This document shows, piece by piece, positions 1-64,000 of a DNA stretch of 64,000 bases. Within the stretch, counting starts at the first letter, position 1, and each line of letters starts with the position of its first letter. The position numbers and the translations under genes are program-made. Under the pieces are notes generated by a model. It saw only the letters and a program-made list of their open reading frames with translations. It searched no databases and was not told where the DNA came from. Origin of the DNA: a virus; the IMG/VR virus record IMGVR_UViG_3300029787_004704, positions 43,869 to 107,868 of that record. One strand, given 5' to 3'.

Positions 1-305
1 CATTCTAAACAAGCAGATGACGATGCGTAAATTACTCTGATGTTGTGTTCATCACACTGCTCAAACACTTTCCTACATTTAACCACATTTTCGTTCCAAT
101 ACAAATTAGGATTTTTAAAACTTTCTCGTATGTCTGCTTTGGCAGCTAGATGTATGCAAAGATCTGATTTAGGATCAATGTCAAAGTTGGCAATGTCTTT
201 GTTGATTAACAAATCCCAACAGTCTACTGTATGTCCATTTGCTTCTAAATGATTACGCAGATGTGTGCCAATAAAACCATGTGATCCTGTAAGTGTGATG
301 TGCAT
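1..305 (-). CDS. NAD-dependent sugar epimerase/dehydratase, N-terminal part (runs off left edge)
   Basis: This is the first ~101 residues of a short-chain-type NAD(P)-dependent nucleotide-sugar epimerase/dehydratase. Translation begins MHITLTGSHGFIGTHL, the glycine-rich TGxxGFIG Rossmann motif at the very N-terminus that binds NAD(P). CIHLAAKADIRES (third beta strand) and VIYASSSA (the catalytic Ser region) follow in the family's usual order. The Tyr-x-x-x-Lys catalytic pair would lie beyond the window edge. The ATG at 303-305 is the only sensible start. Family members interconvert or dehydrate UDP-, GDP- or dTDP-sugars in the cytoplasm. The next gene rightward on the same strand is a GT25-like glycosyltransferase, so a role in building or modifying a surface glycan is inferred. 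The specific substrate is unknown. Confidence 0.85.
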   Translation of the reverse strand, partial: MHITLTGSHGFIGTHLRNHLEANGHTVDCWDLLINKDIANFDIDPKSDLCIHLAAKADIRESFKNPNLYWNENVVKCRKVFEQCDEHNIRVIYASSSACLE

Positions 306-309
306 ACGT

Positions 310-942
310 CTATATATAGAAGTTTCTGTTGGACGTTAATGATTCTTGATTGTTCACTTTGACTGCTCTTGGAGTCACCACTTGTATGTTACAGTATAGA
401 TCTTTCACAAACATGTCAGCGGCAGTCAGACCTTCTTCATATGCTCCACGTATTAACCGTTCAGCAGTTTTTGGTTTGATTACGTATCCATAGGTGCCTT
501 GTAATTGTTGTTGTCCTTTGCGATAATGTTCTAGTTTTTGTATGCTAGGTTCTTGTCCTAGATCAGGATCAGGCTCGACAAATCGGTGTTTGTCCAAATG
601 TAGTAGTTCATCAAACGGTGTTTTGTATGAGTCTGATACCACAATAGAATCGTGTTCAAGTATGACCACTGTTTCATCTAGTTCAACACATTTTTTCCAC
701 ATTTCCAAATGTGAAATCATGCATCCTCTGACACCACCTTTATTCCATTTTATTTTGTATAACTTTGGCCCGGGAAAATATGGTTGTAAATTTTCTCGTT
801 TGATATATTCATCTGCACGTGAAGGTGTGTACCCTTCAAACATCTCAGCGTCTAGGCCATGTGCTTTAGCACTGACCATTGCGTCAATAGCTGGTTGATG
901 TGTGCTTTCAACTTCTCTTAAAAATAATACAAACGCTTTCAT
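310..942 (-). CDS. Glycosyltransferase family 25-like protein
   Basis: A 210-residue protein resembling GT25 (lipooligosaccharide galactosyltransferase-type) enzymes. The diagnostic segment GCMISHLEMW is at residues 73-82, followed by VVILEHDS at 93-99, where the family normally has a short acidic metal-binding EDD. Here the middle acid is His (EHD), so metal binding may differ. The N-terminal strand AFVLFLRE also fits the family. The start codon overlaps the stop of the upstream GIY-YIG gene in an ATGA arrangement (939-942), indicating translational coupling. With the adjacent epimerase it forms a small sugar-modifying unit. Donor and acceptor cannot be told. Function is inferred from motifs only. 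Confidence 0.75.
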   Translation of the reverse strand: MKAFVLFLREVESTHQPAIDAMVSAKAHGLDAEMFEGYTPSRADEYIKRENLQPYFPGPKLYKIKWNKGGVRGCMISHLEMWKKCVELDETVVILEHDSIVVSDSYKTPFDELLHLDKHRFVEPDPDLGQEPSIQKLEHYRKGQQQLQGTYGYVIKPKTAERLIRGAYEEGLTAADMFVKDLYCNIQVVTPRAVKVNNQESLTSNRNFYI

Positions 943-1352
943 TTTTTGATAACGGACCCATGTACTCTTACTCTTATGTGGCCGTTGTAGTAATCATCTG
1001 ATTCAAGTACACCTCTAGCAAACTGTTCTTTTGCTTCAAGATAATTGCATTCGCCTTTAGATTTGCATAGATGAATTATTTCTCTTTTGAATTTTTCTTT
1101 GCCTAGTTTGTTTACATCTTCGATCAGCAAGTCACTCGAACCATAATAATCTTGCCAGTCACTTTCTACTGTGTGTCTGCGTTTATTTTTTCTGCCTTTG
1201 AGAGGTGGTCTTGACCTTTTGAATTTTGCCAATTTCTTCCCCACGTACATTCTACCTGTTGTGGTGTTGGTTATGAGATATACAAATCCCACTACACCGT
1301 CTGGTAATGTTTCTACTAGTTCTCCTTGATATGTCCAATTGACTTTTGTCAT
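939..1352 (-). CDS. GIY-YIG endonuclease-like protein
   Basis: A 137-residue protein with a GIY-YIG nuclease-type core. GFVYLITN (residues 22-29) stands for the GIY strand and RMYVGKK (34-40) for the YIG strand, joined by a short loop. A very basic stretch follows (around 41-60, many Lys/Arg), then YLEAKEQF, where the family has its metal-binding Glu. In T4-like phages free-standing GIY-YIG proteins include Seg homing endonucleases, and similar small ones are common in marine myoviruses. No DNA-binding tail of the Seg type is evident, so cleavage activity is uncertain. A minus-strand -10-like TATAAT (1364-1369) lies 11 bases before the start, with a weak -35, making this a divergent promoter region with the gene at 1375. 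Confidence 0.75.
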   Translation of the reverse strand: MTKVNWTYQGELVETLPDGVVGFVYLITNTTTGRMYVGKKLAKFKRSRPPLKGRKNKRRHTVESDWQDYYGSSDLLIEDVNKLGKEKFKREIIHLCKSKGECNYLEAKEQFARGVLESDDYYNGHIRVRVHGSVIKK

Positions 1353-1367
1353 GCTTTATTTTATTAT
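1339..1367 (+). promoter_or_regulatory. Sigma-70-type promoter, leaderless start for the 1375 gene
   Basis: TTGACT (1339-1344), a 17-base spacer and TATTAT (1362-1367). The ATG at 1375 begins 7 bases after the -10 box, so the expected transcription start is at or next to the start codon. There is no Shine-Dalgarno site. Confidence 0.6.
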
Positions 1368-1374
1368 ATACTAT

Positions 1375-1908
1375 ATGCATGATGCCACACAACCAGTAAT
1401 CGATAGTATTCTCCAGTGGATGGAAAAGTTTGTAGAAGTACCACATCCATCATTTGGTAACATGCCTCCATGTCCTTATGCACGGCAATACCGAGTGCAA
1501 GACAAGATTAAAATTGTTGAAGCACCGGTCAATACCAAAGGCAATCCGCCCGATATTTGGGAGACTGCTGAACAAGTGTTTGAAACATGGAACGATGACT
1601 TTGAAGCCATCATTGTGGCACGTGAAAACGTGGCCCGTCGATATAATAGTGCAGAAATGTTATCGGCTCGAATAAAAGAATTAAATGACAAATACAAATC
1701 AAACGATTTAGTGGCCCTGGAAGATCATCCAATGGATCCCGAAGTGATTGACGGCGTACAAATGAACCATGGCGGTTTAATTCTTGTTGTAATACAACGT
1801 TTGAGCAAGATAAACAAACACTCAGAGATGCTCAAAGGTGGAGAATACTACGATAAATGGTCGCAAGAAAATTTGGATGATGTTGTAAATTGGCGGTTTA
1901 AGAAATAG
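1375..1908 (+). CDS. Conserved-type hypothetical protein
   Basis: A 177-residue soluble protein with no function I recognise. The open frame extends upstream to 1339, but the first 12 codons (hydrophobic, Ile/Tyr-rich) overlap the divergent GIY-YIG gene and lie in the promoter. The ATG at 1375 (MHDATQPVIDSIL) sits 7 bases after a -10 box and is the better start. The N-terminal part is Pro/Cys-containing (PHPSFGNMPPCPYARQ) and the rest is charged and probably helical, ending WRFKK. It has no membrane segment or known catalytic motif. It ends just before the convergent 62-residue ORF, with an 11-base overlap. Confidence 0.65.
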   Translation: MHDATQPVIDSILQWMEKFVEVPHPSFGNMPPCPYARQYRVQDKIKIVEAPVNTKGNPPDIWETAEQVFETWNDDFEAIIVARENVARRYNSAEMLSARIKELNDKYKSNDLVALEDHPMDPEVIDGVQMNHGGLILVVIQRLSKINKHSEMLKGGEYYDKWSQENLDDVVNWRFKK

Positions 1909-2086
1909 ACCTCAATGCTTCTAATTTGTCCATAGCTGTTGCTAATACATCCAATTTCTTTTCAGCAGTGGCAACATAATCAATATGTTCTGCAACACCT
2001 ATCTGCTTTTCTAAAAAAATATTAAGATCTGCTTTGGCAACTTCTATATCACCTTCTAGTTTTTTTATCAATGCTTGTTTAATCAT
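1898..2086 (-). CDS. Small coiled-coil hypothetical protein
   Basis: A 62-residue, strongly helical protein with heptad-like Leu/Ile spacing (from KKLEGDIEVAKADLNIF to the C-terminus), probably a short coiled coil. It is supported as real by a good Shine-Dalgarno AGGAG 7 bases before the ATG at 2084-2086. No catalytic residues are seen and function is unknown. It overlaps the end of the convergent gene by 11 bases. Confidence 0.6.
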   Translation of the reverse strand: MIKQALIKKLEGDIEVAKADLNIFLEKQIGVAEHIDYVATAEKKLDVLATAMDKLEALRSIS

Positions 2087-2175
2087 TTTATCTCCTTTTT
2101 GCTATTGCATACTATTTGCAATACGTTATTCATAAGAAAAGGAAACACAAGGTTTCCTTCTTACTGCTACTTATA

Positions 2176-2853
2176 TTAGAATGTTATCTTAAAGTCAATA
2201 TCTTTTTGTATTGCCGAATTGTATGCATCTTTATCATCACTCCACCCTGATCCAGTCCACCATTCAAATCCAGGAATGGATGCTTTCCATTTGCATGACT
2301 TGTCGTAACTGGCTCCTAGATAGAACCATTCATAACCTAGTTCATGTGCATGATGTATTTCGTGCCACAGACTGTATTTGCCCAGTTGCAGTTTGAAGTC
2401 AGCATAGTTCCACGCCATTTGCCAGTTGTCTAGACTGTTGATATACGTGGTCCATATGGAGAATCCTATAAGATCATTTTTCAATCTGTACAACCACACA
2501 GTGTCTGCATGACCAATATCCTCCAGTGGGTTTGGTTCCAACATGGTGTAACCGTGATGATCAAGATATGCTTCATATATCGGCATCAATTGAGGCATCA
2601 TTAATTTTGCTTCTAGACCATAAATTTTTTCAGCAATTATGTCAGGATCAGTTTTTGGTTTCTTTGCTTTTTTTATAAATCTGTCTATGTTGATTCTAAC
2701 AGCACGAACTTGTTGCCATGCATCTTCTAATTGTATAAAACCTTGTGCCAATGCTTCGTCTGATTCTTGGGGGTGTACGTCTGCCCACACTTTCATGAAC
2801 TGTATGTCTTGTTGATCTAGTTTGCCAAATAAATGTTCATACCAAATTTTCAT
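2176..2853 (-). CDS. GNAT-fold protein resembling the C-terminal domain of arginyl/leucyl-tRNA-protein transferases
   Basis: A 225-residue protein from the chosen start. Its C-terminal half resembles the Ate1/Bpt transferase C-terminal domain. LGKYSLWHEIHHAHELG followed by YEWFYLGASY corresponds to the family's LGtysilrEIelArelGlpYlYLGyy strand-helix-strand, and a WKAS..P.FEWW segment follows. Known family members transfer Arg or Leu from tRNA to N-terminal residues of proteins. The N-terminal Cys cluster of true Ate1 enzymes is missing here and that part is a charged helical region, so substrate and activity are inferred only. The frame is open to 2946, but that start would overlap the divergent gene at 2871. 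The ATG at 2851-2853 with AGGA upstream avoids the overlap. Confidence 0.5.
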   Translation of the reverse strand: MKIWYEHLFGKLDQQDIQFMKVWADVHPQESDEALAQGFIQLEDAWQQVRAVRINIDRFIKKAKKPKTDPDIIAEKIYGLEAKLMMPQLMPIYEAYLDHHGYTMLEPNPLEDIGHADTVWLYRLKNDLIGFSIWTTYINSLDNWQMAWNYADFKLQLGKYSLWHEIHHAHELGYEWFYLGASYDKSCKWKASIPGFEWWTGSGWSDDKDAYNSAIQKDIDFKITF

Positions 2854-2870
2854 GTGTAAGTATCCTGTAT

Positions 2871-3218
2871 ATGGATATCTATCACATTTTTGCAGATCAT
2901 CACCCTGAAGTGGATTCTTATGAATTCGCTGACAAGATGAGATCATTTTTAGATGGCATGGTGAGTTTAGGAAAAATGCAAAATTACAGATTAACCAGAG
3001 CCAAACTAGGCTTCCGTTCTATGGACCTTCCAGAGTTTCATGTCATGATGGAATTTGTAAACATGCAACAACTGGATGATGCTATGACTTCTGTGTTACG
3101 CAACGAAAAAAGTATTGATGAAAAACATGTCAACTTCAATCAATTGGTTGATAGTGAAACCATACAACATTTTCTATATAGAGACTTTCCGGATCAGATC
3201 GACGACAGCAAATCTTAG
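2871..3218 (+). CDS. DUF6614-like small protein
   Basis: A 115-residue protein. MDIYHIFADHHPEVDSYEFA, then RLTRAKLGF and EFHVMMEF, then a C-terminal LYRDFP, follow the pattern I recall for DUF6614 proteins of alphaproteobacteria. Those have the order N-terminal iYHIw, central RLtRrKLGl and EFHvmiE, and C-terminal yRDFPd. Function of that family is not known; the alternating strand/helix pattern suggests a dimeric alpha-beta barrel-type fold. It is divergent from the Ate-like gene, with starts about 17 bases apart. A host-derived gene (alphaproteobacterial origin) is possible but not shown. Confidence 0.6.
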   Translation: MDIYHIFADHHPEVDSYEFADKMRSFLDGMVSLGKMQNYRLTRAKLGFRSMDLPEFHVMMEFVNMQQLDDAMTSVLRNEKSIDEKHVNFNQLVDSETIQHFLYRDFPDQIDDSKS

Positions 3219-3405
3219 GTCGGTATAATATAGTTGTGCAAGGCAATCAAGGCACTTCAAAAAAATCTTAGGCAACATAACGTCTCCGAACACAGCGAAC
3301 TACTCTGTAACAACAGCGGCGAATCGCTTGACGTCCAATATTCATACGGTATCTACGTTTACCACCGCGTAGTATAAAAAAAGCGAGACCATAGGTTGGT
3401 ATAAT
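3216..3405 (+). repeat. Pair of 14-base direct repeats containing TATAAT
   Basis: TAGGTCGGTATAAT at 3216-3229 and TAGGTTGGTATAAT at 3392-3405, differing at one base, 176 bases apart. Both contain a consensus -10 box. The surrounding sequence does not align beyond the 14 bases. Confidence 0.6.
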
Positions 3406-3564
3406 CCTCCGTTGCAACAATGTCTCTGGATGCTTGGCTGTGCGACTCACATCAAGAAAAACATTCACCTGGCAACAGGTGGATACTGACTTAACAATCT
3501 ACATCAAGCAACGGCATTATAAAATGCTCGAGTGCAAACGAAGAGCGATTGACGTAGTCAATCT
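3219..3564 (+). ncRNA. Gene-free gap with several hairpins and two -10-like repeats; possible structured RNA
   Basis: A 346-base stretch without a convincing ORF and visibly richer in G+C than its neighbours. It holds a 9-bp stem capped by GCAA, a GNRA tetraloop on the plus strand (3463-3484), a 5-bp stem GCATT/AATGC with an ATAA loop (3514-3527), and a 7-bp stem GATTGAC/GTCAATC (3547-3563) near its end. The sequence TAGGTYGGTATAAT occurs twice (3216-3229 and 3392-3405, one mismatch), each with a perfect TATAAT -10 hexamer; the first has ACGACA 16 bases upstream as a partial -35. The GNRA loop favours the plus strand. It could be a phage non-coding RNA with two start sites, or simply a remnant region. 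Confidence 0.35.
3466..3481 (+). other. Hairpin with GNRA (GCAA) tetraloop
   Basis: CACCTG-GCAA-CAGGTG, extendable by three more pairs (one G-U) to 3463-3484. It is the most regular structure of the gene-free gap and the loop is GNRA only on the plus strand. Confidence 0.6.
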
Positions 3565-3792
3565 TTACTTGTTGTCCACTTTGTGAGCATCATAGTCATG
3601 CATGAAATCATTTAATGTTATGTCCGCACGTCTTAGATCAGTGTGTTTTTCAAAAAAGTCAAACAGCAAATTAGCACACTCTTTGGGAGAATGTGTCATC
3701 AGCATCTTTTGTAGGACGTAGTTGGTTTTGTTTCTGCGTTGTTCAGTGTTCAACACCGCATGTTTGGGAACAGGAGCAAAGTTGTTCTTCAT
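3565..3792 (-). CDS. Small hypothetical protein
   Basis: A 75-residue protein, basic at its N-terminus (QRRNKTNYVLQKML) and acidic toward the C-terminus (DFMHDYDAHKVDNK). No recognised domain. It could be a helical regulator or virion component. It lies on the same strand as the 3835 and gp26 genes, about 40 bases downstream of the 3835 gene, so it may share their late transcript. No clear Shine-Dalgarno site is seen. Confidence 0.5.
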   Translation of the reverse strand: MKNNFAPVPKHAVLNTEQRRNKTNYVLQKMLMTHSPKECANLLFDFFEKHTDLRRADITLNDFMHDYDAHKVDNK

Positions 3793-3834
3793 AGTAGTAG
3801 CTATATTAACTGTGTTCCCTATTAAGTTATAGTA

Positions 3835-4275
3835 TTAAAATTTTATTTTCTGCTTGGCAAACTGTTTGCCAAAACCACCGCCTTTTAGACCCTTTTTCTT
3901 GAACTCTTTTTCTTTGGCGTTTATCTGGTCAATCATTTGTGCTATTAGTCCACGCACATATTTTGAATTAGGCTTGCCCCCTTGCACAATTTTGTCTGGT
4001 TCAACATTTAAGCCAAAACTTTTGATACCTGCTTTTTTAGCCACTCCTTCGGCCCAATCAGCAAAAAATGGAGCTATTGCTAGGTCTGGATTGTCGTTCA
4101 ATGCTTTGTTTAATTTAGAGTTAAGATCGTTCAGCATGGTTTCCATGTCTTGTAGTTTTGCTGTAAGTGGAATAGGGCCTTTTAGCGAATCTGCGGCTTG
4201 CCCAATGCCTTGTGCGGCAGTGCCTAACGCGGCACCAACTTTGGGGTCATATTCAAATAGGTCTAAAAGTTTCAT
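3835..4275 (-). CDS. Putative internal head/virion protein with capsid-targeting-like N-terminus
   Basis: A 146-residue protein starting MKLLDLFEYDPK. The N-terminus resembles the short amphipathic peptides that T4 internal proteins use for packaging in the prohead and that gp21 removes after a (L/I)-x-E site; here L-F-E at residues 6-8. The middle is helical with an Ala-rich segment. The C-terminus is strongly basic and Gly/Lys-rich (KKKGLKGGGFGKQFAKQK), which would suit DNA binding inside the capsid. A perfect TATAAATA (minus strand, 4281-4288) lies 5 bases before the ATG, so it is a late gene. It follows gp26 and its out-of-frame extension. The internal-protein role is inference; it could also be a tail hub accessory protein. 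Confidence 0.5.
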   Translation of the reverse strand: MKLLDLFEYDPKVGAALGTAAQGIGQAADSLKGPIPLTAKLQDMETMLNDLNSKLNKALNDNPDLAIAPFFADWAEGVAKKAGIKSFGLNVEPDKIVQGGKPNSKYVRGLIAQMIDQINAKEKEFKKKGLKGGGFGKQFAKQKIKF

Positions 4276-4280
4276 ATCAA

Positions 4281-4288
4281 TATTTATA
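4281..4288 (-). promoter_or_regulatory. Late promoter element TATAAATA, 5 bases before ATG
   Basis: A perfect T4-type late element on the minus strand, overlapping the stop codon (4284-4286) of the upstream short frame. The gap to the ATG at 4275 is ATTGA-like, 5 bases, with no Shine-Dalgarno site, so the transcript should be leaderless. Confidence 0.7.
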
Positions 4289-4526
4289 GTAAAGGCAGTT
4301 TAGTGTTCTTTGTGTTCTCTATGTTCTGTTTTACAAGTTCAGCCATCATGGATCTGTCTTCAGGCCCTAGCAAAAATGCTGTGTTGTAATCCAACGACCC
4401 ACGCATGTACCAACACAATTTAATAAGTTCATCCTTTAAATTTTTGTTTGTGTTTTCAAGTTCTTTAAAATATTCTTCAAGTTCAGAAGGCGAGAGAGTT
4501 AGGATCTTGATACGAAAAAATTGGAG
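4284..4526 (-). CDS. Short out-of-frame continuation of gp26 (WYMRG protein), probably made by -1 frameshift; gp51-like hub assembly factor
   Basis: The frame opens after a stop at 4527-4529, overlaps the end of gp26 and runs to TAA at 4284-4286 (80 codons). It has no ATG, GTG or TTG before its conserved-looking part; the first TTG/ATG are inside the motif LCWYMRGSLDYN. The rest reads as a real protein: SPSELEEYFKEL, a charged helix, the WYMRG motif, FLLGPEDRSMMAELVKQN, and the C-terminus NTKNTKLPLL. Short proteins with this WYMRG...dR...TKk.kLP pattern sit beside gp26 in T4-like phages, where I recall them annotated as gp51 or baseplate hub proteins. The frame is exactly -1 relative to gp26 and both frames cross a slippery T TTT TTC at 4514-4520, so a gp26-WYMRG fusion is the simplest way to express it. 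Confidence 0.65.
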   Translation of the reverse strand, partial: LQFFRIKILTLSPSELEEYFKELENTNKNLKDELIKLCWYMRGSLDYNTAFLLGPEDRSMMAELVKQNIENTKNTKLPLL

Positions 4527-5362
4527 TTATCCATTGATATAGGAGCGTCAAACGACGCTGGAGCACCTTTTTCTATTTGTTCCTTTGTTGGTGTAATAGT
4601 AATAGGTTTAATTCTGCCTAAATCTTTTTGTACATCTAATCTTTTTTTAATTTTGTCGGCAGTGGCACCATCCATGTTGTCCACAAATTCTTCAATGTAA
4701 ACACGATCAGTGATAGTTTGTCCATCAGCTGTGACCTCCAAAATAGATTCTTTCATGTTAGCCAAAGTTAAGTTGGTCATATGGCCAAATATTTCAGCAA
4801 ATTTTTCCTGTTTTTGTGATGCATTTAATTCATTGGTATCAATGACTTGTGTTATAATTCTTTGTTGTTCAAAGGTGCGTAATTGTAAGTTTGTGAGTTG
4901 ACGATAACTCATTGGCTTTATTTTGAAAGACACTTTGTCTGCAGGCACATATCCATCAAATGGTGTCTTGTCAATTTTATCTCCTGCTGTACGCAAATCA
5001 ACATTGTAGACTACTTTGTCTTCTGTGTTGGGAATAGTCACATTGATATCCATCATGTGGCCATAAGTTGCAATACGTATAGCAATCATTATGGAGTCTA
5101 AATCTAACACCGGCATCATCCATGGATCTTTGATTCCTGGCACACATGAACGTATGACATTTATTGTTGATTCTCCGTTTAACAGTGCGTCTGGTGTATT
5201 CATGGTCATTTCATCTTTAGCAGTCATAGGATATACTGCAAGTTCTTTTTCGTTGTCAAATACTAAAGCTCCTTCAGGATACCAATCACCATTAGATGGC
5301 AGAGTTGTGTATATTGCTGGTTGCCTAAAGAACTTTGCTAAAGGGTTTTGTGAAGTTGTCAT
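4499..5362 (-). CDS. 26: Baseplate hub subunit, T4 gp26-like
   Basis: A 287-residue protein of the T4_baseplate family (T4 gp26, 208 residues). The family features are visible: the N-terminal LPSNGDWYP, AVYPMTAKDEMTMNTPDALLNGE, then RSCVPGIKDPW and a DLDSIMIAIRIATYG helix. It acts in assembly of the baseplate hub, next to the tape-measure protein. It is divergent from the gp29-like gene with about 50 bases between the starts, a region holding TAAATA-type late elements in both directions. The last codons (N F F V S R S stop) run through a T6 stretch forming the -1 slippery heptamer T TTT TTC, immediately upstream of an open short frame with no start codon. The gene order, a short protein plus an extended form beside a tape measure, mirrors the G/GT tail-chaperone arrangement of lambda. 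Confidence 0.85.
   Translation of the reverse strand: MTTSQNPLAKFFRQPAIYTTLPSNGDWYPEGALVFDNEKELAVYPMTAKDEMTMNTPDALLNGESTINVIRSCVPGIKDPWMMPVLDLDSIMIAIRIATYGHMMDINVTIPNTEDKVVYNVDLRTAGDKIDKTPFDGYVPADKVSFKIKPMSYRQLTNLQLRTFEQQRIITQVIDTNELNASQKQEKFAEIFGHMTNLTLANMKESILEVTADGQTITDRVYIEEFVDNMDGATADKIKKRLDVQKDLGRIKPITITPTKEQIEKGAPASFDAPISMDNSNFFVSRS
4514..4520 (-). other. Candidate -1 ribosomal frameshift site, T TTT TTC
   Basis: In the gp26 reading frame the minus strand reads AAT TTT TTC GTA TCA AGA TCC TAA. The heptamer T TTT TTC fits X XXY YYZ: tRNA-Phe can re-pair in the -1 frame at both positions. The -1 frame then stays open for about 78 codons to 4284. A 6-bp stem AGCGTC/GACGCT with a 4-base loop lies upstream on the message (4544-4559). 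No strong downstream hairpin or pseudoknot was found by eye. Confidence 0.6.
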
Positions 5363-5412
5363 AATTTATAGTCCATAAATACTTACTATAACAATATTTA
5401 TGTACGTATAAA

Positions 5413-7422
5413 ATGGCTAGTTTTAAAGAGGTTGATATAGAAGGTGTTCAGGTAAAGGTTCCTCAAGATGGTTTTGCATCTGAAGAAACTCTACAAGAAT
5501 TGGTAAAAGCACTGGGTGGGCGTAGTGCCGCCAGTGGTGGTACCGGTGGAGCCAAAGCACTGGCCGGAGCCACAAAAGGAGCAGGCAAAGACGTAAAAGC
5601 ATTTGGTAAATCTTTGTTCAAAATGAATCCTGCCCTTAATGCCTTGGAAACAGGATTTAATCTGTTGGGATCTGCTATCACAGGGGCAACTGGTTTAGTA
5701 AAGTCAATGGCAACAGCCGATGGTTCGTTTCAATCTCTAGGTGCTGTGGTAGATTTTTCAACTGCCCAAATCACAAAATTTACTAATATGATTCCTATAT
5801 TTGGAGGATTTTTTACAGCCGTGGCAGAATCTTCGGCCGAGATGGTGAAACTTAAATTGGCATTTATGGATCTCCAAAGAGACACATTCCAGGGTCTGTC
5901 TGAAGCAGGTTTTAGATTGAATGGAAATTTAGGTGATACCTTAACCACAGTTTTAGCGGCGAATATCAGTTTGGATCAGTTTGGAAATATAGTTGGTGAA
6001 AACACTGATGGTTTGAGAATATTTGGTGGTACAATTAATAATGCCGCAGACCAATTTGCAAACAGATTAGGAAGGCTAACTGATCAAGGATCAGATGTGG
6101 GTATGGGATTGCGTCTGCTAGGATTAAATTCAACAGCTATTGCTGAAGAATTTGCCGACTTTGTTACAACAAACAGATTGAATGCATCTTTAATGACTGG
6201 CAATGAACGGCAGTTGAATGATCAGTTGCTTAAACGTACTAAGAATGAAAGAATAATAACTGAATTGTCTGGCAAGAGCATCAAAGAACAACGTGCGGCA
6301 CAAATGGCAGCTGTGGCTGATTCTGCCTTCCAGGCCGCTTTGGTAGGCATGGGAGAACAGGGAGCAGAATTGACCACATTTGTGGCAGGATTGCCAGGAC
6401 CAATAGGTGATGCTGTGAAACAGATTATTGCATTCGGCACAGTGACTGATGAACAGTCAGCAAGACTGATAGCAACTATACCAGGGTTAAGAGAAACTCT
6501 TGAAAATAATATTGAAGGCATCAAAAGCGGAAATATAAGTTCAAGCAAAGCAGTGGCAGACACAATCCAATTGGGGCAGAATGCAATTGAAGACGGCAAC
6601 GGTTTGTTCTTGGCAAAAATATCCATGATTGATCCTGCCTTTGCCGCAGTTGCTGATTTTATCATGCAAGGAAGAGCGTCGGCAATACAACTTGAAAATA
6701 TCAACGATGTGTTAGGTACTTCGTTCACTGAGCTTGGTCAGGCACAAGAAGAGTTTAATGCACAACATGATGAACAACTTAAGATAGCAGAGGATCTAGC
6801 CAAACAGGGCAAATTGAACGAAGAAAATCTTAGAGCGGCAGGCATGGATGATAAAACGATCGGTATATTGTTAAATGCTGTAAAAGTAGAAGATGCTGTG
6901 GGGACGTTCCAAGCAGGATTATTCCAAACAACAAATAATCTTGGTCTGTTGGATGACGGAATTACTGGATTGATTGATACTTTAAACAAGATGCTTAGAA
7001 TGATTGATCCTAATTACGTAAACCCTAACGAATTAGCCAGACGAACAAAGGAAGTGGCAGAAAAGGGCGGAGATCAATTATTTGATCCGCTACCAGGTAT
7101 GGTGTCACCTCTAGAAACAGATTTTAGAAAAGCAAGATTTGGAGGAGACATACAACAGCAAACAGAGGCATTGGTCGCTGAGGTAGGAATAAAGACAGTT
7201 GAGGCCGCAGTACAAGGCGGAAGTATGAACGCTGACGAGGTTAGGGAGTACAAGGATAATATGAAGGTCTTTGACCGTGAGTATGATGAGGATGGCAAGG
7301 TTATAACAAACGGATCTGGACCAAACATGCAAACAACTAATGACATATTGATTGATATCAATAAAAATATCAAAAAAAACAATACAGAAATCCACGGAGG
7401 CCTACTAAACACCAAGAATTAA
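5413..7422 (+). CDS. 29: Tail tape-measure/baseplate hub protein, gp29-type
   Basis: A 669-residue protein (T4 gp29 is 590). It begins MASFKEVDIEGVQVKVPQDG, has Gly/Ala-rich linkers around residues 35-60 and a long helical body with hydrophobic patches (LLGSAITGATGLVKSM, MIPIFGGFFTAVAESSAEM), then long charged helices (AQEEFNAQHDEQLKIAEDLAKQ). This is the composition of tape-measure proteins, which set tail length and leave the hub with the DNA. Assignment rests on composition and on its position divergent from gp26 and just before the portal, not on a unique motif. No Shine-Dalgarno site is obvious. A CATAAATA-type element lies about 35 bases upstream. Confidence 0.65.
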   Translation: MASFKEVDIEGVQVKVPQDGFASEETLQELVKALGGRSAASGGTGGAKALAGATKGAGKDVKAFGKSLFKMNPALNALETGFNLLGSAITGATGLVKSMATADGSFQSLGAVVDFSTAQITKFTNMIPIFGGFFTAVAESSAEMVKLKLAFMDLQRDTFQGLSEAGFRLNGNLGDTLTTVLAANISLDQFGNIVGENTDGLRIFGGTINNAADQFANRLGRLTDQGSDVGMGLRLLGLNSTAIAEEFADFVTTNRLNASLMTGNERQLNDQLLKRTKNERIITELSGKSIKEQRAAQMAAVADSAFQAALVGMGEQGAELTTFVAGLPGPIGDAVKQIIAFGTVTDEQSARLIATIPGLRETLENNIEGIKSGNISSSKAVADTIQLGQNAIEDGNGLFLAKISMIDPAFAAVADFIMQGRASAIQLENINDVLGTSFTELGQAQEEFNAQHDEQLKIAEDLAKQGKLNEENLRAAGMDDKTIGILLNAVKVEDAVGTFQAGLFQTTNNLGLLDDGITGLIDTLNKMLRMIDPNYVNPNELARRTKEVAEKGGDQLFDPLPGMVSPLETDFRKARFGGDIQQQTEALVAEVGIKTVEAAVQGGSMNADEVREYKDNMKVFDREYDEDGKVITNGSGPNMQTTNDILIDINKNIKKNNTEIHGGLLNTKN

Positions 7423-7431
7423 ATTAAATAG

Positions 7432-7460
7432 TTGCAATTAGGAGCAAACTAAGGTATAAT
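7432..7460 (+). promoter_or_regulatory. Sigma-70-type promoter before portal gene, leaderless
   Basis: TTGCAA (7432-7437), 17 bases, TATAAT (7455-7460). The portal ATG (7468) starts 7 bases after the -10 box. Confidence 0.5.
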
Positions 7461-7467
7461 ACAACAT

Positions 7468-9183
7468 ATGGCATGGAAAAAATATTTTAATCTTGTACAA
7501 CCAGACGGTTCAATGTCGCCAGTAAGTGGCACCAATACTGCCAATGGTGGTGCAATGATGGGCAAGAGAAACTACACTTCATATCTACCAGAAGTGTACA
7601 CAGGACATCCAAACAGACAAGAACGTTACTATCAATATGATTCAATGGATCAAGATTCAGAAGTAAATGCGGCATTGGATATCATTGCAGAATTCTGCAC
7701 ACAGAATAACGAAAAAACAAAAACACCTTTCACTATACAGTACAAAACAGAGCCAACAGAATCAGAAGCAATGATTTTGAATGATGCAATCAAGCAATTC
7801 ACATCATTGAATGATTGGAGCAGAAGAATGTTCCGTATGTTCCGAAACACATTAAAGTATGGTGATTCATTTTTTATTAGAGATCCTGAAACACAACAAT
7901 TGATTCATGTGGCGGCTACAAAATGTGAAAAAATTATTGTGAATGAATCCAAAGGCAAAACACCTGAACAGTATGTGTTCAAAGATTTAAACTTAAATCT
8001 AGAATCATTGTCAGCATCGCAAGTAGCGGCCAATGTAACATATTCTTCACCGGGTGCTTCTGCTATTATTGATCAAGGATATGGCAAGTCAGGTGGAGCA
8101 TATTCAGGACCAGGCACATATGGCACAGGCGGTTCAGGCAGATTCGAAAGCACACAGAATCAATATGCAATTGATGCCAATCATGTTACTCATATGAGCA
8201 TGTCAGAAGGACTTGATGCAAACTTCCCATTTGGTACATCCATACTGGAAACTGTGTTCAAAACATTCAAGCAGAAAGAAATGCTGGAAGATGCTATCAT
8301 CATATACAGAGTACACAGAGCACCTGAACGTAGAGTGTTTTATATTGATGTAGGCAACATGCCAACACATATGGCCATGGGTTTTGTTGAAAGAGTCAAA
8401 AATGAAATTCACCAAAGACGTATTCCATCTGTGAGCGGTGGACAGAATTCAGTGGATGCAACATACAATCCGTTAAGCATAAACGAAGATTATTTCTTCC
8501 CACAAACAGCAGAAGGTAGAGGCTCTAAAGTGGAAACATTGCCAGGTGGCACAAACCTAGGTGAAATTGATGACTTAAGATACTTTACTAATAAACTGTA
8601 TCGTGCTTTGAGGATTCCAAGTGCTTATTTGCCCACAGGCCCAGATGATGGTGCCAACCCACAATACTCAGATGGTAGAGTAGGCACAGCATATATTCAA
8701 GAATTAAGATTCAACAAGTATTGTGAAAGATTGCAGGACATTGTTATTCCGCCAATCAATCATGAGTTCAAGTTGTTCCTTAAACAAAGAGGCATTAACA
8801 TAGACACATCATTGTTTGATGTAAAACTTACACCACCACAAAACTTTGCCGCATACAGACAGATTGAACTAGACAATCAACGTGTACAAGCATTCACACA
8901 GATAGAGCAAGTACCATATTTGAGTAAAAGATTTGCTTTACAAAGATTCTTAGGATTGAGTGAACAAGAACTTGCTAAAAATATGGAGATGTGGGCAGAA
9001 GAAAAAGGCGAATCAATGGACAATGCTGTCAAAGGTGAAGATCTACGTAATGTAGGAGTCACTGGCGGCGATCTTAACACAGACATATCAGATCAAACTC
9101 AACCCGATGAAGCACCAGAAGGTCCAGGACCAGGCGAAGAAGGTGGCGAACTCGAAGCTGGCGATGATGATATTGAGATCTAG
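7468..9183 (+). CDS. 20: Portal vertex protein gp20
   Basis: A 571-residue T4-type portal protein (T4 gp20 is 524). It forms the dodecameric ring at the special capsid vertex through which gp17 packages DNA and to which the neck attaches. Family features in order: N-terminal YLPEVYTGHPNRQERYYQYD, SEVNAALDIIAEFC, the core segment RAPERRVFYIDVGNMP, LPGGTNLGEIDDLRYF, then ALRIPSAYLP. These are the central and clip/stem regions of gp20 proteins. A Gly/Ser-rich insertion lies near residues 205-225. The C-terminal tail is acidic and Gly-rich. It starts the head operon (small protein, DUF115-like, core, gp21, gp22, gp23). TATAAT lies 7 bases before the ATG. Confidence 0.95.
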   Translation: MAWKKYFNLVQPDGSMSPVSGTNTANGGAMMGKRNYTSYLPEVYTGHPNRQERYYQYDSMDQDSEVNAALDIIAEFCTQNNEKTKTPFTIQYKTEPTESEAMILNDAIKQFTSLNDWSRRMFRMFRNTLKYGDSFFIRDPETQQLIHVAATKCEKIIVNESKGKTPEQYVFKDLNLNLESLSASQVAANVTYSSPGASAIIDQGYGKSGGAYSGPGTYGTGGSGRFESTQNQYAIDANHVTHMSMSEGLDANFPFGTSILETVFKTFKQKEMLEDAIIIYRVHRAPERRVFYIDVGNMPTHMAMGFVERVKNEIHQRRIPSVSGGQNSVDATYNPLSINEDYFFPQTAEGRGSKVETLPGGTNLGEIDDLRYFTNKLYRALRIPSAYLPTGPDDGANPQYSDGRVGTAYIQELRFNKYCERLQDIVIPPINHEFKLFLKQRGINIDTSLFDVKLTPPQNFAAYRQIELDNQRVQAFTQIEQVPYLSKRFALQRFLGLSEQELAKNMEMWAEEKGESMDNAVKGEDLRNVGVTGGDLNTDISDQTQPDEAPEGPGPGEEGGELEAGDDDIEI

Positions 9184-9190
9184 GTAAATA
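9183..9190 (+). promoter_or_regulatory. Late element GGTAAATA, 5 bases before ATG
   Basis: The element overlaps the end of the portal gene. The start codon of the next gene (9196) follows after CTGTC, with no Shine-Dalgarno site. Confidence 0.55.
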
Positions 9191-9195
9191 CTGTC

Positions 9196-9423
9196 ATGCA
9201 ACTATTTGAGTTTTTTACAGAATTAGATCAAGACAGATACAACAGCGATATGGACATCACTGTGTACGAAAAGAGCGATACAAGAAAATCTAAACTCACA
9301 CTAGAAATGTTAAATCAACTTAGACATCACATGCAGTCACGCAGACAAGAAAAAGTCAAAGCAATGGAACTGTATCAAAAAATGTACGGTGGCTCAGTTG
9401 GCGACTCAGCTGAAGTAGCCTAG
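9196..9423 (+). CDS. Small head protein in the gp67 position
   Basis: A 75-residue protein starting MQLFEFFTELDQD, followed by a charged helical body (LTLEMLNQLRHHMQSRRQEKV). In T4 the small prohead core protein gp67 lies directly after gp20, and this gene has that position and size. Sequence similarity to gp67 is not evident to me. The N-terminus resembles capsid-targeting peptides (an L-F-E at residues 3-5). It is probably a prohead core component, inferred from position. Confidence 0.55.
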   Translation: MQLFEFFTELDQDRYNSDMDITVYEKSDTRKSKLTLEMLNQLRHHMQSRRQEKVKAMELYQKMYGGSVGDSAEVA

Positions 9424-9442
9424 TACTAATTAATCTACATCA

Positions 9443-10303
9443 ATGGCAGGAAGAAGAGCACAGTGGAGACTCGCATCAGCACAAGCGGCTGTTCGTGGAG
9501 AAAAAACAGTATCCTTGTATGGCAAGACAGGTGAAATATCTGCATGGCTCAATCCTGAACAACTTAAAGACCCTAAAAAAACTCTTGCAGAACTTGAAAA
9601 AATTACAAAAAAATCTCACAAAGCAGAGATACCAAAATCAGAACCTATACCACCCAAAGACACTGCATACAAACCAGACGGTGAAGTGTGTTTCCTAATA
9701 GCCAACGGTGAATCAAGACGTGCATTTGATCTGAACAAACTTAAAGGCAAAGGATACATTGTAGGAATGAATGTGTTGCCTGTGGTAGAAGATTTTTGGC
9801 CTGACATGTTGGTCAGTGTGGATATTGCTACGGTCAAATGGTTGAGTGAAAAAGATGTGCCAGCAAAACTTGAACATTGGAGTTATCCGCGAGGCGGAGT
9901 AAAAGATCCTAGGATCAAAAGAATAGCAAAAGACTGGGGTTGGTCATCAGGCCCAACAGCAACAAGAATAGCACTTGAATACAAACGGTTTAAAACACTG
10001 TACATCCTAGGCATGGATTTTTTCGGCATAACTGCTACAGGCGAAGTTGATGAGAAAAAAGGCGACAAATTAAACAACATGTACAAAGGACAAGAAAGAT
10101 ACCGCAAAGCCAACTCAAGCAGAACCTATTTTGGCAACTGGCAGAATCAAATGGAAACTAACACCAAGAATCATCCTGATGCTAAATTTTACCATGTAGT
10201 GCTGGATAATCAAAAATCACCCAATAAACTAGCACAAAAGTCCAATTGGATAGACATAAATTATAGTATATTTGAAGAACATCTTCAAAAAATGTCAAAA
10301 TGA
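9443..10303 (+). CDS. DUF115/MptE-like nucleotide-binding-type protein inserted in head operon
   Basis: A 286-residue protein. The central part has a Rossmann-like pattern: VCFLIANGESRRAFDLNKLKG, then YIVGMNVLPVV and a strand MLVSVDIATV. This recalls the GGGPSL..fdl..lkg pattern of DUF115/MptE-like and some glycosyl-transfer-associated proteins. Later segments are WGWSSGPTATRIALE and LYILGMDFFG. The N-terminal ~60 residues are basic and Lys-rich. T4 has no such gene between gp20 and the core genes, so it is an insertion into the head block. It could modify a virion glycan or a nucleotide. No catalytic residue can be assigned. Confidence 0.45.
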   Translation: MAGRRAQWRLASAQAAVRGEKTVSLYGKTGEISAWLNPEQLKDPKKTLAELEKITKKSHKAEIPKSEPIPPKDTAYKPDGEVCFLIANGESRRAFDLNKLKGKGYIVGMNVLPVVEDFWPDMLVSVDIATVKWLSEKDVPAKLEHWSYPRGGVKDPRIKRIAKDWGWSSGPTATRIALEYKRFKTLYILGMDFFGITATGEVDEKKGDKLNNMYKGQERYRKANSSRTYFGNWQNQMETNTKNHPDAKFYHVVLDNQKSPNKLAQKSNWIDINYSIFEEHLQKMSK

Positions 10304-10334
10304 GCCTCTTAAAAAGGTCTTAACTCCTTGCAAC

Positions 10335-10342
10335 CTTAAATA
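10335..10342 (+). promoter_or_regulatory. Late element CTTAAATA upstream of core/protease/scaffold/capsid genes
   Basis: It lies 32 bases before the ATG at 10375, leaving room for a leader with an AAGGAG Shine-Dalgarno site. This is the leadered class of late promoter, unlike the leaderless class used by many other genes here. Confidence 0.5.
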
Positions 10343-10374
10343 CAACACCTAACAACCAACCAAAGGAGACAATC

Positions 10375-11280
10375 ATGTCTAAATTTGAAAAACTCCTGGA
10401 CTTGCTTGTGAATGAGCAAAAGGATGAAGCTGAAAAAGTATTTCATGAAATAGTTGTCGAAAAATCAAGACAAATTTATGAAGGCATCCTTGCTGACGAA
10501 GAAGCAACAGAGGACACAGCTAAAGACGCTGAAGAAGTTGAAGAAGCATCGGACAAAGATGAAGATGCCGAAACTGAAGCAGTAGACGAAGCAAAAAAAG
10601 ATGATGACGACGAAGACGATAAAGATAAAGAAGAAGTTGATGAAACTTCTGATGAAGAAGTCGACGAAGCATCTGAAGAAACTATCGAAGAAATTGGCGG
10701 AGACGCTACAGACGATTTAATATCAGATATCGAAGCAGAAGCAGAAGGCGACGACATGGCTGACATGGGAGATGAAAATGGCGACATGGACATGGACGGT
10801 GACGGCGATGCAGATCCTGAAGCAGAAGAAATGTTCGAACCATTAGAAAAAGAACTTGACGCTCTAAAAGCCGAGTTTGCTAAAATGATGGACAGCGACG
10901 AAGAAGGTGAAGCTGAAGAATCAGTAAATCCTTTCGAAGACGCAGAACCAAAAGATGCTGATACTATTGTTAAAGAATATGCAAACATGGTTAAAGACGG
11001 ACACGGTGCAGAGAAAAAAGGCTCTGAATCAGGTGCGGATAATAAAAAATCAGTGGTTGCTAAGAAAAACAAACCAATGAATAATGCATCTCCAGTAAAA
11101 ATGGACCAAGGCGGCGAAGAAAAAGGCGGCGTTGGAAAAGCACTTACAGGTGACACAGCGAAACCTATGGGCGGATCTTATAAAAATGCAGGTGGAATTA
11201 ATAAAGTTTCAACTGAAAAAACTCCAGCACCACAGAACGACACTGGATCAACTGACAAGTCACCAGTTGCTACAAAGTAA
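10375..11280 (+). CDS. Acidic prohead core protein (gp68 position)
   Basis: A 301-residue, extremely acidic protein. After an amphipathic N-terminus (MSKFEKLLDLLVNEQKD..., with VEKSRQIYEGIL), residues ~40-190 are mostly Glu/Asp with Ala and Lys. The C-terminal third is Gly/Lys/Ser-rich and probably disordered. It lies just before the prohead protease, where T4 has the core protein gp68, and the acidic composition recalls the processed T4 core peptides. Several Leu-x-Glu sites could be cut by gp21. The start is fixed by AAGGAG 7 bases before the ATG. The role as an internal scaffold is inferred from position and composition. Confidence 0.65.
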   Translation: MSKFEKLLDLLVNEQKDEAEKVFHEIVVEKSRQIYEGILADEEATEDTAKDAEEVEEASDKDEDAETEAVDEAKKDDDDEDDKDKEEVDETSDEEVDEASEETIEEIGGDATDDLISDIEAEAEGDDMADMGDENGDMDMDGDGDADPEAEEMFEPLEKELDALKAEFAKMMDSDEEGEAEESVNPFEDAEPKDADTIVKEYANMVKDGHGAEKKGSESGADNKKSVVAKKNKPMNNASPVKMDQGGEEKGGVGKALTGDTAKPMGGSYKNAGGINKVSTEKTPAPQNDTGSTDKSPVATK

Positions 11281-11292
11281 GGAAATAGGATA

Positions 11293-11916
11293 ATGCAAGT
11301 ACTATCGGAACGATTAACATTTGATCAAGCACAAGTTGTGGTTGAATCAAGTAACGAAGGTAAGGACTTGTACATGAAAGGCATTTGCATTCAAGGTAAC
11401 GTTAAAAATGCAAACCAAAGAGTGTATCCTACTTCGGAAATTAGTAAAGCAGTACAAAAAGTATCCGAACAAGTTGCCGGGGGCTCAAGTGTCCTCGGCG
11501 AGGTTGACCATCCAGAAGATCTCAAAATCAATTTAGATAGAGTATCTCACATGATTACAAGCATGTGGATGGAAGGCCATAACGGATATGGAAAATTAAA
11601 GATTCTCCCAACACCAATGGGAAAATTAGTAGAAACAATGTTACAATCAGGCGTAAAATTAGGCGTATCATCCAGAGGATCAGGCAACGTAGACGAGGCA
11701 TCAGGGAACGTATCAGAATTTGATATTATTACCGTGGATGTTGTGGCTCAACCATCGGCTCCCAATGCTTACCCAACTCCAATTTATGAAGGTCTCCTTA
11801 ATATGAGACACGGTCATAAACTAATGGGAATTGCGAAAGCGGCAAGAGAAGACAGTAGAGTTCAAAAACATCTAAAAGAAGGAGTGATCCAATTAATAAA
11901 GGATCTTAAACTATAA
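11293..11916 (+). CDS. 21: Prohead core protease gp21
   Basis: A 207-residue serine protease of the T4 gp21 family (T4: 212). The catalytic His is in GEVDHPEDL (His73). The nucleophile Ser lies in KLGVSSRGSG (126/127), and the DIITVDVVAQPSAPNA strand follows. It sits in the prohead core, cuts scaffold, core proteins and the capsid N-terminus at (L/I)-x-E sites, then itself. A weak GGA-rich Shine-Dalgarno site precedes the ATG. It lies between the acidic core protein and the scaffold, as in T4. Candidate substrates in this window include gp23 (L-S-E at residues 40-42) and the capsid-targeting-like peptides. Confidence 0.95.
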   Translation: MQVLSERLTFDQAQVVVESSNEGKDLYMKGICIQGNVKNANQRVYPTSEISKAVQKVSEQVAGGSSVLGEVDHPEDLKINLDRVSHMITSMWMEGHNGYGKLKILPTPMGKLVETMLQSGVKLGVSSRGSGNVDEASGNVSEFDIITVDVVAQPSAPNAYPTPIYEGLLNMRHGHKLMGIAKAAREDSRVQKHLKEGVIQLIKDLKL

Positions 11917-11926
11917 GGAGAAAATT

Positions 11927-12994
11927 ATGCTAGAAGTAATCAAACAACTCCTTGACAAAGACCTGGTAAACGAAGAAACTCGTGCCGAAATACAAGAGGC
12001 ATGGGATCAGAAGTTATCAGAAGTCAAAGAAGAAGCAAAAACCGAAGTAAGAGAGGAATTTGCAACAAGATACGAGCATGACAAGTCCGTAATGGTAGAA
12101 GCAATGGACCGACTAGTCAACGAAGCTCTGCAAAAAGAAATTGCAGAATTTGTTGAAGATAGAAAACAACTAGCGGCCCAAAGAGTAATGTACAAAAGAG
12201 GTGTTAAACCACACATGGAAACACTTCAAAAGTTTGTTACTCGTCAACTTGCAACTGAAATGGCTGAGTTACAAGCAGATAGAAAATCAATGGCAGAGCA
12301 AATTAAAACTCTAGAAGCATTTGTTACATCAACACTTGCTAAAGAGCTTAATGAGTTTGAAAGTGATAAACGATCTGTTGTAGAAACTCGCGTAAAACTA
12401 GTTAAAGAAGCAAAAGAAAAATTTGCTCAAATTAGAAACGCATTCATTAAGAAAGCAAGTAAAATTGTAGAACAAGTAGTAAGTGAGAATATCACTAAAG
12501 AGATGACACAATTTAAAGATGACATCAAAACTGCTAGGGAAAACAATTTTGGACGTAAGATTTTTGAAGCATATACTTCAGAATATCTAACTTCATACCT
12601 GCATGAGACTTCTGAAATTCGTAAATTGCAGAAACAACTCGACGAGACCACAGCACAAGTTGAAGAGAACGAAAAACTTCTTGAGTCTGAGAAAATCGAA
12701 AAACATAAGATTGAATCAAGACACAGAAGAGATAAAGTTCTTAACGAAATGTTAGGTCCACTTTCAGGTGATAAGAAAGAAGTTATGGGCAATCTGTTAG
12801 AAACAGTTCAAACAGACAACCTAAAAACAGCTTTCACAAAATATCTTCCACACGTAATGAAAGACGCTAAAAAAGCTTCAATCATAAGTGAGTCAAGAAC
12901 AGAAAAAACAGGCGATAAAACACAGGCAAACACACAGGCAAAAGAACAAGACGCGGATGTATTAAGCATTCGTAAATTAGCAGGTATAAACTAA
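11927..12994 (+). CDS. 22: Prohead scaffold protein gp22
   Basis: A 355-residue, almost entirely helical and charged protein, as expected for the T4 gp22 scaffold (269 residues in T4). Three related internal segments recur in its first half (FVEDRKQLAAQRV, ELQADRKSMAEQI, EFESDKRSVVETR), a roughly 35-40 residue helical repeat. The body continues as coiled coil (KLQKQLDETTAQVEENEKLL). The C-terminus ends LSIRKLAGIN, the conserved tail that contacts the capsid protein. The start has a clear AAGGAG. It forms the assembly core and is degraded by gp21. It lies directly before gp23. Confidence 0.9.
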   Translation: MLEVIKQLLDKDLVNEETRAEIQEAWDQKLSEVKEEAKTEVREEFATRYEHDKSVMVEAMDRLVNEALQKEIAEFVEDRKQLAAQRVMYKRGVKPHMETLQKFVTRQLATEMAELQADRKSMAEQIKTLEAFVTSTLAKELNEFESDKRSVVETRVKLVKEAKEKFAQIRNAFIKKASKIVEQVVSENITKEMTQFKDDIKTARENNFGRKIFEAYTSEYLTSYLHETSEIRKLQKQLDETTAQVEENEKLLESEKIEKHKIESRHRRDKVLNEMLGPLSGDKKEVMGNLLETVQTDNLKTAFTKYLPHVMKDAKKASIISESRTEKTGDKTQANTQAKEQDADVLSIRKLAGIN

Positions 12995-13007
12995 GGAGAA
13001 ACAAAAC

Positions 13008-14183
13008 ATGACATCCCAATTGCTAGAACATAAATGGCAAGAAACTAAAGGCGCTTTAATGGAAGGCGTTGAAGGTTCTAAAGCCAAAAACTTGGATGTG
13101 GTCTTAGAGAATACACGCAAATACTTGTCAGAGCAGGCAACTTCTGGAGCTACTGGTTCCGGTAACGTTGCAACTCTAAACAGAGTAATTTTGCCTGTAA
13201 TTCGTAGGGTCATGCCAACAGTGATTGCTAACGAGCTAGTAGGTGTACAACCTATGACTGGCCCAGTTGGTCAAATTCACACATTGAGAGTTAGATATGC
13301 TGACGCAACTACCGGCGGTGCTACAAACATCGCAGCTGGTGACGAAGCATTATCACCTTTCAAAATTGCATCATCTTATTCAGGTAACGACAGTGACCCG
13401 GCTAAGGGTGCATCAACAGCTACTTTAGAAGGTACTGCAGGTAACAGATTAAACGTGCAGATCCTAAAACAAGTAGTAGAAGCTAAATCAAGAAAACTAT
13501 CTGCAAGATGGACTTTTGAAGCGGCTCAAGACGCACAAGCACAGCAAGGTGTTGATATTGAAGCAGAAATCATGGCGGCATTAGCTCAAGAGATTACTGC
13601 TGAGATCGACCAAGAAATAATCGGCTCTCTAAGAACATTAGCGGGTTCGGCAGCTGCGGCTTTTGATCAATCTGCTGTTTCAGGTACAGCAACATTCGTT
13701 GGTGACGAACATGCGGCTCTAGCTGTACTGATCAACCAACAAGCAAACTTAATTGCACAAAGAACAAGACGTGGTGCAGGTAACTATGCTGTTGTTTCAT
13801 CTGAAGCACTAACAATCTTACAATCTGCTACAACTTCAGCGTTTGCTAGATCTACAGAGGGTGTATTTGAAGCACCAACTAACACTAAGTTTGTTGGAAC
13901 TTTGAACAACTCAATGAGAGTCTACGTAGACGGTTATGCAGCTACAGGAACAGATGTATTAGTAGGATACAAAGGACCATCAGAAGCAGATGCTCCAGCG
14001 TTCTATTGCCCATACATACCGTTAATGAGCTCAGGCGTTGTACTGGATCCGTCTACATTCGAGCCGGTAGTAAGTTTCTTAACTAGATATGGATACACTG
14101 AGTTATCAAACACAGCATCATCTCTAGGTAATGCGGCTGACTATCTTGCTAGAATTAGCATCAGTAACGTATCATTCAAATAA
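13008..14183 (+). CDS. 23: Major capsid protein gp23
   Basis: A 391-residue HK97-fold major capsid protein, shorter than T4 gp23 (521), so the surface insertion domain is probably reduced. Family signatures: PVIRRVMPTVIANELVGVQP, MTGPVGQIHTLRVRYA, then SRKLSARWTFEAAQD, TRRGAGNYAVVSSEAL, and AFYCPYIPLMSSGVVLDP. The N-terminal ~42 residues are a likely delta region. Leu-Ser-Glu at 40-42 is a good gp21 site, just before a Gly/Ser/Thr-rich stretch, as in T4 where cleavage precedes the VQPM region. AAGGAG lies before the ATG. Strong hairpins follow the stop codon, fitting high expression. Confidence 0.97.
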   Translation: MTSQLLEHKWQETKGALMEGVEGSKAKNLDVVLENTRKYLSEQATSGATGSGNVATLNRVILPVIRRVMPTVIANELVGVQPMTGPVGQIHTLRVRYADATTGGATNIAAGDEALSPFKIASSYSGNDSDPAKGASTATLEGTAGNRLNVQILKQVVEAKSRKLSARWTFEAAQDAQAQQGVDIEAEIMAALAQEITAEIDQEIIGSLRTLAGSAAAAFDQSAVSGTATFVGDEHAALAVLINQQANLIAQRTRRGAGNYAVVSSEALTILQSATTSAFARSTEGVFEAPTNTKFVGTLNNSMRVYVDGYAATGTDVLVGYKGPSEADAPAFYCPYIPLMSSGVVLDPSTFEPVVSFLTRYGYTELSNTASSLGNAADYLARISISNVSFK

Positions 14184-14226
14184 TTTTATTTGAATACTAG
14201 AAGGGGGGCCATTGTGCCCCTCTTCT
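14175..14226 (+). terminator. Double hairpin after the capsid gene
   Basis: The first stem TTCAAATAA/TTATTTGAA (14175-14194) overlaps the gp23 stop. The second is an 11-bp stem (14199-14226) with AGAAG+GGGGC pairing to GCCCC+TCTTCT, one G-U pair and a 6-base loop. It is followed by TCTTG rather than a clean T run, so it may act as terminator, 3'-end stabiliser or both. Confidence 0.65.
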
Positions 14227-14245
14227 CTTGAGTTCAGTATACTTC

Positions 14246-14253
14246 AATAAATA
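14246..14253 (+). promoter_or_regulatory. Late element AATAAATA, 6 bases before ATG
   Basis: It precedes the 802-residue fibre gene with a CTTCAT gap and no Shine-Dalgarno site, predicting a leaderless transcript. Confidence 0.65.
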
Positions 14254-14259
14254 CTTCAT

Positions 14260-16668
14260 ATGAAGATTATCCAAGGACAGGAAAAAGTAATTCTACGAGC
14301 AGTTTCGCCGGACGGGGGAACTACATCAGGAGATTTGTTAACAGCTTTTGCAGAAGATAGTGGCACAACAGGTATTAGAATTTCCAATCTAGAAGTAGAA
14401 ACACAAACAACACTTAACAGCACAACAACCACAATTGAAGATTCGTTTTTAGAAGTAAACAGAAATAATTCAACAGCAGACAGTGAAGATTCAGGAATAT
14501 TTTTCAATAGAGGATCTGTTGATCATGCACTATTATATTGGGACGCAGGTGATGATAATTTTGTAGTAGGGACTACAACACATGAATCAACAGTAACAGC
14601 AATTTCAAATGTTACTCTCGGACAACTCAAAGTTGCCACAACCCCAAGTCATGCAAATCATGCCGCAAGTAAAAGTTATGTTGATTCAAAAACAATCACA
14701 GTAGCAGGAGACAACAGTGCGGCTATCACAATAGATTTTGATGATGCAGAATTAGTATTATCAGGAGGAACTAGTATAACCACTGCCACCACAGCAGGAG
14801 GTAACGCTTTTGAGATAAGTGTTGATGCCGCAATGACAGGAATCAACTCAATAACATCAGCCTCGGCTGAAAATATTACATTAGTAGCACAAAGTAATTT
14901 GATTGTGATCGACGATACAATCACATTTAATTCACAATTAGCATCAGATCCAAGTGCGGCAAGCATTGCCAAACTGTATGCTAAATCTCCTTCAATAGGC
15001 GGCACAGGATTATACGTAATTCATAGTGGTGTCAATGGTGGCGAATCGACAGAGATTATGGGTCAAACAAGTAACAATCTAGTTGTGTTTGGAGATGACT
15101 CAACTACAATGGAAATTTTGATTCCAGATGTTCCTTTGACTGTAAGTGGAGGTAACAGCATAACAACTTCTACTTCAAGTACACAAACTTTGACAGTAGC
15201 ATTAGACAATCAGATTTTTGTAAATGAAATATCATCAAACGACTCAACAGGCGTTACTCTCAAGGATGATTTATTATTAGCAGGAACGTTGAGAGCCGAA
15301 GATTCTACTAACATAAGTGTTGATGGAGGTATGCAGATTAGTGGTGTGGTTACTGGATTAACTATAGAAGCAACAGGTGACACAGCGGCCAATGACAATG
15401 CCGCAATGGGATATACAGCCGCAGAAGGTTTGATATTGACTGGACAAGGATCTACAAATGATGTAACAATTAAAAATGATGCTGATGCTGATGTAATTGA
15501 AATACCAACTGGTACAACCAATGTAACTATTGCAGGAACACTAGGAACAGGTGGATCTATTACTGCTACAGGCTCATTCATAATTGGCTCAGCTGACATG
15601 AACGAGGCCGACCTTGAAAAATTAGACGGAATCACAAACGGTACAGTAGCGGCATCCAAAGCAGTTGTTGTAGATGCAGACAAAGATGCATCAGGATTTA
15701 GAAACGTTACAGCAACTGGTTCATTCATAATTGGCTCAGCTGATATGAACGAAACTGATCTAGAAAAACTAGACGGAATCACAAACGGCACAGTGGCGGC
15801 AAACAAAGCAGTTGTAGTTGATGCCTCGAAAGACATCGGCACATTTGGAACAATTACTGGCAGTGCTTTAGTAGTTGAAACTATATCTTCAGCAGACTCA
15901 ACCAGTGTATTTTTTAATGATGGGATTACCATAGCAGGCTCGATCAAAGCAGATGATTCTGCTACAATTAATATTGATGATGGACTTGACGTCGAAGGTG
16001 CTGTAACTTTAGGTTCAACAGTATCGCTAGGTGACACTATGAGTATACCTGATTCTGTCAAAATATTGTTTGGTACAGGTAATGATTTAGAAATTTTCCA
16101 TGATGGTACTGATAGTGTTATTAAAGATGGCGGAGCTGGCTCACTTGAAATTAGAGCCACAGATTTAAAAATTAACAACAGTGCTAACAATCACAATATG
16201 ATCAAAGCAATTGATGGTGGTACTGTTGAACTTTATCATAATAATGTTAAAAAAATAGAAACCACTGCTACTGGCGTCACAGTGACAGGCGGAATAACAT
16301 CTTCAGGGGCAACCATAATGACACCAGTAGATGATTTAGCAACATCAACCACTGCTTTGTCATTGACTGCAACAGTTCATTCACTTGCAGTAGGTGAAGC
16401 CAATTACACTTTGGCCGCAGGTACAGAAGGACAAATTATGCACTTTGTGATTGCAGGCGGCGACTCTGTGATAGGTAATGTTGCAAACACAACTGTGACA
16501 ATATCTCAGGTTAGAGACCCAGATGATGGAGATGTGTTGGCCACTTATGCATGGAGTCCATTTATAGGAAATCAAGCAGGCGATTCAACAACACCTAAAC
16601 GTACACTGGCAACCTGTGTGTTTGCCAATGGTGCTTGGAACCTAGATCAATATAACGATATCACATAA
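14260..16668 (+). CDS. Fibre-like structural protein, 802 residues
   Basis: A Ser/Thr/Ala/Gly/Asp-rich protein with no Cys and very few Trp, of the beta-solenoid or triple-helix fibre type. It has internal repeats: two copies of a GSFIIGSADMNE...DLEKLDGI module (DNA 15574-15690 and 15721-15830), closely similar to modules in the giant fibre just downstream. IEDSFLEVNRNNSTADSEDSG resembles the LLELNKNNSGGAD module of that fibre. The C-terminal ~130 residues (from TPVDDLATSTTAL) are less repetitive and end with a Trp-containing compact region that could bind the host surface. It is probably a tail fibre or capsid-attached fibre. Which virion part it joins cannot be told. Confidence 0.75.
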   Translation: MKIIQGQEKVILRAVSPDGGTTSGDLLTAFAEDSGTTGIRISNLEVETQTTLNSTTTTIEDSFLEVNRNNSTADSEDSGIFFNRGSVDHALLYWDAGDDNFVVGTTTHESTVTAISNVTLGQLKVATTPSHANHAASKSYVDSKTITVAGDNSAAITIDFDDAELVLSGGTSITTATTAGGNAFEISVDAAMTGINSITSASAENITLVAQSNLIVIDDTITFNSQLASDPSAASIAKLYAKSPSIGGTGLYVIHSGVNGGESTEIMGQTSNNLVVFGDDSTTMEILIPDVPLTVSGGNSITTSTSSTQTLTVALDNQIFVNEISSNDSTGVTLKDDLLLAGTLRAEDSTNISVDGGMQISGVVTGLTIEATGDTAANDNAAMGYTAAEGLILTGQGSTNDVTIKNDADADVIEIPTGTTNVTIAGTLGTGGSITATGSFIIGSADMNEADLEKLDGITNGTVAASKAVVVDADKDASGFRNVTATGSFIIGSADMNETDLEKLDGITNGTVAANKAVVVDASKDIGTFGTITGSALVVETISSADSTSVFFNDGITIAGSIKADDSATINIDDGLDVEGAVTLGSTVSLGDTMSIPDSVKILFGTGNDLEIFHDGTDSVIKDGGAGSLEIRATDLKINNSANNHNMIKAIDGGTVELYHNNVKKIETTATGVTVTGGITSSGATIMTPVDDLATSTTALSLTATVHSLAVGEANYTLAAGTEGQIMHFVIAGGDSVIGNVANTTVTISQVRDPDDGDVLATYAWSPFIGNQAGDSTTPKRTLATCVFANGAWNLDQYNDIT

Positions 16669-16709
16669 TATCCCCCATAATAGATAACCCGGCCAACGAG
16701 TTGCTTTGG

Positions 16710-16717
16710 ATTAAATA
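16710..16717 (+). promoter_or_regulatory. Late element ATTAAATA, 9 bases before ATG
   Basis: It precedes the giant fibre gene. The gap is CACTCATAC and there is no Shine-Dalgarno site. Confidence 0.5.
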
Positions 16718-16726
16718 CACTCATAC

Positions 16727-19700
16727 ATGACCAAACAACGTATTCAAATAGGTGCTATTAACTCTGGATCCGGCGATACCTTAAGAGCCGCGATGATAAA
16801 AATCAATAACAACTTTGATGAGTTGTATGATTTACAGGGACAAGACTCTAGTGGTCAGGGCATTGATATAAATGGAAACACAATCACATCAAATTTTGAA
16901 GACACTGACATAACATTATCACCAAACGGCACAGGTGACATTGTAATGGATGGTGATCTTGTTGTTACTGTTATAAAATCAGATGATTCTACAGAAGTTA
17001 AAATAAGTGATTCATTGAACGTCACAGGCACAGTGACAGCAACAGCATTTGTTGGTGATGGATCAGGACTTACAGGAGTAAGTGGTAGTGGTGGTGGCGG
17101 CGGTGACTCTACAGAAGTTTACACAAATATTTTAAGATCAAATGACTCCACTGCTATCCAAGTTGCAGACAATTTAGTACCAACAGCAGATGACACTTTC
17201 AGTTTAGGTACAGCAGACAAAAAATGGTCAGCAGTGCATGTTTCCGGAGGCACTATATTCTTAGGAAACTTACAGATCAAAGATTCAGGATCAAATTCAT
17301 TACAAATTTTAAGGTCAGACGGGTCTACTACGGCGGCAGTTGAATCTACAAGCACAACATTGAATGTTGTAGGTGATGACTCCACTGACATGGAAATTGT
17401 AGTTGGCACAGATAGATTACATTTCCAAGGTGGCACAAACATTGAAACATCCACAGACAGTGGTGCACAACTTACAATATCTACAAGTAACACTCCAACA
17501 TTCAGTGGCACAGTCACAGCAGGTGGATTAACAATTGGATCAGCAGTAATTAATGAAGCAGAACTAGAAACTATTGATGGTGTCACAGCAGGCACTGTGG
17601 CAGCTTCCAAAGCAGTGATTGTTGATGCCAACAAAGACGCGGCATCATTTAGAAACATTACTGCCACTGGTGCAGTAACAGGTGGCTCTTTTGTAATTGG
17701 ATCTGCAGACATTAGTGAAGCAGATCTAGAAAAACTAGATGGAATAACAAATGGAACTGCCGCGGCAAATAAAGCAATAGTAGCTGATGGCAACATTGAT
17801 GTTACTGCAATTAGAAATCTTACACTAACAGGAAACATACAGGTTGGTGGCGACATGACTGTGAGTGGCACAACTACATCAGTCAACACAACAAATTTAG
17901 AAATATCAGATGCACTATTAGAACTAAACAAAAATAACTCAGGTGGTGCAGATACTGATGCTGGACTATTAATACAAAGAGGATCTGCAGGCAACAATGC
18001 CGCGTTTTATTGGAATGAAGGTGCTGACAAATTCAAAGCAGTATTAACCACATCGGCAGCCACAGCAAGTGCAGTCACTGACTCAAGCACAGCAACCATT
18101 GTTGCAAATCTTGAAGGAGCAGTAACAGGCAATGCCGACACAGCAACAGCTTTAGCCACAGCAAGGAATATTGGTGGTGTTAGTTTTGACGGTACTGGAA
18201 ATATAAATTTACCTGGTGTAAACACTGCCGGTGACCAAGACACAAGTGGAACTGCCGCAATAGCAACTAAGATTATAGTAACTGATAACGAAAGTACAAA
18301 TGAAAATAATGTAATTTTGTTTGCGTCTAGCGTAGGTGATTCGAGTACTGCAAGTGGAAGTGGCGTAGAATCTGATGGTAACATGACATACAATCCCAGC
18401 ACAGGCAAAATCACTGCTACTGGATTTATAGGTGCTGTAACTGGTGATGTTACAGGTGATGTTACAGGTAATGCCGACACAGCAACAGCTTTAGCCACAG
18501 CAAGAACAATAGGTGGTGTGTCATTTGATGGCACAGGAAATATTAACTTGCCAGGAGTTAACACTGCTGGTAACCAAAATACAAGTGGAACAGCCGCGAT
18601 AGCAACCCTTGTAACAGTAACTGACAACGAAAACACAAATGAAGAAAATGTTGTTACATTCGTTGCTGGTGCAGATGCAGATGGTGGCAATGTTGGCCTT
18701 GAGTCAGATGGAAACTTTACATATAATCCAAGCACAGGGGCAGTAACAGCAACAAAATTCAAAGGTGATGGATCAGAACTTACTGGAATAAGCGGTGGTG
18801 GTGGATCAAGCACATTGAACGTTGTTGGTGATGATTCAACTGACATGGAAATTACGCTTGGAACAGATAGATTATATTTCCAAGGTGGCACAAATATTTC
18901 AACGTCAACAGACAGTGGGGCACAACTAACAATTACTGTTGCTGATGCTCCAACATTTAGTGGTGCAGTCACTGCCGCTGGATTTACAATAGGCAGTGCC
19001 GCTATTAACGAATCGGAACTTGAAACAATTGATGGTGTCACAGCAGGTACTGTGGCCGCAAGTAAAGCTGTCGTAGTTGACTCGAACAAAGATGCAACAG
19101 GATTTAGAAACGTTACAGGCACAGGAGATGTCGAAGGTGCAAGTTTAACTGTTACAAGTGGCGTTGCCATTACAGCATCAAGTGGCGATGTTACTGTTGC
19201 GAATGCAACATCAAATAAAGATTTAATATTCACAGTAAATGATGGTGGCTCTGCTACTGAGGTAATGAGATTAGATGGTGATGTGTCAGCATTATTAGTG
19301 GCGTCTGGGAAAGAATTGAGATTTGCAGACTCCGGAGAAAAAATATCAGGTGACGGCACTGACTTAACCATTGCATCAGGAGCCAAAATAAACCTAACAG
19401 CAACATCGGATGTTGTTGTTCCAGCTAACGTAGGAATTACATTTGGCACTGGCGAAAAAATTGAAGGCGACAACACAGACTTAACTATTACTTCAGGTGC
19501 TAAAATTAATTTGGCAGCTACTTCAGATGTACATATTCCAAATGATGTTGGTATTGTGTTTGGTGGAGATTCAGAAAAAATTGAAGGAGATGGAACGGAC
19601 TTAGTCATATCTGCAAATAATTTAACAGTTGACGCGGCCGCTGATATAATTTTAGACGCAGGTGGCAATGACTTCCAATTCAAAGCAGGTGGCACTCACA

Positions 19701-22700
19701 TATTAAGCATTGTGAATTCATCTAGTGATGTCATAATCAAACCTATCGCTGATGCAAAAGATATAATATTGCAACAAAGAGATGGCACAGAAGTTGCTCG
19801 CGTTGAAGACAACGGAACATTCAATATTGTCACAGACAAATTAGCAATAAATGGCACAGCGGTTACATCAACTGCCGCAGAGTTAAATTTTGTTGATGGC
19901 AGTACAGCAGGCACTGTGGTGGCATCTAAAGCAGTGGTTGTCGATTCAAACAAAGATGCTGGAGACTTCCGTAACTTAACTGGAGTAACTTTAAAAGGAA
20001 CAACTTCATTACAAACACCATTGATTGAATTCACTGATGGCGACAATGCAATTACTATTGCAAATGGAGGTGGTATTACTGCTAATACAAGTTTAACATT
20101 GGCAAGTGGTGCAACTGTTACAGCAATACTTGATGAAGATAATTTTGCATCAGATTCTGACACTGCATTGGCAACACAACAATCAATCAAAGCATACGTT
20201 GGATCACAAACAGGATCATCAATCAGTATGAGAGTTGCTGGTTCATCAGATTCAACACAGGCAAACATTGATTTATCAAGCAATGAAGAATTCAGATTAA
20301 TTGGTGGCAACAGTATTACAACAACCATAGGTAGCACTGCTGACAACACAATGACTGTGGCACTGGATGATAATATTGCAATAGATGAACTCAGTGCTAA
20401 AGATTCATCGAATATCCAAATTAAATCACCTATACTTGCTGACAGTACAATAACTTCAGGAGCAATCACATCTTCAGGTGTTGTCACAGCAACTGGATTT
20501 ACTATTGGATCTGCCGCAATAAATGAAACAGAACTAGAAACTATCGATGGCATCACAGCAGGTACAGTTGCCGCGTCGAAGGCGGTCATTGTAGATTCAA
20601 ATAAAGATGTTACTGGTTTTAGAAATGTTACCGGCACAGGTGATGTTGAAGGTGCAAGTTTAACAGTTTCAAGTGGTGTGGCAATAACTGCATCAAGCGG
20701 TGATGTCACAGTTGCTAACGCAACTTCAGACAAAGATTTAATATTCACGGTTAATGATGGTGGCTCGGCTACTGAAGTGTTTAGACTTGATGGTGATGTA
20801 TCAGCTATGTTGATAGCATCAGGAAAAGAATTAAGATTTGCTGACTCAGGAGAAAAAATATCAAGTGATGGTACAGACTTAACTATCGCATCCGGTGCCA
20901 AAATTAATCTAGGAGCAACATCAGATGTTCATTTAGCCAACGATATTGGATTGGTGTTTGGTGATGCTGGTGAAAAAATTGAAGGTGATGGTACGGACTT
21001 AACCATTACAGGTAACAATATTAAATTGACTGCCACAGCAGATGTAGTGATACCGGCCAACGTTGGAATCACGTTTGGTACAGGAGAAAAAATTGAAGGT
21101 GACAGCACAGACTTAACTGTGACTTCAGGTGGGAAGATAAATTTAACAGCAACATCAGATGTTCATATTCCAAATGATGTTGGTATTGTGTTTGGTGATG
21201 CGGCAGAAAAAATTGAAGGTGACGGAACAGACTTAACCATAACAGGAAACAATATTAAATTAACTGCCGCGGCTGATATTGTTGTGCCGGCTAATGTTGG
21301 AATTACATTTGGCACCGGCGAGAAAATTGAAGGCGATAGTACAGATTTAACTGTCACATCCGGAGCAAAAATTAATCTTAATGCAACTTCTGATATTCAC
21401 ATTCCAAATGATGTTGGTATTGTATTTGGTGGCGCATCGGAAAAAATTGAAGGTGATGGCACAGACCTAGTCATATCAGCAAACAACTTGACTGTAGATG
21501 CCGCGGCCGACATAATACTTGATGCAGGTGGCAATGACTTCCAATTTAAAGCAGGCGGAACGCATATATTAAGTGTAGTGAATTCGTCAAGTGACGTAAT
21601 AATTAAACCAATTGCTGACGCAAAAGATATCATATTCCAACAAAGAGATGGCACAGAAGTTGCAAGGGTAGAAGATAATGCAACATTCAATGTTGTAACT
21701 GGTAAACTGGCAATTAATGGCACAGCAATTACATCAACGGCCGCTGAACTTAACCTAGTTGACGGCATCACAGCAGGAACAGTATCTGCCAGTAAGGCAG
21801 TAATTGCTGACTCTAATAAAGATGCATTAGGATTTAGAAATATTTCAGCAACGGGTACCGCTGAGATAGGCGGTGATTTACAAGTTGGCGGAAACTTCAC
21901 AGTATCTGGAACAACTACATCAGTTAATACAACCAACATAGAAATCCAAGACGCATTGTTAGAATTAAACAAAAATAACTCAGGTGGTGCTGATGTTGAT
22001 GCTGGAATATTCATACAACGTGGTTCGGCAGGTAACAATGCAGTATTATATTGGAATGAAGGAGATGACACATTTAAAGCAGTGTTGTCCAACTCAGTTG
22101 CAACTGCTGACGCAGTAACAGATTCGTCTTTTGCAGGATTAGAAGTAGGATCGCTCACTGTAAACGCTGGAGTGGCAATCACAGCATCGAGTGGTGATGT
22201 TACTGTTGCTAATGCAACATCAAATAAAGATTTAATATTCACTGTAAATGATGGTGGTTCAGCAACAGAAGTAATGAGACTAGATGGAGATGTATCGGCT
22301 ATACTAGTTGCATCAGGAAAAGAATTAAGATTTGCTGACTCAGGAGAAAAAATATCAGGTGATGGTACAGACTTAACCATTGCATCAGGGGCTAAAATTA
22401 ATTTATCAGCAACTTCAGATGTTGTTATACCAGCAAACGTAGGAATAACATTTGGTGATGGTGAAAAAATTGAAGGTGATGACACAAACATTACAGTCAC
22501 TTCAGGTGGCGCAATCAACTTAACTGCAACAACAGATGTTGTTGTACCTGCCAATGTTGGAATTACATTTGGTACAGGTGAAAAGATTGAAGGCGACAAC
22601 ACAGACTTAACTGTGACTTCAGGTGCTAAAATTGTATTAGCGGCAACAAGTGATGTTGAAATACCAGCAAATGTAGGAATAACATTTGGTACAGGAGAAA

Positions 22701-25700
22701 AAATTGAAGGTGACAATACAGACTTAACTATCACGTCGGGTGCTGACATAACCTTGGCGGCAACAGCAGATGTTAACATACCAGTCAATGTTGGCCTACG
22801 TCTAGGTGATGGTGGTGAGAATATCGAAACAGATAACACAGATTTAACAATTACTTCAGGTGGAAAAATTAATTTAGCAACTGCTTCAGATGTACACTTA
22901 GCCAACGATAAAGGAATAGTGTTTGGTGATGCCGGTGAGAAAATTGAAGGTGATGGCACCGACTTAACTATATCGTCAAGTGCAAAATTAAATTTAACAG
23001 CATCATCAGATGTACACATTCCAAAAAACATAGGATTAGTTTTTGATGATAATGCTAGTGAAAAAATTGAATCAGATGATACAGATTTAACTATTGCATC
23101 AGGTGCCAAAATTAATTTAAATGCAACTTCAGATGTTCACATTCCAAATGATGTAGGAATAGTATTTGGCGGTGCTTCTGAAAAAATTGAAGGTGATGGA
23201 ACTGACTTAGTCATATCAGCTAACAACTTGACTGTTGATGCGGCAGCTGATATTATACTTGACGCTGGTGGCAATGACCTTCAATTTAAAGCAGGTGGCA
23301 CACATGTCTTGAGTATTACAAATTCATCCAGTGATGTTATCATTAAACCAATTGTAGATGCAAAAGATATTATATTCCAGCAAAGAGATGGAACAGAGGT
23401 TGCTCGTATTGAAGACAATGCAACATTTAATGTTGTCACAGGCAAGTTAGCAATCAATGGCACAGCAATTACATCAACTGCCGCTGAACTAAATGCACTA
23501 GATGGCATTACTGCTGTTGTTGGTGAACTTAATGCTCTGGATATAGGTAGTACCGCTGTTGGAACTGCTGTTGCATCTAAGGCAGTGATACTAGATTCAA
23601 ATAAAGATTATACTGGCATAAGAAACTTAACTACAACTGGTTCATTCATAATTGGTAATGCGGACATGAATGAAACTGATCTAGAAAAACTAGATGGTAT
23701 CACAAACGGAACTGTGGCAGCTAACAAAGCAGTTGTTGTTGATGGTGACAAAGACGCTGGTTCATTTAGAAATATTACAGCAACAGGTACAGTAACCACA
23801 GCAATACTGGATGTAAACTCAATTAAATCAACTGATTCATCTAACATACGTATTGATGAAGGCCTTGATGTAGTAGGTGGATTATTCCTTTCAGAAATAA
23901 ATTCAATAGATTCAAGTGCAATTGAAGTAAATGAAGTTACTAATTTCAATGCAAACGTAGTTGTCAAAGCAGATGTAACAACAACTGGTTCATTTATTAT
24001 TGGCTCAGCGTCAATGAATGAAACTGATTTAGAAAAATTAGATGGCATTACAAATGGTGCTGGTGCGGCAAACAAAGCATTGGTGTTAGATGGAAGTGCT
24101 GATGTGGCATCTGGCTTAAGAAACTTAACAGCAAGTGGCACTATTACAGGTGGCACAATCACATTAGATGGAGGATTTTCGGCAACAGAATCAAGTGGTG
24201 ATGTCACAGTTGCTAATGCAACATCAAACAAAGATTTAATATTCACTGTAAACGACGGTGGCTCTGCTACTGAAGTGTTTAGACTTGATGGTGATGTGTC
24301 AGCACTACTAGTTGCGTCTGGGAAAGAATTGAGATTTGCTGATTCAGGCGAAAAAATATCAGGTGATGGCACAGATTTAACTATTGCATCAGGAGCCAAA
24401 ATTAATTTAACTGCCACTTCAGATGTTGTTGTACCAGCAAACGTAGGAATAACATTTGGTACAGGTGAGAAGATTGAAGGTGATAACACTGATCTTACAA
24501 TAACATCAGGTGCAAAAATTAATTTAGCCGCAACATCAGATGTTCACATTCCAAATGATGTTGGTATTGTGTTTGGTGGTGATTCAGAAAAGATCGAAGG
24601 TGATGGCACTGACTTAGTCATATCAGCAAATAACCTCACAGTGGATGCCGCGGCTGACATTATACTTGATGCCGGTGGCAATGACTTCCAATTCAAAGCA
24701 GGCGGCACTCACATATTAAGTGTAGTAAACTCATCCAGTGATGTTATTATTAAACCAATTGTAGATGCAAAAGATATTATATTCCAACAGAGAGATGGAA
24801 CAGAAGTTGCTCGTGTAGAAGACAATGGTACGTTCAATGTTGTTACCAGCAAGTTAGCAATAAACGGTACAGCAATTACTTCAACGGCCGCTGAACTAAA
24901 TGCACTAGATGGCATTACTGCTGTTGTTGGCGAACTTAATGCACTAGACCTTGGCAGCACAGCAGTTGGAACTGCTATTGCATCCAAAGCTGTTATTTTA
25001 GATTCAAACAAAGATTATACTGGGTTAAGAAACGTCACACTATCAGGTGAACTTGATGCAGGAAGTTTAGATATATCAGGTGATGCTGACATAGACGGTA
25101 CTTTAGAAACAGACGCATTAACAATTGGCGGCACTGCTATCGCAGATGTAATTGCAGGAACCACAGTCAACCTTGCCACACTAGCGTCAACTGTCACTAT
25201 TACAGACAACGAATCAACCAATGAAAACAATGCTTTAGTCTTTACTGCCGGCGGCGATACAGATGGTGGTAACCTTGGATTAGAATCAGATGGTACATGT
25301 ACATACAATCCAAGCACAGGTAAAATAACTGCCACAGGATTTGTAGGTGACTTAACAGGAACGGCATCTGCCGCTCAATACTCTGACTTGGCAGAACGTT
25401 ATCATGCTGATGCTGTGATGGAAAAAGGTGACATTGTTGAGATAGGTGGCGAAAATGAAATTACTAAGTCTACACAAGCAGTAAGTCCAGATGTGTTTGG
25501 TGTAATATCTCATGAGGATCAAGCGGCATTTAAAATGAATGACGGACTTCCTGATGATACTCACCCACTAGTGGCACTAACTGGAAGAGCAGATGTAAAA
25601 GTGATAGGACCAATCAACAAAGGCGACAGACTTGTCACATCATCTACACCAGGCGTTGCACGTAAGGCATTGATGTCTGAATGCACAGCATTTACAGTAA

Positions 25701-25774
25701 TTGGTAGAGCGTTACAAGATAAAACAACAGAAGATATTAGCGTTGTTTTATGTTATGTGAACGCAAAATCTTAA
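16727..25774 (+). CDS. Giant repeat-built tail fibre protein, 3015 residues
   Basis: One uninterrupted frame of 3015 codons. The N-terminus (MTKQRIQIGAINSGSGDTLR, then KINNNFDELYDLQG) is the attachment-type start seen in fibre-like proteins of marine T4-like phages. The body is beta-rich and repetitive. It includes GNADTATALATAR / GGVSFDGTGNINLPGVNTAG modules, common in phage fibres, LLELNKNNSGGAD modules, and four large copies of an EKIEGDGTDL-containing block with 3, 6, 8 and 3 sub-repeats of about 39 residues. The C-terminus (YSDLAERYHADAVMEKGDIV...ALTGRADVKVIGPINKGDRL) is the non-repeated DLAERY domain found at the end of such fibres, perhaps a trimerisation or chaperone domain. It is probably the long host-recognition fibre. 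It converges with the Nudix gene, overlapping by 4 bases. Confidence 0.85.
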   Translation: MTKQRIQIGAINSGSGDTLRAAMIKINNNFDELYDLQGQDSSGQGIDINGNTITSNFEDTDITLSPNGTGDIVMDGDLVVTVIKSDDSTEVKISDSLNVTGTVTATAFVGDGSGLTGVSGSGGGGGDSTEVYTNILRSNDSTAIQVADNLVPTADDTFSLGTADKKWSAVHVSGGTIFLGNLQIKDSGSNSLQILRSDGSTTAAVESTSTTLNVVGDDSTDMEIVVGTDRLHFQGGTNIETSTDSGAQLTISTSNTPTFSGTVTAGGLTIGSAVINEAELETIDGVTAGTVAASKAVIVDANKDAASFRNITATGAVTGGSFVIGSADISEADLEKLDGITNGTAAANKAIVADGNIDVTAIRNLTLTGNIQVGGDMTVSGTTTSVNTTNLEISDALLELNKNNSGGADTDAGLLIQRGSAGNNAAFYWNEGADKFKAVLTTSAATASAVTDSSTATIVANLEGAVTGNADTATALATARNIGGVSFDGTGNINLPGVNTAGDQDTSGTAAIATKIIVTDNESTNENNVILFASSVGDSSTASGSGVESDGNMTYNPSTGKITATGFIGAVTGDVTGDVTGNADTATALATARTIGGVSFDGTGNINLPGVNTAGNQNTSGTAAIATLVTVTDNENTNEENVVTFVAGADADGGNVGLESDGNFTYNPSTGAVTATKFKGDGSELTGISGGGGSSTLNVVGDDSTDMEITLGTDRLYFQGGTNISTSTDSGAQLTITVADAPTFSGAVTAAGFTIGSAAINESELETIDGVTAGTVAASKAVVVDSNKDATGFRNVTGTGDVEGASLTVTSGVAITASSGDVTVANATSNKDLIFTVNDGGSATEVMRLDGDVSALLVASGKELRFADSGEKISGDGTDLTIASGAKINLTATSDVVVPANVGITFGTGEKIEGDNTDLTITSGAKINLAATSDVHIPNDVGIVFGGDSEKIEGDGTDLVISANNLTVDAAADIILDAGGNDFQFKAGGTHILSIVNSSSDVIIKPIADAKDIILQQRDGTEVARVEDNGTFNIVTDKLAINGTAVTSTAAELNFVDGSTAGTVVASKAVVVDSNKDAGDFRNLTGVTLKGTTSLQTPLIEFTDGDNAITIANGGGITANTSLTLASGATVTAILDEDNFASDSDTALATQQSIKAYVGSQTGSSISMRVAGSSDSTQANIDLSSNEEFRLIGGNSITTTIGSTADNTMTVALDDNIAIDELSAKDSSNIQIKSPILADSTITSGAITSSGVVTATGFTIGSAAINETELETIDGITAGTVAASKAVIVDSNKDVTGFRNVTGTGDVEGASLTVSSGVAITASSGDVTVANATSDKDLIFTVNDGGSATEVFRLDGDVSAMLIASGKELRFADSGEKISSDGTDLTIASGAKINLGATSDVHLANDIGLVFGDAGEKIEGDGTDLTITGNNIKLTATADVVIPANVGITFGTGEKIEGDSTDLTVTSGGKINLTATSDVHIPNDVGIVFGDAAEKIEGDGTDLTITGNNIKLTAAADIVVPANVGITFGTGEKIEGDSTDLTVTSGAKINLNATSDIHIPNDVGIVFGGASEKIEGDGTDLVISANNLTVDAAADIILDAGGNDFQFKAGGTHILSVVNSSSDVIIKPIADAKDIIFQQRDGTEVARVEDNATFNVVTGKLAINGTAITSTAAELNLVDGITAGTVSASKAVIADSNKDALGFRNISATGTAEIGGDLQVGGNFTVSGTTTSVNTTNIEIQDALLELNKNNSGGADVDAGIFIQRGSAGNNAVLYWNEGDDTFKAVLSNSVATADAVTDSSFAGLEVGSLTVNAGVAITASSGDVTVANATSNKDLIFTVNDGGSATEVMRLDGDVSAILVASGKELRFADSGEKISGDGTDLTIASGAKINLSATSDVVIPANVGITFGDGEKIEGDDTNITVTSGGAINLTATTDVVVPANVGITFGTGEKIEGDNTDLTVTSGAKIVLAATSDVEIPANVGITFGTGEKIEGDNTDLTITSGADITLAATADVNIPVNVGLRLGDGGENIETDNTDLTITSGGKINLATASDVHLANDKGIVFGDAGEKIEGDGTDLTISSSAKLNLTASSDVHIPKNIGLVFDDNASEKIESDDTDLTIASGAKINLNATSDVHIPNDVGIVFGGASEKIEGDGTDLVISANNLTVDAAADIILDAGGNDLQFKAGGTHVLSITNSSSDVIIKPIVDAKDIIFQQRDGTEVARIEDNATFNVVTGKLAINGTAITSTAAELNALDGITAVVGELNALDIGSTAVGTAVASKAVILDSNKDYTGIRNLTTTGSFIIGNADMNETDLEKLDGITNGTVAANKAVVVDGDKDAGSFRNITATGTVTTAILDVNSIKSTDSSNIRIDEGLDVVGGLFLSEINSIDSSAIEVNEVTNFNANVVVKADVTTTGSFIIGSASMNETDLEKLDGITNGAGAANKALVLDGSADVASGLRNLTASGTITGGTITLDGGFSATESSGDVTVANATSNKDLIFTVNDGGSATEVFRLDGDVSALLVASGKELRFADSGEKISGDGTDLTIASGAKINLTATSDVVVPANVGITFGTGEKIEGDNTDLTITSGAKINLAATSDVHIPNDVGIVFGGDSEKIEGDGTDLVISANNLTVDAAADIILDAGGNDFQFKAGGTHILSVVNSSSDVIIKPIVDAKDIIFQQRDGTEVARVEDNGTFNVVTSKLAINGTAITSTAAELNALDGITAVVGELNALDLGSTAVGTAIASKAVILDSNKDYTGLRNVTLSGELDAGSLDISGDADIDGTLETDALTIGGTAIADVIAGTTVNLATLASTVTITDNESTNENNALVFTAGGDTDGGNLGLESDGTCTYNPSTGKITATGFVGDLTGTASAAQYSDLAERYHADAVMEKGDIVEIGGENEITKSTQAVSPDVFGVISHEDQAAFKMNDGLPDDTHPLVALTGRADVKVIGPINKGDRLVTSSTPGVARKALMSECTAFTVIGRALQDKTTEDISVVLCYVNAKS
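19162..19890 (+). repeat. Fibre block copy 1, 3 sub-repeats
   Basis: A block from GVAITASSGDVTVANATS to TSTAAELN holding three EKI(S/E)GD-TDL sub-repeats, then the NNLTVDAAADIILDAGGND and QQRDGTEVARVEDN segments. Confidence 0.85.
20674..21755 (+). repeat. Fibre block copy 2, 6 sub-repeats
   Basis: The same block order as copy 1, but with six EKI-type sub-repeats; the PANVGITFGTGEKIEGD unit alternates with PNDVGIVFGDAAEKIEGD. Confidence 0.85.
22170..23495 (+). repeat. Fibre block copy 3, 8 sub-repeats
   Basis: The longest copy. It has eight sub-repeats, some diverged (ENIETDNTDL, EKIESDDTDL, EKIEGDDTNI), then the same closing segments. Confidence 0.85.
24181..24905 (+). repeat. Fibre block copy 4, 3 sub-repeats
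   Basis: Begins SSGDVTVANATSNKD and has three sub-repeats. At protein level it is very close to copy 1, while many third codon positions differ. Confidence 0.85.
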
Positions 25775-26193
25775 ACTATTAAATCTAAAATCGTTTGTAA
25801 TTTTGTTTCAATTTGCTTGTTTTGTAAAGTTTTTCTCACACCTTCATGCAAAGGCAAAGGCCAAGCGTTTACACTGACCCATGCATAACCACTGTGTTCT
25901 ACATTTAATTTTGGAACAAATTCTGTATCAACCACACAAACAAAAGTGTGAAATTTAAACCTTGTGTCTTTGGAGACAAATAATTCTAACGGAATAGTTT
26001 TTGATATTGTTGGTTGAAAGCCTAACTCTTCGACAATTTCTCTTTGAAGTCCTTGCCATGGAGTTTCTGTTTCGTGTGTTGAGCCACCAACCATACCCCA
26101 TGTGCCTTTTTGTTTTTGTTGTCTGTTAAGAAATAAAAACCGTTTTGATGATTTTGCATAGAACAAACAACCTGATGCTGTAATTTCACTCAT
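25771..26193 (-). CDS. Nudix hydrolase
   Basis: A 140-residue Nudix protein with a complete Nudix box at residues 37-59 (G-x5-E-x7-REIVEELGF): Gly37, Glu43, Arg51, Glu52, Glu55, Glu56 and Gly58 are all present, so it should be an active Mg-dependent diphosphatase. VGGSTH before the box and the Trp-rich AWVSVNAWPLPLHEGVRKTL C-terminus resemble GDP-mannose mannosyl hydrolase/MutT-type sugar-nucleotide or NTP hydrolases. Substrates could be damaged dNTPs, sugar nucleotides or RNA caps; motifs alone do not decide. It converges with the giant fibre gene with a 4-base overlap and lies downstream of gp15 on the same strand. Confidence 0.9.
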   Translation of the reverse strand: MSEITASGCLFYAKSSKRFLFLNRQQKQKGTWGMVGGSTHETETPWQGLQREIVEELGFQPTISKTIPLELFVSKDTRFKFHTFVCVVDTEFVPKLNVEHSGYAWVSVNAWPLPLHEGVRKTLQNKQIETKLQTILDLIV

Positions 26194-26208
26194 GTAATAT
26201 TTTATGCT

Positions 26209-27702
26209 TTAAAATGTGATAGACCAAGTTCCTGGCTCGTAAAATCCTTCATATGATTTTACCCAAATAGACCCAGTCCATTTGTATTGAATTCCAGTTG
26301 TTACATTGGTAACATATTGCACTCTGGTAAAGGAACTGTCACCATTAACCATGCCAGCAGTGCTGTCAACAAAAGTTGATGAATCTAATAATCCAAGACC
26401 TAGTTGAGTTGAATCATCTGAGTTAGCGTTAAAATCTACAATCCATTCAGTACCAACTTTTTCTATAATATCATTTGCTTGTGCAACAAGACTTCCCCAT
26501 GGTGTGGTTTTATTTGCATCAAGAGTTGTTGAACTTCCTATATCATCTGTAAGCAGATATCTTGTGCCTGCAACGTCATTGGTTGCATTATATGTCTGAG
26601 GATTAATTACAGCATCAACGGCATTGATAGTATTTGTTGGAGTAGTGTCTTCATCTATTGTAATTAACATTGTTAATTCATCTTGCGGATCTAGTGCGAT
26701 AGTGCCAGTCACTTCAACAATAATATCATCACCATTTATAGTCGTGGCTGATTGTTGTAACTGTATTGTTGATAATCCGCCTCTAAATTGTTTAGAGTAC
26801 AATGATTCTAGTTGTAACCAATTGGTGCGATTTCCATGCGTTGTATCTTGTTTGAATGCTTCATTATTTTTGTTATTCATGTGTCGTGTGTCGTTGCCCA
26901 TTTGACTCAACAATGTTACTCTATTACCCAATACTAACAATCCATATTGTCCTGGAGTAACAAACTGTCTTGAAATTAAACTTTCACCTAATATACCATC
27001 CACGTCAACTGTGCCTGCTTCTTCATCATATATACTCATGATAATTTTTTCTATTACACCTAATTTTTTTAGTTTGGCAGGTGGTGAAATAAAAATTGGT
27101 GTTCTAAAATCTAGTGTTGCTACATCAATATCATCAGCAATTCCGGCCGGGATTGCCCTTGACGAAAAGTTTATGTTGGTAAGTTCTACAAATGACAATG
27201 AAGTCCAATCTAAAAAATTATCAGTAGTTTGCAATTCAAGTGCTGGATTGAATAATACTAAAATTTGTTCTAGTATTTGCAGTTTTTGATCTGTGTTGGT
27301 TGAAAAAATATCAGCTCTAAACGACAGTTCAAATGGTGTAGGCATAATTCTCTCAATGGTATGAGCCTGTCCAGGCTGTGCTGTGTATGTTTGTGTAGCA
27401 TCATCGAACTGTCTTTCGCGAATATGTTTTTTATCAATGTGATATGGATTATACATTCTTTCTCTATCATATCTCATATCTGTAATATAACAAGAAATTT
27501 GTGGTGCTGGAATTAAAGTATTCTCAGATCCTTTTCTGATAATCTGTGCTACCTGTTTACTCATGTCGCCATATTTGACAGGCACTTGCAAAGTTTCAGA
27601 CACGCCCTTAGAGTTTTTACCAGTCACATAAGAAAAATTACTCATCATGCGTATGAATTGTAAAATGTATCTTCTTATTTGAGCATCGTAAAAATGTTGC
27701 AT
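26209..27702 (-). CDS. 15: Tail sheath stabiliser / proximal tail completion protein gp15
   Basis: A 497-residue protein, well above T4 gp15 (272). The first ~270 residues carry the family pattern: HFYDAQIRRYILQFIRMMSN, LQVPVKYGD, IERIMPTPFELSFRADIFST, LQILEQILVLFNPALELQ, then IPAGIADDIDVATLDFRTP. gp15 caps the finished tail and joins it to the neck. The C-terminal ~200 residues are an extra Thr/Asp/Asn-rich, beta-type region ending GIQYKWTGSIWVKSYEGFYE, similar in style to insertions in gp14 and gp18 here. It lies 1 base after gp14 on the minus strand, so the two are transcribed together, opposite to gp13. Confidence 0.85.
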   Translation of the reverse strand: MQHFYDAQIRRYILQFIRMMSNFSYVTGKNSKGVSETLQVPVKYGDMSKQVAQIIRKGSENTLIPAPQISCYITDMRYDRERMYNPYHIDKKHIRERQFDDATQTYTAQPGQAHTIERIMPTPFELSFRADIFSTNTDQKLQILEQILVLFNPALELQTTDNFLDWTSLSFVELTNINFSSRAIPAGIADDIDVATLDFRTPIFISPPAKLKKLGVIEKIIMSIYDEEAGTVDVDGILGESLISRQFVTPGQYGLLVLGNRVTLLSQMGNDTRHMNNKNNEAFKQDTTHGNRTNWLQLESLYSKQFRGGLSTIQLQQSATTINGDDIIVEVTGTIALDPQDELTMLITIDEDTTPTNTINAVDAVINPQTYNATNDVAGTRYLLTDDIGSSTTLDANKTTPWGSLVAQANDIIEKVGTEWIVDFNANSDDSTQLGLGLLDSSTFVDSTAGMVNGDSSFTRVQYVTNVTTGIQYKWTGSIWVKSYEGFYEPGTWSITF

Positions 27703-27703
27703 C

Positions 27704-28855
27704 TTAATTGTCCGCTTGTGGTTTTAATAGTTTACTTAATGCAACACGTTCATTTGTAGTGCTTGAACCATCTTCCAATGTTGTTGTATTTGAGTTATTA
27801 ATGAAACTTGATTTTTCTGTGCTTCTTGTGTTGTTTTGTGACATAGTCATTCTGACATTGTCTTCTATTTTTACAAAGCGTCTTCCATCAAATCTAAACA
27901 GTCTATTTGGTGCATAATCAGTACGCAAGAAGAACATGCCTTCAACCGGACTGTTTGGAAATGAAGTACCAAATGTGACTGTTTCGCCATTTGCATGAAT
28001 ACCATCACCAGTTAAGTATCCTTCGATATAACCATTTGATTGTGGACTACCATAAACTTTGTCAACGTTAATGTGCCCTGTGCTTGTTAAAAGGTCGGCA
28101 TCATCTACAGTAACAAGTGCAACTTTACCTTCTTCATCTGTAGGCATAACATGGAATTGTTGTGTGTTGTATCCTGACAATGGTGCGTCAGTTTCTGCCT
28201 GTGTCACTATCGCATCATTAATTTCTAGTTCTTTGTCTCTTGTTTTCTGATCAGTGTTTTCATCTTTGTCACCTAGTATATCTCTAAATTCTTGTGCGTC
28301 AGTTATACCTTTGACTCTAACTCTATATAAATGTGGCCACCATGTTCTTGAATAACCTTCTGATGCTCTTGATACATCTTCAACCACGTAATATCTTTTT
28401 AATGTTTCGGTGTCAGTTTCGTCTAATGAATGGTCATCTTTTAAATGTGGCAACTCAATAACATCGCCTGACATAATTTTTCTACCCAGTGCTTCTACAA
28501 TATCTTTAATATGAAATGTCATGAATAATTGGTCGTTTTGCAAGAACAGACCAAATTGTGACAGATCAAAATCTATATCTGATACATTGTATATTACTCT
28601 TGTGTGATAAACATCCTGATCATATTTTCTGTCTCTGTTTTCCAAGAACAACATGTCTTGTATAGCCAGTTCGTTGAGACCATCACCTGATCTCTGCGGT
28701 TGTGTAGCATCCTCAGATGAGCCTTGATCGTTGGGTGAAATGTATTTGTGTATGTAGGCATCTGTACCACCTATCTGAAACATTTCAGATATGTTGCGAT
28801 CTATAAAAGCATAATCATTACCTTTTTCTGGTTTGAATAGTGATAGTCTAGGCAT
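27704..28855 (-). CDS. 14: Neck protein gp14
   Basis: A 383-residue neck protein (T4 gp14 is 256). Typical segments are VIYNVSDIDFDLSQFGLFLQ, FMTFHIKDIVEALGRKIMSGDVIELPHLKDD, RYYVVEDVSRASEGYSRTWWPHLYRVR, and a later GMFFLRTDYAPNRLFRFDGR. It assembles on the portal with gp13 as the head-tail joining collar. The C-terminal ~60 residues are Ser/Thr/Asn-rich and probably flexible. A GGTAAATA late element (minus strand, 28862-28869) lies 6 bases before the ATG. The gene is divergent from gp13 with 44 bases between starts, so the two neck partners share one control region. Confidence 0.88.
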   Translation of the reverse strand: MPRLSLFKPEKGNDYAFIDRNISEMFQIGGTDAYIHKYISPNDQGSSEDATQPQRSGDGLNELAIQDMLFLENRDRKYDQDVYHTRVIYNVSDIDFDLSQFGLFLQNDQLFMTFHIKDIVEALGRKIMSGDVIELPHLKDDHSLDETDTETLKRYYVVEDVSRASEGYSRTWWPHLYRVRVKGITDAQEFRDILGDKDENTDQKTRDKELEINDAIVTQAETDAPLSGYNTQQFHVMPTDEEGKVALVTVDDADLLTSTGHINVDKVYGSPQSNGYIEGYLTGDGIHANGETVTFGTSFPNSPVEGMFFLRTDYAPNRLFRFDGRRFVKIEDNVRMTMSQNNTRSTEKSSFINNSNTTTLEDGSSTTNERVALSKLLKPQADN

Positions 28856-28861
28856 ATAACA

Positions 28862-28869
28862 TATTTACC
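28862..28869 (-). promoter_or_regulatory. Late element GGTAAATA before gp14, 6 bases to ATG
   Basis: Minus-strand element paired divergently with the gp13 element at 28887-28894. No Shine-Dalgarno site. Confidence 0.6.
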
Positions 28870-28886
28870 GTCCTTATCAATACGCC

Positions 28887-28894
28887 TATAAATA
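28887..28894 (+). promoter_or_regulatory. Late element TATAAATA before gp13, 5 bases to ATG
   Basis: A perfect T4-late-type element. The gap is GTAGT, so the gp13 transcript should begin at or beside its start codon. Confidence 0.7.
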
Positions 28895-28899
28895 GTAGT

Positions 28900-29685
28900 A
28901 TGGCAGACACAGCATTATCCGAGGCAACTAATAATCAGATCAACGCGGCAAAGCAAGAAATCTATGATTATGTTAAGATACGTTTGGGTGATGGAATGGT
29001 CGAAGTTGAACTTGATCCTAAACACCTAGAAAATGCATTTGTTACTGCTGTTGACAAATTTAGACAGCGTTCATCCAATTCTGCAGAAGAATCATATGGT
29101 TTTTTAGAGTTACAGAAAGATCAAACAGAATACACAATGCCAGCTGAAGTGATTCACGTCAGTAGAATTTACAGAAGAACAGTAGGTGGAGCATCATCGT
29201 CAGAGGGTGGATCTACATTTGATCCTTTTGAGTTGGCATACACCAACATATATTTGTTGCAGACAGGACGTATAGGAGGACTAGCAACATATGATATGTT
29301 TGCAGGATACCAGGAATTGGTTGCAAGAATGTTTGGTGGATTTATCAATTTTAAATACGACCAACCTACAAGACGATTACAGATATTTAGGCGACAAAAG
29401 GCAGCTGAAACTGTATTAATTGAGCAATACAATCACAGACCAGATTTCATATTACTCACTGACATATATGCAAAGCCTTGGATCAGAGATTACACACTAG
29501 CTATTGCTAAATTTACACTGGGCGAGGCTCGTTCTAAGTTTACAACCATTGCAGGACCACAAGGTGGTGGACAACTTAATGGTGATGCACTCAAGGCAGA
29601 AGCACAAAATGAGATGCAGATACTTGATCAACAAATAGGAAACTATCAAGAAGGTGGCACCCCACTTTCATTCACAATAGGTTAA
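28900..29685 (+). CDS. 13: Neck protein gp13
   Basis: A 261-residue neck protein of the T4 gp13 family (T4: 309). Family pattern: IYDYVKIRLGDGMVEVELDPKHLENAF and AVDKFRQRSSNSAEESYGFLELQKDQTEY near the N-terminus, then VIHVSRIYRR, the FINFKYDQPTRRLQIFR strand pair, and DIYAKPWIRDYTLAIAKFTLGEARSKF. With gp14 it forms the collar on the portal after packaging. It has a perfect TATAAATA 5 bases before the ATG. A sigma-70-type promoter for gp1 overlaps its 3' end. Confidence 0.92.
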   Translation: MADTALSEATNNQINAAKQEIYDYVKIRLGDGMVEVELDPKHLENAFVTAVDKFRQRSSNSAEESYGFLELQKDQTEYTMPAEVIHVSRIYRRTVGGASSSEGGSTFDPFELAYTNIYLLQTGRIGGLATYDMFAGYQELVARMFGGFINFKYDQPTRRLQIFRRQKAAETVLIEQYNHRPDFILLTDIYAKPWIRDYTLAIAKFTLGEARSKFTTIAGPQGGGQLNGDALKAEAQNEMQILDQQIGNYQEGGTPLSFTIG

Positions 29686-29714
29686 TTGACACATCACACA
29701 TATTATTGTATAAT
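29686..29714 (+). promoter_or_regulatory. Perfect sigma-70 consensus promoter before gp1, leaderless
   Basis: TTGACA (29686-29691), a 17-base spacer and TATAAT (29709-29714): both hexamers and the spacing match the consensus exactly. The ATG of gp1 follows after 6 bases (GTGAGC), so transcription should start on the A of the start codon. Confidence 0.85.
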
Positions 29715-29720
29715 GTGAGC

Positions 29721-30311
29721 ATGATCATAGGAGTATGCGGATTAATTGGTTCAGGTAAAGACACAATCGCAGAACATCTTATCAAACAACACAAGTTTCA
29801 CAAGACATCATTTGCAGACAAACTGAAAGACGCAGTTGGTTCTATGTTTGATTGGGACCGTGACATGCTAGAAGGCAAAACAGAACCCAGTAGACAGTGG
29901 CGAGAACAACCAGATCCCTTCTGGACTGCTGAAGCAGGATTTGATGTATCGCCAAGATACTTGCTACAAAGGTTCGGAACAGAATGTATGCGTGAAGGAT
30001 TTTTTGATGGCATCTGGGTGAGTCTAACCAAGAAGAAAATACTAGACAATCCTGACATTAGTTGGGTAATACCAGATGTAAGATTTCCAAATGAGATATC
30101 TATGATTAGAAACATAGGCGGACAAATTTGGAGAGTGCAACGAGGTACAGATCCTGACTGGGTTCATGATTATGTTGAAGGAAACAAAGAACCTAACGGT
30201 GTGCATCCTTCCGAATGGAGATGGTTAAATGAACCATATGATGCCTTGATCCAAAACAATGATACTATTGGAGCATTACAAGAAGATGTTGATAGTCTTT
30301 TAGGATTCTAG
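29721..30311 (+). CDS. 1: Deoxynucleoside monophosphate kinase gp1-like
   Basis: A 196-residue P-loop kinase. Walker A GLIGSGKDT is at residues 7-15 and FADKLKDAV follows the first helix. WREQPDPFWTAEA, SPRYLLQRFGTECMREGF and a WVIPDVRFPNEISMI strand match the T4 gp1-type dNMP kinase family. The enzyme phosphorylates dNMPs to dNDPs with ATP for phage DNA synthesis. The frame is open to 29706, but the first five codons overlap the -10 box; the ATG at 29721 (MIIGVCGL) is the start. It is placed among late head and tail genes but driven by a consensus host-type promoter, which fits an early enzyme. Confidence 0.9.
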   Translation: MIIGVCGLIGSGKDTIAEHLIKQHKFHKTSFADKLKDAVGSMFDWDRDMLEGKTEPSRQWREQPDPFWTAEAGFDVSPRYLLQRFGTECMREGFFDGIWVSLTKKKILDNPDISWVIPDVRFPNEISMIRNIGGQIWRVQRGTDPDWVHDYVEGNKEPNGVHPSEWRWLNEPYDALIQNNDTIGALQEDVDSLLGF

Positions 30312-30673
30312 TTGTCAGCAATCAAATCACCTTGACGCCAACCTTGTTTTTTTACATGTAACAATCTATTGCAATTTGCACACACAGTCTTTAGGTTGCT
30401 TGTGTTGTTATTGCTCATGTTGCCATCGACATAATGCACATCAAGTTGATATGGATGTTGTGCGTTGAAGCCACACATTTCACAACTGTTTCTTTTTGTA
30501 TATCCTGAACGTTGCCACGCAGGTGTTGATATTGTAGATGAATTTGACTTTCTTATACAAGAGTCGCATTTTTTTCTGTAATAAATTTTGTCACCACGAC
30601 GGTAATTGTATGCCGCAGGCTTGCTGTGACATTCTTGACACAATGGTCTTGTTTGTTTTTTATCATTAAACAC
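30308..30673 (-). CDS. HNH endonuclease, free-standing
   Basis: About 121 residues from a GTG start at 30671-30673. The HNH motif is LDVHYVDGNMSNNNTSNLK followed by TVCANCN. Four CxxC pairs (CQEC, CDSC, CEMC, CANC) provide zinc sites typical of phage HNH proteins. The frame is open up to a TTG at 30718, but that part spans a hairpin and a promoter. A perfect TATAAATA (minus, 30679-30686) lies 5 bases before the GTG, matching the leaderless rule of other late genes. It is probably a homing-type nuclease inserted between gp1 and gp18, convergent with gp1 with a 4-base overlap. Whether it is active is not known. Confidence 0.85.
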   Translation of the reverse strand: MFNDKKQTRPLCQECHSKPAAYNYRRGDKIYYRKKCDSCIRKSNSSTISTPAWQRSGYTKRNSCEMCGFNAQHPYQLDVHYVDGNMSNNNTSNLKTVCANCNRLLHVKKQGWRQGDLIADN

Positions 30674-30678
30674 GCATA

Positions 30679-30686
30679 TATTTATA
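30679..30686 (-). promoter_or_regulatory. Late element TATAAATA before the HNH gene
   Basis: Minus strand, 5 bases before GTG at 30673. It helps decide the start codon. Confidence 0.65.
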
Positions 30687-30703
30687 AGCACCTTTCCGGT
30701 GCT
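30687..30703. terminator. Hairpin AGCACC/GGTGCT upstream of gp18 and HNH genes
   Basis: A 6-bp perfect stem with a 5-base loop in the divergent region between the HNH gene and gp18. The tails on both sides are AT-rich but not clean T runs. It may insulate the two divergent transcripts. Confidence 0.45.
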
Positions 30704-30745
30704 CTTTAAATATGGCAATTTTGAGTATATAAATCAGTCCTAATA

Positions 30746-30753
30746 GGTAAATA
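30746..30753 (+). promoter_or_regulatory. Late element GGTAAATA upstream of gp18
   Basis: It is followed by a 33-base leader with AAGGAG 8 bases before the gp18 ATG, so this is a leadered late gene. A second TATAAATC lies at about 30728-30735. Confidence 0.55.
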
Positions 30754-30786
30754 TTCATAACGAATGTTTTTAAGGAGTAAAACAAA

Positions 30787-33700
30787 ATGGCATTAACATC
30801 ACCAGGAGTAGAGGTATCCGTAGTAGACGAAAGTTTTTACGTCCCCGGTATACCAGGAGCAGTACCACTAGTTGTAGTTGCAACTGCTCAAGACAAAACA
30901 TCAGGTACAGGTAGCGGCACAGCATCTGGTACACTGAGCGGCAACGCAAACGAAATATTTTTAATATCGTCACAGAGAGAATTAACTCAAACGTTTGGCG
31001 ATCCAACATTTTACACAGACGCATCAGGAACACCTATACAAGGTTATGAACTGAATGAATATGGCCTCCAAGCGGCTTACTCCTTCCTTGGAATTGCCAA
31101 CAGAGCGTTTGTGATTAGAGCGAACATTGACACTTCAGAATTAACCGGATCAGCAGATGCACCTGGTGGCACACCTAATGATGGTTTTTATTGGTTAGAC
31201 CTAGCAAGTACAAACTGGGGAATCAAAGAGTGGAGTGAATCAACACAATCATTTACATCAAAAACACCAATCTTTATCACATCAACTGATGATGTGACTG
31301 GTTCACCTGCGGCACCTATTGCGGCAAAAGGATCAATTGGTGATTACGCGATTGTGGCAACAAATCCTTTCAATAGATTATTTTACAAAACAAGATCAAA
31401 CACTTGGGTAAGAGTTGGATCAGCTGATTCAGCTACAAAAGATGCATCATGGTCATCATCACATCCGATAGTGACAGGAACAGCAACGAATCCGACAATA
31501 ACAAATTCAGAATCAGTTACAATTAACGGAAGCACTGTTTCATCACTAGGTACAACTGTGGCAACATTTGCATCAGCAATTAACAGTGAAGGCATTGAAG
31601 GTGTACAAGCGGCAGCTGTCGATGGAAAACTAGAAATATATGCGATTCCAGTAGCGTCAGGCGGAGACTCATCATCTTTGGCAGTAGGTGCTGTTGAATT
31701 AGATGAAGCTTCAGGAACACCTTTTGCAGATGCCGGAATAGCAGTAGGCACAGCAAACAGATTGTTTCCACCAAAAGTTTTCATAGGAACACACACTGAA
31801 GACTTTGGTTTCAGATCTGGAGATACTAGATCAAGACCAAGTGGATCTGTTTGGATACAACAAACAGCACCAAACAGTGGAGCAACCATATCAGTTAAAA
31901 AATATTCAGAAACTAATGGACAATTTGAATCAGTAAATGCACCTGTGTTTAAAACACACGAACAGGCATTACAACAACTTGATAAAGCAGGTGGCGGTTC
32001 AAACCTTACAGTGAATGATGTAATGGTACAAGTTAACACTACTGAAGATGAATGGGGCGATTCAACTAGAGATTCAGGCGAATTGATAGATTATGTTTTA
32101 TTCAGAAGAGCAGTTGGAATTGGATCAAAAACAAATATTACCTCAAATAAAATTACAACAAAAGCATCTGCAATTACAGCCACTGGTACTGTACGTATGG
32201 CAGAGACTATGGTCAACAATGCTACACAAACAAACAGTCTTTCAAATTTATTAAATGAAAAAACTGTAAGTGTAAGTGGTACAGATGCTGATGATGTTGT
32301 AGCTGGAATACAAGCGGCAGGATTTAAACATGTGTCAGCATCATATGACGCGACTACAAAAAGAATCACTGTATCCCATGACAAAGGTGGAAACATTTAC
32401 TTTACAGATACTTCCAACAATCCAATGGGTGACTTAGGATTTAATTCTACATTTGCAAACACTTACGGTGACAACACAAGCCTAAGTGCAGAGAAAATTG
32501 CAAACTTGTACACAGCGCCAACAGGTGACAAAGATGACTATTCAACAATCACAAGTAGTGATGGATTTTCATTTGTGGCATCCAATTGGCAACCAGTACA
32601 AAACACACCAGACTCAGGCACTACTTACACAGCAATACAAAGTGTAAATGAGCCATCAAAAGATCCGGCTAACAATCAACTTTGGTACAATACAACTGTT
32701 GATGAAGTAGATATTTTGATACATGATGGATCAGCATGGACAGGATACCAAAACGTATCATCAGATGCTAGAGGATTCAATTTAGCAAATACAGATCCAA
32801 AAGGTCCACAGGTTGTTGCAACTGAACCAACTACACAGTCAGATGGTACAGCACTAGTAGACGGCGATCTTTGGTTGAATACATCAGATTTAGAAAATTA
32901 TCCAAAACTTTACAGATATGATTCATCACAAGATAATGGGCAAGAGTGGGTGTTAATTGACAACACAGACCAATCAGGACAGGACGGAATACTGTTTGCA
33001 GACTTTAGATTCCATACAGATCAATCTAAAGATGTAGTAACTGAAGAGTCTTTGATTACTGACTTGTTAACATCAACTTACACTGATATTGATGCACCAA
33101 CATCGGCTTTATATCCAAAAGGAATGTTAGGATTTAATCTAAGACGTTCTGGATACAATGTTGCTAGATTCAAAAAAGATTACTTCACAAGAACTAACTT
33201 TGCAAGTGTTGTAACATATCCAGATCTACCTACAGAAAAAGATGCATGGGTTTCTGAATCACCATTGAAAACAAATGGTGCACCAAACATGGGTAGGAAG
33301 GCACAGAGAGCAGTTGTTGTAGAAGCATTGAAATCAACAGTAGCATCTACCACAGCACTAAGAGAAGAACAAAGAGAATTTAACTTGTTGGCAGCTCCGG
33401 CGTATCCAGAGTTAATTCAAGATTTAGAAACTCTTAATGCAGACAGAAAAGACACAGCATTTGTTGTTGGAGATACTCCATTCAGATTAGAAGCAACTTC
33501 AACTGCGGTTACAAACTATGCAAACAACACAGCAGGTGCGGCAGACAACGGAGAAGATGGACTGTTAACTACAGATTCATTCACTGGCGTTTATTATCCT
33601 TCAGGATTTACAACTGCTAACAGCGGTGAATCAGTTGCTGTTCCGGCTTCACACATGATGCTGAGAACGATTGCATTTAATGACCAAGTAGCATTTCCAT

Positions 33701-34230
33701 GGTTTGCACCAGCAGGTATAAGACGTGGTAAAGTTGACAATGCATCATCAGTTGGATTTATTAACTCTGAAGGTGAGTTTGAAACTACACAGGTGTCAAA
33801 TGGATTGAGAGATTCACTTTACAGTGTAAACATTAACCCAATATCATTTGTGACAGGTGCAGGACTTACTGTATTTGGACAAAAAACAAGACAACTTACA
33901 GCATCAGCACTTGACAGAGTGAATGTTGCTAGACTAGTTGCATTTGTTAGATTGAACTTAGATAAAATTGCAAGACCATTTATCTTTGAACCAAATGATA
34001 CACTTACTAGAAATGAAATCAAACAATCAGTTGAGTCATTCTTGTTAGAATTAACTTCACAGAGAGCATTGTTTGACTTTGCTGTTGTGTGTGATGAAAC
34101 TAACAACACACCTGGCAGAATTGATAAGAATGAATTGTATGTTGATGTAGCCATAGAGCCAGTCAAAGCAGTTGAGTTTATCTTCATTCCAGTAAGATTG
34201 AAAAACACAGGAGAAATTGGCGCCCTTTAG
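30787..34230 (+). CDS. 18: Tail sheath protein gp18, enlarged
   Basis: A 1147-residue sheath protein (T4 gp18 is 659). The N-terminus ALTSPGVEVSVVDES and C-terminal segments (NVARLVAFVRLNLDKIARPF, RNEIKQSVESFLLEL, VYVDVAIEP-like DVAIEPVKAVEFIFIPVRLK) are conserved sheath core. The middle (about residues 140-720) is a long insertion, rich in Ser/Thr/Asp, with repeated NQLWYNTT / GDLWLNTS-type beta units. That part should lie on the outer surface of the sheath and be dispensable for contraction; this is inferred. The first gene of the tail tube/sheath operon, with AAGGAG Shine-Dalgarno and a late element upstream. Confidence 0.93.
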   Translation: MALTSPGVEVSVVDESFYVPGIPGAVPLVVVATAQDKTSGTGSGTASGTLSGNANEIFLISSQRELTQTFGDPTFYTDASGTPIQGYELNEYGLQAAYSFLGIANRAFVIRANIDTSELTGSADAPGGTPNDGFYWLDLASTNWGIKEWSESTQSFTSKTPIFITSTDDVTGSPAAPIAAKGSIGDYAIVATNPFNRLFYKTRSNTWVRVGSADSATKDASWSSSHPIVTGTATNPTITNSESVTINGSTVSSLGTTVATFASAINSEGIEGVQAAAVDGKLEIYAIPVASGGDSSSLAVGAVELDEASGTPFADAGIAVGTANRLFPPKVFIGTHTEDFGFRSGDTRSRPSGSVWIQQTAPNSGATISVKKYSETNGQFESVNAPVFKTHEQALQQLDKAGGGSNLTVNDVMVQVNTTEDEWGDSTRDSGELIDYVLFRRAVGIGSKTNITSNKITTKASAITATGTVRMAETMVNNATQTNSLSNLLNEKTVSVSGTDADDVVAGIQAAGFKHVSASYDATTKRITVSHDKGGNIYFTDTSNNPMGDLGFNSTFANTYGDNTSLSAEKIANLYTAPTGDKDDYSTITSSDGFSFVASNWQPVQNTPDSGTTYTAIQSVNEPSKDPANNQLWYNTTVDEVDILIHDGSAWTGYQNVSSDARGFNLANTDPKGPQVVATEPTTQSDGTALVDGDLWLNTSDLENYPKLYRYDSSQDNGQEWVLIDNTDQSGQDGILFADFRFHTDQSKDVVTEESLITDLLTSTYTDIDAPTSALYPKGMLGFNLRRSGYNVARFKKDYFTRTNFASVVTYPDLPTEKDAWVSESPLKTNGAPNMGRKAQRAVVVEALKSTVASTTALREEQREFNLLAAPAYPELIQDLETLNADRKDTAFVVGDTPFRLEATSTAVTNYANNTAGAADNGEDGLLTTDSFTGVYYPSGFTTANSGESVAVPASHMMLRTIAFNDQVAFPWFAPAGIRRGKVDNASSVGFINSEGEFETTQVSNGLRDSLYSVNINPISFVTGAGLTVFGQKTRQLTASALDRVNVARLVAFVRLNLDKIARPFIFEPNDTLTRNEIKQSVESFLLELTSQRALFDFAVVCDETNNTPGRIDKNELYVDVAIEPVKAVEFIFIPVRLKNTGEIGAL

Positions 34231-34262
34231 AAAGGCGTAACAAGAATAATACTATAGAGCAT

Positions 34263-34270
34263 AGTAAATA
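34263..34270 (+). promoter_or_regulatory. Late element AGTAAATA upstream of gp19
   Basis: It leaves a 20-base leader with AGGAG before the gp19 ATG, so it is of the leadered class. Confidence 0.5.
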
Positions 34271-34290
34271 CAATTAGGAGAAAAAACAAA

Positions 34291-34911
34291 ATGGCAATAT
34301 CAACACTTTCAAAGTTTACAGTACCTTTAGCAAGTAACCAGTCTTCAAATACGCAAGGCTTGTTAATGCCAAAATTACAATATCGCTTTAGGGTGATACT
34401 TGAAGGATTTGGTGTGTCAACTCCTAGATCAGAACTTACTAAGCAAGTTGTAGATGTTACAAGACCTAACATTACTTTTGACCAAATCACACTTGATGTT
34501 TACAATTCAAGAGTGTACATGGCAGGTAAACACACTTGGGATCCAATTACTCTTAATGTAAGAGATGATGTCAACAACGAAGTTACAAAACTTGTTGGTG
34601 AGCAATTACAGAAACAATTTGATTTCTTTGAACAATCATCTGCCGCTTCTGGTATTGATTACAAATTCACAGGTAGAATAGAAATGCTAGACGGTGGTAA
34701 CGGTGCCGACACAGTAAACGTTCTAGAAACTTATGAATTATATGGTTGTTACCTAGACAACGTTCAATATGGAACAATGGCATATGCTACTTCAGAGCCT
34801 GTACAGATTACAATGTCAATCAGATATGACAATGCAATCCAAACTCCAAGAGGATCAGGCGTTGGAGCAGACGTGGCTAGAACACTTGGAACTGCTGTAA
34901 CAGGCGGTTAA
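34291..34911 (+). CDS. 19: Tail tube protein gp19
   Basis: A 206-residue tail tube protein (T4 gp19 is 163). LMPKLQYRFRVILEGFG, TKQVVDVTRPNITFDQITLDVYNSR, WDPITLNVRDDVNN and GRIEMLDG..NVLETYELYGCYLDNVQYG follow the family's beta-barrel order. It polymerises into the inner tube through which DNA passes. AGGAG lies 10 bases before the ATG. It is placed directly after the sheath, as in all T4-like phages. Confidence 0.93.
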   Translation: MAISTLSKFTVPLASNQSSNTQGLLMPKLQYRFRVILEGFGVSTPRSELTKQVVDVTRPNITFDQITLDVYNSRVYMAGKHTWDPITLNVRDDVNNEVTKLVGEQLQKQFDFFEQSSAASGIDYKFTGRIEMLDGGNGADTVNVLETYELYGCYLDNVQYGTMAYATSEPVQITMSIRYDNAIQTPRGSGVGADVARTLGTAVTGG

Positions 34912-34933
34912 TAAACCACCCACATCTTAAGTC

Positions 34934-34941
34934 AATAAATA
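34934..34941 (+). promoter_or_regulatory. Late element AATAAATA, 6 bases before ATG
   Basis: Precedes the gp54-like gene, no Shine-Dalgarno site, leaderless type. Confidence 0.6.
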
Positions 34942-34947
34942 TCTTAT

Positions 34948-36306
34948 ATGAACTTTAGACAGTTATTTCTTGACCAGTTAGTCAACGGCGATACCATGAA
35001 GGATTACAAACATGCGGCTCGCTTGTACCTTGATGAAGCGTTCAGACTGTCACCAAAAAATAGATTCTTATATCATGTAGTATTCAACATCAATCCTTTA
35101 GCCGCAGGCAACATGCTCAACAGAGCAAAAGGAGAGCAGATTGAACTAGGTATGCTTGTTAAAAGTGTTGATTTGCCTGCTTATCAGTTTAATGTTGAAA
35201 TGAAAAATCAATACAACTATAAAAACTATGTGCAGACTGGAATTACCTATGAGCCAGTGACAATGACACTTCATGATGACATGGGTGATGTTGCAACAGC
35301 ATTTTTTAAATCATATTATCAACATTATATGACTGATACATTACATCAACAAGGTGAATACAACGCAATAAAATTCGATAACAAGAATACACCCGAGCCT
35401 GCCGCAGGTAGATGGGGTATGGACAACGGCGAGGACGAAAGATTTTTAAATTCTATTTCAATCTTTCAATTGCATAGACAGAGATTTACAGAATTTAGAT
35501 TGATGAATCCAATTATAAATGATTATAGAAATGGTTCGATGGATCAAGCTGATGGTGGAGGTATATCTGAACAATCCTTTAGTGTGTCTTATTCTGGTGT
35601 GCTAATTGAAGCAGGTGCAGTGCGTAGAGACAACCCACAAGGGTTTGCAGTATTACATTACGATCGTTCACCTTCACCTATTTCACCACTAGGTGGCGGT
35701 ACTGATTCTATATTTGGATCAGGTGGTGTGTTAGCAGGAATTTCTACAGCATTTGGATTAGCCAAGTCAGGCAATTTTTTAGGTGCATTGTTATCTGGAG
35801 TAACTACATACAAAACTATTAAACGTGGCAAAGCAACCCGCGGAGTCAAAGAAGAAATATTTGGACTTGCTGGTACTTTTCTAACCGGAGCTGTAAACAA
35901 TCTAGGAGCAACCAGTAGGCCGGGAGTACAGTTCCCCAAAGACACAAGAAAAAGAAGACGCACAGCATTACCTATTGATTCTCAATTGAACAACGTAATC
36001 AAACAAAATACAACAAAGAAAACAGATAAAGAAATATTCTTAGCAGGCAATCAAGTAGCTGATTATTTGTCTTTAGACACCAATGCAAAATTAAAATTTG
36101 CAAAATTTGAAACTTTTAGACGTGACGTAAATGTAGATGTGTCGTCTGTAGATGCAGAATGGAAAAAACTTTCAACTGAACAACAAAATAATTACTTGGA
36201 ATTAACTCCAAATGAAGCAAAAAAACTTGTCAAAGATGGATCGCTAGTATACAAAGTATCCAAACAAAAATATAATGCTGTAATATCACAGCAAGGAAAC
36301 ACCTAA
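34948..36306 (+). CDS. Baseplate-tail tube protein, gp54/gp48-like
   Basis: A 452-residue protein. Residues ~35-220 look like the tail-tube fold also found in gp19, gp48 and gp54: RFLYHVVFNINPLA, LVKSVDLPAYQFNVE, GITYEPVTMTLHDDMGD, and SVSYSGVLIEAGAVRRDN. The last segment is near the AGAVDR of T4 gp54. A Gly/Ala-rich hydrophobic region (about 250-295) and a basic, disordered C-terminus follow. gp48 and gp54 cap the baseplate and start tube polymerisation; position after gp19 and the fold favour gp54-like, but gp48 cannot be excluded. The next gene starts on its stop codon (overlap of one base). Confidence 0.6.
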   Translation: MNFRQLFLDQLVNGDTMKDYKHAARLYLDEAFRLSPKNRFLYHVVFNINPLAAGNMLNRAKGEQIELGMLVKSVDLPAYQFNVEMKNQYNYKNYVQTGITYEPVTMTLHDDMGDVATAFFKSYYQHYMTDTLHQQGEYNAIKFDNKNTPEPAAGRWGMDNGEDERFLNSISIFQLHRQRFTEFRLMNPIINDYRNGSMDQADGGGISEQSFSVSYSGVLIEAGAVRRDNPQGFAVLHYDRSPSPISPLGGGTDSIFGSGGVLAGISTAFGLAKSGNFLGALLSGVTTYKTIKRGKATRGVKEEIFGLAGTFLTGAVNNLGATSRPGVQFPKDTRKRRRTALPIDSQLNNVIKQNTTKKTDKEIFLAGNQVADYLSLDTNAKLKFAKFETFRRDVNVDVSSVDAEWKKLSTEQQNNYLELTPNEAKKLVKDGSLVYKVSKQKYNAVISQQGNT

Positions 36307-36734
36307 TGGCGTATAGATCAGCAACACCAGGAGACACATCATCATCTACAGCGGCAAAATCTTTAAGTAATTTAGGTGTAACAACAGCAACAGGCACAGA
36401 AGCCACAGTTCAATTTTTATCTGGAATAGGAGAAGAGAAAGTAGAACTTAATGCTGGAGAATATGATGCGGCTGTGGCATTTTTTGAAAACAGAGATTAC
36501 GACAGATTAGCGGCAGAGTCAATTGCATATGTGTTGATGCGTCAAGCAAAAATAGATAATGTAAACGTATTCAAAATATTAGACACCCTAGAAGCACAAG
36601 CATCCAAAGATCCTGTGACTCTTAACAATCTTGTTGGAGAAATATTAAACCTAAACAGATTTAAAACGTCAATCCTTGGATATAAATCTGCTGGTCCACA
36701 AAACACATTGGCAAAAAGAAACATCAAGGCATAA
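36306..36734 (+). CDS. Hypothetical tail/neck-associated protein
   Basis: A 142-residue protein with a Ser/Thr-rich N-terminus and a helical body (YDAAVAFFENRDYDRLAAES, IAYVLMRQAKIDNVNVFKIL, NNLVGEILNLNRFKTSILGY). The order of these segments looks conserved-protein-like, but I cannot name the family. It is translationally coupled to the gp54-like gene (TAATG) and 3 bases before gp4, so a structural or assembly role in tail or head completion is likely. Confidence 0.6.
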   Translation: MAYRSATPGDTSSSTAAKSLSNLGVTTATGTEATVQFLSGIGEEKVELNAGEYDAAVAFFENRDYDRLAAESIAYVLMRQAKIDNVNVFKILDTLEAQASKDPVTLNNLVGEILNLNRFKTSILGYKSAGPQNTLAKRNIKA

Positions 36735-36737
36735 TGT

Positions 36738-37160
36738 ATGGCACGTTGGGCACAAGGATTATATCAGCCTAAGCATGTTGACAAATATATAGGAAAAAAA
36801 ACTCCTAGATACAGATCATCATGGGAATGGGCATTTATGAATTTTTGTGACAACAATCCTTCGGTAATGCAGTGGGCGTCGGAGTCAATTCAAATTCCTT
36901 ATAGACATCCACTCACAGGCAAGAACACAATTTATGTGCCTGACTTTTTTATTGTGTATAATAGTAAAAACAAAAAAAGAATTGCCGAATTGATCGAAGT
37001 TAAACCTAATAATCAAGCAAAGTTAGAAAATATCGGAAAGAATATACAAAACCAAGCGGCATATATTGTGAATAAAGCCAAATGGGAAGCCGCAGGTAAA
37101 TGGTGCAAGAACAAAGGCATTCGTTTCCGCATACTGACCGAGAGTGATATCTTTAAATAG
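36738..37160 (+). CDS. 4: Head completion protein gp4
   Basis: A 140-residue protein of the T4 gp4 family (T4: 150). YRSSWEWAFMNFCDNNPSV (Glu30), IQIPYRHPLTGK, then YVPDFFIVY and ELIEVKP give a PD-(D/E)xK-type nuclease set with Asp69, Glu87 and Lys89. gp4 finishes the packaged head before tail joining. The C-terminal IRFRILTESDIF is also typical. It is followed 4 bases later by gp16, so head completion and packaging genes are cotranscribed. Confidence 0.92.
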   Translation: MARWAQGLYQPKHVDKYIGKKTPRYRSSWEWAFMNFCDNNPSVMQWASESIQIPYRHPLTGKNTIYVPDFFIVYNSKNKKRIAELIEVKPNNQAKLENIGKNIQNQAAYIVNKAKWEAAGKWCKNKGIRFRILTESDIFK

Positions 37161-37164
37161 ACAG

Positions 37165-37680
37165 ATGACGAAAAAACTTGAAGAAATATTTGATCTTGAA
37201 CAGGACAGTACGTCTCAAACTGCAGATGATATGCGTGAATCATTAGAAGTTGAACAAGCTGAAAAAGATAATGCTGAAGCAGATATAATGATTAGAGAAA
37301 AAGTTGCAGTTGATAAGATTGATGCCGCACTACCACAGGTAGGTGGGTTGGAAGATGACAAAGAGATCGATGAGTATGCACAAGAATCCTTTCAAGCATA
37401 CAAAGATTTAATGGACCTGGGCATGAATATTGAACCTAGGTTAGCAGGACGTATTATGGAAGTTGCTTCAAGCATGATGAATAATGCTATTACGGCAAAA
37501 AATTCAAAAATTGACAAAAAATTGAAAATGATTGAACTGCAACTGAAAAAAGAGAAGTTGGATCAAGGAAAACCTGAAGAAGAAGTAGTATCGGGCACAG
37601 GATCAGTGGTTGCAGACCGTAACGAACTGATCAAACAGATCCTAGCGAACAAACCTCAAGATGACAAGGAAGATAAATAA
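37165..37680 (+). CDS. 16: Terminase small subunit gp16
   Basis: A 171-residue, acidic, helical protein. The central YAQESFQAYKDLMDLGMNIE, RLAGRIMEVASSMM and AITAKNSKIDKKLKMIELQL segments match the oligomerisation helices of T4 gp16 (164 residues). gp16 recognises DNA ends and regulates gp17. The frame is open from a GTG at 37144, but that lies inside gp4; the ATG at 37165, 4 bases after the gp4 stop, is chosen. GATAAATA at its end begins the next transcript. Confidence 0.85.
   Translation: MTKKLEEIFDLEQDSTSQTADDMRESLEVEQAEKDNAEADIMIREKVAVDKIDAALPQVGGLEDDKEIDEYAQESFQAYKDLMDLGMNIEPRLAGRIMEVASSMMNNAITAKNSKIDKKLKMIELQLKKEKLDQGKPEEEVVSGTGSVVADRNELIKQILANKPQDDKEDK
37672..37679 (+). promoter_or_regulatory. 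Late element GATAAATA, 7 bases before ATG
   Basis: It overlaps the gp16 stop codon region and precedes the 37687 gene without a Shine-Dalgarno site. Confidence 0.55.
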
Positions 37681-37686
37681 TATAGT

Positions 37687-38280
37687 ATGAAAACATTCAG
37701 AGAACTATTAGCCGAATCAACTAAAACTTATGCAGTCCGTGTAAAGATTGCAGGCGACTTACCAGAAGCATTTGAGAAAAAGTTTAAAGACTACATGACA
37801 AAGTATGAAGTAGTTGAATTCAAGAAGGTTGGAAGCACGCCAGTACAAGAACACCCACATGAATTTCCAAGAATAAAAAATAAAGAAGTAGCAATATTTG
37901 ATGTTGAAACATCTTATCCTATGTCATTCCCGCAACTTGAAGGCGTACTTGCTGAGCAGTTTGGTTTATCATTGGATCATGTTAAAGTAAAGCATCCAGC
38001 AGACGTAACAGAAATTATGCCTGATGACGAAGGTGAGTATGAATCAAAGTTAATGGATAATGAATACAAAGATTCTCCAAAAACAGAACCAACTTTTGGA
38101 GATGAGTACAACATGAGTCTGTTTAAAGAATTAATGAAGGATCGCTCAGAACAATCTGCAACGCAAGAAGCAGGCAAACTAATAAGCATGGGTGATGAGC
38201 AAGGCGAAACACTGTTAAAACGTGAAGACAAGAATCCAGAAGGTGTACAAGCTGGATCAATCACAAGACACTCCAAATAA
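37687..38280 (+). CDS. Putative internal head protein with T4-like capsid-targeting sequence
   Basis: A 197-residue protein that starts MKTFRELLAESTK. T4 internal proteins start MKTYQEFIAEA, a 10-residue capsid-targeting sequence cut by gp21 after Glu10. Here length, Lys2, Thr3, aromatic 4, Glu6, Ala9 and Glu10 agree, and L-A-E fits the gp21 site. Residues ~15-95 look like a compact alpha-beta domain (TYAVRVKIAGDLPEAFEKKF, VAIFDVETSYPMSF, LSLDHVKVKHPADV), similar in pattern to ferredoxin-like folds. The rest is acidic and flexible. It sits between the two terminase genes. I infer packaging in the head, and possible injection with the DNA. Function in the host is unknown. Confidence 0.6.
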   Translation: MKTFRELLAESTKTYAVRVKIAGDLPEAFEKKFKDYMTKYEVVEFKKVGSTPVQEHPHEFPRIKNKEVAIFDVETSYPMSFPQLEGVLAEQFGLSLDHVKVKHPADVTEIMPDDEGEYESKLMDNEYKDSPKTEPTFGDEYNMSLFKELMKDRSEQSATQEAGKLISMGDEQGETLLKREDKNPEGVQAGSITRHSK

Positions 38281-38285
38281 TCCAC

Positions 38286-38293
38286 AGTAAATA
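38286..38293 (+). promoter_or_regulatory. Late element AGTAAATA, 5 bases before gp17 ATG
   Basis: Gap CAGGT, no Shine-Dalgarno site. Confidence 0.55.
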
Positions 38294-38298
38294 CAGGT

Positions 38299-39879
38299 AT
38301 GGGACAAAGTTTACAAGGTAATCTCACCAAAAAAGCACACACTAAGCAAAAGTTTACTGAAGAACACATTCTTGAACTGAACAAGTGTATAGATCCTAAG
38401 TCTGGTCCTTTGTATTTCTTACAAAATTACTGTATGATACAACATCCTACAAAAGGTTCTATGAAATTTGATATGTTCAAGTATCAACAAGGATTAGTAG
38501 ACACCTATCACAACAATAGATTTGCTATTGCTATGTTACCGAGACAAACAGGCAAAACAACTTGTGCGGCCGCTTACCTAATATGGTATGCTATGTTTGT
38601 GCCTGACTCACAAATACTGATAGCGGCACATAAATTTACTGGTGCTCAAGATATCATGAACAGAGTGAGATTTACATATGAAAACTTACCTGATTTTTTA
38701 CGTGCTGGAGCATATTCATACAACAGAAATACACTTGAGTTTGATAATGGGTCCAGAATCAAAGCAACTACAACTACTGAGAACACTGGTAGGGGTATGT
38801 CACTATCATTAATATATTGTGATGAGTTTGCTTTCGTACAACCACCACTCAAAGCAAAAGAGTTTTGGACTTCATTGGCACCAACACTGGCAACTGGTGG
38901 TAAATGTATAATAACTTCTACACCTAACTCGGATGAGGATCAATTTGCCCTTATATGGAAAGAAGCAAATAAGAAACTAGATGAATATGGCAACGAAATG
39001 CCTATAGGTAGAAACGGCTTTGCCGCTTTCAAGGCATCTTGGCGAGAACACCCAGATAGGACAGAACAATGGGCAAAAGAAGAACGTGCTAGAATAGGCG
39101 AAGAAAGATTTAGGCGTGAACATGACTGTGAATTCTTAATTTATGACGAAACTTTAATTAAACCAACAAAATTAGCGGACCTCGAAGGCGTAGATCCTAT
39201 TTCACGTCATGGTCATGTACGCTGGTACAAAAAGGTTAAAAAAGGTTGTGCTTATATTGTGTCTTTAGATCCTAGTTTAGGTACAGGCGGAGACTATGGA
39301 GCAATACAAGTTTTTGAATTGCCTACAATGACGCAAGTTGCTGAGTGGCAACATAACAATACTCCGATTCAAGGCCAAATTCGCATCATGAAACAGATGA
39401 TAGACCAAATTGCAGAAGATCTGAAAGGCTTTGGAGTGAGTCAGCCTGAAATTTACTACTCTATTGAAAACAACACCATAGGAGAAGCAGGGTTAATTGC
39501 TATTTCTGACATAGGTGAAGAAAACATACCAGGACAAATGCTGTCTGAGACAGCAAAAAAAGGACATGTACGCAGATTTCGTAAAGGTTACAACACAACA
39601 CACAACTCAAAAATGAGTGCCTGTGCAAAATTCAAACAGATGCTGGAAGGTGACTCAATGAAGATACAATCTAAGAATCTTGTGTCAGAATTAAAGAATT
39701 TTGTTGCATCCGGCAACTCATACAAAGCAAAACCAGGCGAGCATGATGACTTAGTCATGTCTACACTACTTGCTGTGCGTATGGCAAGCACAGTATCTTC
39801 GTGGGATCAGAAACTTTTTGAAAGATTACGTGATTCTGAAGAAGAAATAATGATGCCTATGCCTATTATCATCACTTAA
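38299..39879 (+). CDS. 17: Terminase large subunit gp17
   Basis: A 526-residue packaging motor (T4: 610). The ATPase domain has Walker A PRQTGKTT (81-88) and Walker B LIYCDE (171-176), followed by the SLAPTL and ITSTPN coupling motif. The nuclease domain includes IVSLDPSLGTGGDYGA, YYSIENNTIGEA and the terminal GEHDDLVMSTLLAVRM with the metal-binding acidic residues. It pumps DNA through gp20 and cuts concatemers. A late element lies 5 bases before the ATG. Placement after gp4 and gp16 differs from T4 order (16-17-18-19), since gp18-gp19 here lie upstream. Confidence 0.96.
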   Translation: MGQSLQGNLTKKAHTKQKFTEEHILELNKCIDPKSGPLYFLQNYCMIQHPTKGSMKFDMFKYQQGLVDTYHNNRFAIAMLPRQTGKTTCAAAYLIWYAMFVPDSQILIAAHKFTGAQDIMNRVRFTYENLPDFLRAGAYSYNRNTLEFDNGSRIKATTTTENTGRGMSLSLIYCDEFAFVQPPLKAKEFWTSLAPTLATGGKCIITSTPNSDEDQFALIWKEANKKLDEYGNEMPIGRNGFAAFKASWREHPDRTEQWAKEERARIGEERFRREHDCEFLIYDETLIKPTKLADLEGVDPISRHGHVRWYKKVKKGCAYIVSLDPSLGTGGDYGAIQVFELPTMTQVAEWQHNNTPIQGQIRIMKQMIDQIAEDLKGFGVSQPEIYYSIENNTIGEAGLIAISDIGEENIPGQMLSETAKKGHVRRFRKGYNTTHNSKMSACAKFKQMLEGDSMKIQSKNLVSELKNFVASGNSYKAKPGEHDDLVMSTLLAVRMASTVSSWDQKLFERLRDSEEEIMMPMPIIIT

Positions 39880-39884
39880 ATTCG

Positions 39885-39892
39885 TATAAATA
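39885..39892 (+). promoter_or_regulatory. Late element TATAAATA, 8 bases before ATG
   Basis: A perfect element between gp17 and the membrane protein gene. Confidence 0.65.
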
Positions 39893-39900
39893 CGTATATA

Positions 39901-40287
39901 ATGGCAAACAAGTTAACAGTATCTGACAACACATCTATTTCGATGCCAATGCGTAATCTTATCAGCATTGTGGTCGCAGTTGGTATGGGCGTTTGGGCCT
40001 ATTTTGGGATTGTAGAAAGAATAACCAAGATAGAAACTGAACTGCAATTAATAGAACAAGACCTATCAGCGGCAACTGAATTCATTGCAGGAGTTCCAAA
40101 AGGTGATATGGTGTCTCCACAAATTCAAGAACTTTATATGCTGGTTGAATATCTTGCTGAGTCTACTGAAAAATTAAAAGAACAGATGGAAGCAGAAATC
40201 CCCATGATACTTAAAAATGATATGATAATACAATTTCATGAAGAGAGATTGATAGATCTAGAAGAGCGAAAGAATGGGAATCATTGA
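39901..40287 (+). CDS. Single-span membrane protein with coiled coil
   Basis: A 128-residue protein with a short N-terminal tail, one membrane helix at about residues 19-40 (LISIVVAVGMGVWAYFGIV), then a long charged coiled-coil region to the C-terminus. The layout (N-terminal anchor plus coiled coil) is that of inner-membrane spanins, and a second small gene overlaps its 3' end by 14 bases, as in Rz/Rz1 pairs. It could equally be a holin/antiholin or a virion membrane protein. It follows gp17 with its own late element. Confidence 0.55.
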   Translation: MANKLTVSDNTSISMPMRNLISIVVAVGMGVWAYFGIVERITKIETELQLIEQDLSAATEFIAGVPKGDMVSPQIQELYMLVEYLAESTEKLKEQMEAEIPMILKNDMIIQFHEERLIDLEERKNGNH

Positions 40288-40504
40288 GACAGTCATTATC
40301 CTTAGTTTATACGTCTATGACGGCGGTAACAAAACTATAGAAGGCTGGTATCATCAAGACAATTTAAGCACTTGTTTATCAGCAAAAAGAACTGCAGAAA
40401 GAAACTCAGGAAATCAGGTACAATATACTTGCAGTTTGGAAAAATGTTCAATGACCACAGATCAAACTGGCGTAAAACATTGTGATAAGATAATAAAAGA
40501 ATAA
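40274..40504 (+). CDS. Small cysteine-containing protein overlapping the membrane protein gene
   Basis: A 76-residue protein with a short hydrophobic N-terminus (MGIIETVIILSLYVY) and a C-terminal domain with four Cys (34, 53, 58, 69), which could form disulfides outside the cytoplasm. It overlaps the upstream membrane protein gene by 14 bases in another frame. LSTC at residues 31-34 is only a poor lipobox, so an outer-membrane spanin role is possible but weak. Confidence 0.45.
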   Translation: MGIIETVIILSLYVYDGGNKTIEGWYHQDNLSTCLSAKRTAERNSGNQVQYTCSLEKCSMTTDQTGVKHCDKIIKE

Positions 40505-40512
40505 GTATTGAT

Positions 40513-42057
40513 ATGGACTTATCAGCAGTAGCATCAGATCTATTTGACGAGATTAAATCACGTTATACTAACCTCACACTGGGCGATGATACAGCACAAG
40601 TTACGACTGATCCGCAGTTAGCACGTTTTTTCAAGTTCAATTTTAATGATAATCCAATCAGTATAGCAGTAGATGAAACTGAATTGCGTTTGATCTACAA
40701 CAGAGACATAACTGATATGCTTGACGAAGAACAAGAATCAGATTGGTATAATTTTTGTAGAACCATGCGTGAATTTGCTGTGACACACAATTTAGGATTC
40801 AAGCCACAAGACATAGAAAAATTAGATCTCGAACAAGGCGATTTTGAATTCATGTCGCAAGTAAATACAGTTAAGGAAAGCAAAATGCACGGAACAAGTA
40901 AAACATCATACGATAAACTAGATAAAACTAAGATGATCGTACGTCATTCGAAAAAAGTTGACGAAGATGTACCTGGTGCACGTTCAAGAAACATATCAGC
41001 AATTTTTATTGAGAACGCCCAAGGGGAAAGATTCCGTTTTCCATACAATTATCTAGCAGGTGCTAGAGCAATGATGATGCATGTTGCCAAAGGTGGCAAT
41101 CCATACGATGAGATTGGTGAATCTATTGTAAGTAAAGTGGATGAAATTGCACAACTTAAGAAATTCTCTAACTATGCTGTAAGGCAAGGACTAGTAGATG
41201 AAACTACTTTACCATATGTTGAAGCGGCAACCGACAAAATTAAAGAAGCAAAGAAAACACTTCACAGGTTATCAAAAGAAACTGCATATGAACAAGCAGT
41301 CGAAAGTCTGAATGCACAGGAAAATGACTTACAAGAAGATGATATAAATGATTTAAAGAAAATGTTTACTAAAGAAACATTTGATGAAGACATTGTTGAT
41401 GCATTTAAATTTTTACCAGTTAACGAATTCAAAAAAGACGATGATGAAGAAGAAATAGACTTTAAAGCAATGACAGGCACAGCAATGAGAACAGCTCCAT
41501 ACGTGAACAAATGGCTTGCTAATCCAGAGAATGCATTGATCCTTAAAAAAGATGATTCATATGATAAACTTCAAAACAATCTAAGAAGTCAAATGAAAGA
41601 CACTGAGCAAAAACTTGCCGCTGTGATGCGTGATATTGCAACAAGATTTTTATCAGCTGATCCACAAGATGACGAAGTGGCAAACTTTGCTTCAGAAATG
41701 GAAACAAAACTTGCGGCAGCTGGAGAATTATTCAATAAACAAGATCCTAACATGAAAACACTGAAAGGTGTTGCTATGCAGTTGGCAAATAGATATCTAC
41801 AAGATATGAAAAAAATACAACAGGACGCAGAATACAAAGATGAAGTAAGAAAGTCGCCGGAAGATGTCAAAGCATTCAAAAATATCAAAGGTAAAGACAT
41901 AGAAAAAGGCAAACTTACAAAACAATACAAAAGAAAATACAAAGACGAATCATCACAGTTTGAAGCATGGTTAGACACAAAAGTTGCTGAAATGGAAATT
42001 GCTTTAGAGTCAGATGAAATTGTCAAATCAGAATATCAAGATCCCTACACAGTTTAA
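40513..42057 (+). CDS. Large conserved-type unknown protein
   Basis: A 514-residue soluble, acidic, mostly helical protein. It has no membrane segment. RNISAIFIENAQGERFRFPYNYL followed by GARAMMMHVAKGGNPYDEIGE is the most structured-looking part (about residues 165-215). The N-terminal ~110 residues include beta-type segments and the C-terminal half is long charged helices. Position after gp17 and before the replication genes suggests a late protein. I do not recognise a function; a structural or head-associated role is only a guess. Confidence 0.6.
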   Translation: MDLSAVASDLFDEIKSRYTNLTLGDDTAQVTTDPQLARFFKFNFNDNPISIAVDETELRLIYNRDITDMLDEEQESDWYNFCRTMREFAVTHNLGFKPQDIEKLDLEQGDFEFMSQVNTVKESKMHGTSKTSYDKLDKTKMIVRHSKKVDEDVPGARSRNISAIFIENAQGERFRFPYNYLAGARAMMMHVAKGGNPYDEIGESIVSKVDEIAQLKKFSNYAVRQGLVDETTLPYVEAATDKIKEAKKTLHRLSKETAYEQAVESLNAQENDLQEDDINDLKKMFTKETFDEDIVDAFKFLPVNEFKKDDDEEEIDFKAMTGTAMRTAPYVNKWLANPENALILKKDDSYDKLQNNLRSQMKDTEQKLAAVMRDIATRFLSADPQDDEVANFASEMETKLAAAGELFNKQDPNMKTLKGVAMQLANRYLQDMKKIQQDAEYKDEVRKSPEDVKAFKNIKGKDIEKGKLTKQYKRKYKDESSQFEAWLDTKVAEMEIALESDEIVKSEYQDPYTV

Positions 42058-42065
42058 GTAATAGC

Positions 42066-42719
42066 ATGAGCAAAGTACTATGTGCTGGTTGCAGTCACAC
42101 TCGCGAATTTTATTGGGATCCTTGGCCTGCCTATATAGACAACTCTGTCAATATTGGCATACGTGGAGCGGGACCAGATCTTATTTCCAAACGAGTAATT
42201 GTTGAACTTGCCACAAATGAATATACACATTTAATAATACAATGGCCTGATCCTAACAGATGGGATCTATATATTGAAGATAAAGCACATGCCTTTGAGG
42301 CATTACCTATCAGTGGTATGCAACAGAGCCAAAAACGGACTTTCAGTAATTTAGATGGCAATGAAGTTGACATAGACGGATATTGCACACCTGGCAGTGA
42401 ACACAGAGGATACATGAAGACATATTATAAACAGTATTATTCACCAAAACAGCATCAGATTAACTTTTGGAATTGTGTTTTAAATGTGCAGTTGTTGTGT
42501 GAGAAACTTGATATAAAATATGCCTGGACCACTGTGCTAGATCTTTATGAGTATGGAGATTGCCCTTTTGATTTCGTCGACCAAACAAAATTTATACAAC
42601 CTACCGGCATGATAAATCATCTTACAAATCAAGGGTTTAGTGTCACCAACGATCACTTTTCTACAGAAGCACACAAAGAATGGTCAAAAATAATTAAATC
42701 AGGCTTGACTTTAGATTAA
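42066..42719 (+). CDS. SGNH/GDSL-like hydrolase family protein
   Basis: A 217-residue protein starting MSKVLCAGCSHTREFYWDPWP. The GCSHT at residues 8-12 takes the place of the GDS(L/x) nucleophile motif of SGNH hydrolases. GIRGAGPDLISKRVI (block II Gly), LIIQWPDPNRWD (block III-like) and a C-terminal NDHFSTEAHKEWSKII (Asp/His-like DxxH position) follow in order. Such proteins are esterases or acetyl-modifying enzymes of glycans; phage versions are uncharacterised to my knowledge. It precedes gp32, whose promoter lies within its last codons. Confidence 0.55.
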   Translation: MSKVLCAGCSHTREFYWDPWPAYIDNSVNIGIRGAGPDLISKRVIVELATNEYTHLIIQWPDPNRWDLYIEDKAHAFEALPISGMQQSQKRTFSNLDGNEVDIDGYCTPGSEHRGYMKTYYKQYYSPKQHQINFWNCVLNVQLLCEKLDIKYAWTTVLDLYEYGDCPFDFVDQTKFIQPTGMINHLTNQGFSVTNDHFSTEAHKEWSKIIKSGLTLD

Positions 42720-42732
42720 AATTATATATACT
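42705..42732 (+). promoter_or_regulatory. 32: Sigma-70-type promoter for gp32
   Basis: TTGACT (42705-42710), 16 bases, TATACT (42727-42732). A ~50-base leader with AGGAGG follows before the ATG at 42790. Confidence 0.65.
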
Positions 42733-42789
42733 GTTATGTGTAGTGATACGCATTAGGCAAAACAAAAGCAAACATAGGAGGCTTACATT

Positions 42790-43779
42790 ATGGCAACACT
42801 AGCAGAAATAAGAGCAAAATTGCAGGCTCAAACATCAAAACCTTCAGGTGAAGGCGGCGGTGACAACGCAATATACCCACACTGGAACATAGGAGAAAAC
42901 ACTGAAGCAGTGGTTAGATTCCTTCCAGATTCAGACCCAAACAACACATTTTTCTGGACTGAAAGAGCAATGATCAAATTGCCATTCAATTCAATAAAAG
43001 GTGAACCAGGATCGGCTCCAGTTATAGTACAAGTTCCTTGTATGGAAATGTATGGAGATGCTTGTCCAGTACTGGCGGAAGTAAGACAATGGTTTAAAGA
43101 CAAATCATTAGAAGACATGGGTAGAAAATATTGGAAAAAACGTTCTTACATTTTCCAAGGATTTGTTGTATCTTCACCAATGCAAGAAGAAGCAAGTCCA
43201 GAAAATCCAATTAGAAGATTCATAATTGGTCCACAAATATTCAACATTATTAAGAGTGCTTTGATGGATCCTGAAATGGAAGATCTTCCAACTGACTACA
43301 CAAGAGGTGTTGACTTTAGAATTAACAAAACTACAAAGGGTGGTTATGCTGATTATTCAACATCCAAATGGTCAAGAAAAACTTCACCATTAACAGCAGA
43401 GCAACAATCTGCAATTGACACAAATGGTCTACACAACTTAGGTGACTATCTACCAAAGAAACCATCAGAAGTAGAAATAAAAGTTATTGAAGAAATGTTT
43501 AGAGCATCTGTAGATGGCGAAGCATATGATACTGAAAAATTTGGACAGTATTATAGACCATATGGTGTAAAAGCACCAGCAACAAGCACACCAGCACCGG
43601 TACAAACTCCTGCACCAGCAGTAGCAGAGCCTGTGACTGAAACAGTTGCTCCAGTGGTTGCACCAGAACCAGTAGCAGTAGAGACAGCACCAGTTACTCC
43701 TACAACTGAGCCTGCTCCTGAAACAGGGTCAAAAGCAGAAGACATTCTTGCAATGATCAGAGCAAGACAACAAAAGTAA
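42790..43779 (+). CDS. 32: Single-stranded DNA-binding protein gp32
   Basis: A 329-residue protein (T4 gp32 is 301). The N-terminal basic region (EIRAKLQAQTSKPSGE) is the self-interaction domain, and the core has YWKKRSYIFQGFVVSSP and RRFIIGPQIFNIIKSAL as in family members. CMEMYGDACPVLAE keeps two of the Cys of the T4 zinc site. The C-terminus is Pro/Ala/Val-rich (residues ~260-310) and ends with an acidic-to-basic tail instead of the usual strongly acidic one. It coats ssDNA and organises replication and recombination. A consensus AGGAGG lies before the start and a strong hairpin follows the stop. Confidence 0.9.
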   Translation: MATLAEIRAKLQAQTSKPSGEGGGDNAIYPHWNIGENTEAVVRFLPDSDPNNTFFWTERAMIKLPFNSIKGEPGSAPVIVQVPCMEMYGDACPVLAEVRQWFKDKSLEDMGRKYWKKRSYIFQGFVVSSPMQEEASPENPIRRFIIGPQIFNIIKSALMDPEMEDLPTDYTRGVDFRINKTTKGGYADYSTSKWSRKTSPLTAEQQSAIDTNGLHNLGDYLPKKPSEVEIKVIEEMFRASVDGEAYDTEKFGQYYRPYGVKAPATSTPAPVQTPAPAVAEPVTETVAPVVAPEPVAVETAPVTPTTEPAPETGSKAEDILAMIRARQQK

Positions 43780-43787
43780 ATCAATTA

Positions 43788-43805
43788 GGGGGAGGTAACT
43801 CCCCC
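43788..43805 (+). terminator. Hairpin after gp32, GTAA loop
   Basis: GGGGGAG-GTAA-CTCCCCC, a 7-bp perfect stem. It is followed directly by the -35 box of the uvsX promoter, so it probably separates the gp32 and uvsX transcripts; there is no T run. Confidence 0.6.
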
Positions 43806-43806
43806 G

Positions 43807-43835
43807 TTGACACAATGTACAAAAGTTCGTATAAT
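43807..43835 (+). promoter_or_regulatory. uvsX: Perfect sigma-70 consensus promoter for uvsX
   Basis: TTGACA (43807-43812), 17 bases, TATAAT (43830-43835). A leader with GAAGAGGT leads to the ATG at 43853. Confidence 0.85.
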
Positions 43836-43852
43836 ATATTGAAGAGGTAGAT

Positions 43853-44956
43853 ATGGTAAAACCATTTGACGTAACAAAGTTTAGAAAAAATATTACAAAA
43901 AGCATCGATGGCCTTGGTATAGGATTTAATGATCCTACAGATTGGATTTCTACAGGCAATCATGCATTAAATTATTTGATATCAGGAGATTTTTACAAAG
44001 GCATTCCGTTAGGAAAAGTAACAGTGTTTGCAGGAGAATCTGGTTCCGGAAAATCTTATATTTGTTCAGGTAACATTATAAGGGAAGCACAAAAACAAGA
44101 TATATTTGTCATTCTAGTAGATTCGGAAAATGCACTTGATGAAGCATGGTTAAAAGCAGTAGGTGTTGATACATCAGAAGAAAAACTGTTAAGACTAGGA
44201 ATGAGTATGATTGATGATGTTGCAAAAACAATATCTAATTTTGTTAAAGAGTACAGAGCAGATTATGGCGACAAAGATCCAGCAGACAGACCAAAAGTAC
44301 TATTTGTTTTAGATTCACTAGGCATGATGATGACTCCTACAGATGTTGATCAATTCAACAAAGGTGACATGAAAGGTGACTTAGGTCGTAAGCCTAAAGC
44401 ATTAACGGCACTGGTAAGAAACTGTGTCAATATGTTTGGCACATTGAATGTTGGAATGGTTGCAACTAACCATACGTATGCATCACAAGATATGTTTGAT
44501 CCTGATGACAAAATATCGGGTGGACAAGGATTTGTGTATGCATCGAGTATTGTAGTTGCAATGAAAAAACTAAAACTTAAAGAAGATGAAGCAGGCAATA
44601 AAATTACAGATGTAAGAGGTATTAGAGCGGCCTGTAAAGTTATGAAAACAAGATTTGCAAAGCCTTTTGAAGGTGTGCAAGTTAAGATTCCGTATGAAAC
44701 AGGCATGGATCCCTATTCAGGACTTGTTGATCTGTTTGAAAAGAAAGGCCTAATTACACAACAAGGCAACAGATTGAAATATATAACTGCAGATGGTACA
44801 GAAGTTCTTGATTACAGAAAGGCTTGGACAGGCGATAAACTAGATATTGTCATGCAAGAGGTAAGTAACCAAGTTGCTATCATTGATGATACAGAAACAA
44901 ACGATTTAGAAGAGGCAGTACAAACACAACAAGATGGAGATACAGATGCTAATTGA
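43853..44956 (+). CDS. uvsX: RecA-like recombinase UvsX
   Basis: A 367-residue recombinase (T4 UvsX: 391). Walker A GESGSGKS (61-68), the VILVDSENALDEAWL strand with the catalytic Glu, VLFVLDSLGMMM (Walker B) and VGMVATNHTYASQDMFDPDDK (L2-like region) are all present. It forms the presynaptic filament with gp32 and UvsY for recombination-dependent replication and repair. It is followed by the overlapping small acidic gene and UvsY, a compact recombination operon driven by the consensus promoter. Confidence 0.95.
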   Translation: MVKPFDVTKFRKNITKSIDGLGIGFNDPTDWISTGNHALNYLISGDFYKGIPLGKVTVFAGESGSGKSYICSGNIIREAQKQDIFVILVDSENALDEAWLKAVGVDTSEEKLLRLGMSMIDDVAKTISNFVKEYRADYGDKDPADRPKVLFVLDSLGMMMTPTDVDQFNKGDMKGDLGRKPKALTALVRNCVNMFGTLNVGMVATNHTYASQDMFDPDDKISGGQGFVYASSIVVAMKKLKLKEDEAGNKITDVRGIRAACKVMKTRFAKPFEGVQVKIPYETGMDPYSGLVDLFEKKGLITQQGNRLKYITADGTEVLDYRKAWTGDKLDIVMQEVSNQVAIIDDTETNDLEEAVQTQQDGDTDAN

Positions 44957-45188
44957 TATGTGGGGCCTTATGAAGGCATATGTCAGTGTGAAGGAAAGAG
45001 ATATTGTGGCTACTAAATTTGTTGATATTGCTTTAGACAACGGAGTATCAGACAGTGAACTGCAAGAATTAATTGGCATGGACGATGAACTGGATGAAGC
45101 AGTTAGAGAAATTCTTTCCGATGATGAAGATCAAGCAGATTACGATTACAGCGATGATTACGCCGGCGAAATATCAGATGATTATTAA
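44946..45188 (+). CDS. Small acidic protein between uvsX and uvsY
   Basis: An 80-residue protein, acidic at its C-terminus (many Asp/Tyr). The ATG at 44946 has GGAG 6 bases upstream and overlaps the uvsX end; an ATG at 44934 in the same frame is possible but has no such site. The helical N-terminus includes MKAYVSVKERDIVATKFVDIA. Its stop overlaps the uvsY start by one base. It may modulate the recombination proteins; function unknown. Confidence 0.65.
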   Translation: MLIDMWGLMKAYVSVKERDIVATKFVDIALDNGVSDSELQELIGMDDELDEAVREILSDDEDQADYDYSDDYAGEISDDY

Positions 45189-45646
45189 TGGCAAATTGGT
45201 TTTCCATAGTCAGTTCAGATATCTCTAAGATACCAGACGCAATCTTACATTATGAATCAGAGTTGGACAAAGCGGCTGTGGAAGTTAAACTTCACGGCAA
45301 TTTAGAAAAACAATCAGCATCCATGCCGGGTGTTGTTGAAGAACGATTCAGACAACTTCAGGAAGTAGAAGGTATTCTCAAACATTTAGAAATACAACAT
45401 CGCAGACTCAGAACAAAACACTATAAAAAATATTTGGAAAATTATCAACGTGCTCTCACATCACGCGACGCTGAAAAGTATGCAGAAGGTGAAGATGAAG
45501 TGTGTGACTATGAAGCAATAGTAAATGAATGGGCATTATTAAGAAACAAATGGCTGGGTGTCATTAAGGCACTTGACCAAAAACAATGGCATATAACCAA
45601 TATTGTAAAACTTAGAGTAGCAGGGATGGAAGATGCCAATCTATAA
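45188..45646 (+). CDS. uvsY: Recombination mediator UvsY
   Basis: A 152-residue helical protein (T4 UvsY: 137). GVVEERFRQLQEVEGILKHL, HYKKYLENYQRALTSRDAEKY, then NEWALLRNKWLGVIKALDQ and QWHITNIVKLRVAGMEDANL match the family along its length. UvsY loads UvsX on gp32-covered ssDNA. It sits in the uvsX operon and overlaps the start of the next gene by 14 bases. Confidence 0.85.
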   Translation: MANWFSIVSSDISKIPDAILHYESELDKAAVEVKLHGNLEKQSASMPGVVEERFRQLQEVEGILKHLEIQHRRLRTKHYKKYLENYQRALTSRDAEKYAEGEDEVCDYEAIVNEWALLRNKWLGVIKALDQKQWHITNIVKLRVAGMEDANL

Positions 45647-46160
45647 AGAAGTACATTTAGAAACTGACTTTGATTTTATATTGTCGCAAGATTATGATAC
45701 TCATTATGGATCTTGCATATCACACCAAGTGCATGAATTGAAAGATATACATGACAGATTTGGCGGAATGCCCGACACTTATGATCAAAACAATACGCAA
45801 ATAAGTCAACTATGGTTTGAAGATGGACAATTAGATTTTACTGACATTAGTAAACAACTAGGAATAGATATTGTAACAGTAAGTGCAATTAGATTAAAAC
45901 CAGGTAACACTATTCCTTTGCATAGAGACACATTTTACAAAATTAAAACGCAGTTTCCAGACGATGAACGAGCAAGAGTACGAGCAAACATAAACTTGGA
46001 AACATGGAAAACTGGACACATTATTCAATACAATGACAAAGTTATTACTGGATGGAAACAAGGTGATGGACATCTTTGGGATTCAGGAATAGAACATCTA
46101 GGAGCAAACTGTGGCATGGAATCAAAATACAGTTTGCAAGTTTCCGGATTTTTACTGTAA
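45633..46160 (+). CDS. 2-oxoglutarate/Fe(II)-dependent oxygenase-like protein
   Basis: A 175-residue protein with a double-stranded beta-helix pattern. AIRLKPGNTIPLHRD gives the His97-x-Asp99 metal pair. RVRANINLETWKTGHIIQYN and GDGHLWDSGIEHLGANCG (His155 as third ligand) follow, resembling aspartyl/asparaginyl beta-hydroxylase-type phage proteins. It would hydroxylate a protein side chain or small molecule using O2 and 2-oxoglutarate. It is overlapped by UvsY and converges with the aminotransferase-like gene. The substrate is not known. Confidence 0.65.
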   Translation: MPIYKEVHLETDFDFILSQDYDTHYGSCISHQVHELKDIHDRFGGMPDTYDQNNTQISQLWFEDGQLDFTDISKQLGIDIVTVSAIRLKPGNTIPLHRDTFYKIKTQFPDDERARVRANINLETWKTGHIIQYNDKVITGWKQGDGHLWDSGIEHLGANCGMESKYSLQVSGFLL

Positions 46161-46820
46161 AAATTTTAATCTTTTTGACAAATCTGGGTAATAAGATTTT
46201 GCCGGACTAAGCACATCACCATTGTGTTTTGGCAACTTATCCATCAGCAATATTCCTAAAGCACAATCTTCCGGAATCATGTTGTAATGATATCCTGTAC
46301 GTCTGAAAACAGGTTGAGCAGTCCATTTATTCCATAGAGAATAATCACGGCCATCATGCCTTGATGCAATTAACCAGTCATACAGATCAACATTGTCGGT
46401 TAGTATTGCACCGCCTTTGCCTATTTTTAATTGTTTTTGATATTGAAAACTGCAACACATATCATAACCATCATTATACATACCGGAAGTAAATCTAGTT
46501 GCCGCATCTATGATAGAAGTATCGCCTAATTGGTATGTGCCACTCCAATTTACATCTGACCATGCAAACGGAATATTAAGATTATACAAAGTCATAGGTA
46601 CACTTACATAGGTGTTTTTAGGACATGTCATTTGCATTGGTATTCCTTGTTCTAAATAATAACGTAAACAAAGTTCTAATGCATGAGTGTTTGAATCTAC
46701 GACAACACACATAGGAGCATTAGTATAGGAACATATTTTCCGTTCAAACATATGGATTATGTCAAACGGATCTTCGAAAGTATATCCTGCTTTTATGAGT
46801 TGATCTAGTTCAGTACGCAC
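46152..46820 (-). CDS. Shortened DegT/DnrJ-type sugar aminotransferase-like protein
   Basis: A 222-residue protein with the large-domain pattern of PLP-dependent sugar aminotransferases: MCVVVDSNTHALELCLRYYL, CPKNTYVSVPMTLYNLNIPF, IIDAATRF, and SFQYQKQLKIGKGGAILT around the PLP-Lys position, then RHDGRDYSLW. Family members have about 370 residues; the C-terminal small domain is absent here, and the usual SFHPTKN is changed to SFQYQKQ. The start codon is GTG (46818-46820). It may be a regulatory or degenerate copy, or a minimal active form. It lies in the glycan island. Confidence 0.65.
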   Translation of the reverse strand: MRTELDQLIKAGYTFEDPFDIIHMFERKICSYTNAPMCVVVDSNTHALELCLRYYLEQGIPMQMTCPKNTYVSVPMTLYNLNIPFAWSDVNWSGTYQLGDTSIIDAATRFTSGMYNDGYDMCCSFQYQKQLKIGKGGAILTDNVDLYDWLIASRHDGRDYSLWNKWTAQPVFRRTGYHYNMIPEDCALGILLMDKLPKHNGDVLSPAKSYYPDLSKRLKFLQ

Positions 46821-46846
46821 AAAATTAATTATTCATAATTACAAGC

Positions 46847-48085
46847 ATGTCTAAACCGAATGACACATATTGTCCATTACCATTTGTTGCGACAACAACA
46901 TCTCCTGATGGATATTGCAGATTGTGTTGTGAAAGCACAATTCCTTATTACACTAAAGTAACTGATTTAAAACAGTGGTGGACCAGTGATACTATAAAAG
47001 AAATCAGGCGGAAAATGTTGCAAGGAGAACATGTGAAAGATTGCGAAGTGTGTTACAAAGAAGAAAAAACATTAGGAACATCTTTGCGAACACAAGAAAT
47101 TTCACATTGGGGTAAAATTGAACAGGCCACTGAATTGCCAATATATTTGGATATGAAATTGGGAAATTTTTGCAACTTTAGATGTCTCATGTGTGATCCT
47201 CTAAGCAGTAACAGAATTATGAACGAATGGCGTGAATTAGGATGGGATAAAGAATTACCATTTAGAGAAGCCTCAGTAAACCATCATGACATATCGACAG
47301 CATGGAGCACAGATTGGAGTTGGCCTAATGAATTAGAATTTTGGAAAATTGTACAAGAGTGTATAATTTCCGGAGGTAAAAAATTAAAATTTACCGGAGG
47401 CGAACCTTTTTTAAATCCCCATGTGTTAAAAATAATATCTTCTGTTGATAAAGATGTTGATATGCGATTTACAACCAACGGATCAATTTGGAATAGCAAA
47501 ATAGAAAATGCATTAAAAAACAGAAGTGATTTACATATTGTTGTGAGTATTGAAGGCACAAGATTAGTAAATGATTATATAAGAGACGGCAGTGAATATG
47601 ATGTTATTCTAGAAAATTACAATCAAATGCAAAAATACTGTAAAACTATATGTTGGCAAACATCGTTTGGAGCAATAAATTTACAAGACATGCCAGATTT
47701 CATTGCACAATGTATAGAAAAAAAACAGCATATTGCATTAATAGAAATACGTGGACCTGAATTTATGCAGATTACAGCATTAACTAAACAAGCTAGAAAG
47801 CAAACTATAGAAAAACTGAATCACTTAAAAAGCACCATTACAACAGGAATGTTAGGACAGACTAAGGTAGATCTCACAGCAAATAATGAGACAGTACAAA
47901 AATTATTCGCACACACAGATGAAGCAAAAATGTCTTCTGAGATCGATTCATTAATAAAAATTATCGAGAGTAGTCTTGAGATATCGCAATCTAGTAAACC
48001 ACTGATAAATTATTTGTCTACATTGGATAAATCTCGTAGTAAAGATTATAAATCCATCCTGAAGCACAGTGATTTCAACCCATAA
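46847..48085 (+). CDS. Radical SAM protein with extra Cys clusters (twitch/SPASM-like)
   Basis: A 412-residue protein. The radical SAM [4Fe-4S] motif CNFRCLMC has Cys109, Cys113 and Cys116. KLKFTGGEPFLNP is the SAM-binding GGE region, and HIVVSIEGT a later strand. The N-terminus has additional Cys (C9, C24, C27, C28) and a CEVC pair (66, 69) that could bind a second cluster. Such phage 'twitch' radical SAM proteins are known by family but their substrates are not. It is in a run with two 2OG oxygenases and glycosyltransferases, all acting on unknown targets. Confidence 0.85.
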   Translation: MSKPNDTYCPLPFVATTTSPDGYCRLCCESTIPYYTKVTDLKQWWTSDTIKEIRRKMLQGEHVKDCEVCYKEEKTLGTSLRTQEISHWGKIEQATELPIYLDMKLGNFCNFRCLMCDPLSSNRIMNEWRELGWDKELPFREASVNHHDISTAWSTDWSWPNELEFWKIVQECIISGGKKLKFTGGEPFLNPHVLKIISSVDKDVDMRFTTNGSIWNSKIENALKNRSDLHIVVSIEGTRLVNDYIRDGSEYDVILENYNQMQKYCKTICWQTSFGAINLQDMPDFIAQCIEKKQHIALIEIRGPEFMQITALTKQARKQTIEKLNHLKSTITTGMLGQTKVDLTANNETVQKLFAHTDEAKMSSEIDSLIKIIESSLEISQSSKPLINYLSTLDKSRSKDYKSILKHSDFNP

Positions 48086-48098
48086 TAATTACAACACA

Positions 48099-48773
48099 AT
48101 GAAAGTTTATGTAGGATACGACACCAGAGAGGATATTGCTTATCAAGTGTGTGAGCATTCGATCAAACGGCGTAACGGCAAAACTGATGTAGTTGCTCTT
48201 AAGCAATCAGAATTAAGAGAACAAGGTTTATACACACGAGAAATAGACAAATTATCATCTACTGAATTTACATTTACGAGATTTTTTATTCCTTATCTAC
48301 AAAAATACAAAGGATGGGCAGTTTTTTGTGACTGCGATTTTGTATGGAAGATATCTCCTAGTGAATTAGAAAAATTTTGTGATGACACAAAAGCAGTGGT
48401 ATGTGTGCAACATGACTATACTCCTGAAGAAGGTACAAAAATGGATGGACAAATACAATTACAATATCCTAGAAAAAATTGGAGTTCGATGGTGTTATGG
48501 AACTGTGGACATCCTTCTAATAAAAAACTTACACCAGAACTTATAAACAGAGAAACAGGCAAATATTTGCATAGATTTTCGTGGCTTGATGATTCTGAAA
48601 TAGGTGAGTTGCCTTATGAATATAATTGGTTAGTGGGTTGGTATACAGAAACAGAGACACGCAAGCCTAAAATTTTGCACTACACAGAAGGCGGGCCTTG
48701 GTTTGAAAATTATAGAGAATGTGAATATTCTGATGATTGGAAAAAGGAACTTATTAACCTATTCAGTTCATAA
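48099..48773 (+). CDS. Glycosyltransferase (GT8-like, DxD)
   Basis: A 224-residue protein from the ATG at 48099 (MKVYVGYDTRED). The open frame begins at 48069 inside the radical SAM gene, but MKVYVGYD is the normal N-terminus of such enzymes. WAVFCDCDFVW holds a DxD metal site (78-80). The C-terminal KPKILHYTEGGPWFENYR with its His is typical of GT8-type enzymes. It transfers a sugar from a nucleotide donor, probably cytoplasmic. Stop and next start overlap by one base. Confidence 0.75.
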   Translation: MKVYVGYDTREDIAYQVCEHSIKRRNGKTDVVALKQSELREQGLYTREIDKLSSTEFTFTRFFIPYLQKYKGWAVFCDCDFVWKISPSELEKFCDDTKAVVCVQHDYTPEEGTKMDGQIQLQYPRKNWSSMVLWNCGHPSNKKLTPELINRETGKYLHRFSWLDDSEIGELPYEYNWLVGWYTETETRKPKILHYTEGGPWFENYRECEYSDDWKKELINLFSS

Positions 48774-49495
48774 TGTCTAAATTAAGCATATTACAAAATG
48801 CAGGCCAGATCTTCCACAAGCCATATCCTCATATCATTATTGAAAATGCTTTGCCAGAAAAACTTTTTAATGAATTACACAGTACTCTTCCAGAAACATA
48901 TGTAGCAGGAAAACCCTTGGGTCCTGATCATAGCAGGAGAGTTAAATTTCATGTGCTAGATGAAGACAAATGGCCTATTACTGATGTATGGAGAGATTTT
49001 TTTGAATATCATACATCACGTGAGTTTTTTGACGAAGTGCTAGATTTGTTCGGCGACCATGTGTCACTATTGCCTATTCAGCCATCAAAAATTATCACAG
49101 GCAGAGGTAAAAAATATTCGAACAATATTAATTGCTATCAAGACTGTCAATTTGTTAGACATGATGTGATGCCTGAAGGCGAAACCACACGCACTCCACA
49201 TTTTGATAATTTGTTTGAAATATTTGCTGGACTTTTGTATTTCAAACATGATTCAAGCACCGGTGGTGATTTTCACATACATGAACAAACACAACTGCCA
49301 ACCATGGGCGGAAAAAACAATGCTATTACCAATGCTGGCCCTATTTTTAGGACTGCTCCATATAAAAATAATACAGTTGCATTGTTCCTAAATAGCCGCT
49401 ATGCTATACATTCAGTTGAGCCTAGATCCGGAATACAACTTCCAAGATGGAGCGTCAACATTATAGGTAGGTATACAAATGCAAAAATGGTTTAA
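48773..49495 (+). CDS. 2OG-Fe(II) oxygenase, prolyl-hydroxylase type
   Basis: A 240-residue protein. The metal site is His143-x-Asp145 in TRTPHFDN and His213 in RYAIHSVEPR, with Arg225 as the likely 2-oxoglutarate ligand (IQLPRWSVNI). LLYFKHDSSTGGDFHIHE is the connecting strand pair typical of phage and bacterial prolyl-4-hydroxylase-like proteins. It could hydroxylate a protein or sugar. It is the second such enzyme within 3.2 kb and is tightly coupled to the glycosyltransferase before it and asparagine synthetase 4 bases after. Confidence 0.8.
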   Translation: MSKLSILQNAGQIFHKPYPHIIIENALPEKLFNELHSTLPETYVAGKPLGPDHSRRVKFHVLDEDKWPITDVWRDFFEYHTSREFFDEVLDLFGDHVSLLPIQPSKIITGRGKKYSNNINCYQDCQFVRHDVMPEGETTRTPHFDNLFEIFAGLLYFKHDSSTGGDFHIHEQTQLPTMGGKNNAITNAGPIFRTAPYKNNTVALFLNSRYAIHSVEPRSGIQLPRWSVNIIGRYTNAKMV

Positions 49496-49498
49496 TAA

Positions 49499-51211
49499 AT
49501 GTGTGGCATATACGGAATAACAGAACGTAATCCTGAATTCATAAATTCATACATCAAGCAGTGTTCACACAGAGGACCGGATGGTTACAGTATTTGGTAT
49601 GACGATGATATCAGTCTAGGACATAACTTATTAGCAATTACATCTGATCCTGCACAAGGAAAACAACCTGTGGAAACAAGACATGGAGTATTAACCTACA
49701 ATGGAGAGATATTCAATTATGCAGATCTAATAAAAGAAATAGAATGGAGTCCACAGACAACTTGTGACACAGAATATCTTTCACATGCATTAGGCACAAT
49801 GCCACATGAAGTAGTCAATGACAAAATTGATTCAATGCACGCCTACGCATATTACAATAAAGCAAAGAAGCATTTGATCCTAAGTAGAGATCATGCAGGA
49901 ATAAAACCTTTGTATTATGCTGAGATCCCACAAGGGTTAGTATTCGGTTCAGAGATAAAAGGTATGATTAACAAAGTGCCAAATGGACGATGCATAGACG
50001 ACTTTGCCGCGGCCGCAATGAGTTATTCTGGTATTAATCCAACTAGGAATACATTGTTTAAAAACATTAAAAAAGTTATGCCTGGCGAAACATTAGTGTA
50101 TGATGTTGCTAACAAAAGATTTATTCATTCTTATCAAAAAGTTATTACACCTACTTCCAAGGGCAAATTAGATTTAGAAGAGTTCAGGCATGAAGCACAT
50201 GAAACTGTAAAAATGAGTACATTGGGTCTGAGAAAATTTGGTGTGTTTTTGTCAGGTGGTTTAGATTCTACACTGGTTGCATACGAGTTAAAAAAGATTC
50301 TAGGTGACCTTGATTCGTTTACAAACAAGATGGAACCAAATGTTCGTATAGGAGAGGACTTTAATGATGACGCAAATTGTGCCAAACGTTTTGCTGAAGA
50401 TTACAATCTGAATCATCATAGTATTGTTGTTACACCAGAAACAGTAAAACAAAGTTGGAATGCAAGTATGCACACCATGGAGCAACCTGTGTATAATATT
50501 AGTATTCCTATGTATTATCAAACAAACAAATATCTTAGTGAACGTGGTGTTGTTGTAACAATGGCAGGAGATATGGGCGATGAATTGCTAGGAGGATATG
50601 CCAAGTATTGGAAACTGCGAAATGACCCGCCCAAAGACTTTAAGGATATGATTTGGAAATGGATGCACAGAATCAAACGTCCGGTACAATTAACCAGCAA
50701 GATAAATCCTAGAGACATACACTCAGAACTGTGTAAAGTTATTCCCGAAGATATCTGGAATCCCCAAGATCCAATTAATTCATATATGGCTGTTGATTGT
50801 ATCACGCAAGTGCCTGAAGAATTTTTCTCACGCAATGATAAATTTGGAATGCAGTTTTCTATGGAAGGCAGATTTCCTTTGGCAACAAAAAGATTTATGA
50901 AATACTGTATGAATATGCATTCACAGTACAAAATAGGCAAAAATAAAACAGATACAAAGTTGCCTACCAAACTTGCATACAAAGGTTACATGCCAGATTA
51001 CATCATAGACAAAATGAAAACAGGATGGACGGTGCCATTGATTTATTGGTTGGGAAATATGCCAGAACTAAATGACTGGGCAATGAGTTATATGCTCAAA
51101 GAAGACTGTTTGAAAAAACAAATATCCATGAAAAACTGGGACAACAAAAAGACCAGAGTAGTAAGTTGGATGATGCGTTCATGGGCACAAATTTACGATA
51201 TACAGTCATAA
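49499..51211 (+). CDS. asnB: Asparagine synthetase (glutamine-hydrolysing), AsnB type
   Basis: A 570-residue two-domain enzyme of full length. The N-terminal Ntn glutaminase domain starts MCGIYGI with Cys2 as nucleophile after Met removal, and RGPDG at 25-29. The synthetase domain has the PP-loop SGGLDST (252-258). MAGDMGDELLGGY and GMQFSMEGRFP are further family motifs. It makes Asn from Asp, ATP and Gln, but in clusters of sugar genes such enzymes may amidate a sugar acid or peptide instead. It converges with the 51193 gene with a 19-base overlap. Confidence 0.92.
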   Translation: MCGIYGITERNPEFINSYIKQCSHRGPDGYSIWYDDDISLGHNLLAITSDPAQGKQPVETRHGVLTYNGEIFNYADLIKEIEWSPQTTCDTEYLSHALGTMPHEVVNDKIDSMHAYAYYNKAKKHLILSRDHAGIKPLYYAEIPQGLVFGSEIKGMINKVPNGRCIDDFAAAAMSYSGINPTRNTLFKNIKKVMPGETLVYDVANKRFIHSYQKVITPTSKGKLDLEEFRHEAHETVKMSTLGLRKFGVFLSGGLDSTLVAYELKKILGDLDSFTNKMEPNVRIGEDFNDDANCAKRFAEDYNLNHHSIVVTPETVKQSWNASMHTMEQPVYNISIPMYYQTNKYLSERGVVVTMAGDMGDELLGGYAKYWKLRNDPPKDFKDMIWKWMHRIKRPVQLTSKINPRDIHSELCKVIPEDIWNPQDPINSYMAVDCITQVPEEFFSRNDKFGMQFSMEGRFPLATKRFMKYCMNMHSQYKIGKNKTDTKLPTKLAYKGYMPDYIIDKMKTGWTVPLIYWLGNMPELNDWAMSYMLKEDCLKKQISMKNWDNKKTRVVSWMMRSWAQIYDIQS

Positions 51212-51990
51212 GCAAATCCACTTCTCATTTCTTCTAATGTAAATTGATTATAAGACAGGTGCCATAACCATGGTTCTCTATCGGCATGTTTTGGCGTTTC
51301 TATTTTTGATAGATCTTGTTCAGCGACTTGGTAAGCAGAACACTCTGTTCCACAAAAAACAGGAATGCCTTCACACACTGCATCAATGGCCACAGATGAG
51401 TTGAATGTCACGACAGCCCATGCATCTGCTAGGTCTTCTGTAAGTGGGTTTTGTTGTTTGTTTTTGTTAAAACCACTCAAGGTAGTAATACCATTTTTCT
51501 CTGATACTTGCGGATTCATAGGTTTGTCTCTGACTACTATTTCACGGTCTGTGTGCTGTTGTAAGGTCTTAATTGACGCCTCTAACCAATCTTGACTATC
51601 AAAGTACCATTCGATAGCTCCGGTGGGCGGACACACTATTATTTTACTGCCTGAGGTGCGCCATGGTTTTATAGGTCTAAAAAAATTCTTTTCATAACGA
51701 TGTTTTGGCACACTTTTTAAATCACTGTTAACATGAGCATTTTTGGTAATTCTGTACCAAGCAGGATTTTTATCGTGACCTGCTTTAAAGTATGCGTGGT
51801 CGGCGAAATAATAAGATTTGGCACGTTTCATCATATCGCCGGAACCACGCAATATTCCAAAGAAAAAATAATCCTCTTCAGGCATATCTTTATCGTTGGG
51901 AATAGGATTTATAATTTGGCCTTTCGTACCATCGGCCCAAGCTTGTACTATTTTTTCAGTACGTGATCTCATTGTTCTAACGCATTTCAT
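51193..51990 (-). CDS. Capsule/CDP-glycerol-type glycosyltransferase-like protein, paralogue A
   Basis: A 265-residue protein. The diagnostic C-terminal segment is AWAVVTFNSSVAIDAVCEGI then PVFCGTECSA, as in KpsC/KpsS- and CDP-glycerol-type transferases, followed by W.WHLSYNQFTLEEMRSGF. Two other genes in the window (51977 and 53568) share this order, so three paralogues exist. They probably act in transfer of a polyol or Kdo-like sugar to a surface polymer. It overlaps paralogue B by 14 bases on the same strand, so they are cotranscribed with the 52747 glycosyltransferase. Confidence 0.6.
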   Translation of the reverse strand: MKCVRTMRSRTEKIVQAWADGTKGQIINPIPNDKDMPEEDYFFFGILRGSGDMMKRAKSYYFADHAYFKAGHDKNPAWYRITKNAHVNSDLKSVPKHRYEKNFFRPIKPWRTSGSKIIVCPPTGAIEWYFDSQDWLEASIKTLQQHTDREIVVRDKPMNPQVSEKNGITTLSGFNKNKQQNPLTEDLADAWAVVTFNSSVAIDAVCEGIPVFCGTECSAYQVAEQDLSKIETPKHADREPWLWHLSYNQFTLEEMRSGFAYDCIS

Positions 51991-52765
51991 AAAACTGTGT
52001 AAACATCTCCTCGAATAATCCTGATTTAATTTCTTGTTGAGTGTATTGATGCCAACTCAGTGTGGCCAACCATTCTTCGCGATTATCACTGAACACAGGA
52101 TTGCCAAAATTTTCAATTGATTGTGCCACAGGAAATGCCGCACATCTAGGATGGCAATACACTGGCACTCCTTGAATTATTGCATCAATGGCAACCATAG
52201 AACATGATGTCACAACACACGATGCTTTTTGTAAGTCTTCCTGTAACGGTACGTCAGCATATGCTGGACCACTCTTGCCATTCTTGCGTGGTTTGTGTCT
52301 GACTCTAATAGGCATGTCTGTCTGTGTCTTTATTTTTGCAACAGTATCTTGTTCCCAATTTCTTTGTCCTATGAAAGTATTAATTGTAACAGATGAAGGA
52401 GCCACTAATATGTACTCACCATTATCACTCCAATCTTTTAGTTGTATATGTTTTATTCTGTCTGTAGGTAGATTTGGAATAATATGTGTAACATGTATAT
52501 CACTGTATATGATTCTCCATGAATAATCGTTGTGAGGATTAAATGGATCCCAACGATTCCAGTAAGGCATATCGCAGAACAACCATTTCTTCTTTGTATT
52601 TTTCAATTCAAGGCATCTAGCATAGTTTCCTACTGCTAGTCCCCACATGGTAGGTATTCCATCGGTATCCATGTATTTCTGTAATGGTCTAAGACTGTAC
52701 CATGCCTTTGAATCATATCCATGACGATTGTTTATTACATTAAGTTTCACTTTGCAAATTTCCAA
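51977..52765 (-). CDS. Capsule/CDP-glycerol-type glycosyltransferase-like protein, paralogue B
   Basis: A 262-residue protein with the same ending as paralogue A: ASCVVTSCSMVAIDAIIQGV then PVYCHPRCAA, and WLATLSWHQYTQQEIKSGLF. The N-terminal half (ARCLELKNTKKKWLFCDMPY, DMPIRVRHKPRKNGKSG) resembles the donor/acceptor domain of the family. It is 23-25% positive by eye with A only in motifs. The start overlaps the end of the 52747 gene by 19 bases. Confidence 0.6.
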   Translation of the reverse strand: MEICKVKLNVINNRHGYDSKAWYSLRPLQKYMDTDGIPTMWGLAVGNYARCLELKNTKKKWLFCDMPYWNRWDPFNPHNDYSWRIIYSDIHVTHIIPNLPTDRIKHIQLKDWSDNGEYILVAPSSVTINTFIGQRNWEQDTVAKIKTQTDMPIRVRHKPRKNGKSGPAYADVPLQEDLQKASCVVTSCSMVAIDAIIQGVPVYCHPRCAAFPVAQSIENFGNPVFSDNREEWLATLSWHQYTQQEIKSGLFEEMFTQFYEMR

Positions 52766-53541
52766 TATTCTGCAGAACGTTTGTTGTAAATGTCAGTAGG
52801 TTTGCTTCTTCCATCTTTTTTGCGTTTGCCTTTCAAATGATCCATGTATTCACCGAGCGGTGAATTGATGAATACATGCACGCCTGGTCTGTGTGGGTGT
52901 CCTTTTGACAAATTTGTTGTGTGCATTCCGTTAGCTGAATGTTTTTTCACAAGTTGCCAAAACAGATAAGAATCGTGATATTCTATCTCTTCAAACAGAC
53001 TGTCAGTGTTGTAAAGTGCTTGCCAGTCCTGCATGAAAATTTTGTTGTATTCTGATCTTGTATCATACACTACAAACCCACATTCCGGATAAATTTTTTC
53101 TCTACCTAAATATGCACAGTAATGATTTTGGGGTAACAGGCTCTCAATAAATTCAAATGGTACAGTTGAGTGGGTAACAACGTCTGCATCCAACCAGATA
53201 ATTAAATCTGTTGTGCTATTGAGAGCCTCATGTGATACACAATATGATTTATGTGCGAACTTGACAGCGTCCCACAAATATGATTTCTTTTTACCATCTG
53301 GACGTAATCCATGTGCATTTTCATTGTGTTTATGTCTGTCTTTGAATGCAACCAAATTAGGACATGCTTCATTCAATTTGATCCATTCAACATCGGGATA
53401 TCCTGGTTGTATGGTATCACAATAGATTTTAAGTTTGATATTTTTTGGCCAATGCTGTACAAATGTCTCAACAAATCGTTTGCCGTACTGTTCCCAGCCT
53501 GCATCAGAAAATGTTGTGATTACCGCGATTGAACGTGCCAT
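52747..53541 (-). CDS. Glycosyltransferase, DxD-type
   Basis: A 264-residue protein. ARSIAVITTFSDAGWEQYG is the N-terminal strand-helix, and LIIWLDADVVTHSTVP holds the DxD (118-120) of GT-A enzymes. CGFVVYDTRSEYNKIFMQDW and FINSPLGEYMDHLKGKRKK follow. It is first in a minus-strand operon with paralogues B and A. A palindromic GTATTTAAATAC in the divergent region drives it and the 53568 gene in opposite directions. Confidence 0.75.
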   Translation of the reverse strand: MARSIAVITTFSDAGWEQYGKRFVETFVQHWPKNIKLKIYCDTIQPGYPDVEWIKLNEACPNLVAFKDRHKHNENAHGLRPDGKKKSYLWDAVKFAHKSYCVSHEALNSTTDLIIWLDADVVTHSTVPFEFIESLLPQNHYCAYLGREKIYPECGFVVYDTRSEYNKIFMQDWQALYNTDSLFEEIEYHDSYLFWQLVKKHSANGMHTTNLSKGHPHRPGVHVFINSPLGEYMDHLKGKRKKDGRSKPTDIYNKRSAEYWKFAK

Positions 53542-53549
53542 ATGTAGGA

Positions 53550-53561
53550 GTATTTAAATAC
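53550..53561. promoter_or_regulatory. Palindromic late element GTATTTAAATAC between divergent genes
   Basis: A perfect 12-base palindrome containing TTTAAATA on both strands. The plus-strand ATG (53568) begins 7 bases after its TTTAAATA and the minus-strand ATG (53541) 9 bases after its copy. One element could serve both directions. Confidence 0.6.
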
Positions 53562-53567
53562 CCATAT

Positions 53568-54542
53568 ATGAAAGTTGAAATTTTTCGAAACACAGTAAAA
53601 CGCAGAGGTAAAGGTGCTTCTTTTGAGATGATGAAAGCATGGCGTGAAGGCATTGCCGCTGTGGGAGATGAAGCAATTTGGATAGAGGGATCACCAGACA
53701 AAGAAAAATGGATGGGTCCACCTAAAGAAAAAGTGTGTGTGCATTTTGGATATGGACCAGACAATGCAGGAGATTTTCTTAAAGGCAACAGACGCAAAAT
53801 AAGACAACACATGGAACAGCATGGTGGTGTGCCTATTGTGTTTGATGGCGGACTTTGGACATCATTTGGTAACCGTGCTAGTGTGCCTGAACAACATTAT
53901 TTTAGATGTGGATTATGGTCACCAATGCGTAATGGTAATTTTTTAAACAAAAATTCCCCAGGTGATAGATGGCAAAAAATAAAATCAACTTTTAACATAG
54001 ATGAAAGACCTTGGCGTAAAGAAGGCAAATATATTTTGCTATGTACACAACCTAAAGACAATTGGTCAATGGCACAAAAAGATCCTTATGTGTGGGTGGA
54101 CGAAGTGGTTGAACAACTAAGAGGAGTCACAGATAGACCTTTAATGTTGCGTCCACATCCGAATCATGCTGACAAGTGTGCAGAAGATATTCGTAAGAGA
54201 CATCCACAAATTAAAATAGCAGACATGACAAGAGGCGGTGGAATGTTTGAAGGATACAGATGGACATTCTTGGAAGAATTAAACAATATACATTGTGTTG
54301 TAACACACAACTCAACTGCCGCAGTCGATGCCGCAACGTATGGAGTACCTGTGTTTTTGACTTCAGATCTGTGTCTTGCATGGGATATTGGGTCACACGA
54401 TTTAAAACAGATAGAAAATCCTGTCATGCCAGATCGTACACAATGGTTACACGATCTTGCTTATGCCAATTGGACTCTGCAAGAAGTAAGAGATGGCACA
54501 GTATGGCAATTCATGAAACCACAAGTTGAAAAGTTAATATGA
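53568..54542 (+). CDS. Capsule/CDP-glycerol-type glycosyltransferase-like protein, paralogue C
   Basis: A 324-residue protein, from the ATG at 53568 (MKVEIFRNTVKRRGKG). The frame is open to 53529, but that part spans the divergent promoter. It has the shared ending IHCVVTHNSTAAVDAATYGV then PVFLTSDLCLA, and WLHDLAYANWTLQEVRDGTVW. RPLMLRPHPNHADKC is the typical RPHP loop of KpsC/CDP-glycerol transferases, better kept than in A and B, so this may be the active ancestor. It starts a plus-strand operon with the nucleotidyltransferase, HAD, nucleoside phosphorylase and GT2 genes (all overlapping). Confidence 0.65.
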   Translation: MKVEIFRNTVKRRGKGASFEMMKAWREGIAAVGDEAIWIEGSPDKEKWMGPPKEKVCVHFGYGPDNAGDFLKGNRRKIRQHMEQHGGVPIVFDGGLWTSFGNRASVPEQHYFRCGLWSPMRNGNFLNKNSPGDRWQKIKSTFNIDERPWRKEGKYILLCTQPKDNWSMAQKDPYVWVDEVVEQLRGVTDRPLMLRPHPNHADKCAEDIRKRHPQIKIADMTRGGGMFEGYRWTFLEELNNIHCVVTHNSTAAVDAATYGVPVFLTSDLCLAWDIGSHDLKQIENPVMPDRTQWLHDLAYANWTLQEVRDGTVWQFMKPQVEKLI

Positions 54543-55276
54543 GTGCTTTAACAGTAATTTTACCAGCGGCAGGAAATGGTACAAGATTAAACTTGCCCTA
54601 TCCTAAAGAAATATTGAGACTTAATGATCATGAAGCACTTATAGATAGTTCATTTAATTTTTTTAGAGATTATGGTCGCAAAGACGTAGAATTTGTTGTT
54701 GTTATAAATGAAAATAAAACAGAAATTATTTCTTATCTAGCCAAATACAAAGACAGATACAATATTTCTTTTGTGTATCAAAACCCAAATGAGTATGAAT
54801 ACACTGGAGCAATTAAAAGTGCAAAGCACCTTTTTGGCGAGCATAATATTGTTTTATTGCCTGATACCATTATGACACTATCACCTAACACTGATTTGTT
54901 TGAAACTGTAAAACATTCTTTAACTGAAACAGGATTTACTTTCTTATACAAAAAAGAAAGCAATGAAGGTGTTTTAAAAACAAAAGGAGCCTTGTTTGTA
55001 AACAATGAAAATATTGTTGAACAATACGAGGACAAACCAGAAACAGGATATGAAAACTTTAATGCGTATTGGTGTGCTTTTGCTTTTAGAAAAAGAACTT
55101 TTGACTCTTGCATGACTTTTATGGAAAAGTCGACGTTGAAACAACGCATTGACAATGAAGAAATAAAACAAACTCCTATATACAAATCCAAAGCAATCAA
55201 AGTAGAAGATTACATTGACCTTGGTACATGGGAAGAAATAAGAAGAGTGTTACTTAATGAAGAAAATAATAAGTGA
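54539..55276 (+). CDS. Sugar-phosphate nucleotidyltransferase
   Basis: A 245-residue protein with the nucleotidyltransferase N-terminus VILPAAGNGTRLNLPYPKE (residues 6-24), in which G-x-G-x-R and PKE bind the NTP. NIVLLPDTIMTL and an AYWCAFAFRK strand continue the GT-A-like fold. The C-terminus holds VEDYIDLGTWEEIRR, typical of glucose-1-phosphate thymidylyl/uridylyl-type enzymes. It activates a sugar phosphate to a nucleotide sugar. Overlaps the paralogue C stop by 4 bases (ATGA) and the HAD gene by 20. Confidence 0.85.
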   Translation: MSALTVILPAAGNGTRLNLPYPKEILRLNDHEALIDSSFNFFRDYGRKDVEFVVVINENKTEIISYLAKYKDRYNISFVYQNPNEYEYTGAIKSAKHLFGEHNIVLLPDTIMTLSPNTDLFETVKHSLTETGFTFLYKKESNEGVLKTKGALFVNNENIVEQYEDKPETGYENFNAYWCAFAFRKRTFDSCMTFMEKSTLKQRIDNEEIKQTPIYKSKAIKVEDYIDLGTWEEIRRVLLNEENNK

Positions 55277-55823
55277 TTGTGACGGCGTATTATTGGATTG
55301 GGCATTCGCATTTGATGTATGGATGGCTGAACAAGGATATCAAAAACTACCAGAAGCAGATCAGCACTTCAGTCAAACATTAAGATATGCGATCGATGAA
55401 ACAGAAGCACAGAACCAAGTTTCAAGATTTAATGAATCAGGATCTGTAGGATACTTGCCTGCGTATAAAGACAGTGTTGAGTACGTGACAAAATTTGCTA
55501 GTGATGGTTACAGATTCGAAGTGATAAGCAGTTTACACATGGACAAGTACGCACAAAAATTAAGAACGGAAAATTTAAAACATATTTTTGGCGATGTGTT
55601 TGATTACATAGATTGTAGTTTAGATTTTCGCAAAGGCAAAAAATCGGTGTTAGAGCAAAGATACAAAGGTACTGGATATGTTTGGTTGGAAGATAATGTG
55701 TCTCATGCAGAAGCTGGTGATGCAATAGGCATGAACACATACATATTTGACCATCCATACAATAGATCATATAATGGAAGAAGAGTAAAGAATTGGAAAG
55801 AGTTGTATGACGCCACACATTGA
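55257..55823 (+). CDS. HAD-superfamily phosphatase
   Basis: A 188-residue HAD protein. DCDGVLLDW (7-15) holds the nucleophile Asp7 and acid/base Asp9, FEVISSLHMDKYAQKL is motif II (Ser), and WLEDNVSHAEAGDAIGM is motif IV. It probably dephosphorylates a sugar phosphate or nucleotide; phages also use small HADs for nucleotide turnover. It overlaps the nucleotidyltransferase and the phosphorylase (17 bases), so it is translated with them. Confidence 0.8.
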   Translation: MKKIISDCDGVLLDWAFAFDVWMAEQGYQKLPEADQHFSQTLRYAIDETEAQNQVSRFNESGSVGYLPAYKDSVEYVTKFASDGYRFEVISSLHMDKYAQKLRTENLKHIFGDVFDYIDCSLDFRKGKKSVLEQRYKGTGYVWLEDNVSHAEAGDAIGMNTYIFDHPYNRSYNGRRVKNWKELYDATH

Positions 55824-56502
55824 AGCACAAAAAGGTGATTATGCGGAAACAGTATTAATGCCAGGTGACCCTTTAAGGGCCAAATGGATTGCACAAACTT
55901 TTTTAACGGATGTAAGGCAAGTTAACAGTGTAAGAAATTGTTTAGGTTACACAGGAGTCTATAAAGGAAGGAACATATCAGTTCAAGGTGGTGGAATGGG
56001 CATGCCTAGCAATGCAATTTACATTACTGAATTGTTTAAATTTTACGATGTGCAAACAATCATAAGAGTAGGCAGTTGTGGAGCCATACAAAAGAATATC
56101 AAAATAGGTGACATAGTTGCGGCCACTACTGCTTCTACTGACAGTGCAATGGGTAAAGAACTTATTCCTGGATTTACATATGCACCCAGTTGTAACTTTG
56201 ATCTACTTAAAAATTTTGTTGATAAGTGTCCAGATGCTCACGTTGGTGGCATTACTTCGAACGATTATTTTTATCAACCTGACAAGAAATGGTGGAAACA
56301 GTGTCAAAAATATAATGTGTTAGCAGTAGAAATGGAAACTTATATCTTGTATGCCTTAGCCGCAGAATACAACAGAAAAGCTCTCAGTGTGAATACAGTG
56401 TCAGATCATTTAGATCCTAACTGGTTAGATATAAAAAACTTATCACCTAAACAAAGAGAGACAGGGTTTGACCGTATGATTAAGTGTGTTCTAGAATTAT
56501 GA
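55807..56502 (+). CDS. deoD: Purine nucleoside phosphorylase, DeoD type
   Basis: A 231-residue protein of the hexameric PNP family (E. coli DeoD: 239). MPGDPLRAKWIAQTFL holds the phosphate-binding Arg24, IIRVGSCGAIQ the central Gly-rich strand, VLAVEMETYILYALA the substrate Met-Glu, and VNTVSDHLDPN the catalytic Asp. It splits purine (deoxy)nucleosides with phosphate into base and ribose-1-phosphate, so it could feed host nucleosides into phage DNA or sugar phosphates into this cluster. The active-site residues are intact. Overlaps the next gene by 4 bases. Confidence 0.92.
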   Translation: MTPHIEAQKGDYAETVLMPGDPLRAKWIAQTFLTDVRQVNSVRNCLGYTGVYKGRNISVQGGGMGMPSNAIYITELFKFYDVQTIIRVGSCGAIQKNIKIGDIVAATTASTDSAMGKELIPGFTYAPSCNFDLLKNFVDKCPDAHVGGITSNDYFYQPDKKWWKQCQKYNVLAVEMETYILYALAAEYNRKALSVNTVSDHLDPNWLDIKNLSPKQRETGFDRMIKCVLEL

Positions 56503-57194
56503 TATGTGTTGCTATTCCATCACGTGGCAGGCCGGCCTTTCTTAAAAGAGTAATAGATACAGCATCACAAACGGCAGATAATTGGGAAGAAGTAATTGTA
56601 AAATATTATCTCAATGATGATGATCCTGATCTTAAAAAATACAAAAAAATTTTACAAGGCCTACAAACAACACACGGTCCGTCGGTGCAGTGGGAAATAG
56701 GACCTGATCAAAACACGGTACAAAGTTGGAATATGTTGTGTGAAAATACAGAAGCAGATTATTACATGTTGGCTGGAGATGAAATACAGTTTGTTACAGA
56801 AGGGTGGGATACAAAAGTTAAACAAACCAAACAAGATTATCCTGACGGAATATTTTGTATGGCAGTGTATGACGGAAGACCAAACAGGGCAGAACTGCTC
56901 AGGTGCACACAACCGATTGTGACCAAAGAATGGCGTGAAGCACTTGGTTATTTTTGGGCGCCTTTCCTATGGCATTGGCACGTGGATCAATACACTGGAG
57001 ACCTTGCAAAAGCAGTGGATCGTTTTGTGTTTCGTGAAGATATCTTTATCAAGATAAGAAAAATGAAAGACAGGACTGCCAAACGCAATCGTGGCAGAGG
57101 TGTGTTCGATAGAGACGAGTGGGTGTATGAAAAACATAAGGAACTATACTTTGACATCGACACCAAAAAGTTGTTGGACAAAATGTCAAAATAG
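56499..57194 (+). CDS. Glycosyltransferase, GT2-like
   Basis: A 231-residue protein starting MICVAIPSRGRPAFLKRVID at the ATG in the ATGA overlap with the phosphorylase gene; an upstream GTG-type start at 56484 is less likely. YYLNDDDPDLKKYKK and ADYYMLAGDEIQFV give a GT-A layout, with an acidic D-E pair where the DxD would be. The C-terminus is basic (KIRKMKDRTAKRNRGRG). It is the last gene of the plus-strand glycan operon; the promoter of the symporter gene overlaps its last codons. Confidence 0.7.
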   Translation: MICVAIPSRGRPAFLKRVIDTASQTADNWEEVIVKYYLNDDDPDLKKYKKILQGLQTTHGPSVQWEIGPDQNTVQSWNMLCENTEADYYMLAGDEIQFVTEGWDTKVKQTKQDYPDGIFCMAVYDGRPNRAELLRCTQPIVTKEWREALGYFWAPFLWHWHVDQYTGDLAKAVDRFVFREDIFIKIRKMKDRTAKRNRGRGVFDRDEWVYEKHKELYFDIDTKKLLDKMSK

Positions 57195-57202
57195 TATATA
57201 AT
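57174..57202 (+). promoter_or_regulatory. Sigma-70-type promoter for the symporter, leaderless
   Basis: TTGGAC (57174-57179, or TGGACA with a 16-base spacer) and TATAAT (57197-57202). The ATG at 57209 follows 6 bases after the -10 box (TTGCAT). Confidence 0.65.
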
Positions 57203-57208
57203 TTGCAT

Positions 57209-58651
57209 ATGGATATCACAAATTTATTCCCACTGTTTCCTGCCAGTACTGGGATCAACATTTTATTGGTATATGGGTTGTTTGCGTTCGCGATGACTTA
57301 TTATTTTTCGCGGGGTTACAATGACAACAAAACTTCTTTTCTAGTTGCAAGACGTGAACTTGGTACTTTCCAAGGCTCACTCAGTGTTGCGGCAGCTTGG
57401 TTATGGGCACCTGGACTGTTCATATCTGCTCAACAGGCATATGTCAACGGATTGGTAGGACTGTTTTGGTTTTGTTTGGGCAACTTCCTTACTCTAGGAG
57501 CATTTGCTTATTTTGCCAAACGCATTAGAAACAATGAACCAGAAGGATTTACTTTTTCAGGTTATCTAAAAGATCGTTTCTCGGGCAGAGTGCAAAGTCT
57601 GTTTGTGGTAGAAATGATGATATTAGCCACATGTGCATTTGCAATCAATTTGTTGGCAGGATCAAAAACTGTAGAAGTTTTAACAGGAGTCGATTACACA
57701 CTGGCAACATTTTTGATGGTAGGTGTTGCGATACTTTATTCATTCAGGACAGGCTTAAAAGCAACTGTGGTCACAGAAATAATCAAAATTATAGTTGTAT
57801 GGATTGGGGTACTAATTTTAGTGCCATGGGCAATCTCTAGTGCAGGTGGCTGGGACATAGTTGCCGCAGGTATTGGTGGCAAAACAGGATTAGGTGGATC
57901 AATATTCGGAACGTCATTTGCATGGGGCATATTCACTGGATTTGGTGCGGCCGCTTTCTTAGGACACTTGGGTGGACCATGGGGAGACAATTCATTTTAT
58001 CAAAGAGCATTTTCTATCAAGATAGGTTCAATCATACCAGCATATGTAATTGCTTCTTTTGTGTTCATTGTAATTCCAATCTGTATGGGACTGTTAGGCT
58101 TTTTGGCCGCTGGCTCAGGATTAGATATTCCAGGGAACATGGTGGGTACAACCAATGCAATCGTGATAGGAACTTTTCTGCCACCGATAGCATCAATCAT
58201 ATTTGCGTTCATGATATTTGCTGGTTTGGTTGCAATACTTGATTCACAGTTTGCATCTGTTGCCAACATGACAGGGCATGACATATACAACCAATTTAAA
58301 ACAGGTAGTCCTATCAGTTCTGCACGATATGGCATGATTGCTTTAGCATTAGCGGGTCTTATAGTGGCGAATATTCCGGGTATGCAGTTAGTGTATCTGT
58401 TTTTATTCTTTGCTGTTTTACGTGCATCTGTGTGGTTGCCATCGATGATTGCTGTGCTAAGACCACAATGGATCACAGAACAAGGAATGTTTTGGGGTAT
58501 ATTAATACCAGCATCTATAGGTGAAGTCTTATTTGTTGCAGGAAAACTTGGTTATACAGACACTGCTTTCACAGGAACATTGATTGCTATCTTTGGCTCT
58601 CCTGTGTTAACATTGTTAATAAGCAAGTATGGAAAAGGAAAATCCAAGTAA
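57209..58651 (+). CDS. Sodium/solute symporter (SSS family), full length
   Basis: A 480-residue integral membrane protein with about 12-13 hydrophobic segments, the normal size for the sodium:solute symporter family. SFLVARRELGTFQGSLSVAA, WLWAPGLFISAQQAY (TM2-3 region), AFAINLLAGSKTVEVLTGVD, SFRTGLKATVVTEII and AGLVAILDSQFASVANMTGH (TM8-9 family signature with Ser/Asp-type Na site region) are seen. Related transporters carry proline, urea, pantothenate or other small solutes with Na+; the substrate is not clear. The TTG at 57203 is an earlier in-frame start but ATG at 57209 is better. Phages rarely carry intact secondary transporters. It has its own promoter. Confidence 0.85.
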   Translation: MDITNLFPLFPASTGINILLVYGLFAFAMTYYFSRGYNDNKTSFLVARRELGTFQGSLSVAAAWLWAPGLFISAQQAYVNGLVGLFWFCLGNFLTLGAFAYFAKRIRNNEPEGFTFSGYLKDRFSGRVQSLFVVEMMILATCAFAINLLAGSKTVEVLTGVDYTLATFLMVGVAILYSFRTGLKATVVTEIIKIIVVWIGVLILVPWAISSAGGWDIVAAGIGGKTGLGGSIFGTSFAWGIFTGFGAAAFLGHLGGPWGDNSFYQRAFSIKIGSIIPAYVIASFVFIVIPICMGLLGFLAAGSGLDIPGNMVGTTNAIVIGTFLPPIASIIFAFMIFAGLVAILDSQFASVANMTGHDIYNQFKTGSPISSARYGMIALALAGLIVANIPGMQLVYLFLFFAVLRASVWLPSMIAVLRPQWITEQGMFWGILIPASIGEVLFVAGKLGYTDTAFTGTLIAIFGSPVLTLLISKYGKGKSK

Positions 58652-59303
58652 ACTTTTAATTGTAACAGGTCCGCAAGGATCCGGTAATCATTTATGGGCA
58701 AAGGTGTTTTCAATGCATCCATCTGTGAATGGTTGGCCCATGTTAAAAGATGAGTGGCAAGGTCATCATGAAGAGCCAATGAATGAATATTGGCAGGAAC
58801 CAAGCAAACTATCTGAACTGGAACTAGATGATCGCAACAAGTACGTCACATCTATATCATGTCCATATTTTAAAAACAAGCAACCACAAACCCCCAATTA
58901 CGCAAATTTTGTTAAGCATGCCAAACAAAAATTTGATGAAGTGAAAATGTGCGTCATAGGGCGTGACAGAGACATTTTGGAAATGCAACAAACACGAGTG
59001 CGTGGCGAACACACAACTCCCATGGCACTTGAACAGTTTAAAAATTTTGATAAAACAATGTGTGAAGGGATAGGACAATATGTAGGCATTGAGAATATGC
59101 AATATATCTCAACCGAATTGCTGTATCTATACGGAGGATCCTATCTTAAAACATTAGAAAAAAACTTAGACTTTCCTGTGGCGTGGAATCATGAAACTTT
59201 GCTAAAAGACTATATCAAAAAAAATAGCAACAGTAAGTATTTGACAAGTCCCCAAAAAGGTGACTTTGATGAACAAGTATATAAAGCTGTGAGTGAGTCG
59301 TAA
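58629..59303 (+). CDS. P-loop sulfotransferase/kinase-like protein
   Basis: A 224-residue protein beginning MEKENPSKLLIVTGPQGSGNHLWAKVFSMHP. GPQGSGNHLWAK is a P-loop-like motif at about residues 14-25, more like the PAPS-binding loop of sulfotransferases (GxxGSGn..l) than a kinase Walker A, since the Lys is displaced. VKMCVIGRDRDILEMQQTRV recalls the second PAPS-contact strand. Later residues are helical. It may transfer sulfate to a glycan. It overlaps the symporter end by 23 bases, so it is on the same transcript. Confidence 0.5.
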   Translation: MEKENPSKLLIVTGPQGSGNHLWAKVFSMHPSVNGWPMLKDEWQGHHEEPMNEYWQEPSKLSELELDDRNKYVTSISCPYFKNKQPQTPNYANFVKHAKQKFDEVKMCVIGRDRDILEMQQTRVRGEHTTPMALEQFKNFDKTMCEGIGQYVGIENMQYISTELLYLYGGSYLKTLEKNLDFPVAWNHETLLKDYIKKNSNSKYLTSPQKGDFDEQVYKAVSES

Positions 59304-60112
59304 TGTTTGTTCATCGAGACAACATAATAAAAGGACAAAAATTAAAACTGCTATTTTCTAATTCGACTGATGTAGTAGAATGCACATATACCCTGCATGA
59401 ATCCATTATTGCTTCTAATTGGTTTAGAAAAATAAAGCATTTAAAAAATGTGCCTGTAGATCCTGTTGAATCATATATGACAGACTTATCAGATATAAAA
59501 TCGTTGTATAGACAATTTTGCGATTATGCACAAATACCAAAAGATATCAATTGGAATGTTTTGGATCAAGATGTGTTAAATCAATTGCACAGAGTATATG
59601 AGTCACATCATCCAACACTTGTTAATTTGCCTAATAATCAAGCAATGTACAAATTCCATAAGTCAATACACTATCACGAAATAGGTGGAAACCCACAGAA
59701 GATAGTTGTAGGTTGGGGCAACAAAGAAGGGCCTGTGACATATAATTTTTTATGCAATAAATTTTATGAAGATTCAGTTAAAAAAAATAATCTGTATTTG
59801 TCTTGGATTGAATTAGGTAAAAGGCCAAGTGATTATTATTTAGATGGAGAGCCTAATTCACAAGAAAGAATAAATGAGTTATGCAAACCGCATGTTACCT
59901 TTGGTGCAAACTTTTTTATAACTCATGAAGATAGGACAGGAAATTTAACGCAGGACTTTATAGATTGGTTTGATCCTTATAAAAAGGCATGGTGTAAAAA
60001 ATATGGCCTGGATGATTGGACCGCCAAAGATGAGTATAGTGCTCCTCTACTTGCAATAGCTGAACATGATAATAATCTTGAAGGATATCAATTCGAAAAG
60101 ATAATACTTTAG
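59303..60112 (+). CDS. Hypothetical protein
   Basis: A 269-residue protein, Trp/Tyr/His-rich, no membrane segment. YKFHKSIHYHEIGGNPQKIVVGWGNKEG and YLSWIELGKRPSDYYLDGEP followed by THEDRTGN look like conserved structured parts, but I cannot place them in a family. The start overlaps the stop of the P-loop gene by one base (TAATG), so they are coupled and may act together. It converges with the methyltransferase gene with a 4-base overlap. Confidence 0.55.
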   Translation: MFVHRDNIIKGQKLKLLFSNSTDVVECTYTLHESIIASNWFRKIKHLKNVPVDPVESYMTDLSDIKSLYRQFCDYAQIPKDINWNVLDQDVLNQLHRVYESHHPTLVNLPNNQAMYKFHKSIHYHEIGGNPQKIVVGWGNKEGPVTYNFLCNKFYEDSVKKNNLYLSWIELGKRPSDYYLDGEPNSQERINELCKPHVTFGANFFITHEDRTGNLTQDFIDWFDPYKKAWCKKYGLDDWTAKDEYSAPLLAIAEHDNNLEGYQFEKIIL

Positions 60113-60645
60113 GTACCCATTAAATGTTTTTGTCCATGGAAAAATATTCTTGCATTGTCATTTTCCATTTGTATCACATCTAATGAATATTCATAACATA
60201 AATCTTTTAGATAACTTTTGCTCCATGGAAAAAACTGTATGCCTTCAGCAACAGGATCTGAGTGGCCAATTCGCGAGCCAGGATTGAATCTTCCAAAAAA
60301 GTGTCCTTTATTTTTTAACAAACTAACTGCTTTTTTGAATTGTCTTCGCACCTTAAACTCTGTCCCAAAATTTATACTACCCAAAGCAAGTATTACATCC
60401 CATTGTTTTGTGCCACAGTTATAATTCTCAATAGATACTTTTTCATCAGCCGCAGAATTGTATGGGTCAATACCATATAAATTTGGTATTTGTTCTTTAA
60501 GTTGGTTGTAGCCACATCCAATATCTAAAACAGATTCTGGTTGTAAATCATTTATTTTTTCAATCAGTTTATAACCACTGTGTTCAAATTTGGCCCAATC
60601 TGGTTTCCATATGCCACCGAAATATTCTTTTAAATTATCTTCCAT
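60109..60645 (-). CDS. SAM-dependent methyltransferase
   Basis: A 178-residue class I methyltransferase. VLDIGCGYNQLK (39-50) is the SAM-binding motif I, LYGIDPYN the motif II acidic strand, and WDVILALGSINFG the motif IV region. The C-terminus is beta-type (HFFGRFNPGSR, DVIQMENDNARIFFHG). It probably methylates a small molecule or glycan. It is divergent from nothing close by and lies downstream of gp46 on the same strand with an 18-base gap. Confidence 0.8.
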   Translation of the reverse strand: MEDNLKEYFGGIWKPDWAKFEHSGYKLIEKINDLQPESVLDIGCGYNQLKEQIPNLYGIDPYNSAADEKVSIENYNCGTKQWDVILALGSINFGTEFKVRRQFKKAVSLLKNKGHFFGRFNPGSRIGHSDPVAEGIQFFPWSKSYLKDLCYEYSLDVIQMENDNARIFFHGQKHLMGT

Positions 60646-60663
60646 TTTCAGTATTTTAGCACA

Positions 60664-62427
60664 TCATCCTGCATTGTCAACAAAAGCATAAGATGTAAAA
60701 CCACCTTCTTTGGTCACTTTCAATACACTGTTTACACGTCCTTGCAGTTCATCTCTGTGTGAAATAAGATAAATGTTCTTGTGTCGCTCACGTGATATTT
60801 GTTTCAATATGCTGATTGCATTTTCTACTCCAGCTGTGTCCATGCCAGAATCAACCAACTCATCTATAAACATTGTGTTGATTCCATGATATAACATTTC
60901 CCATACATCTCTAAACGCCCAACACAAACTCAGGGTAAGTCTATTACGTTCACCTCTACTTAGATTATCAAAGTCTAAGTCTCTACCAAGTTCAGTGATT
61001 TCAACACTGAGATCTGATTGGAACACAACCTCATGCGGCAAGCCAGTTTTGTTTAGATAGTATGCCAATCTTGCATTTAAGTAAGTTAAGTTTTGATCAA
61101 TCACTTTCTTACGCACAAATGAATCTTTAGATGTCAACAGTTTGTACAAAAACTCTTGATGATCTTGCAGTTTACGTAAATTATTCATTTTATCATATGA
61201 CAACTCTTGCACTGCTGAAGTTTTTAATTCATCTATTTGATCAGCATATGGATCAGATTCTTTTGTTTTAGTTTGTAATTGTTCACCAAGATAACCAACT
61301 GTGTTTTCATGTTTATAGGCCTCTTGTGCAGTTTCATAATATGTGTTTGGTTGTACAAGATCACCTATGCCTTGTATTTTTCCAGACAGTTTTGTTTCTT
61401 GCACAACTAATTCTTCTATGTATTTTTCAAACTGTGTTTGATCATCTGTGTATTTTTTAACCAGTTCTTGATGTTTTTCATCTTCCATTGTAGCACCACA
61501 GGTTGGACAAGTGTTGTCTTCTGTGTTTGCTATGTTGGTTAATATGTCTGTAAGTTGTTTAGTTGATTGTTTTACTGCTGTCTGCACAGTGCTAAGTTCA
61601 CGTTCCCATGTTCTTTTCTTTTCATAATTTTCTCTGTAAGATTCCAACTGCTTGTGTTTTTCAATTTCTGATTGAATGTCCACTTTCATTAGTTCTTCTA
61701 ATGATTTTGTTAGTTTGTTTATTTCTTCATCTTGTGTTGTACGCCATGCACTGCTTCTTATTTTTAACGTGTCAATGGATGATTGTATTTTTTCATTGTT
61801 GCGTTCTATTGTATCCAAACGTATTTCTTCTTCTTTGATTACTTCTTTGGTTTCTTTTGTCTCTTCTTTTAAGACTTCTGCTTTTTCAGACAGCACAGTT
61901 ATTCCTAGCAGTTGTTCAATAATATCTTTTTGTTCTGCCGCTTTCAATCCAAAGAAAGGAGGTGAATATGTGTGTAGTGCAACAATATTTTGGAACATGA
62001 TGTGACTCATGCCCAATATTTTTGTTATGTCTTTTTGTGTTTCACGTGAATCACCTTGTGCTTCATCATCTGTTTCTTCCTGTCCATCTACATAAAATTT
62101 TATAACAGCAGGTTTACGTCCACGTTCAATTTTATATTGTTTGCCTTGTATTTCAAATTCACAAGACACCAACATGTTTTTTCCGTTTGTTTTGTTTACG
62201 AGATTATCTCTTTTGATGTTTGTAAGTGCATCGCCAAACAATGCAAAGGAAAGTGCATTCAGTATTGTTGTTTTGCCAGTACCATTCCTTGATCCAGCAT
62301 CATCACCACCAAGATCAATGTTTTGTCCCAATACTAATGTTAGTTCATGTCCCTCTAAATTTAGCGCCTGTGTTACATTGCCCACACTCATAAAGTTTTT
62401 TACTGTAAGTGTTTTAAGTTTGATCAT
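60664..62427 (-). CDS. 46: Recombination endonuclease subunit gp46 (SbcC/Rad50-like)
   Basis: A 587-residue ABC-type ATPase (T4 gp46: 560). Walker A GSRNGTGKTT is at 45-54, the zinc-hook CPTCGA near the middle of long coiled coils, and the C-terminal signature LSRGERNRLTLSLCWAFRD, Walker B TMFIDELVDSGMD and YLISHRDEL. With gp47 it forms the nuclease complex that processes DNA ends for recombination and host DNA breakdown. Its start overlaps the gp47 stop by 4 bases (ATGA). Confidence 0.95.
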   Translation of the reverse strand: MIKLKTLTVKNFMSVGNVTQALNLEGHELTLVLGQNIDLGGDDAGSRNGTGKTTILNALSFALFGDALTNIKRDNLVNKTNGKNMLVSCEFEIQGKQYKIERGRKPAVIKFYVDGQEETDDEAQGDSRETQKDITKILGMSHIMFQNIVALHTYSPPFFGLKAAEQKDIIEQLLGITVLSEKAEVLKEETKETKEVIKEEEIRLDTIERNNEKIQSSIDTLKIRSSAWRTTQDEEINKLTKSLEELMKVDIQSEIEKHKQLESYRENYEKKRTWERELSTVQTAVKQSTKQLTDILTNIANTEDNTCPTCGATMEDEKHQELVKKYTDDQTQFEKYIEELVVQETKLSGKIQGIGDLVQPNTYYETAQEAYKHENTVGYLGEQLQTKTKESDPYADQIDELKTSAVQELSYDKMNNLRKLQDHQEFLYKLLTSKDSFVRKKVIDQNLTYLNARLAYYLNKTGLPHEVVFQSDLSVEITELGRDLDFDNLSRGERNRLTLSLCWAFRDVWEMLYHGINTMFIDELVDSGMDTAGVENAISILKQISRERHKNIYLISHRDELQGRVNSVLKVTKEGGFTSYAFVDNAG

Positions 62428-63434
62428 AAATTTTTGTATATTTCAAGTAACAAATGACTGTCGTAATGTTCCGAGTCAACTGCCTGTATTTGATTATGCA
62501 CAATTTCATCGATGGATTCAAATGCTTGTGGCATCTCAGTTGAATCATACTGTGTCATGTCTCGCTGTTGTATAAAAGTCATTTCACGCAATTTGTATTG
62601 TCTTAAAAAAGTATCTTTGACAAAGTTTGAATCTTCATATGTGATGTCTGTGTCTATGTCTACTCGCACATAACTGTTTTTTTGCAGTATTGAAGAACTG
62701 TGTAACAGTTCACTTAGTTTTGCTGTTTGATACTTTGGACAATCGGGCCAATCATGATACAAAGGATCACCGCCAAATTCCAGCTCCATGTAACCTCTAG
62801 CATAATCATTTGCATCTGAATAATTGTGTGGAAACGCATTACCAATATAATGGATGTTGCCCTTGACTTGGCGTTTGTGGAAGTGTCCTGAAAACACGTA
62901 TCCATGATGTTGCAAGTGTTCTGCTCTCAGTTCATTGGTGTCGGGCATTGATATCATTGCGTTCATAAGGAAGTAAGGCAACTCAAAGTGACCAAACACG
63001 TACGGCAGAGATTTGGCCTCTTTGAGTTCCTTCCATTCATCTCCGACTAACCAAGGGATAAACGCACAGTCCTCTTTTATCAACGGTTCATGAATAATTT
63101 GTAAGTTGGGAATATTTTTTGCCCATTCAACTGAATTGACTGCTCTTGAATCTTTGAAGTACAAGTCATGATTACCCAGTATGAAAAAACTTTGTTCAAA
63201 TGCATTGGCAAGTTTTTCTAATGCACGTAATGAATATCCTAATGTGTCTATGTTAATGGTGGCTCTGTGATGATGCCAATCGCCCATGAATATAAATGTT
63301 TCACAGTTGCGTGATTGTGCGTCTTTGATAAACCAATCCACAAATCGATCACAGTCTTGATTAAACTGTCTAGAGTTACCTTTGTTGCCAAAGTGTATGT
63401 CAGTGAAAACGGCCGCACGTTTAAAAGTCTGCAT
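62424..63434 (-). CDS. 47: Recombination endonuclease subunit gp47 (SbcD/Mre11-like)
   Basis: A 336-residue metallophosphoesterase (T4 gp47: 339). The metal-binding motifs are AVFTDIHFGNKG (Asp12, His14), FIFMGDWHHHRA, FILGNHDLYF and VFGHFELPYF / YVFSGHFHKRQ. It is the nuclease partner of gp46 and is coupled to it. It lies between gp55 and gp46, so recombination and late transcription genes are together on the minus strand at this end. Confidence 0.95.
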   Translation of the reverse strand: MQTFKRAAVFTDIHFGNKGNSRQFNQDCDRFVDWFIKDAQSRNCETFIFMGDWHHHRATINIDTLGYSLRALEKLANAFEQSFFILGNHDLYFKDSRAVNSVEWAKNIPNLQIIHEPLIKEDCAFIPWLVGDEWKELKEAKSLPYVFGHFELPYFLMNAMISMPDTNELRAEHLQHHGYVFSGHFHKRQVKGNIHYIGNAFPHNYSDANDYARGYMELEFGGDPLYHDWPDCPKYQTAKLSELLHSSSILQKNSYVRVDIDTDITYEDSNFVKDTFLRQYKLREMTFIQQRDMTQYDSTEMPQAFESIDEIVHNQIQAVDSEHYDSHLLLEIYKNL

Positions 63435-63467
63435 ATGTGTAAGTTTACTGTAAATTAAAAAACAAGT

Positions 63468-63998
63468 CTACTTTTTTTTAATGAATTGTTTATCTTCTTG
63501 TGCCTGTAATTCTTTAATGGTTAGTTCGTGTTCTATCTGCCTGGTGTGTGATGGCATCATACCACTTTCTTGCAGTAAGTCATCACGCAATGCCTGATTT
63601 TTCTTTTCTACATTTAATATTCTAGTAAATGAATTTGTAATAGCCGCTGTGTAATATGCAAAAGGATTTTCCGACTTTGATTCATCAAACTGTAAACCAA
63701 TCTGTGACAGTTGCATCAGTGCCTGTCCTTGCATTTCATCATTGTATGTGTAACCACGCCAGTTGCCTCTTGTGCCATATCTTTGCACCAGCAACAAAAA
63801 CATCTTAGCAAGTTTAGGAGTCATTGCTCCATGATCCACAGAAAAATGTCCGTTTGCCATACCGCCCTTCCAATGTGACTTGCCTACACATCTAAGTTTT
63901 TCTTTAGCATCAAATCTGTAATGCTGGAACGGAGGAAAATTACACTTAACCTTTGATTCTGCTATTGTTTTTGGTTTAGCTTTCCTGTTTGAATTTGG
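63468..63998 (-). CDS. 55: Late transcription sigma factor gp55 (runs off right edge)
   Basis: The frame is open from 63468 to the window edge. An ATG at 63858-63860 is internal: upstream codons continue with a conserved-looking, Cys/Lys/Trp-containing segment (CNFPPFQHYRFDAKEKL, CVGKSHWKGG), so the true start lies beyond the window. MTPKLAKMFLLLVQRYGTRG, WRGYTYNDEMQGQALMQLSQ, then SKSENPFAYYTAAITNSF match the sigma-like core of T4 gp55 (GYT...QEMI...NPhAY.T.a..naF). gp55 directs host RNA polymerase, with the sliding clamp, to late promoters, here presumably the TAAATA elements. The C-terminus is helical and charged. Confidence 0.85.
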   Translation of the reverse strand, partial: PNSNRKAKPKTIAESKVKCNFPPFQHYRFDAKEKLRCVGKSHWKGGMANGHFSVDHGAMTPKLAKMFLLLVQRYGTRGNWRGYTYNDEMQGQALMQLSQIGLQFDESKSENPFAYYTAAITNSFTRILNVEKKNQALRDDLLQESGMMPSHTRQIEHELTIKELQAQEDKQFIKKK

Positions 63999-64000
63999 CA

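Follow-up and report, generated by a model that had tools for sequence, protein, structure and literature searches.

A conserved SSS-fold transporter in a phage contig, its linkage to sulfotransferase-fold and methyltransferase-like genes and its apparent exchange for TctA/TctC carriers

The transporter locus and its phage context

The window, which denotes the whole 64,000-nucleotide stretch analysed, comprises the final 64 kb of an IMG/VR record of 107,868 bases (IMGVR_UViG_3300029787_004704). A gene for a solute transporter is located in the window together with several phage genes:

57209..58651, + strand: SSS/SLC5-fold transporter, 480 amino acids, intact (Pfam, PHROG, AF2, Foldseek, pN/pS)
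7468-9183: portal, phage hallmark gene
13008-14183: major capsid, phage hallmark gene
30787-34230: tail sheath, phage hallmark gene
38299-39879: terminase large subunit, phage hallmark gene
43853-44956: UvsX, phage gene

The capsid and terminase proteins of the window share 64-69 % and 49-55 % amino acid identity, respectively, with those of the jumbo phages PA5oct, Phosso and Atu_ph07, and the record is thus probably a fragment of a larger genome. The GC content of the transporter gene (40.5 %; GC3 32 %) is in line with that of its neighbours. As expected of an auxiliary metabolic gene, the transporter gene lies together with phage hallmark genes, is conserved over phage contigs and is non-structural.

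The open reading frame extends from an ATG at 57209 to a TAA ending at 58651, with no internal stops. Comparison against the Pfam SSF profile (PF00474) gave 63.9 bits (cut-off 22.8) over profile positions 1-405 of 406, a full-length match to the SSS family (PF00474, TC 2.A.21), while the TIGR00813 profile scored 96.4 bits against a curated cut-off of 184 and phrog_20720 scored 268.7 bits. An AlphaFold model, for which 20 viral relatives served as input, has a mean pLDDT of 84.4 and a pTM of 0.87, and its best Foldseek matches in the PDB are all SLC5/SSS structures, including DUR3 (TMq 0.76-0.82), CHT1, SGLT1/2, the iodide symporter, vSGLT and SiaT. One core helix of the model is interrupted:

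57365..57448, + strand: core TM1, residues 53-80, broken at 65-66 (AAWLWAPGLF), by DSSP on the model

Helices were assigned to residues 53-64 and 67-80 with a break at 65-66, and this segment is predicted to be the unwound core TM1 of a LeuT-type fold. Among the viral family members the TM1 tryptophan W64 is invariant and W66 occurs in 66/68. The Pfam family, the LeuT fold and the broken TM1 are shared with PutP, SGLT and SiaT. Both the intact, full-length SSS transporter and its residence in a phage genome, as proposed in the sequence-only reading, are thus borne out, the former by the open frame, the Pfam match and the modelled fold, the latter by the portal, capsid, sheath, terminase and UvsX genes on the same contig. 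That the locus holds a real and conserved phage transporter of known fold, situated in a gene cassette, can be stated with high confidence.

The closest solved SSS member by sequence profile is the urea-H+ symporter DUR3 (E 3e-33), followed by a CHT-like protein (3e-16). DUR3 (PDB 9j7c/9j7d, 9x5u, 9vim) is also among the best fold matches, and shares with the phage transporter the W-x-W of TM1 and the absence of a hydroxyl at the second Na2 position. It differs, however, in its length (704-773 residues versus 480), in the low identity of the structural alignment (~20 %) and in lacking an acid at the position of E190. Assigning a substrate on the basis of subfamily was unsuccessful, as the NCBIfam equivalogs PutP, PanF and ActP scored 33, 31 and 26 bits against cut-offs of 515, 328 and 750, respectively, and DUR3 is nearest yet distant. 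No substrate is thus assigned to the transporter, nor is it placed among the DUR3 urea transporters.

Transcription of the transporter gene

A private sigma-70-type promoter had been attributed to the gene in the sequence-only reading, and a matching element does occur immediately upstream:

57174..57202, + strand: putative sigma-70-like promoter, TTGGAC-17-TATAAT

The element scored as TGGACA-16-TATAAT (11/12), and the TATAAT is conserved in the five sequences closest to that of the window. Promoter-like sites occur in the region about as often as by chance, however, with 31 found compared to 29.9 +/- 4.9 in shuffled sequence. The -35 element lies inside the upstream coding sequence, while the -10 element ends 6 nt ahead of the ATG, so that a transcript initiated here would be leaderless. 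With sites at chance level and this leaderless geometry the element was discarded as evidence, its retention in close relatives notwithstanding. The preceding ORF ends 14 bp before the transporter gene and the following ORF is overlapped by 23 bp, which makes co-transcription within an operon at least as likely as expression from a private promoter.

A separate and conserved viral clade

Two scans of viral contigs identified at least 77 IMG/VR loci encoding relatives of the transporter (46-97 % amino acid identity). An initial scan covering 84,980 species of bacteria and archaea found no relatives, and a second genome scan, using degenerate patterns, yielded bacterial and prophage relatives at 32-42 % identity only. 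In a maximum-likelihood tree of bacterial and prophage sequences and 51 sampled viral sequences, including that of the window, the viral transporters group together as a single clade (SH-aLRT 100, stem length 1.05) that includes none of the bacterial or prophage sequences. Several branches outside the viral clade are long, and the branch order there is consequently unsure. A recent host donor was ruled out, as the first scan returned none and the second only relatives at 32-42 %; judged from these comparisons, the transporter is not a recent host acquisition. The view in the sequence-only reading that phages seldom carry complete secondary transporters is at odds with the viral loci of this one clade and with a clostridial prophage cassette in which an SSS gene is fixed.

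The transporter is under strong purifying selection, with pN/pS values of 0.066-0.084 against its relatives at 94-97 % identity. One copy is split into two frames (L056:5096-6440), while the remaining full-length copies are intact. For a comparison of congruence with the capsid, a recognisable capsid gene was present in only 6/48 records.

SSS genes are common in bacteria, and the locus might stem from a host through misassembly or chimerism of the contig, the outcome that would have undone the earlier interpretation. The phage structural genes on the contig, the matching GC content, the 77 further viral loci and the ceiling of 42 % identity to cellular relatives practically exclude this explanation, as independent contigs bearing both the transporter and phage genes argue against misassembly.

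The Na2 site and ion coupling

Two elements of the transporter correspond to cation-binding positions in characterised SSS proteins:

57776..57778, + strand: E190 codon, acidic position of the Na3 site (SiaT Asp182, TM5), by alignment
58232..58249, + strand: TM8 residues 342-347 (A-I-L-D-S-Q), by alignment to SGLT1, CHT-like and DUR3 chains

SiaT coordinates its Na2 ion through the hydroxyls of Ser342 and Ser343, and transport is abolished when Ala is substituted for Ser at either position (PMC5931594). PDB-profile alignments place A342/I343 of the phage transporter opposite Ser-Ser in SGLT1 and the CHT-like protein, and opposite Ser-Ala in DUR3, so that the Ser/Thr pair expected in TM8 of a Na+-coupled SSS symporter is missing. 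All viral members (68/68) have Ile or Val at residue 343, and at residue 342 they are divided between Ala (40) and Ser (28), in contrast to the Ser-Ser or Ser-Thr of PutP, SGLT and SiaT. Clostridial prophage homologues retain the canonical Ser-Thr, with Thr at position 343 in 64/64. The residue check proposed for the Na2 site thus found the key residues lost, and the designation as a sodium symporter is doubtful. This change is not unique to the viral clade, since the canonical pair is absent from nearly half of PF00474 sequences (PMC5931594). Proton coupling has a precedent in the SSS member CbrA, which lacks the Na2 residues and is proton-driven (PMC7918813).

An Na3 site has also been described in SiaT, including Asp182 in TM5 (PMC5931594). 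At the corresponding position E190 is Glu in 68/68 viral members and Asp in 64/64 clostridial prophage homologues, with an Asp aligned in hSGLT1. Among the 68 viral members D345 is invariant and S346 is Ser in 67. The Na3 residues of SiaT (D182, S345, S346) are thus represented by E190 and S346, with D345 at the S345 position; many true Na+ symporters lack Na3.

The loss of the Na2 side chains suggests altered ion coupling. In the absence of the hydroxyls, the driving ion is probably the proton, or a cation bound at an altered E190/D345/S346 site, and not Na+ at Na2. The loss does not signify a dead gene, given the pN/pS of 0.07-0.08, the intact fold and the invariance or near invariance of E190, D345 and S346. 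The transporter could be Na+-coupled after all, through backbone carbonyls at Na2 together with the Na3-like E190/D345/S346 site, and the conservation of these three residues is compatible with this, as is the coordination of Na2 by main-chain carbonyls as well (PMC7918813). Replacement of the second hydroxyl by Ile/Val in every viral member, the transport defects of the SiaT Ser342Ala and Ser343Ala variants (PMC5931594) and the lack of a hydroxyl at the same position in the H+-coupled DUR3 make sodium coupling rather unlikely. With the pair kept in prophage relatives and lost in the viral clade, these transporters represent a natural experiment on ion coupling.

Genes linked to the transporter

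Clustering of the neighbours of 78 transporter loci revealed recurrent partner genes, and in the window these are represented by the following:

58629..59303, + strand: sulfotransferase-fold P-loop protein, 224 amino acids (cluster 1), overlapping the transporter gene by 23 bp
58668..58691, + strand: P-loop motif GPQGSGNH, residues 14-21 of the sulfotransferase-fold protein (alignment of 35 sequences)
60109..60645, - strand: SAM-methyltransferase-like protein, 178 amino acids (cluster 2), third recurrent gene of the cassette

The sulfotransferase-fold protein (family length ~213 amino acids) is encoded near the transporter in 67/78 loci and the methyltransferase-like protein (~182 amino acids) in 59/78, while a 2OG-oxygenase-like protein and a second sulfotransferase-like protein occur in 32/78 and 23/78 loci, respectively. 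The sulfotransferase-like gene lies directly downstream of the transporter gene, with overlapping or touching frames, in 48 loci. The linkage survives rearrangement; for example, in L038, L060 and L063-L066 the sulfotransferase-like and methyltransferase-like genes are found 2-3 kb upstream on the other strand. Both partner genes are absent from L045 and L074-L076, where the flanks are ample.

The AF2 model of the sulfotransferase-fold protein has a pLDDT of 91.3, and its top nine Foldseek matches are sulfotransferases, although the likeness is moderate (best E 1.1e-4, TMq 0.38-0.54). The model is consistent with a sulfotransferase fold bearing an N-terminal P-loop, and the GPQGSGNH motif is nearly invariant in the alignment. 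Searches with the protein sequence gave no Pfam, PHROG or convincing PDB sequence match, and only the term sulfotransferase-fold is thus used. The methyltransferase-like protein of the window scored under the Methyltransf_23 cut-off while the L005 copy exceeded it (28.7 bits), and the 2OG-oxygenase label is based on a weak Pfam match and a sequence motif.

Two further links were considered and rejected. A PAPS-reductase-family gene was encoded in none (0/32) of the viral-clade records searched, so that any PAPS would have to come from the host. Asparagine synthase passed its family cut-off in 3/32 viral records, namely that of the window and two of its closest relatives. Among bacterial relatives from several phyla, the transporter gene adjoins genes for an asparagine-synthase-like protein and a membrane protein with a zinc ribbon (L085, 1665-5898; L087; L091; L100), while in L083, L086 and L088 it lies beside a SGGIDS-motif ATP-pyrophosphatase-like protein.

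Apparent exchange of the SSS gene for TctA/TctC

A reciprocal scan, performed with the sulfotransferase-like family alone, identified 73 new loci. An SSS gene was present in 22 of these and a Tct gene in 26, the latter class comprising loci with both TctA permease and TctC-like binding protein as well as loci with TctC only; neither was in view in 25 and both occurred together in none. The exclusion has a hypergeometric P of 5.8e-6 under independence and uncorrected for relatedness, and related contigs inflate the counts. Over 42 whole records, the 28 with an SSS gene have no TctA/TctC and the 14 with TctA/TctC have no SSS gene. The two carriers are thus mutually exclusive in the cassette, and the SSS gene appears to have been swapped for an unrelated carboxylate transporter in related phages. 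The methyltransferase gene accompanies 38/48 transporter-bearing loci compared to 5/25 of those without a transporter. The 25/73 loci with no transporter in view indicate that the sulfotransferase-like gene has roles without one.

Pfam scores were 270-312 bits for TctA and 65-95 bits for TctC, while the TctC likeness of a 360-amino-acid protein beside TctA was judged by eye only. At some of the 18 TctA loci the transporter is located 5-7 kb from the sulfotransferase gene, and the link is thus looser there. Phage TctA genes with an adjacent gene for a signal-peptide-bearing TctC-like protein were observed in L212:8061-10682, L235:5770-8316 and L220:5678-8273, where the pairs adjoin sulfotransferase-like and 2OG-oxygenase-like genes. 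A TctC-family binding protein is encoded in the cassettes of L209:7363-8325, L213:7353-8330 and L228:6754-7731, in records without a TctA gene; this absence was checked over the whole records of L213, L228 and L237. A tctA domain hit and a 2OG-Fe(II) oxygenase have been reported among the auxiliary genes of SUP05 viral contigs, and no sulfotransferase or methyltransferase link of tctA was found in the text of that report that was searched (PMC4164917).

A parallel cassette in clostridial prophages

Most of the transporter's clostridial relatives are prophage-borne, and the genes there follow one fixed order, namely an HTH regulator, SSS, PAPS-reductase-like, ParB-like, PAPS-reductase-like and ParB-like proteins, and the small and large terminase subunits. 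The SSS proteins of these prophages (e.g. L104, L092, MT836198.1) resemble that of the window in their full-length homology (32-39 %), phage-borne location and enzyme neighbours, but the cassette places PAPS-reductase-like and ParB-like genes before the terminase rather than containing sulfotransferase and methyltransferase genes. PHROG 20720, which is listed as 'unknown function', corresponds to this clostridial prophage SSS (632 bits), and a function can thus be proposed for the family. Starting from the PAPS-reductase gene alone, an SSS gene was found beside it in 27/37 loci; of the ten without, nine are truncated where the contig stops and the tenth matches only weakly. The cassette was observed at L104:5269-12657 and in L238-L273, with the SSS gene present wherever the contig reaches far enough. 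Host contamination was ruled out for the fecal phage record MT836198.1, which carries the cassette. Two PAPS-reductase PHROGs (424, 2302) have been reported in one Clostridium clostridioforme prophage, with no mention of a transporter or permease in the text of that report (PMC11318856).

Proposed function of the transporter

The evidence would fit an SSS-fold secondary transporter that is inserted by the phage into the inner membrane of the host, where it would import a small organic solute during infection. It may form the membrane part of a cassette with the sulfotransferase-fold enzyme and the SAM methyltransferase, often joined by the second sulfotransferase-like and 2OG-oxygenase-like proteins, and the imported solute may feed these enzymes or host metabolism. 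Uptake would be driven by protons, or by a cation at E190/D345/S346, instead of by Na+ at Na2. Given that a TctA/TctC carboxylate transporter can occupy the place of the SSS gene, the solute taken up is probably a small organic acid or a compound of that kind. Solute uptake during infection, as put forward in the sequence-only reading, is a plausible role for a complete SSS-family transporter. As a whole, this account of small-solute import coupled away from the usual sodium site has about an even chance of being correct.

A broader and more tentative reading is that the locus represents a modular uptake-and-modify cassette of tailed phages. The carrier would be interchangeable (SSS or TctA/TctC), its coupling ion would have been switched off Na2, and it would supply the phage's sulfotransferase-type, methyltransferase and 2OG-oxygenase enzymes with a small organic molecule, with the clostridial SSS and PAPS-reductase-like/ParB-like cassette as a parallel. 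It is possible, though again doubtful, that the gene serves ordinary nutrient or osmolyte uptake (urea, choline/betaine-like or carboxylate) and that the enzymes are merely co-inherited in a variable metabolic island. Urea (DUR3) and choline are the substrates of the closest solved relatives, metabolic genes (AsnB, radical SAM, DeoD phosphorylase) occur nearby in the window, and an osmoregulatory role has been ascribed to SSS genes of estuarine virus contigs (PMC13288924). The linkage to the same two or three genes nevertheless outlasts rearrangement and holds for an unrelated transporter family, and AsnB is found at full strength only in the closest relatives.

Phages also carry membrane exclusion proteins, and the protein may not transport at all, acting rather as a membrane sensor or as a blocker of a host transporter that serves rival phages as their receptor. 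SSS domains do occur in sensor kinases such as CbrA (PMC7918813), but a signalling domain is neither fused nor adjacent here, the core fold and pocket-region residues are conserved over wide divergence, and the same cassette is occupied by unrelated transporters, rendering such a role improbable.

Phage transporters are usually regarded as host genes stolen here and there. The secondary transporter described here is complete, has a viral clade to itself, keeps the same enzyme neighbours through rearrangement and shows an apparent swap of carriers, which suggests that supplying small molecules to infected cells is a dedicated phage function. If confirmed, solute import during infection would be a directly testable function of phages. 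No description of a phage SSS gene linked with these enzymes, of the cassette or of the transporter exchange was found in the open-access literature searched, and the cassette is apparently previously undescribed.

Other features of the window

Upstream of the transporter gene lies a metabolic island (46847-51211 and 54539-56502) encoding a radical SAM (twitch-domain) protein, a 2OG-Fe(II) oxygenase-like protein, a glutamine-hydrolysing asparagine synthase, nucleotidyltransferase-like and NT5C-like proteins and the purine nucleoside phosphorylase DeoD. A Rad50/SbcC-like (zinc hook) and Mre11/SbcD-like pair, resembling T4 gp46/gp47, is encoded on the minus strand at 60664-62427 and 62424-63434. 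A single ORF of 3015 amino acids is situated amid the virion genes (16727-25774). Many structural genes carry a (T)AAATA-type motif just before their start codons (14260, 16727, 28900, 34948, 38299 and 39901), which is T4 late promoter-like but almost leaderless.
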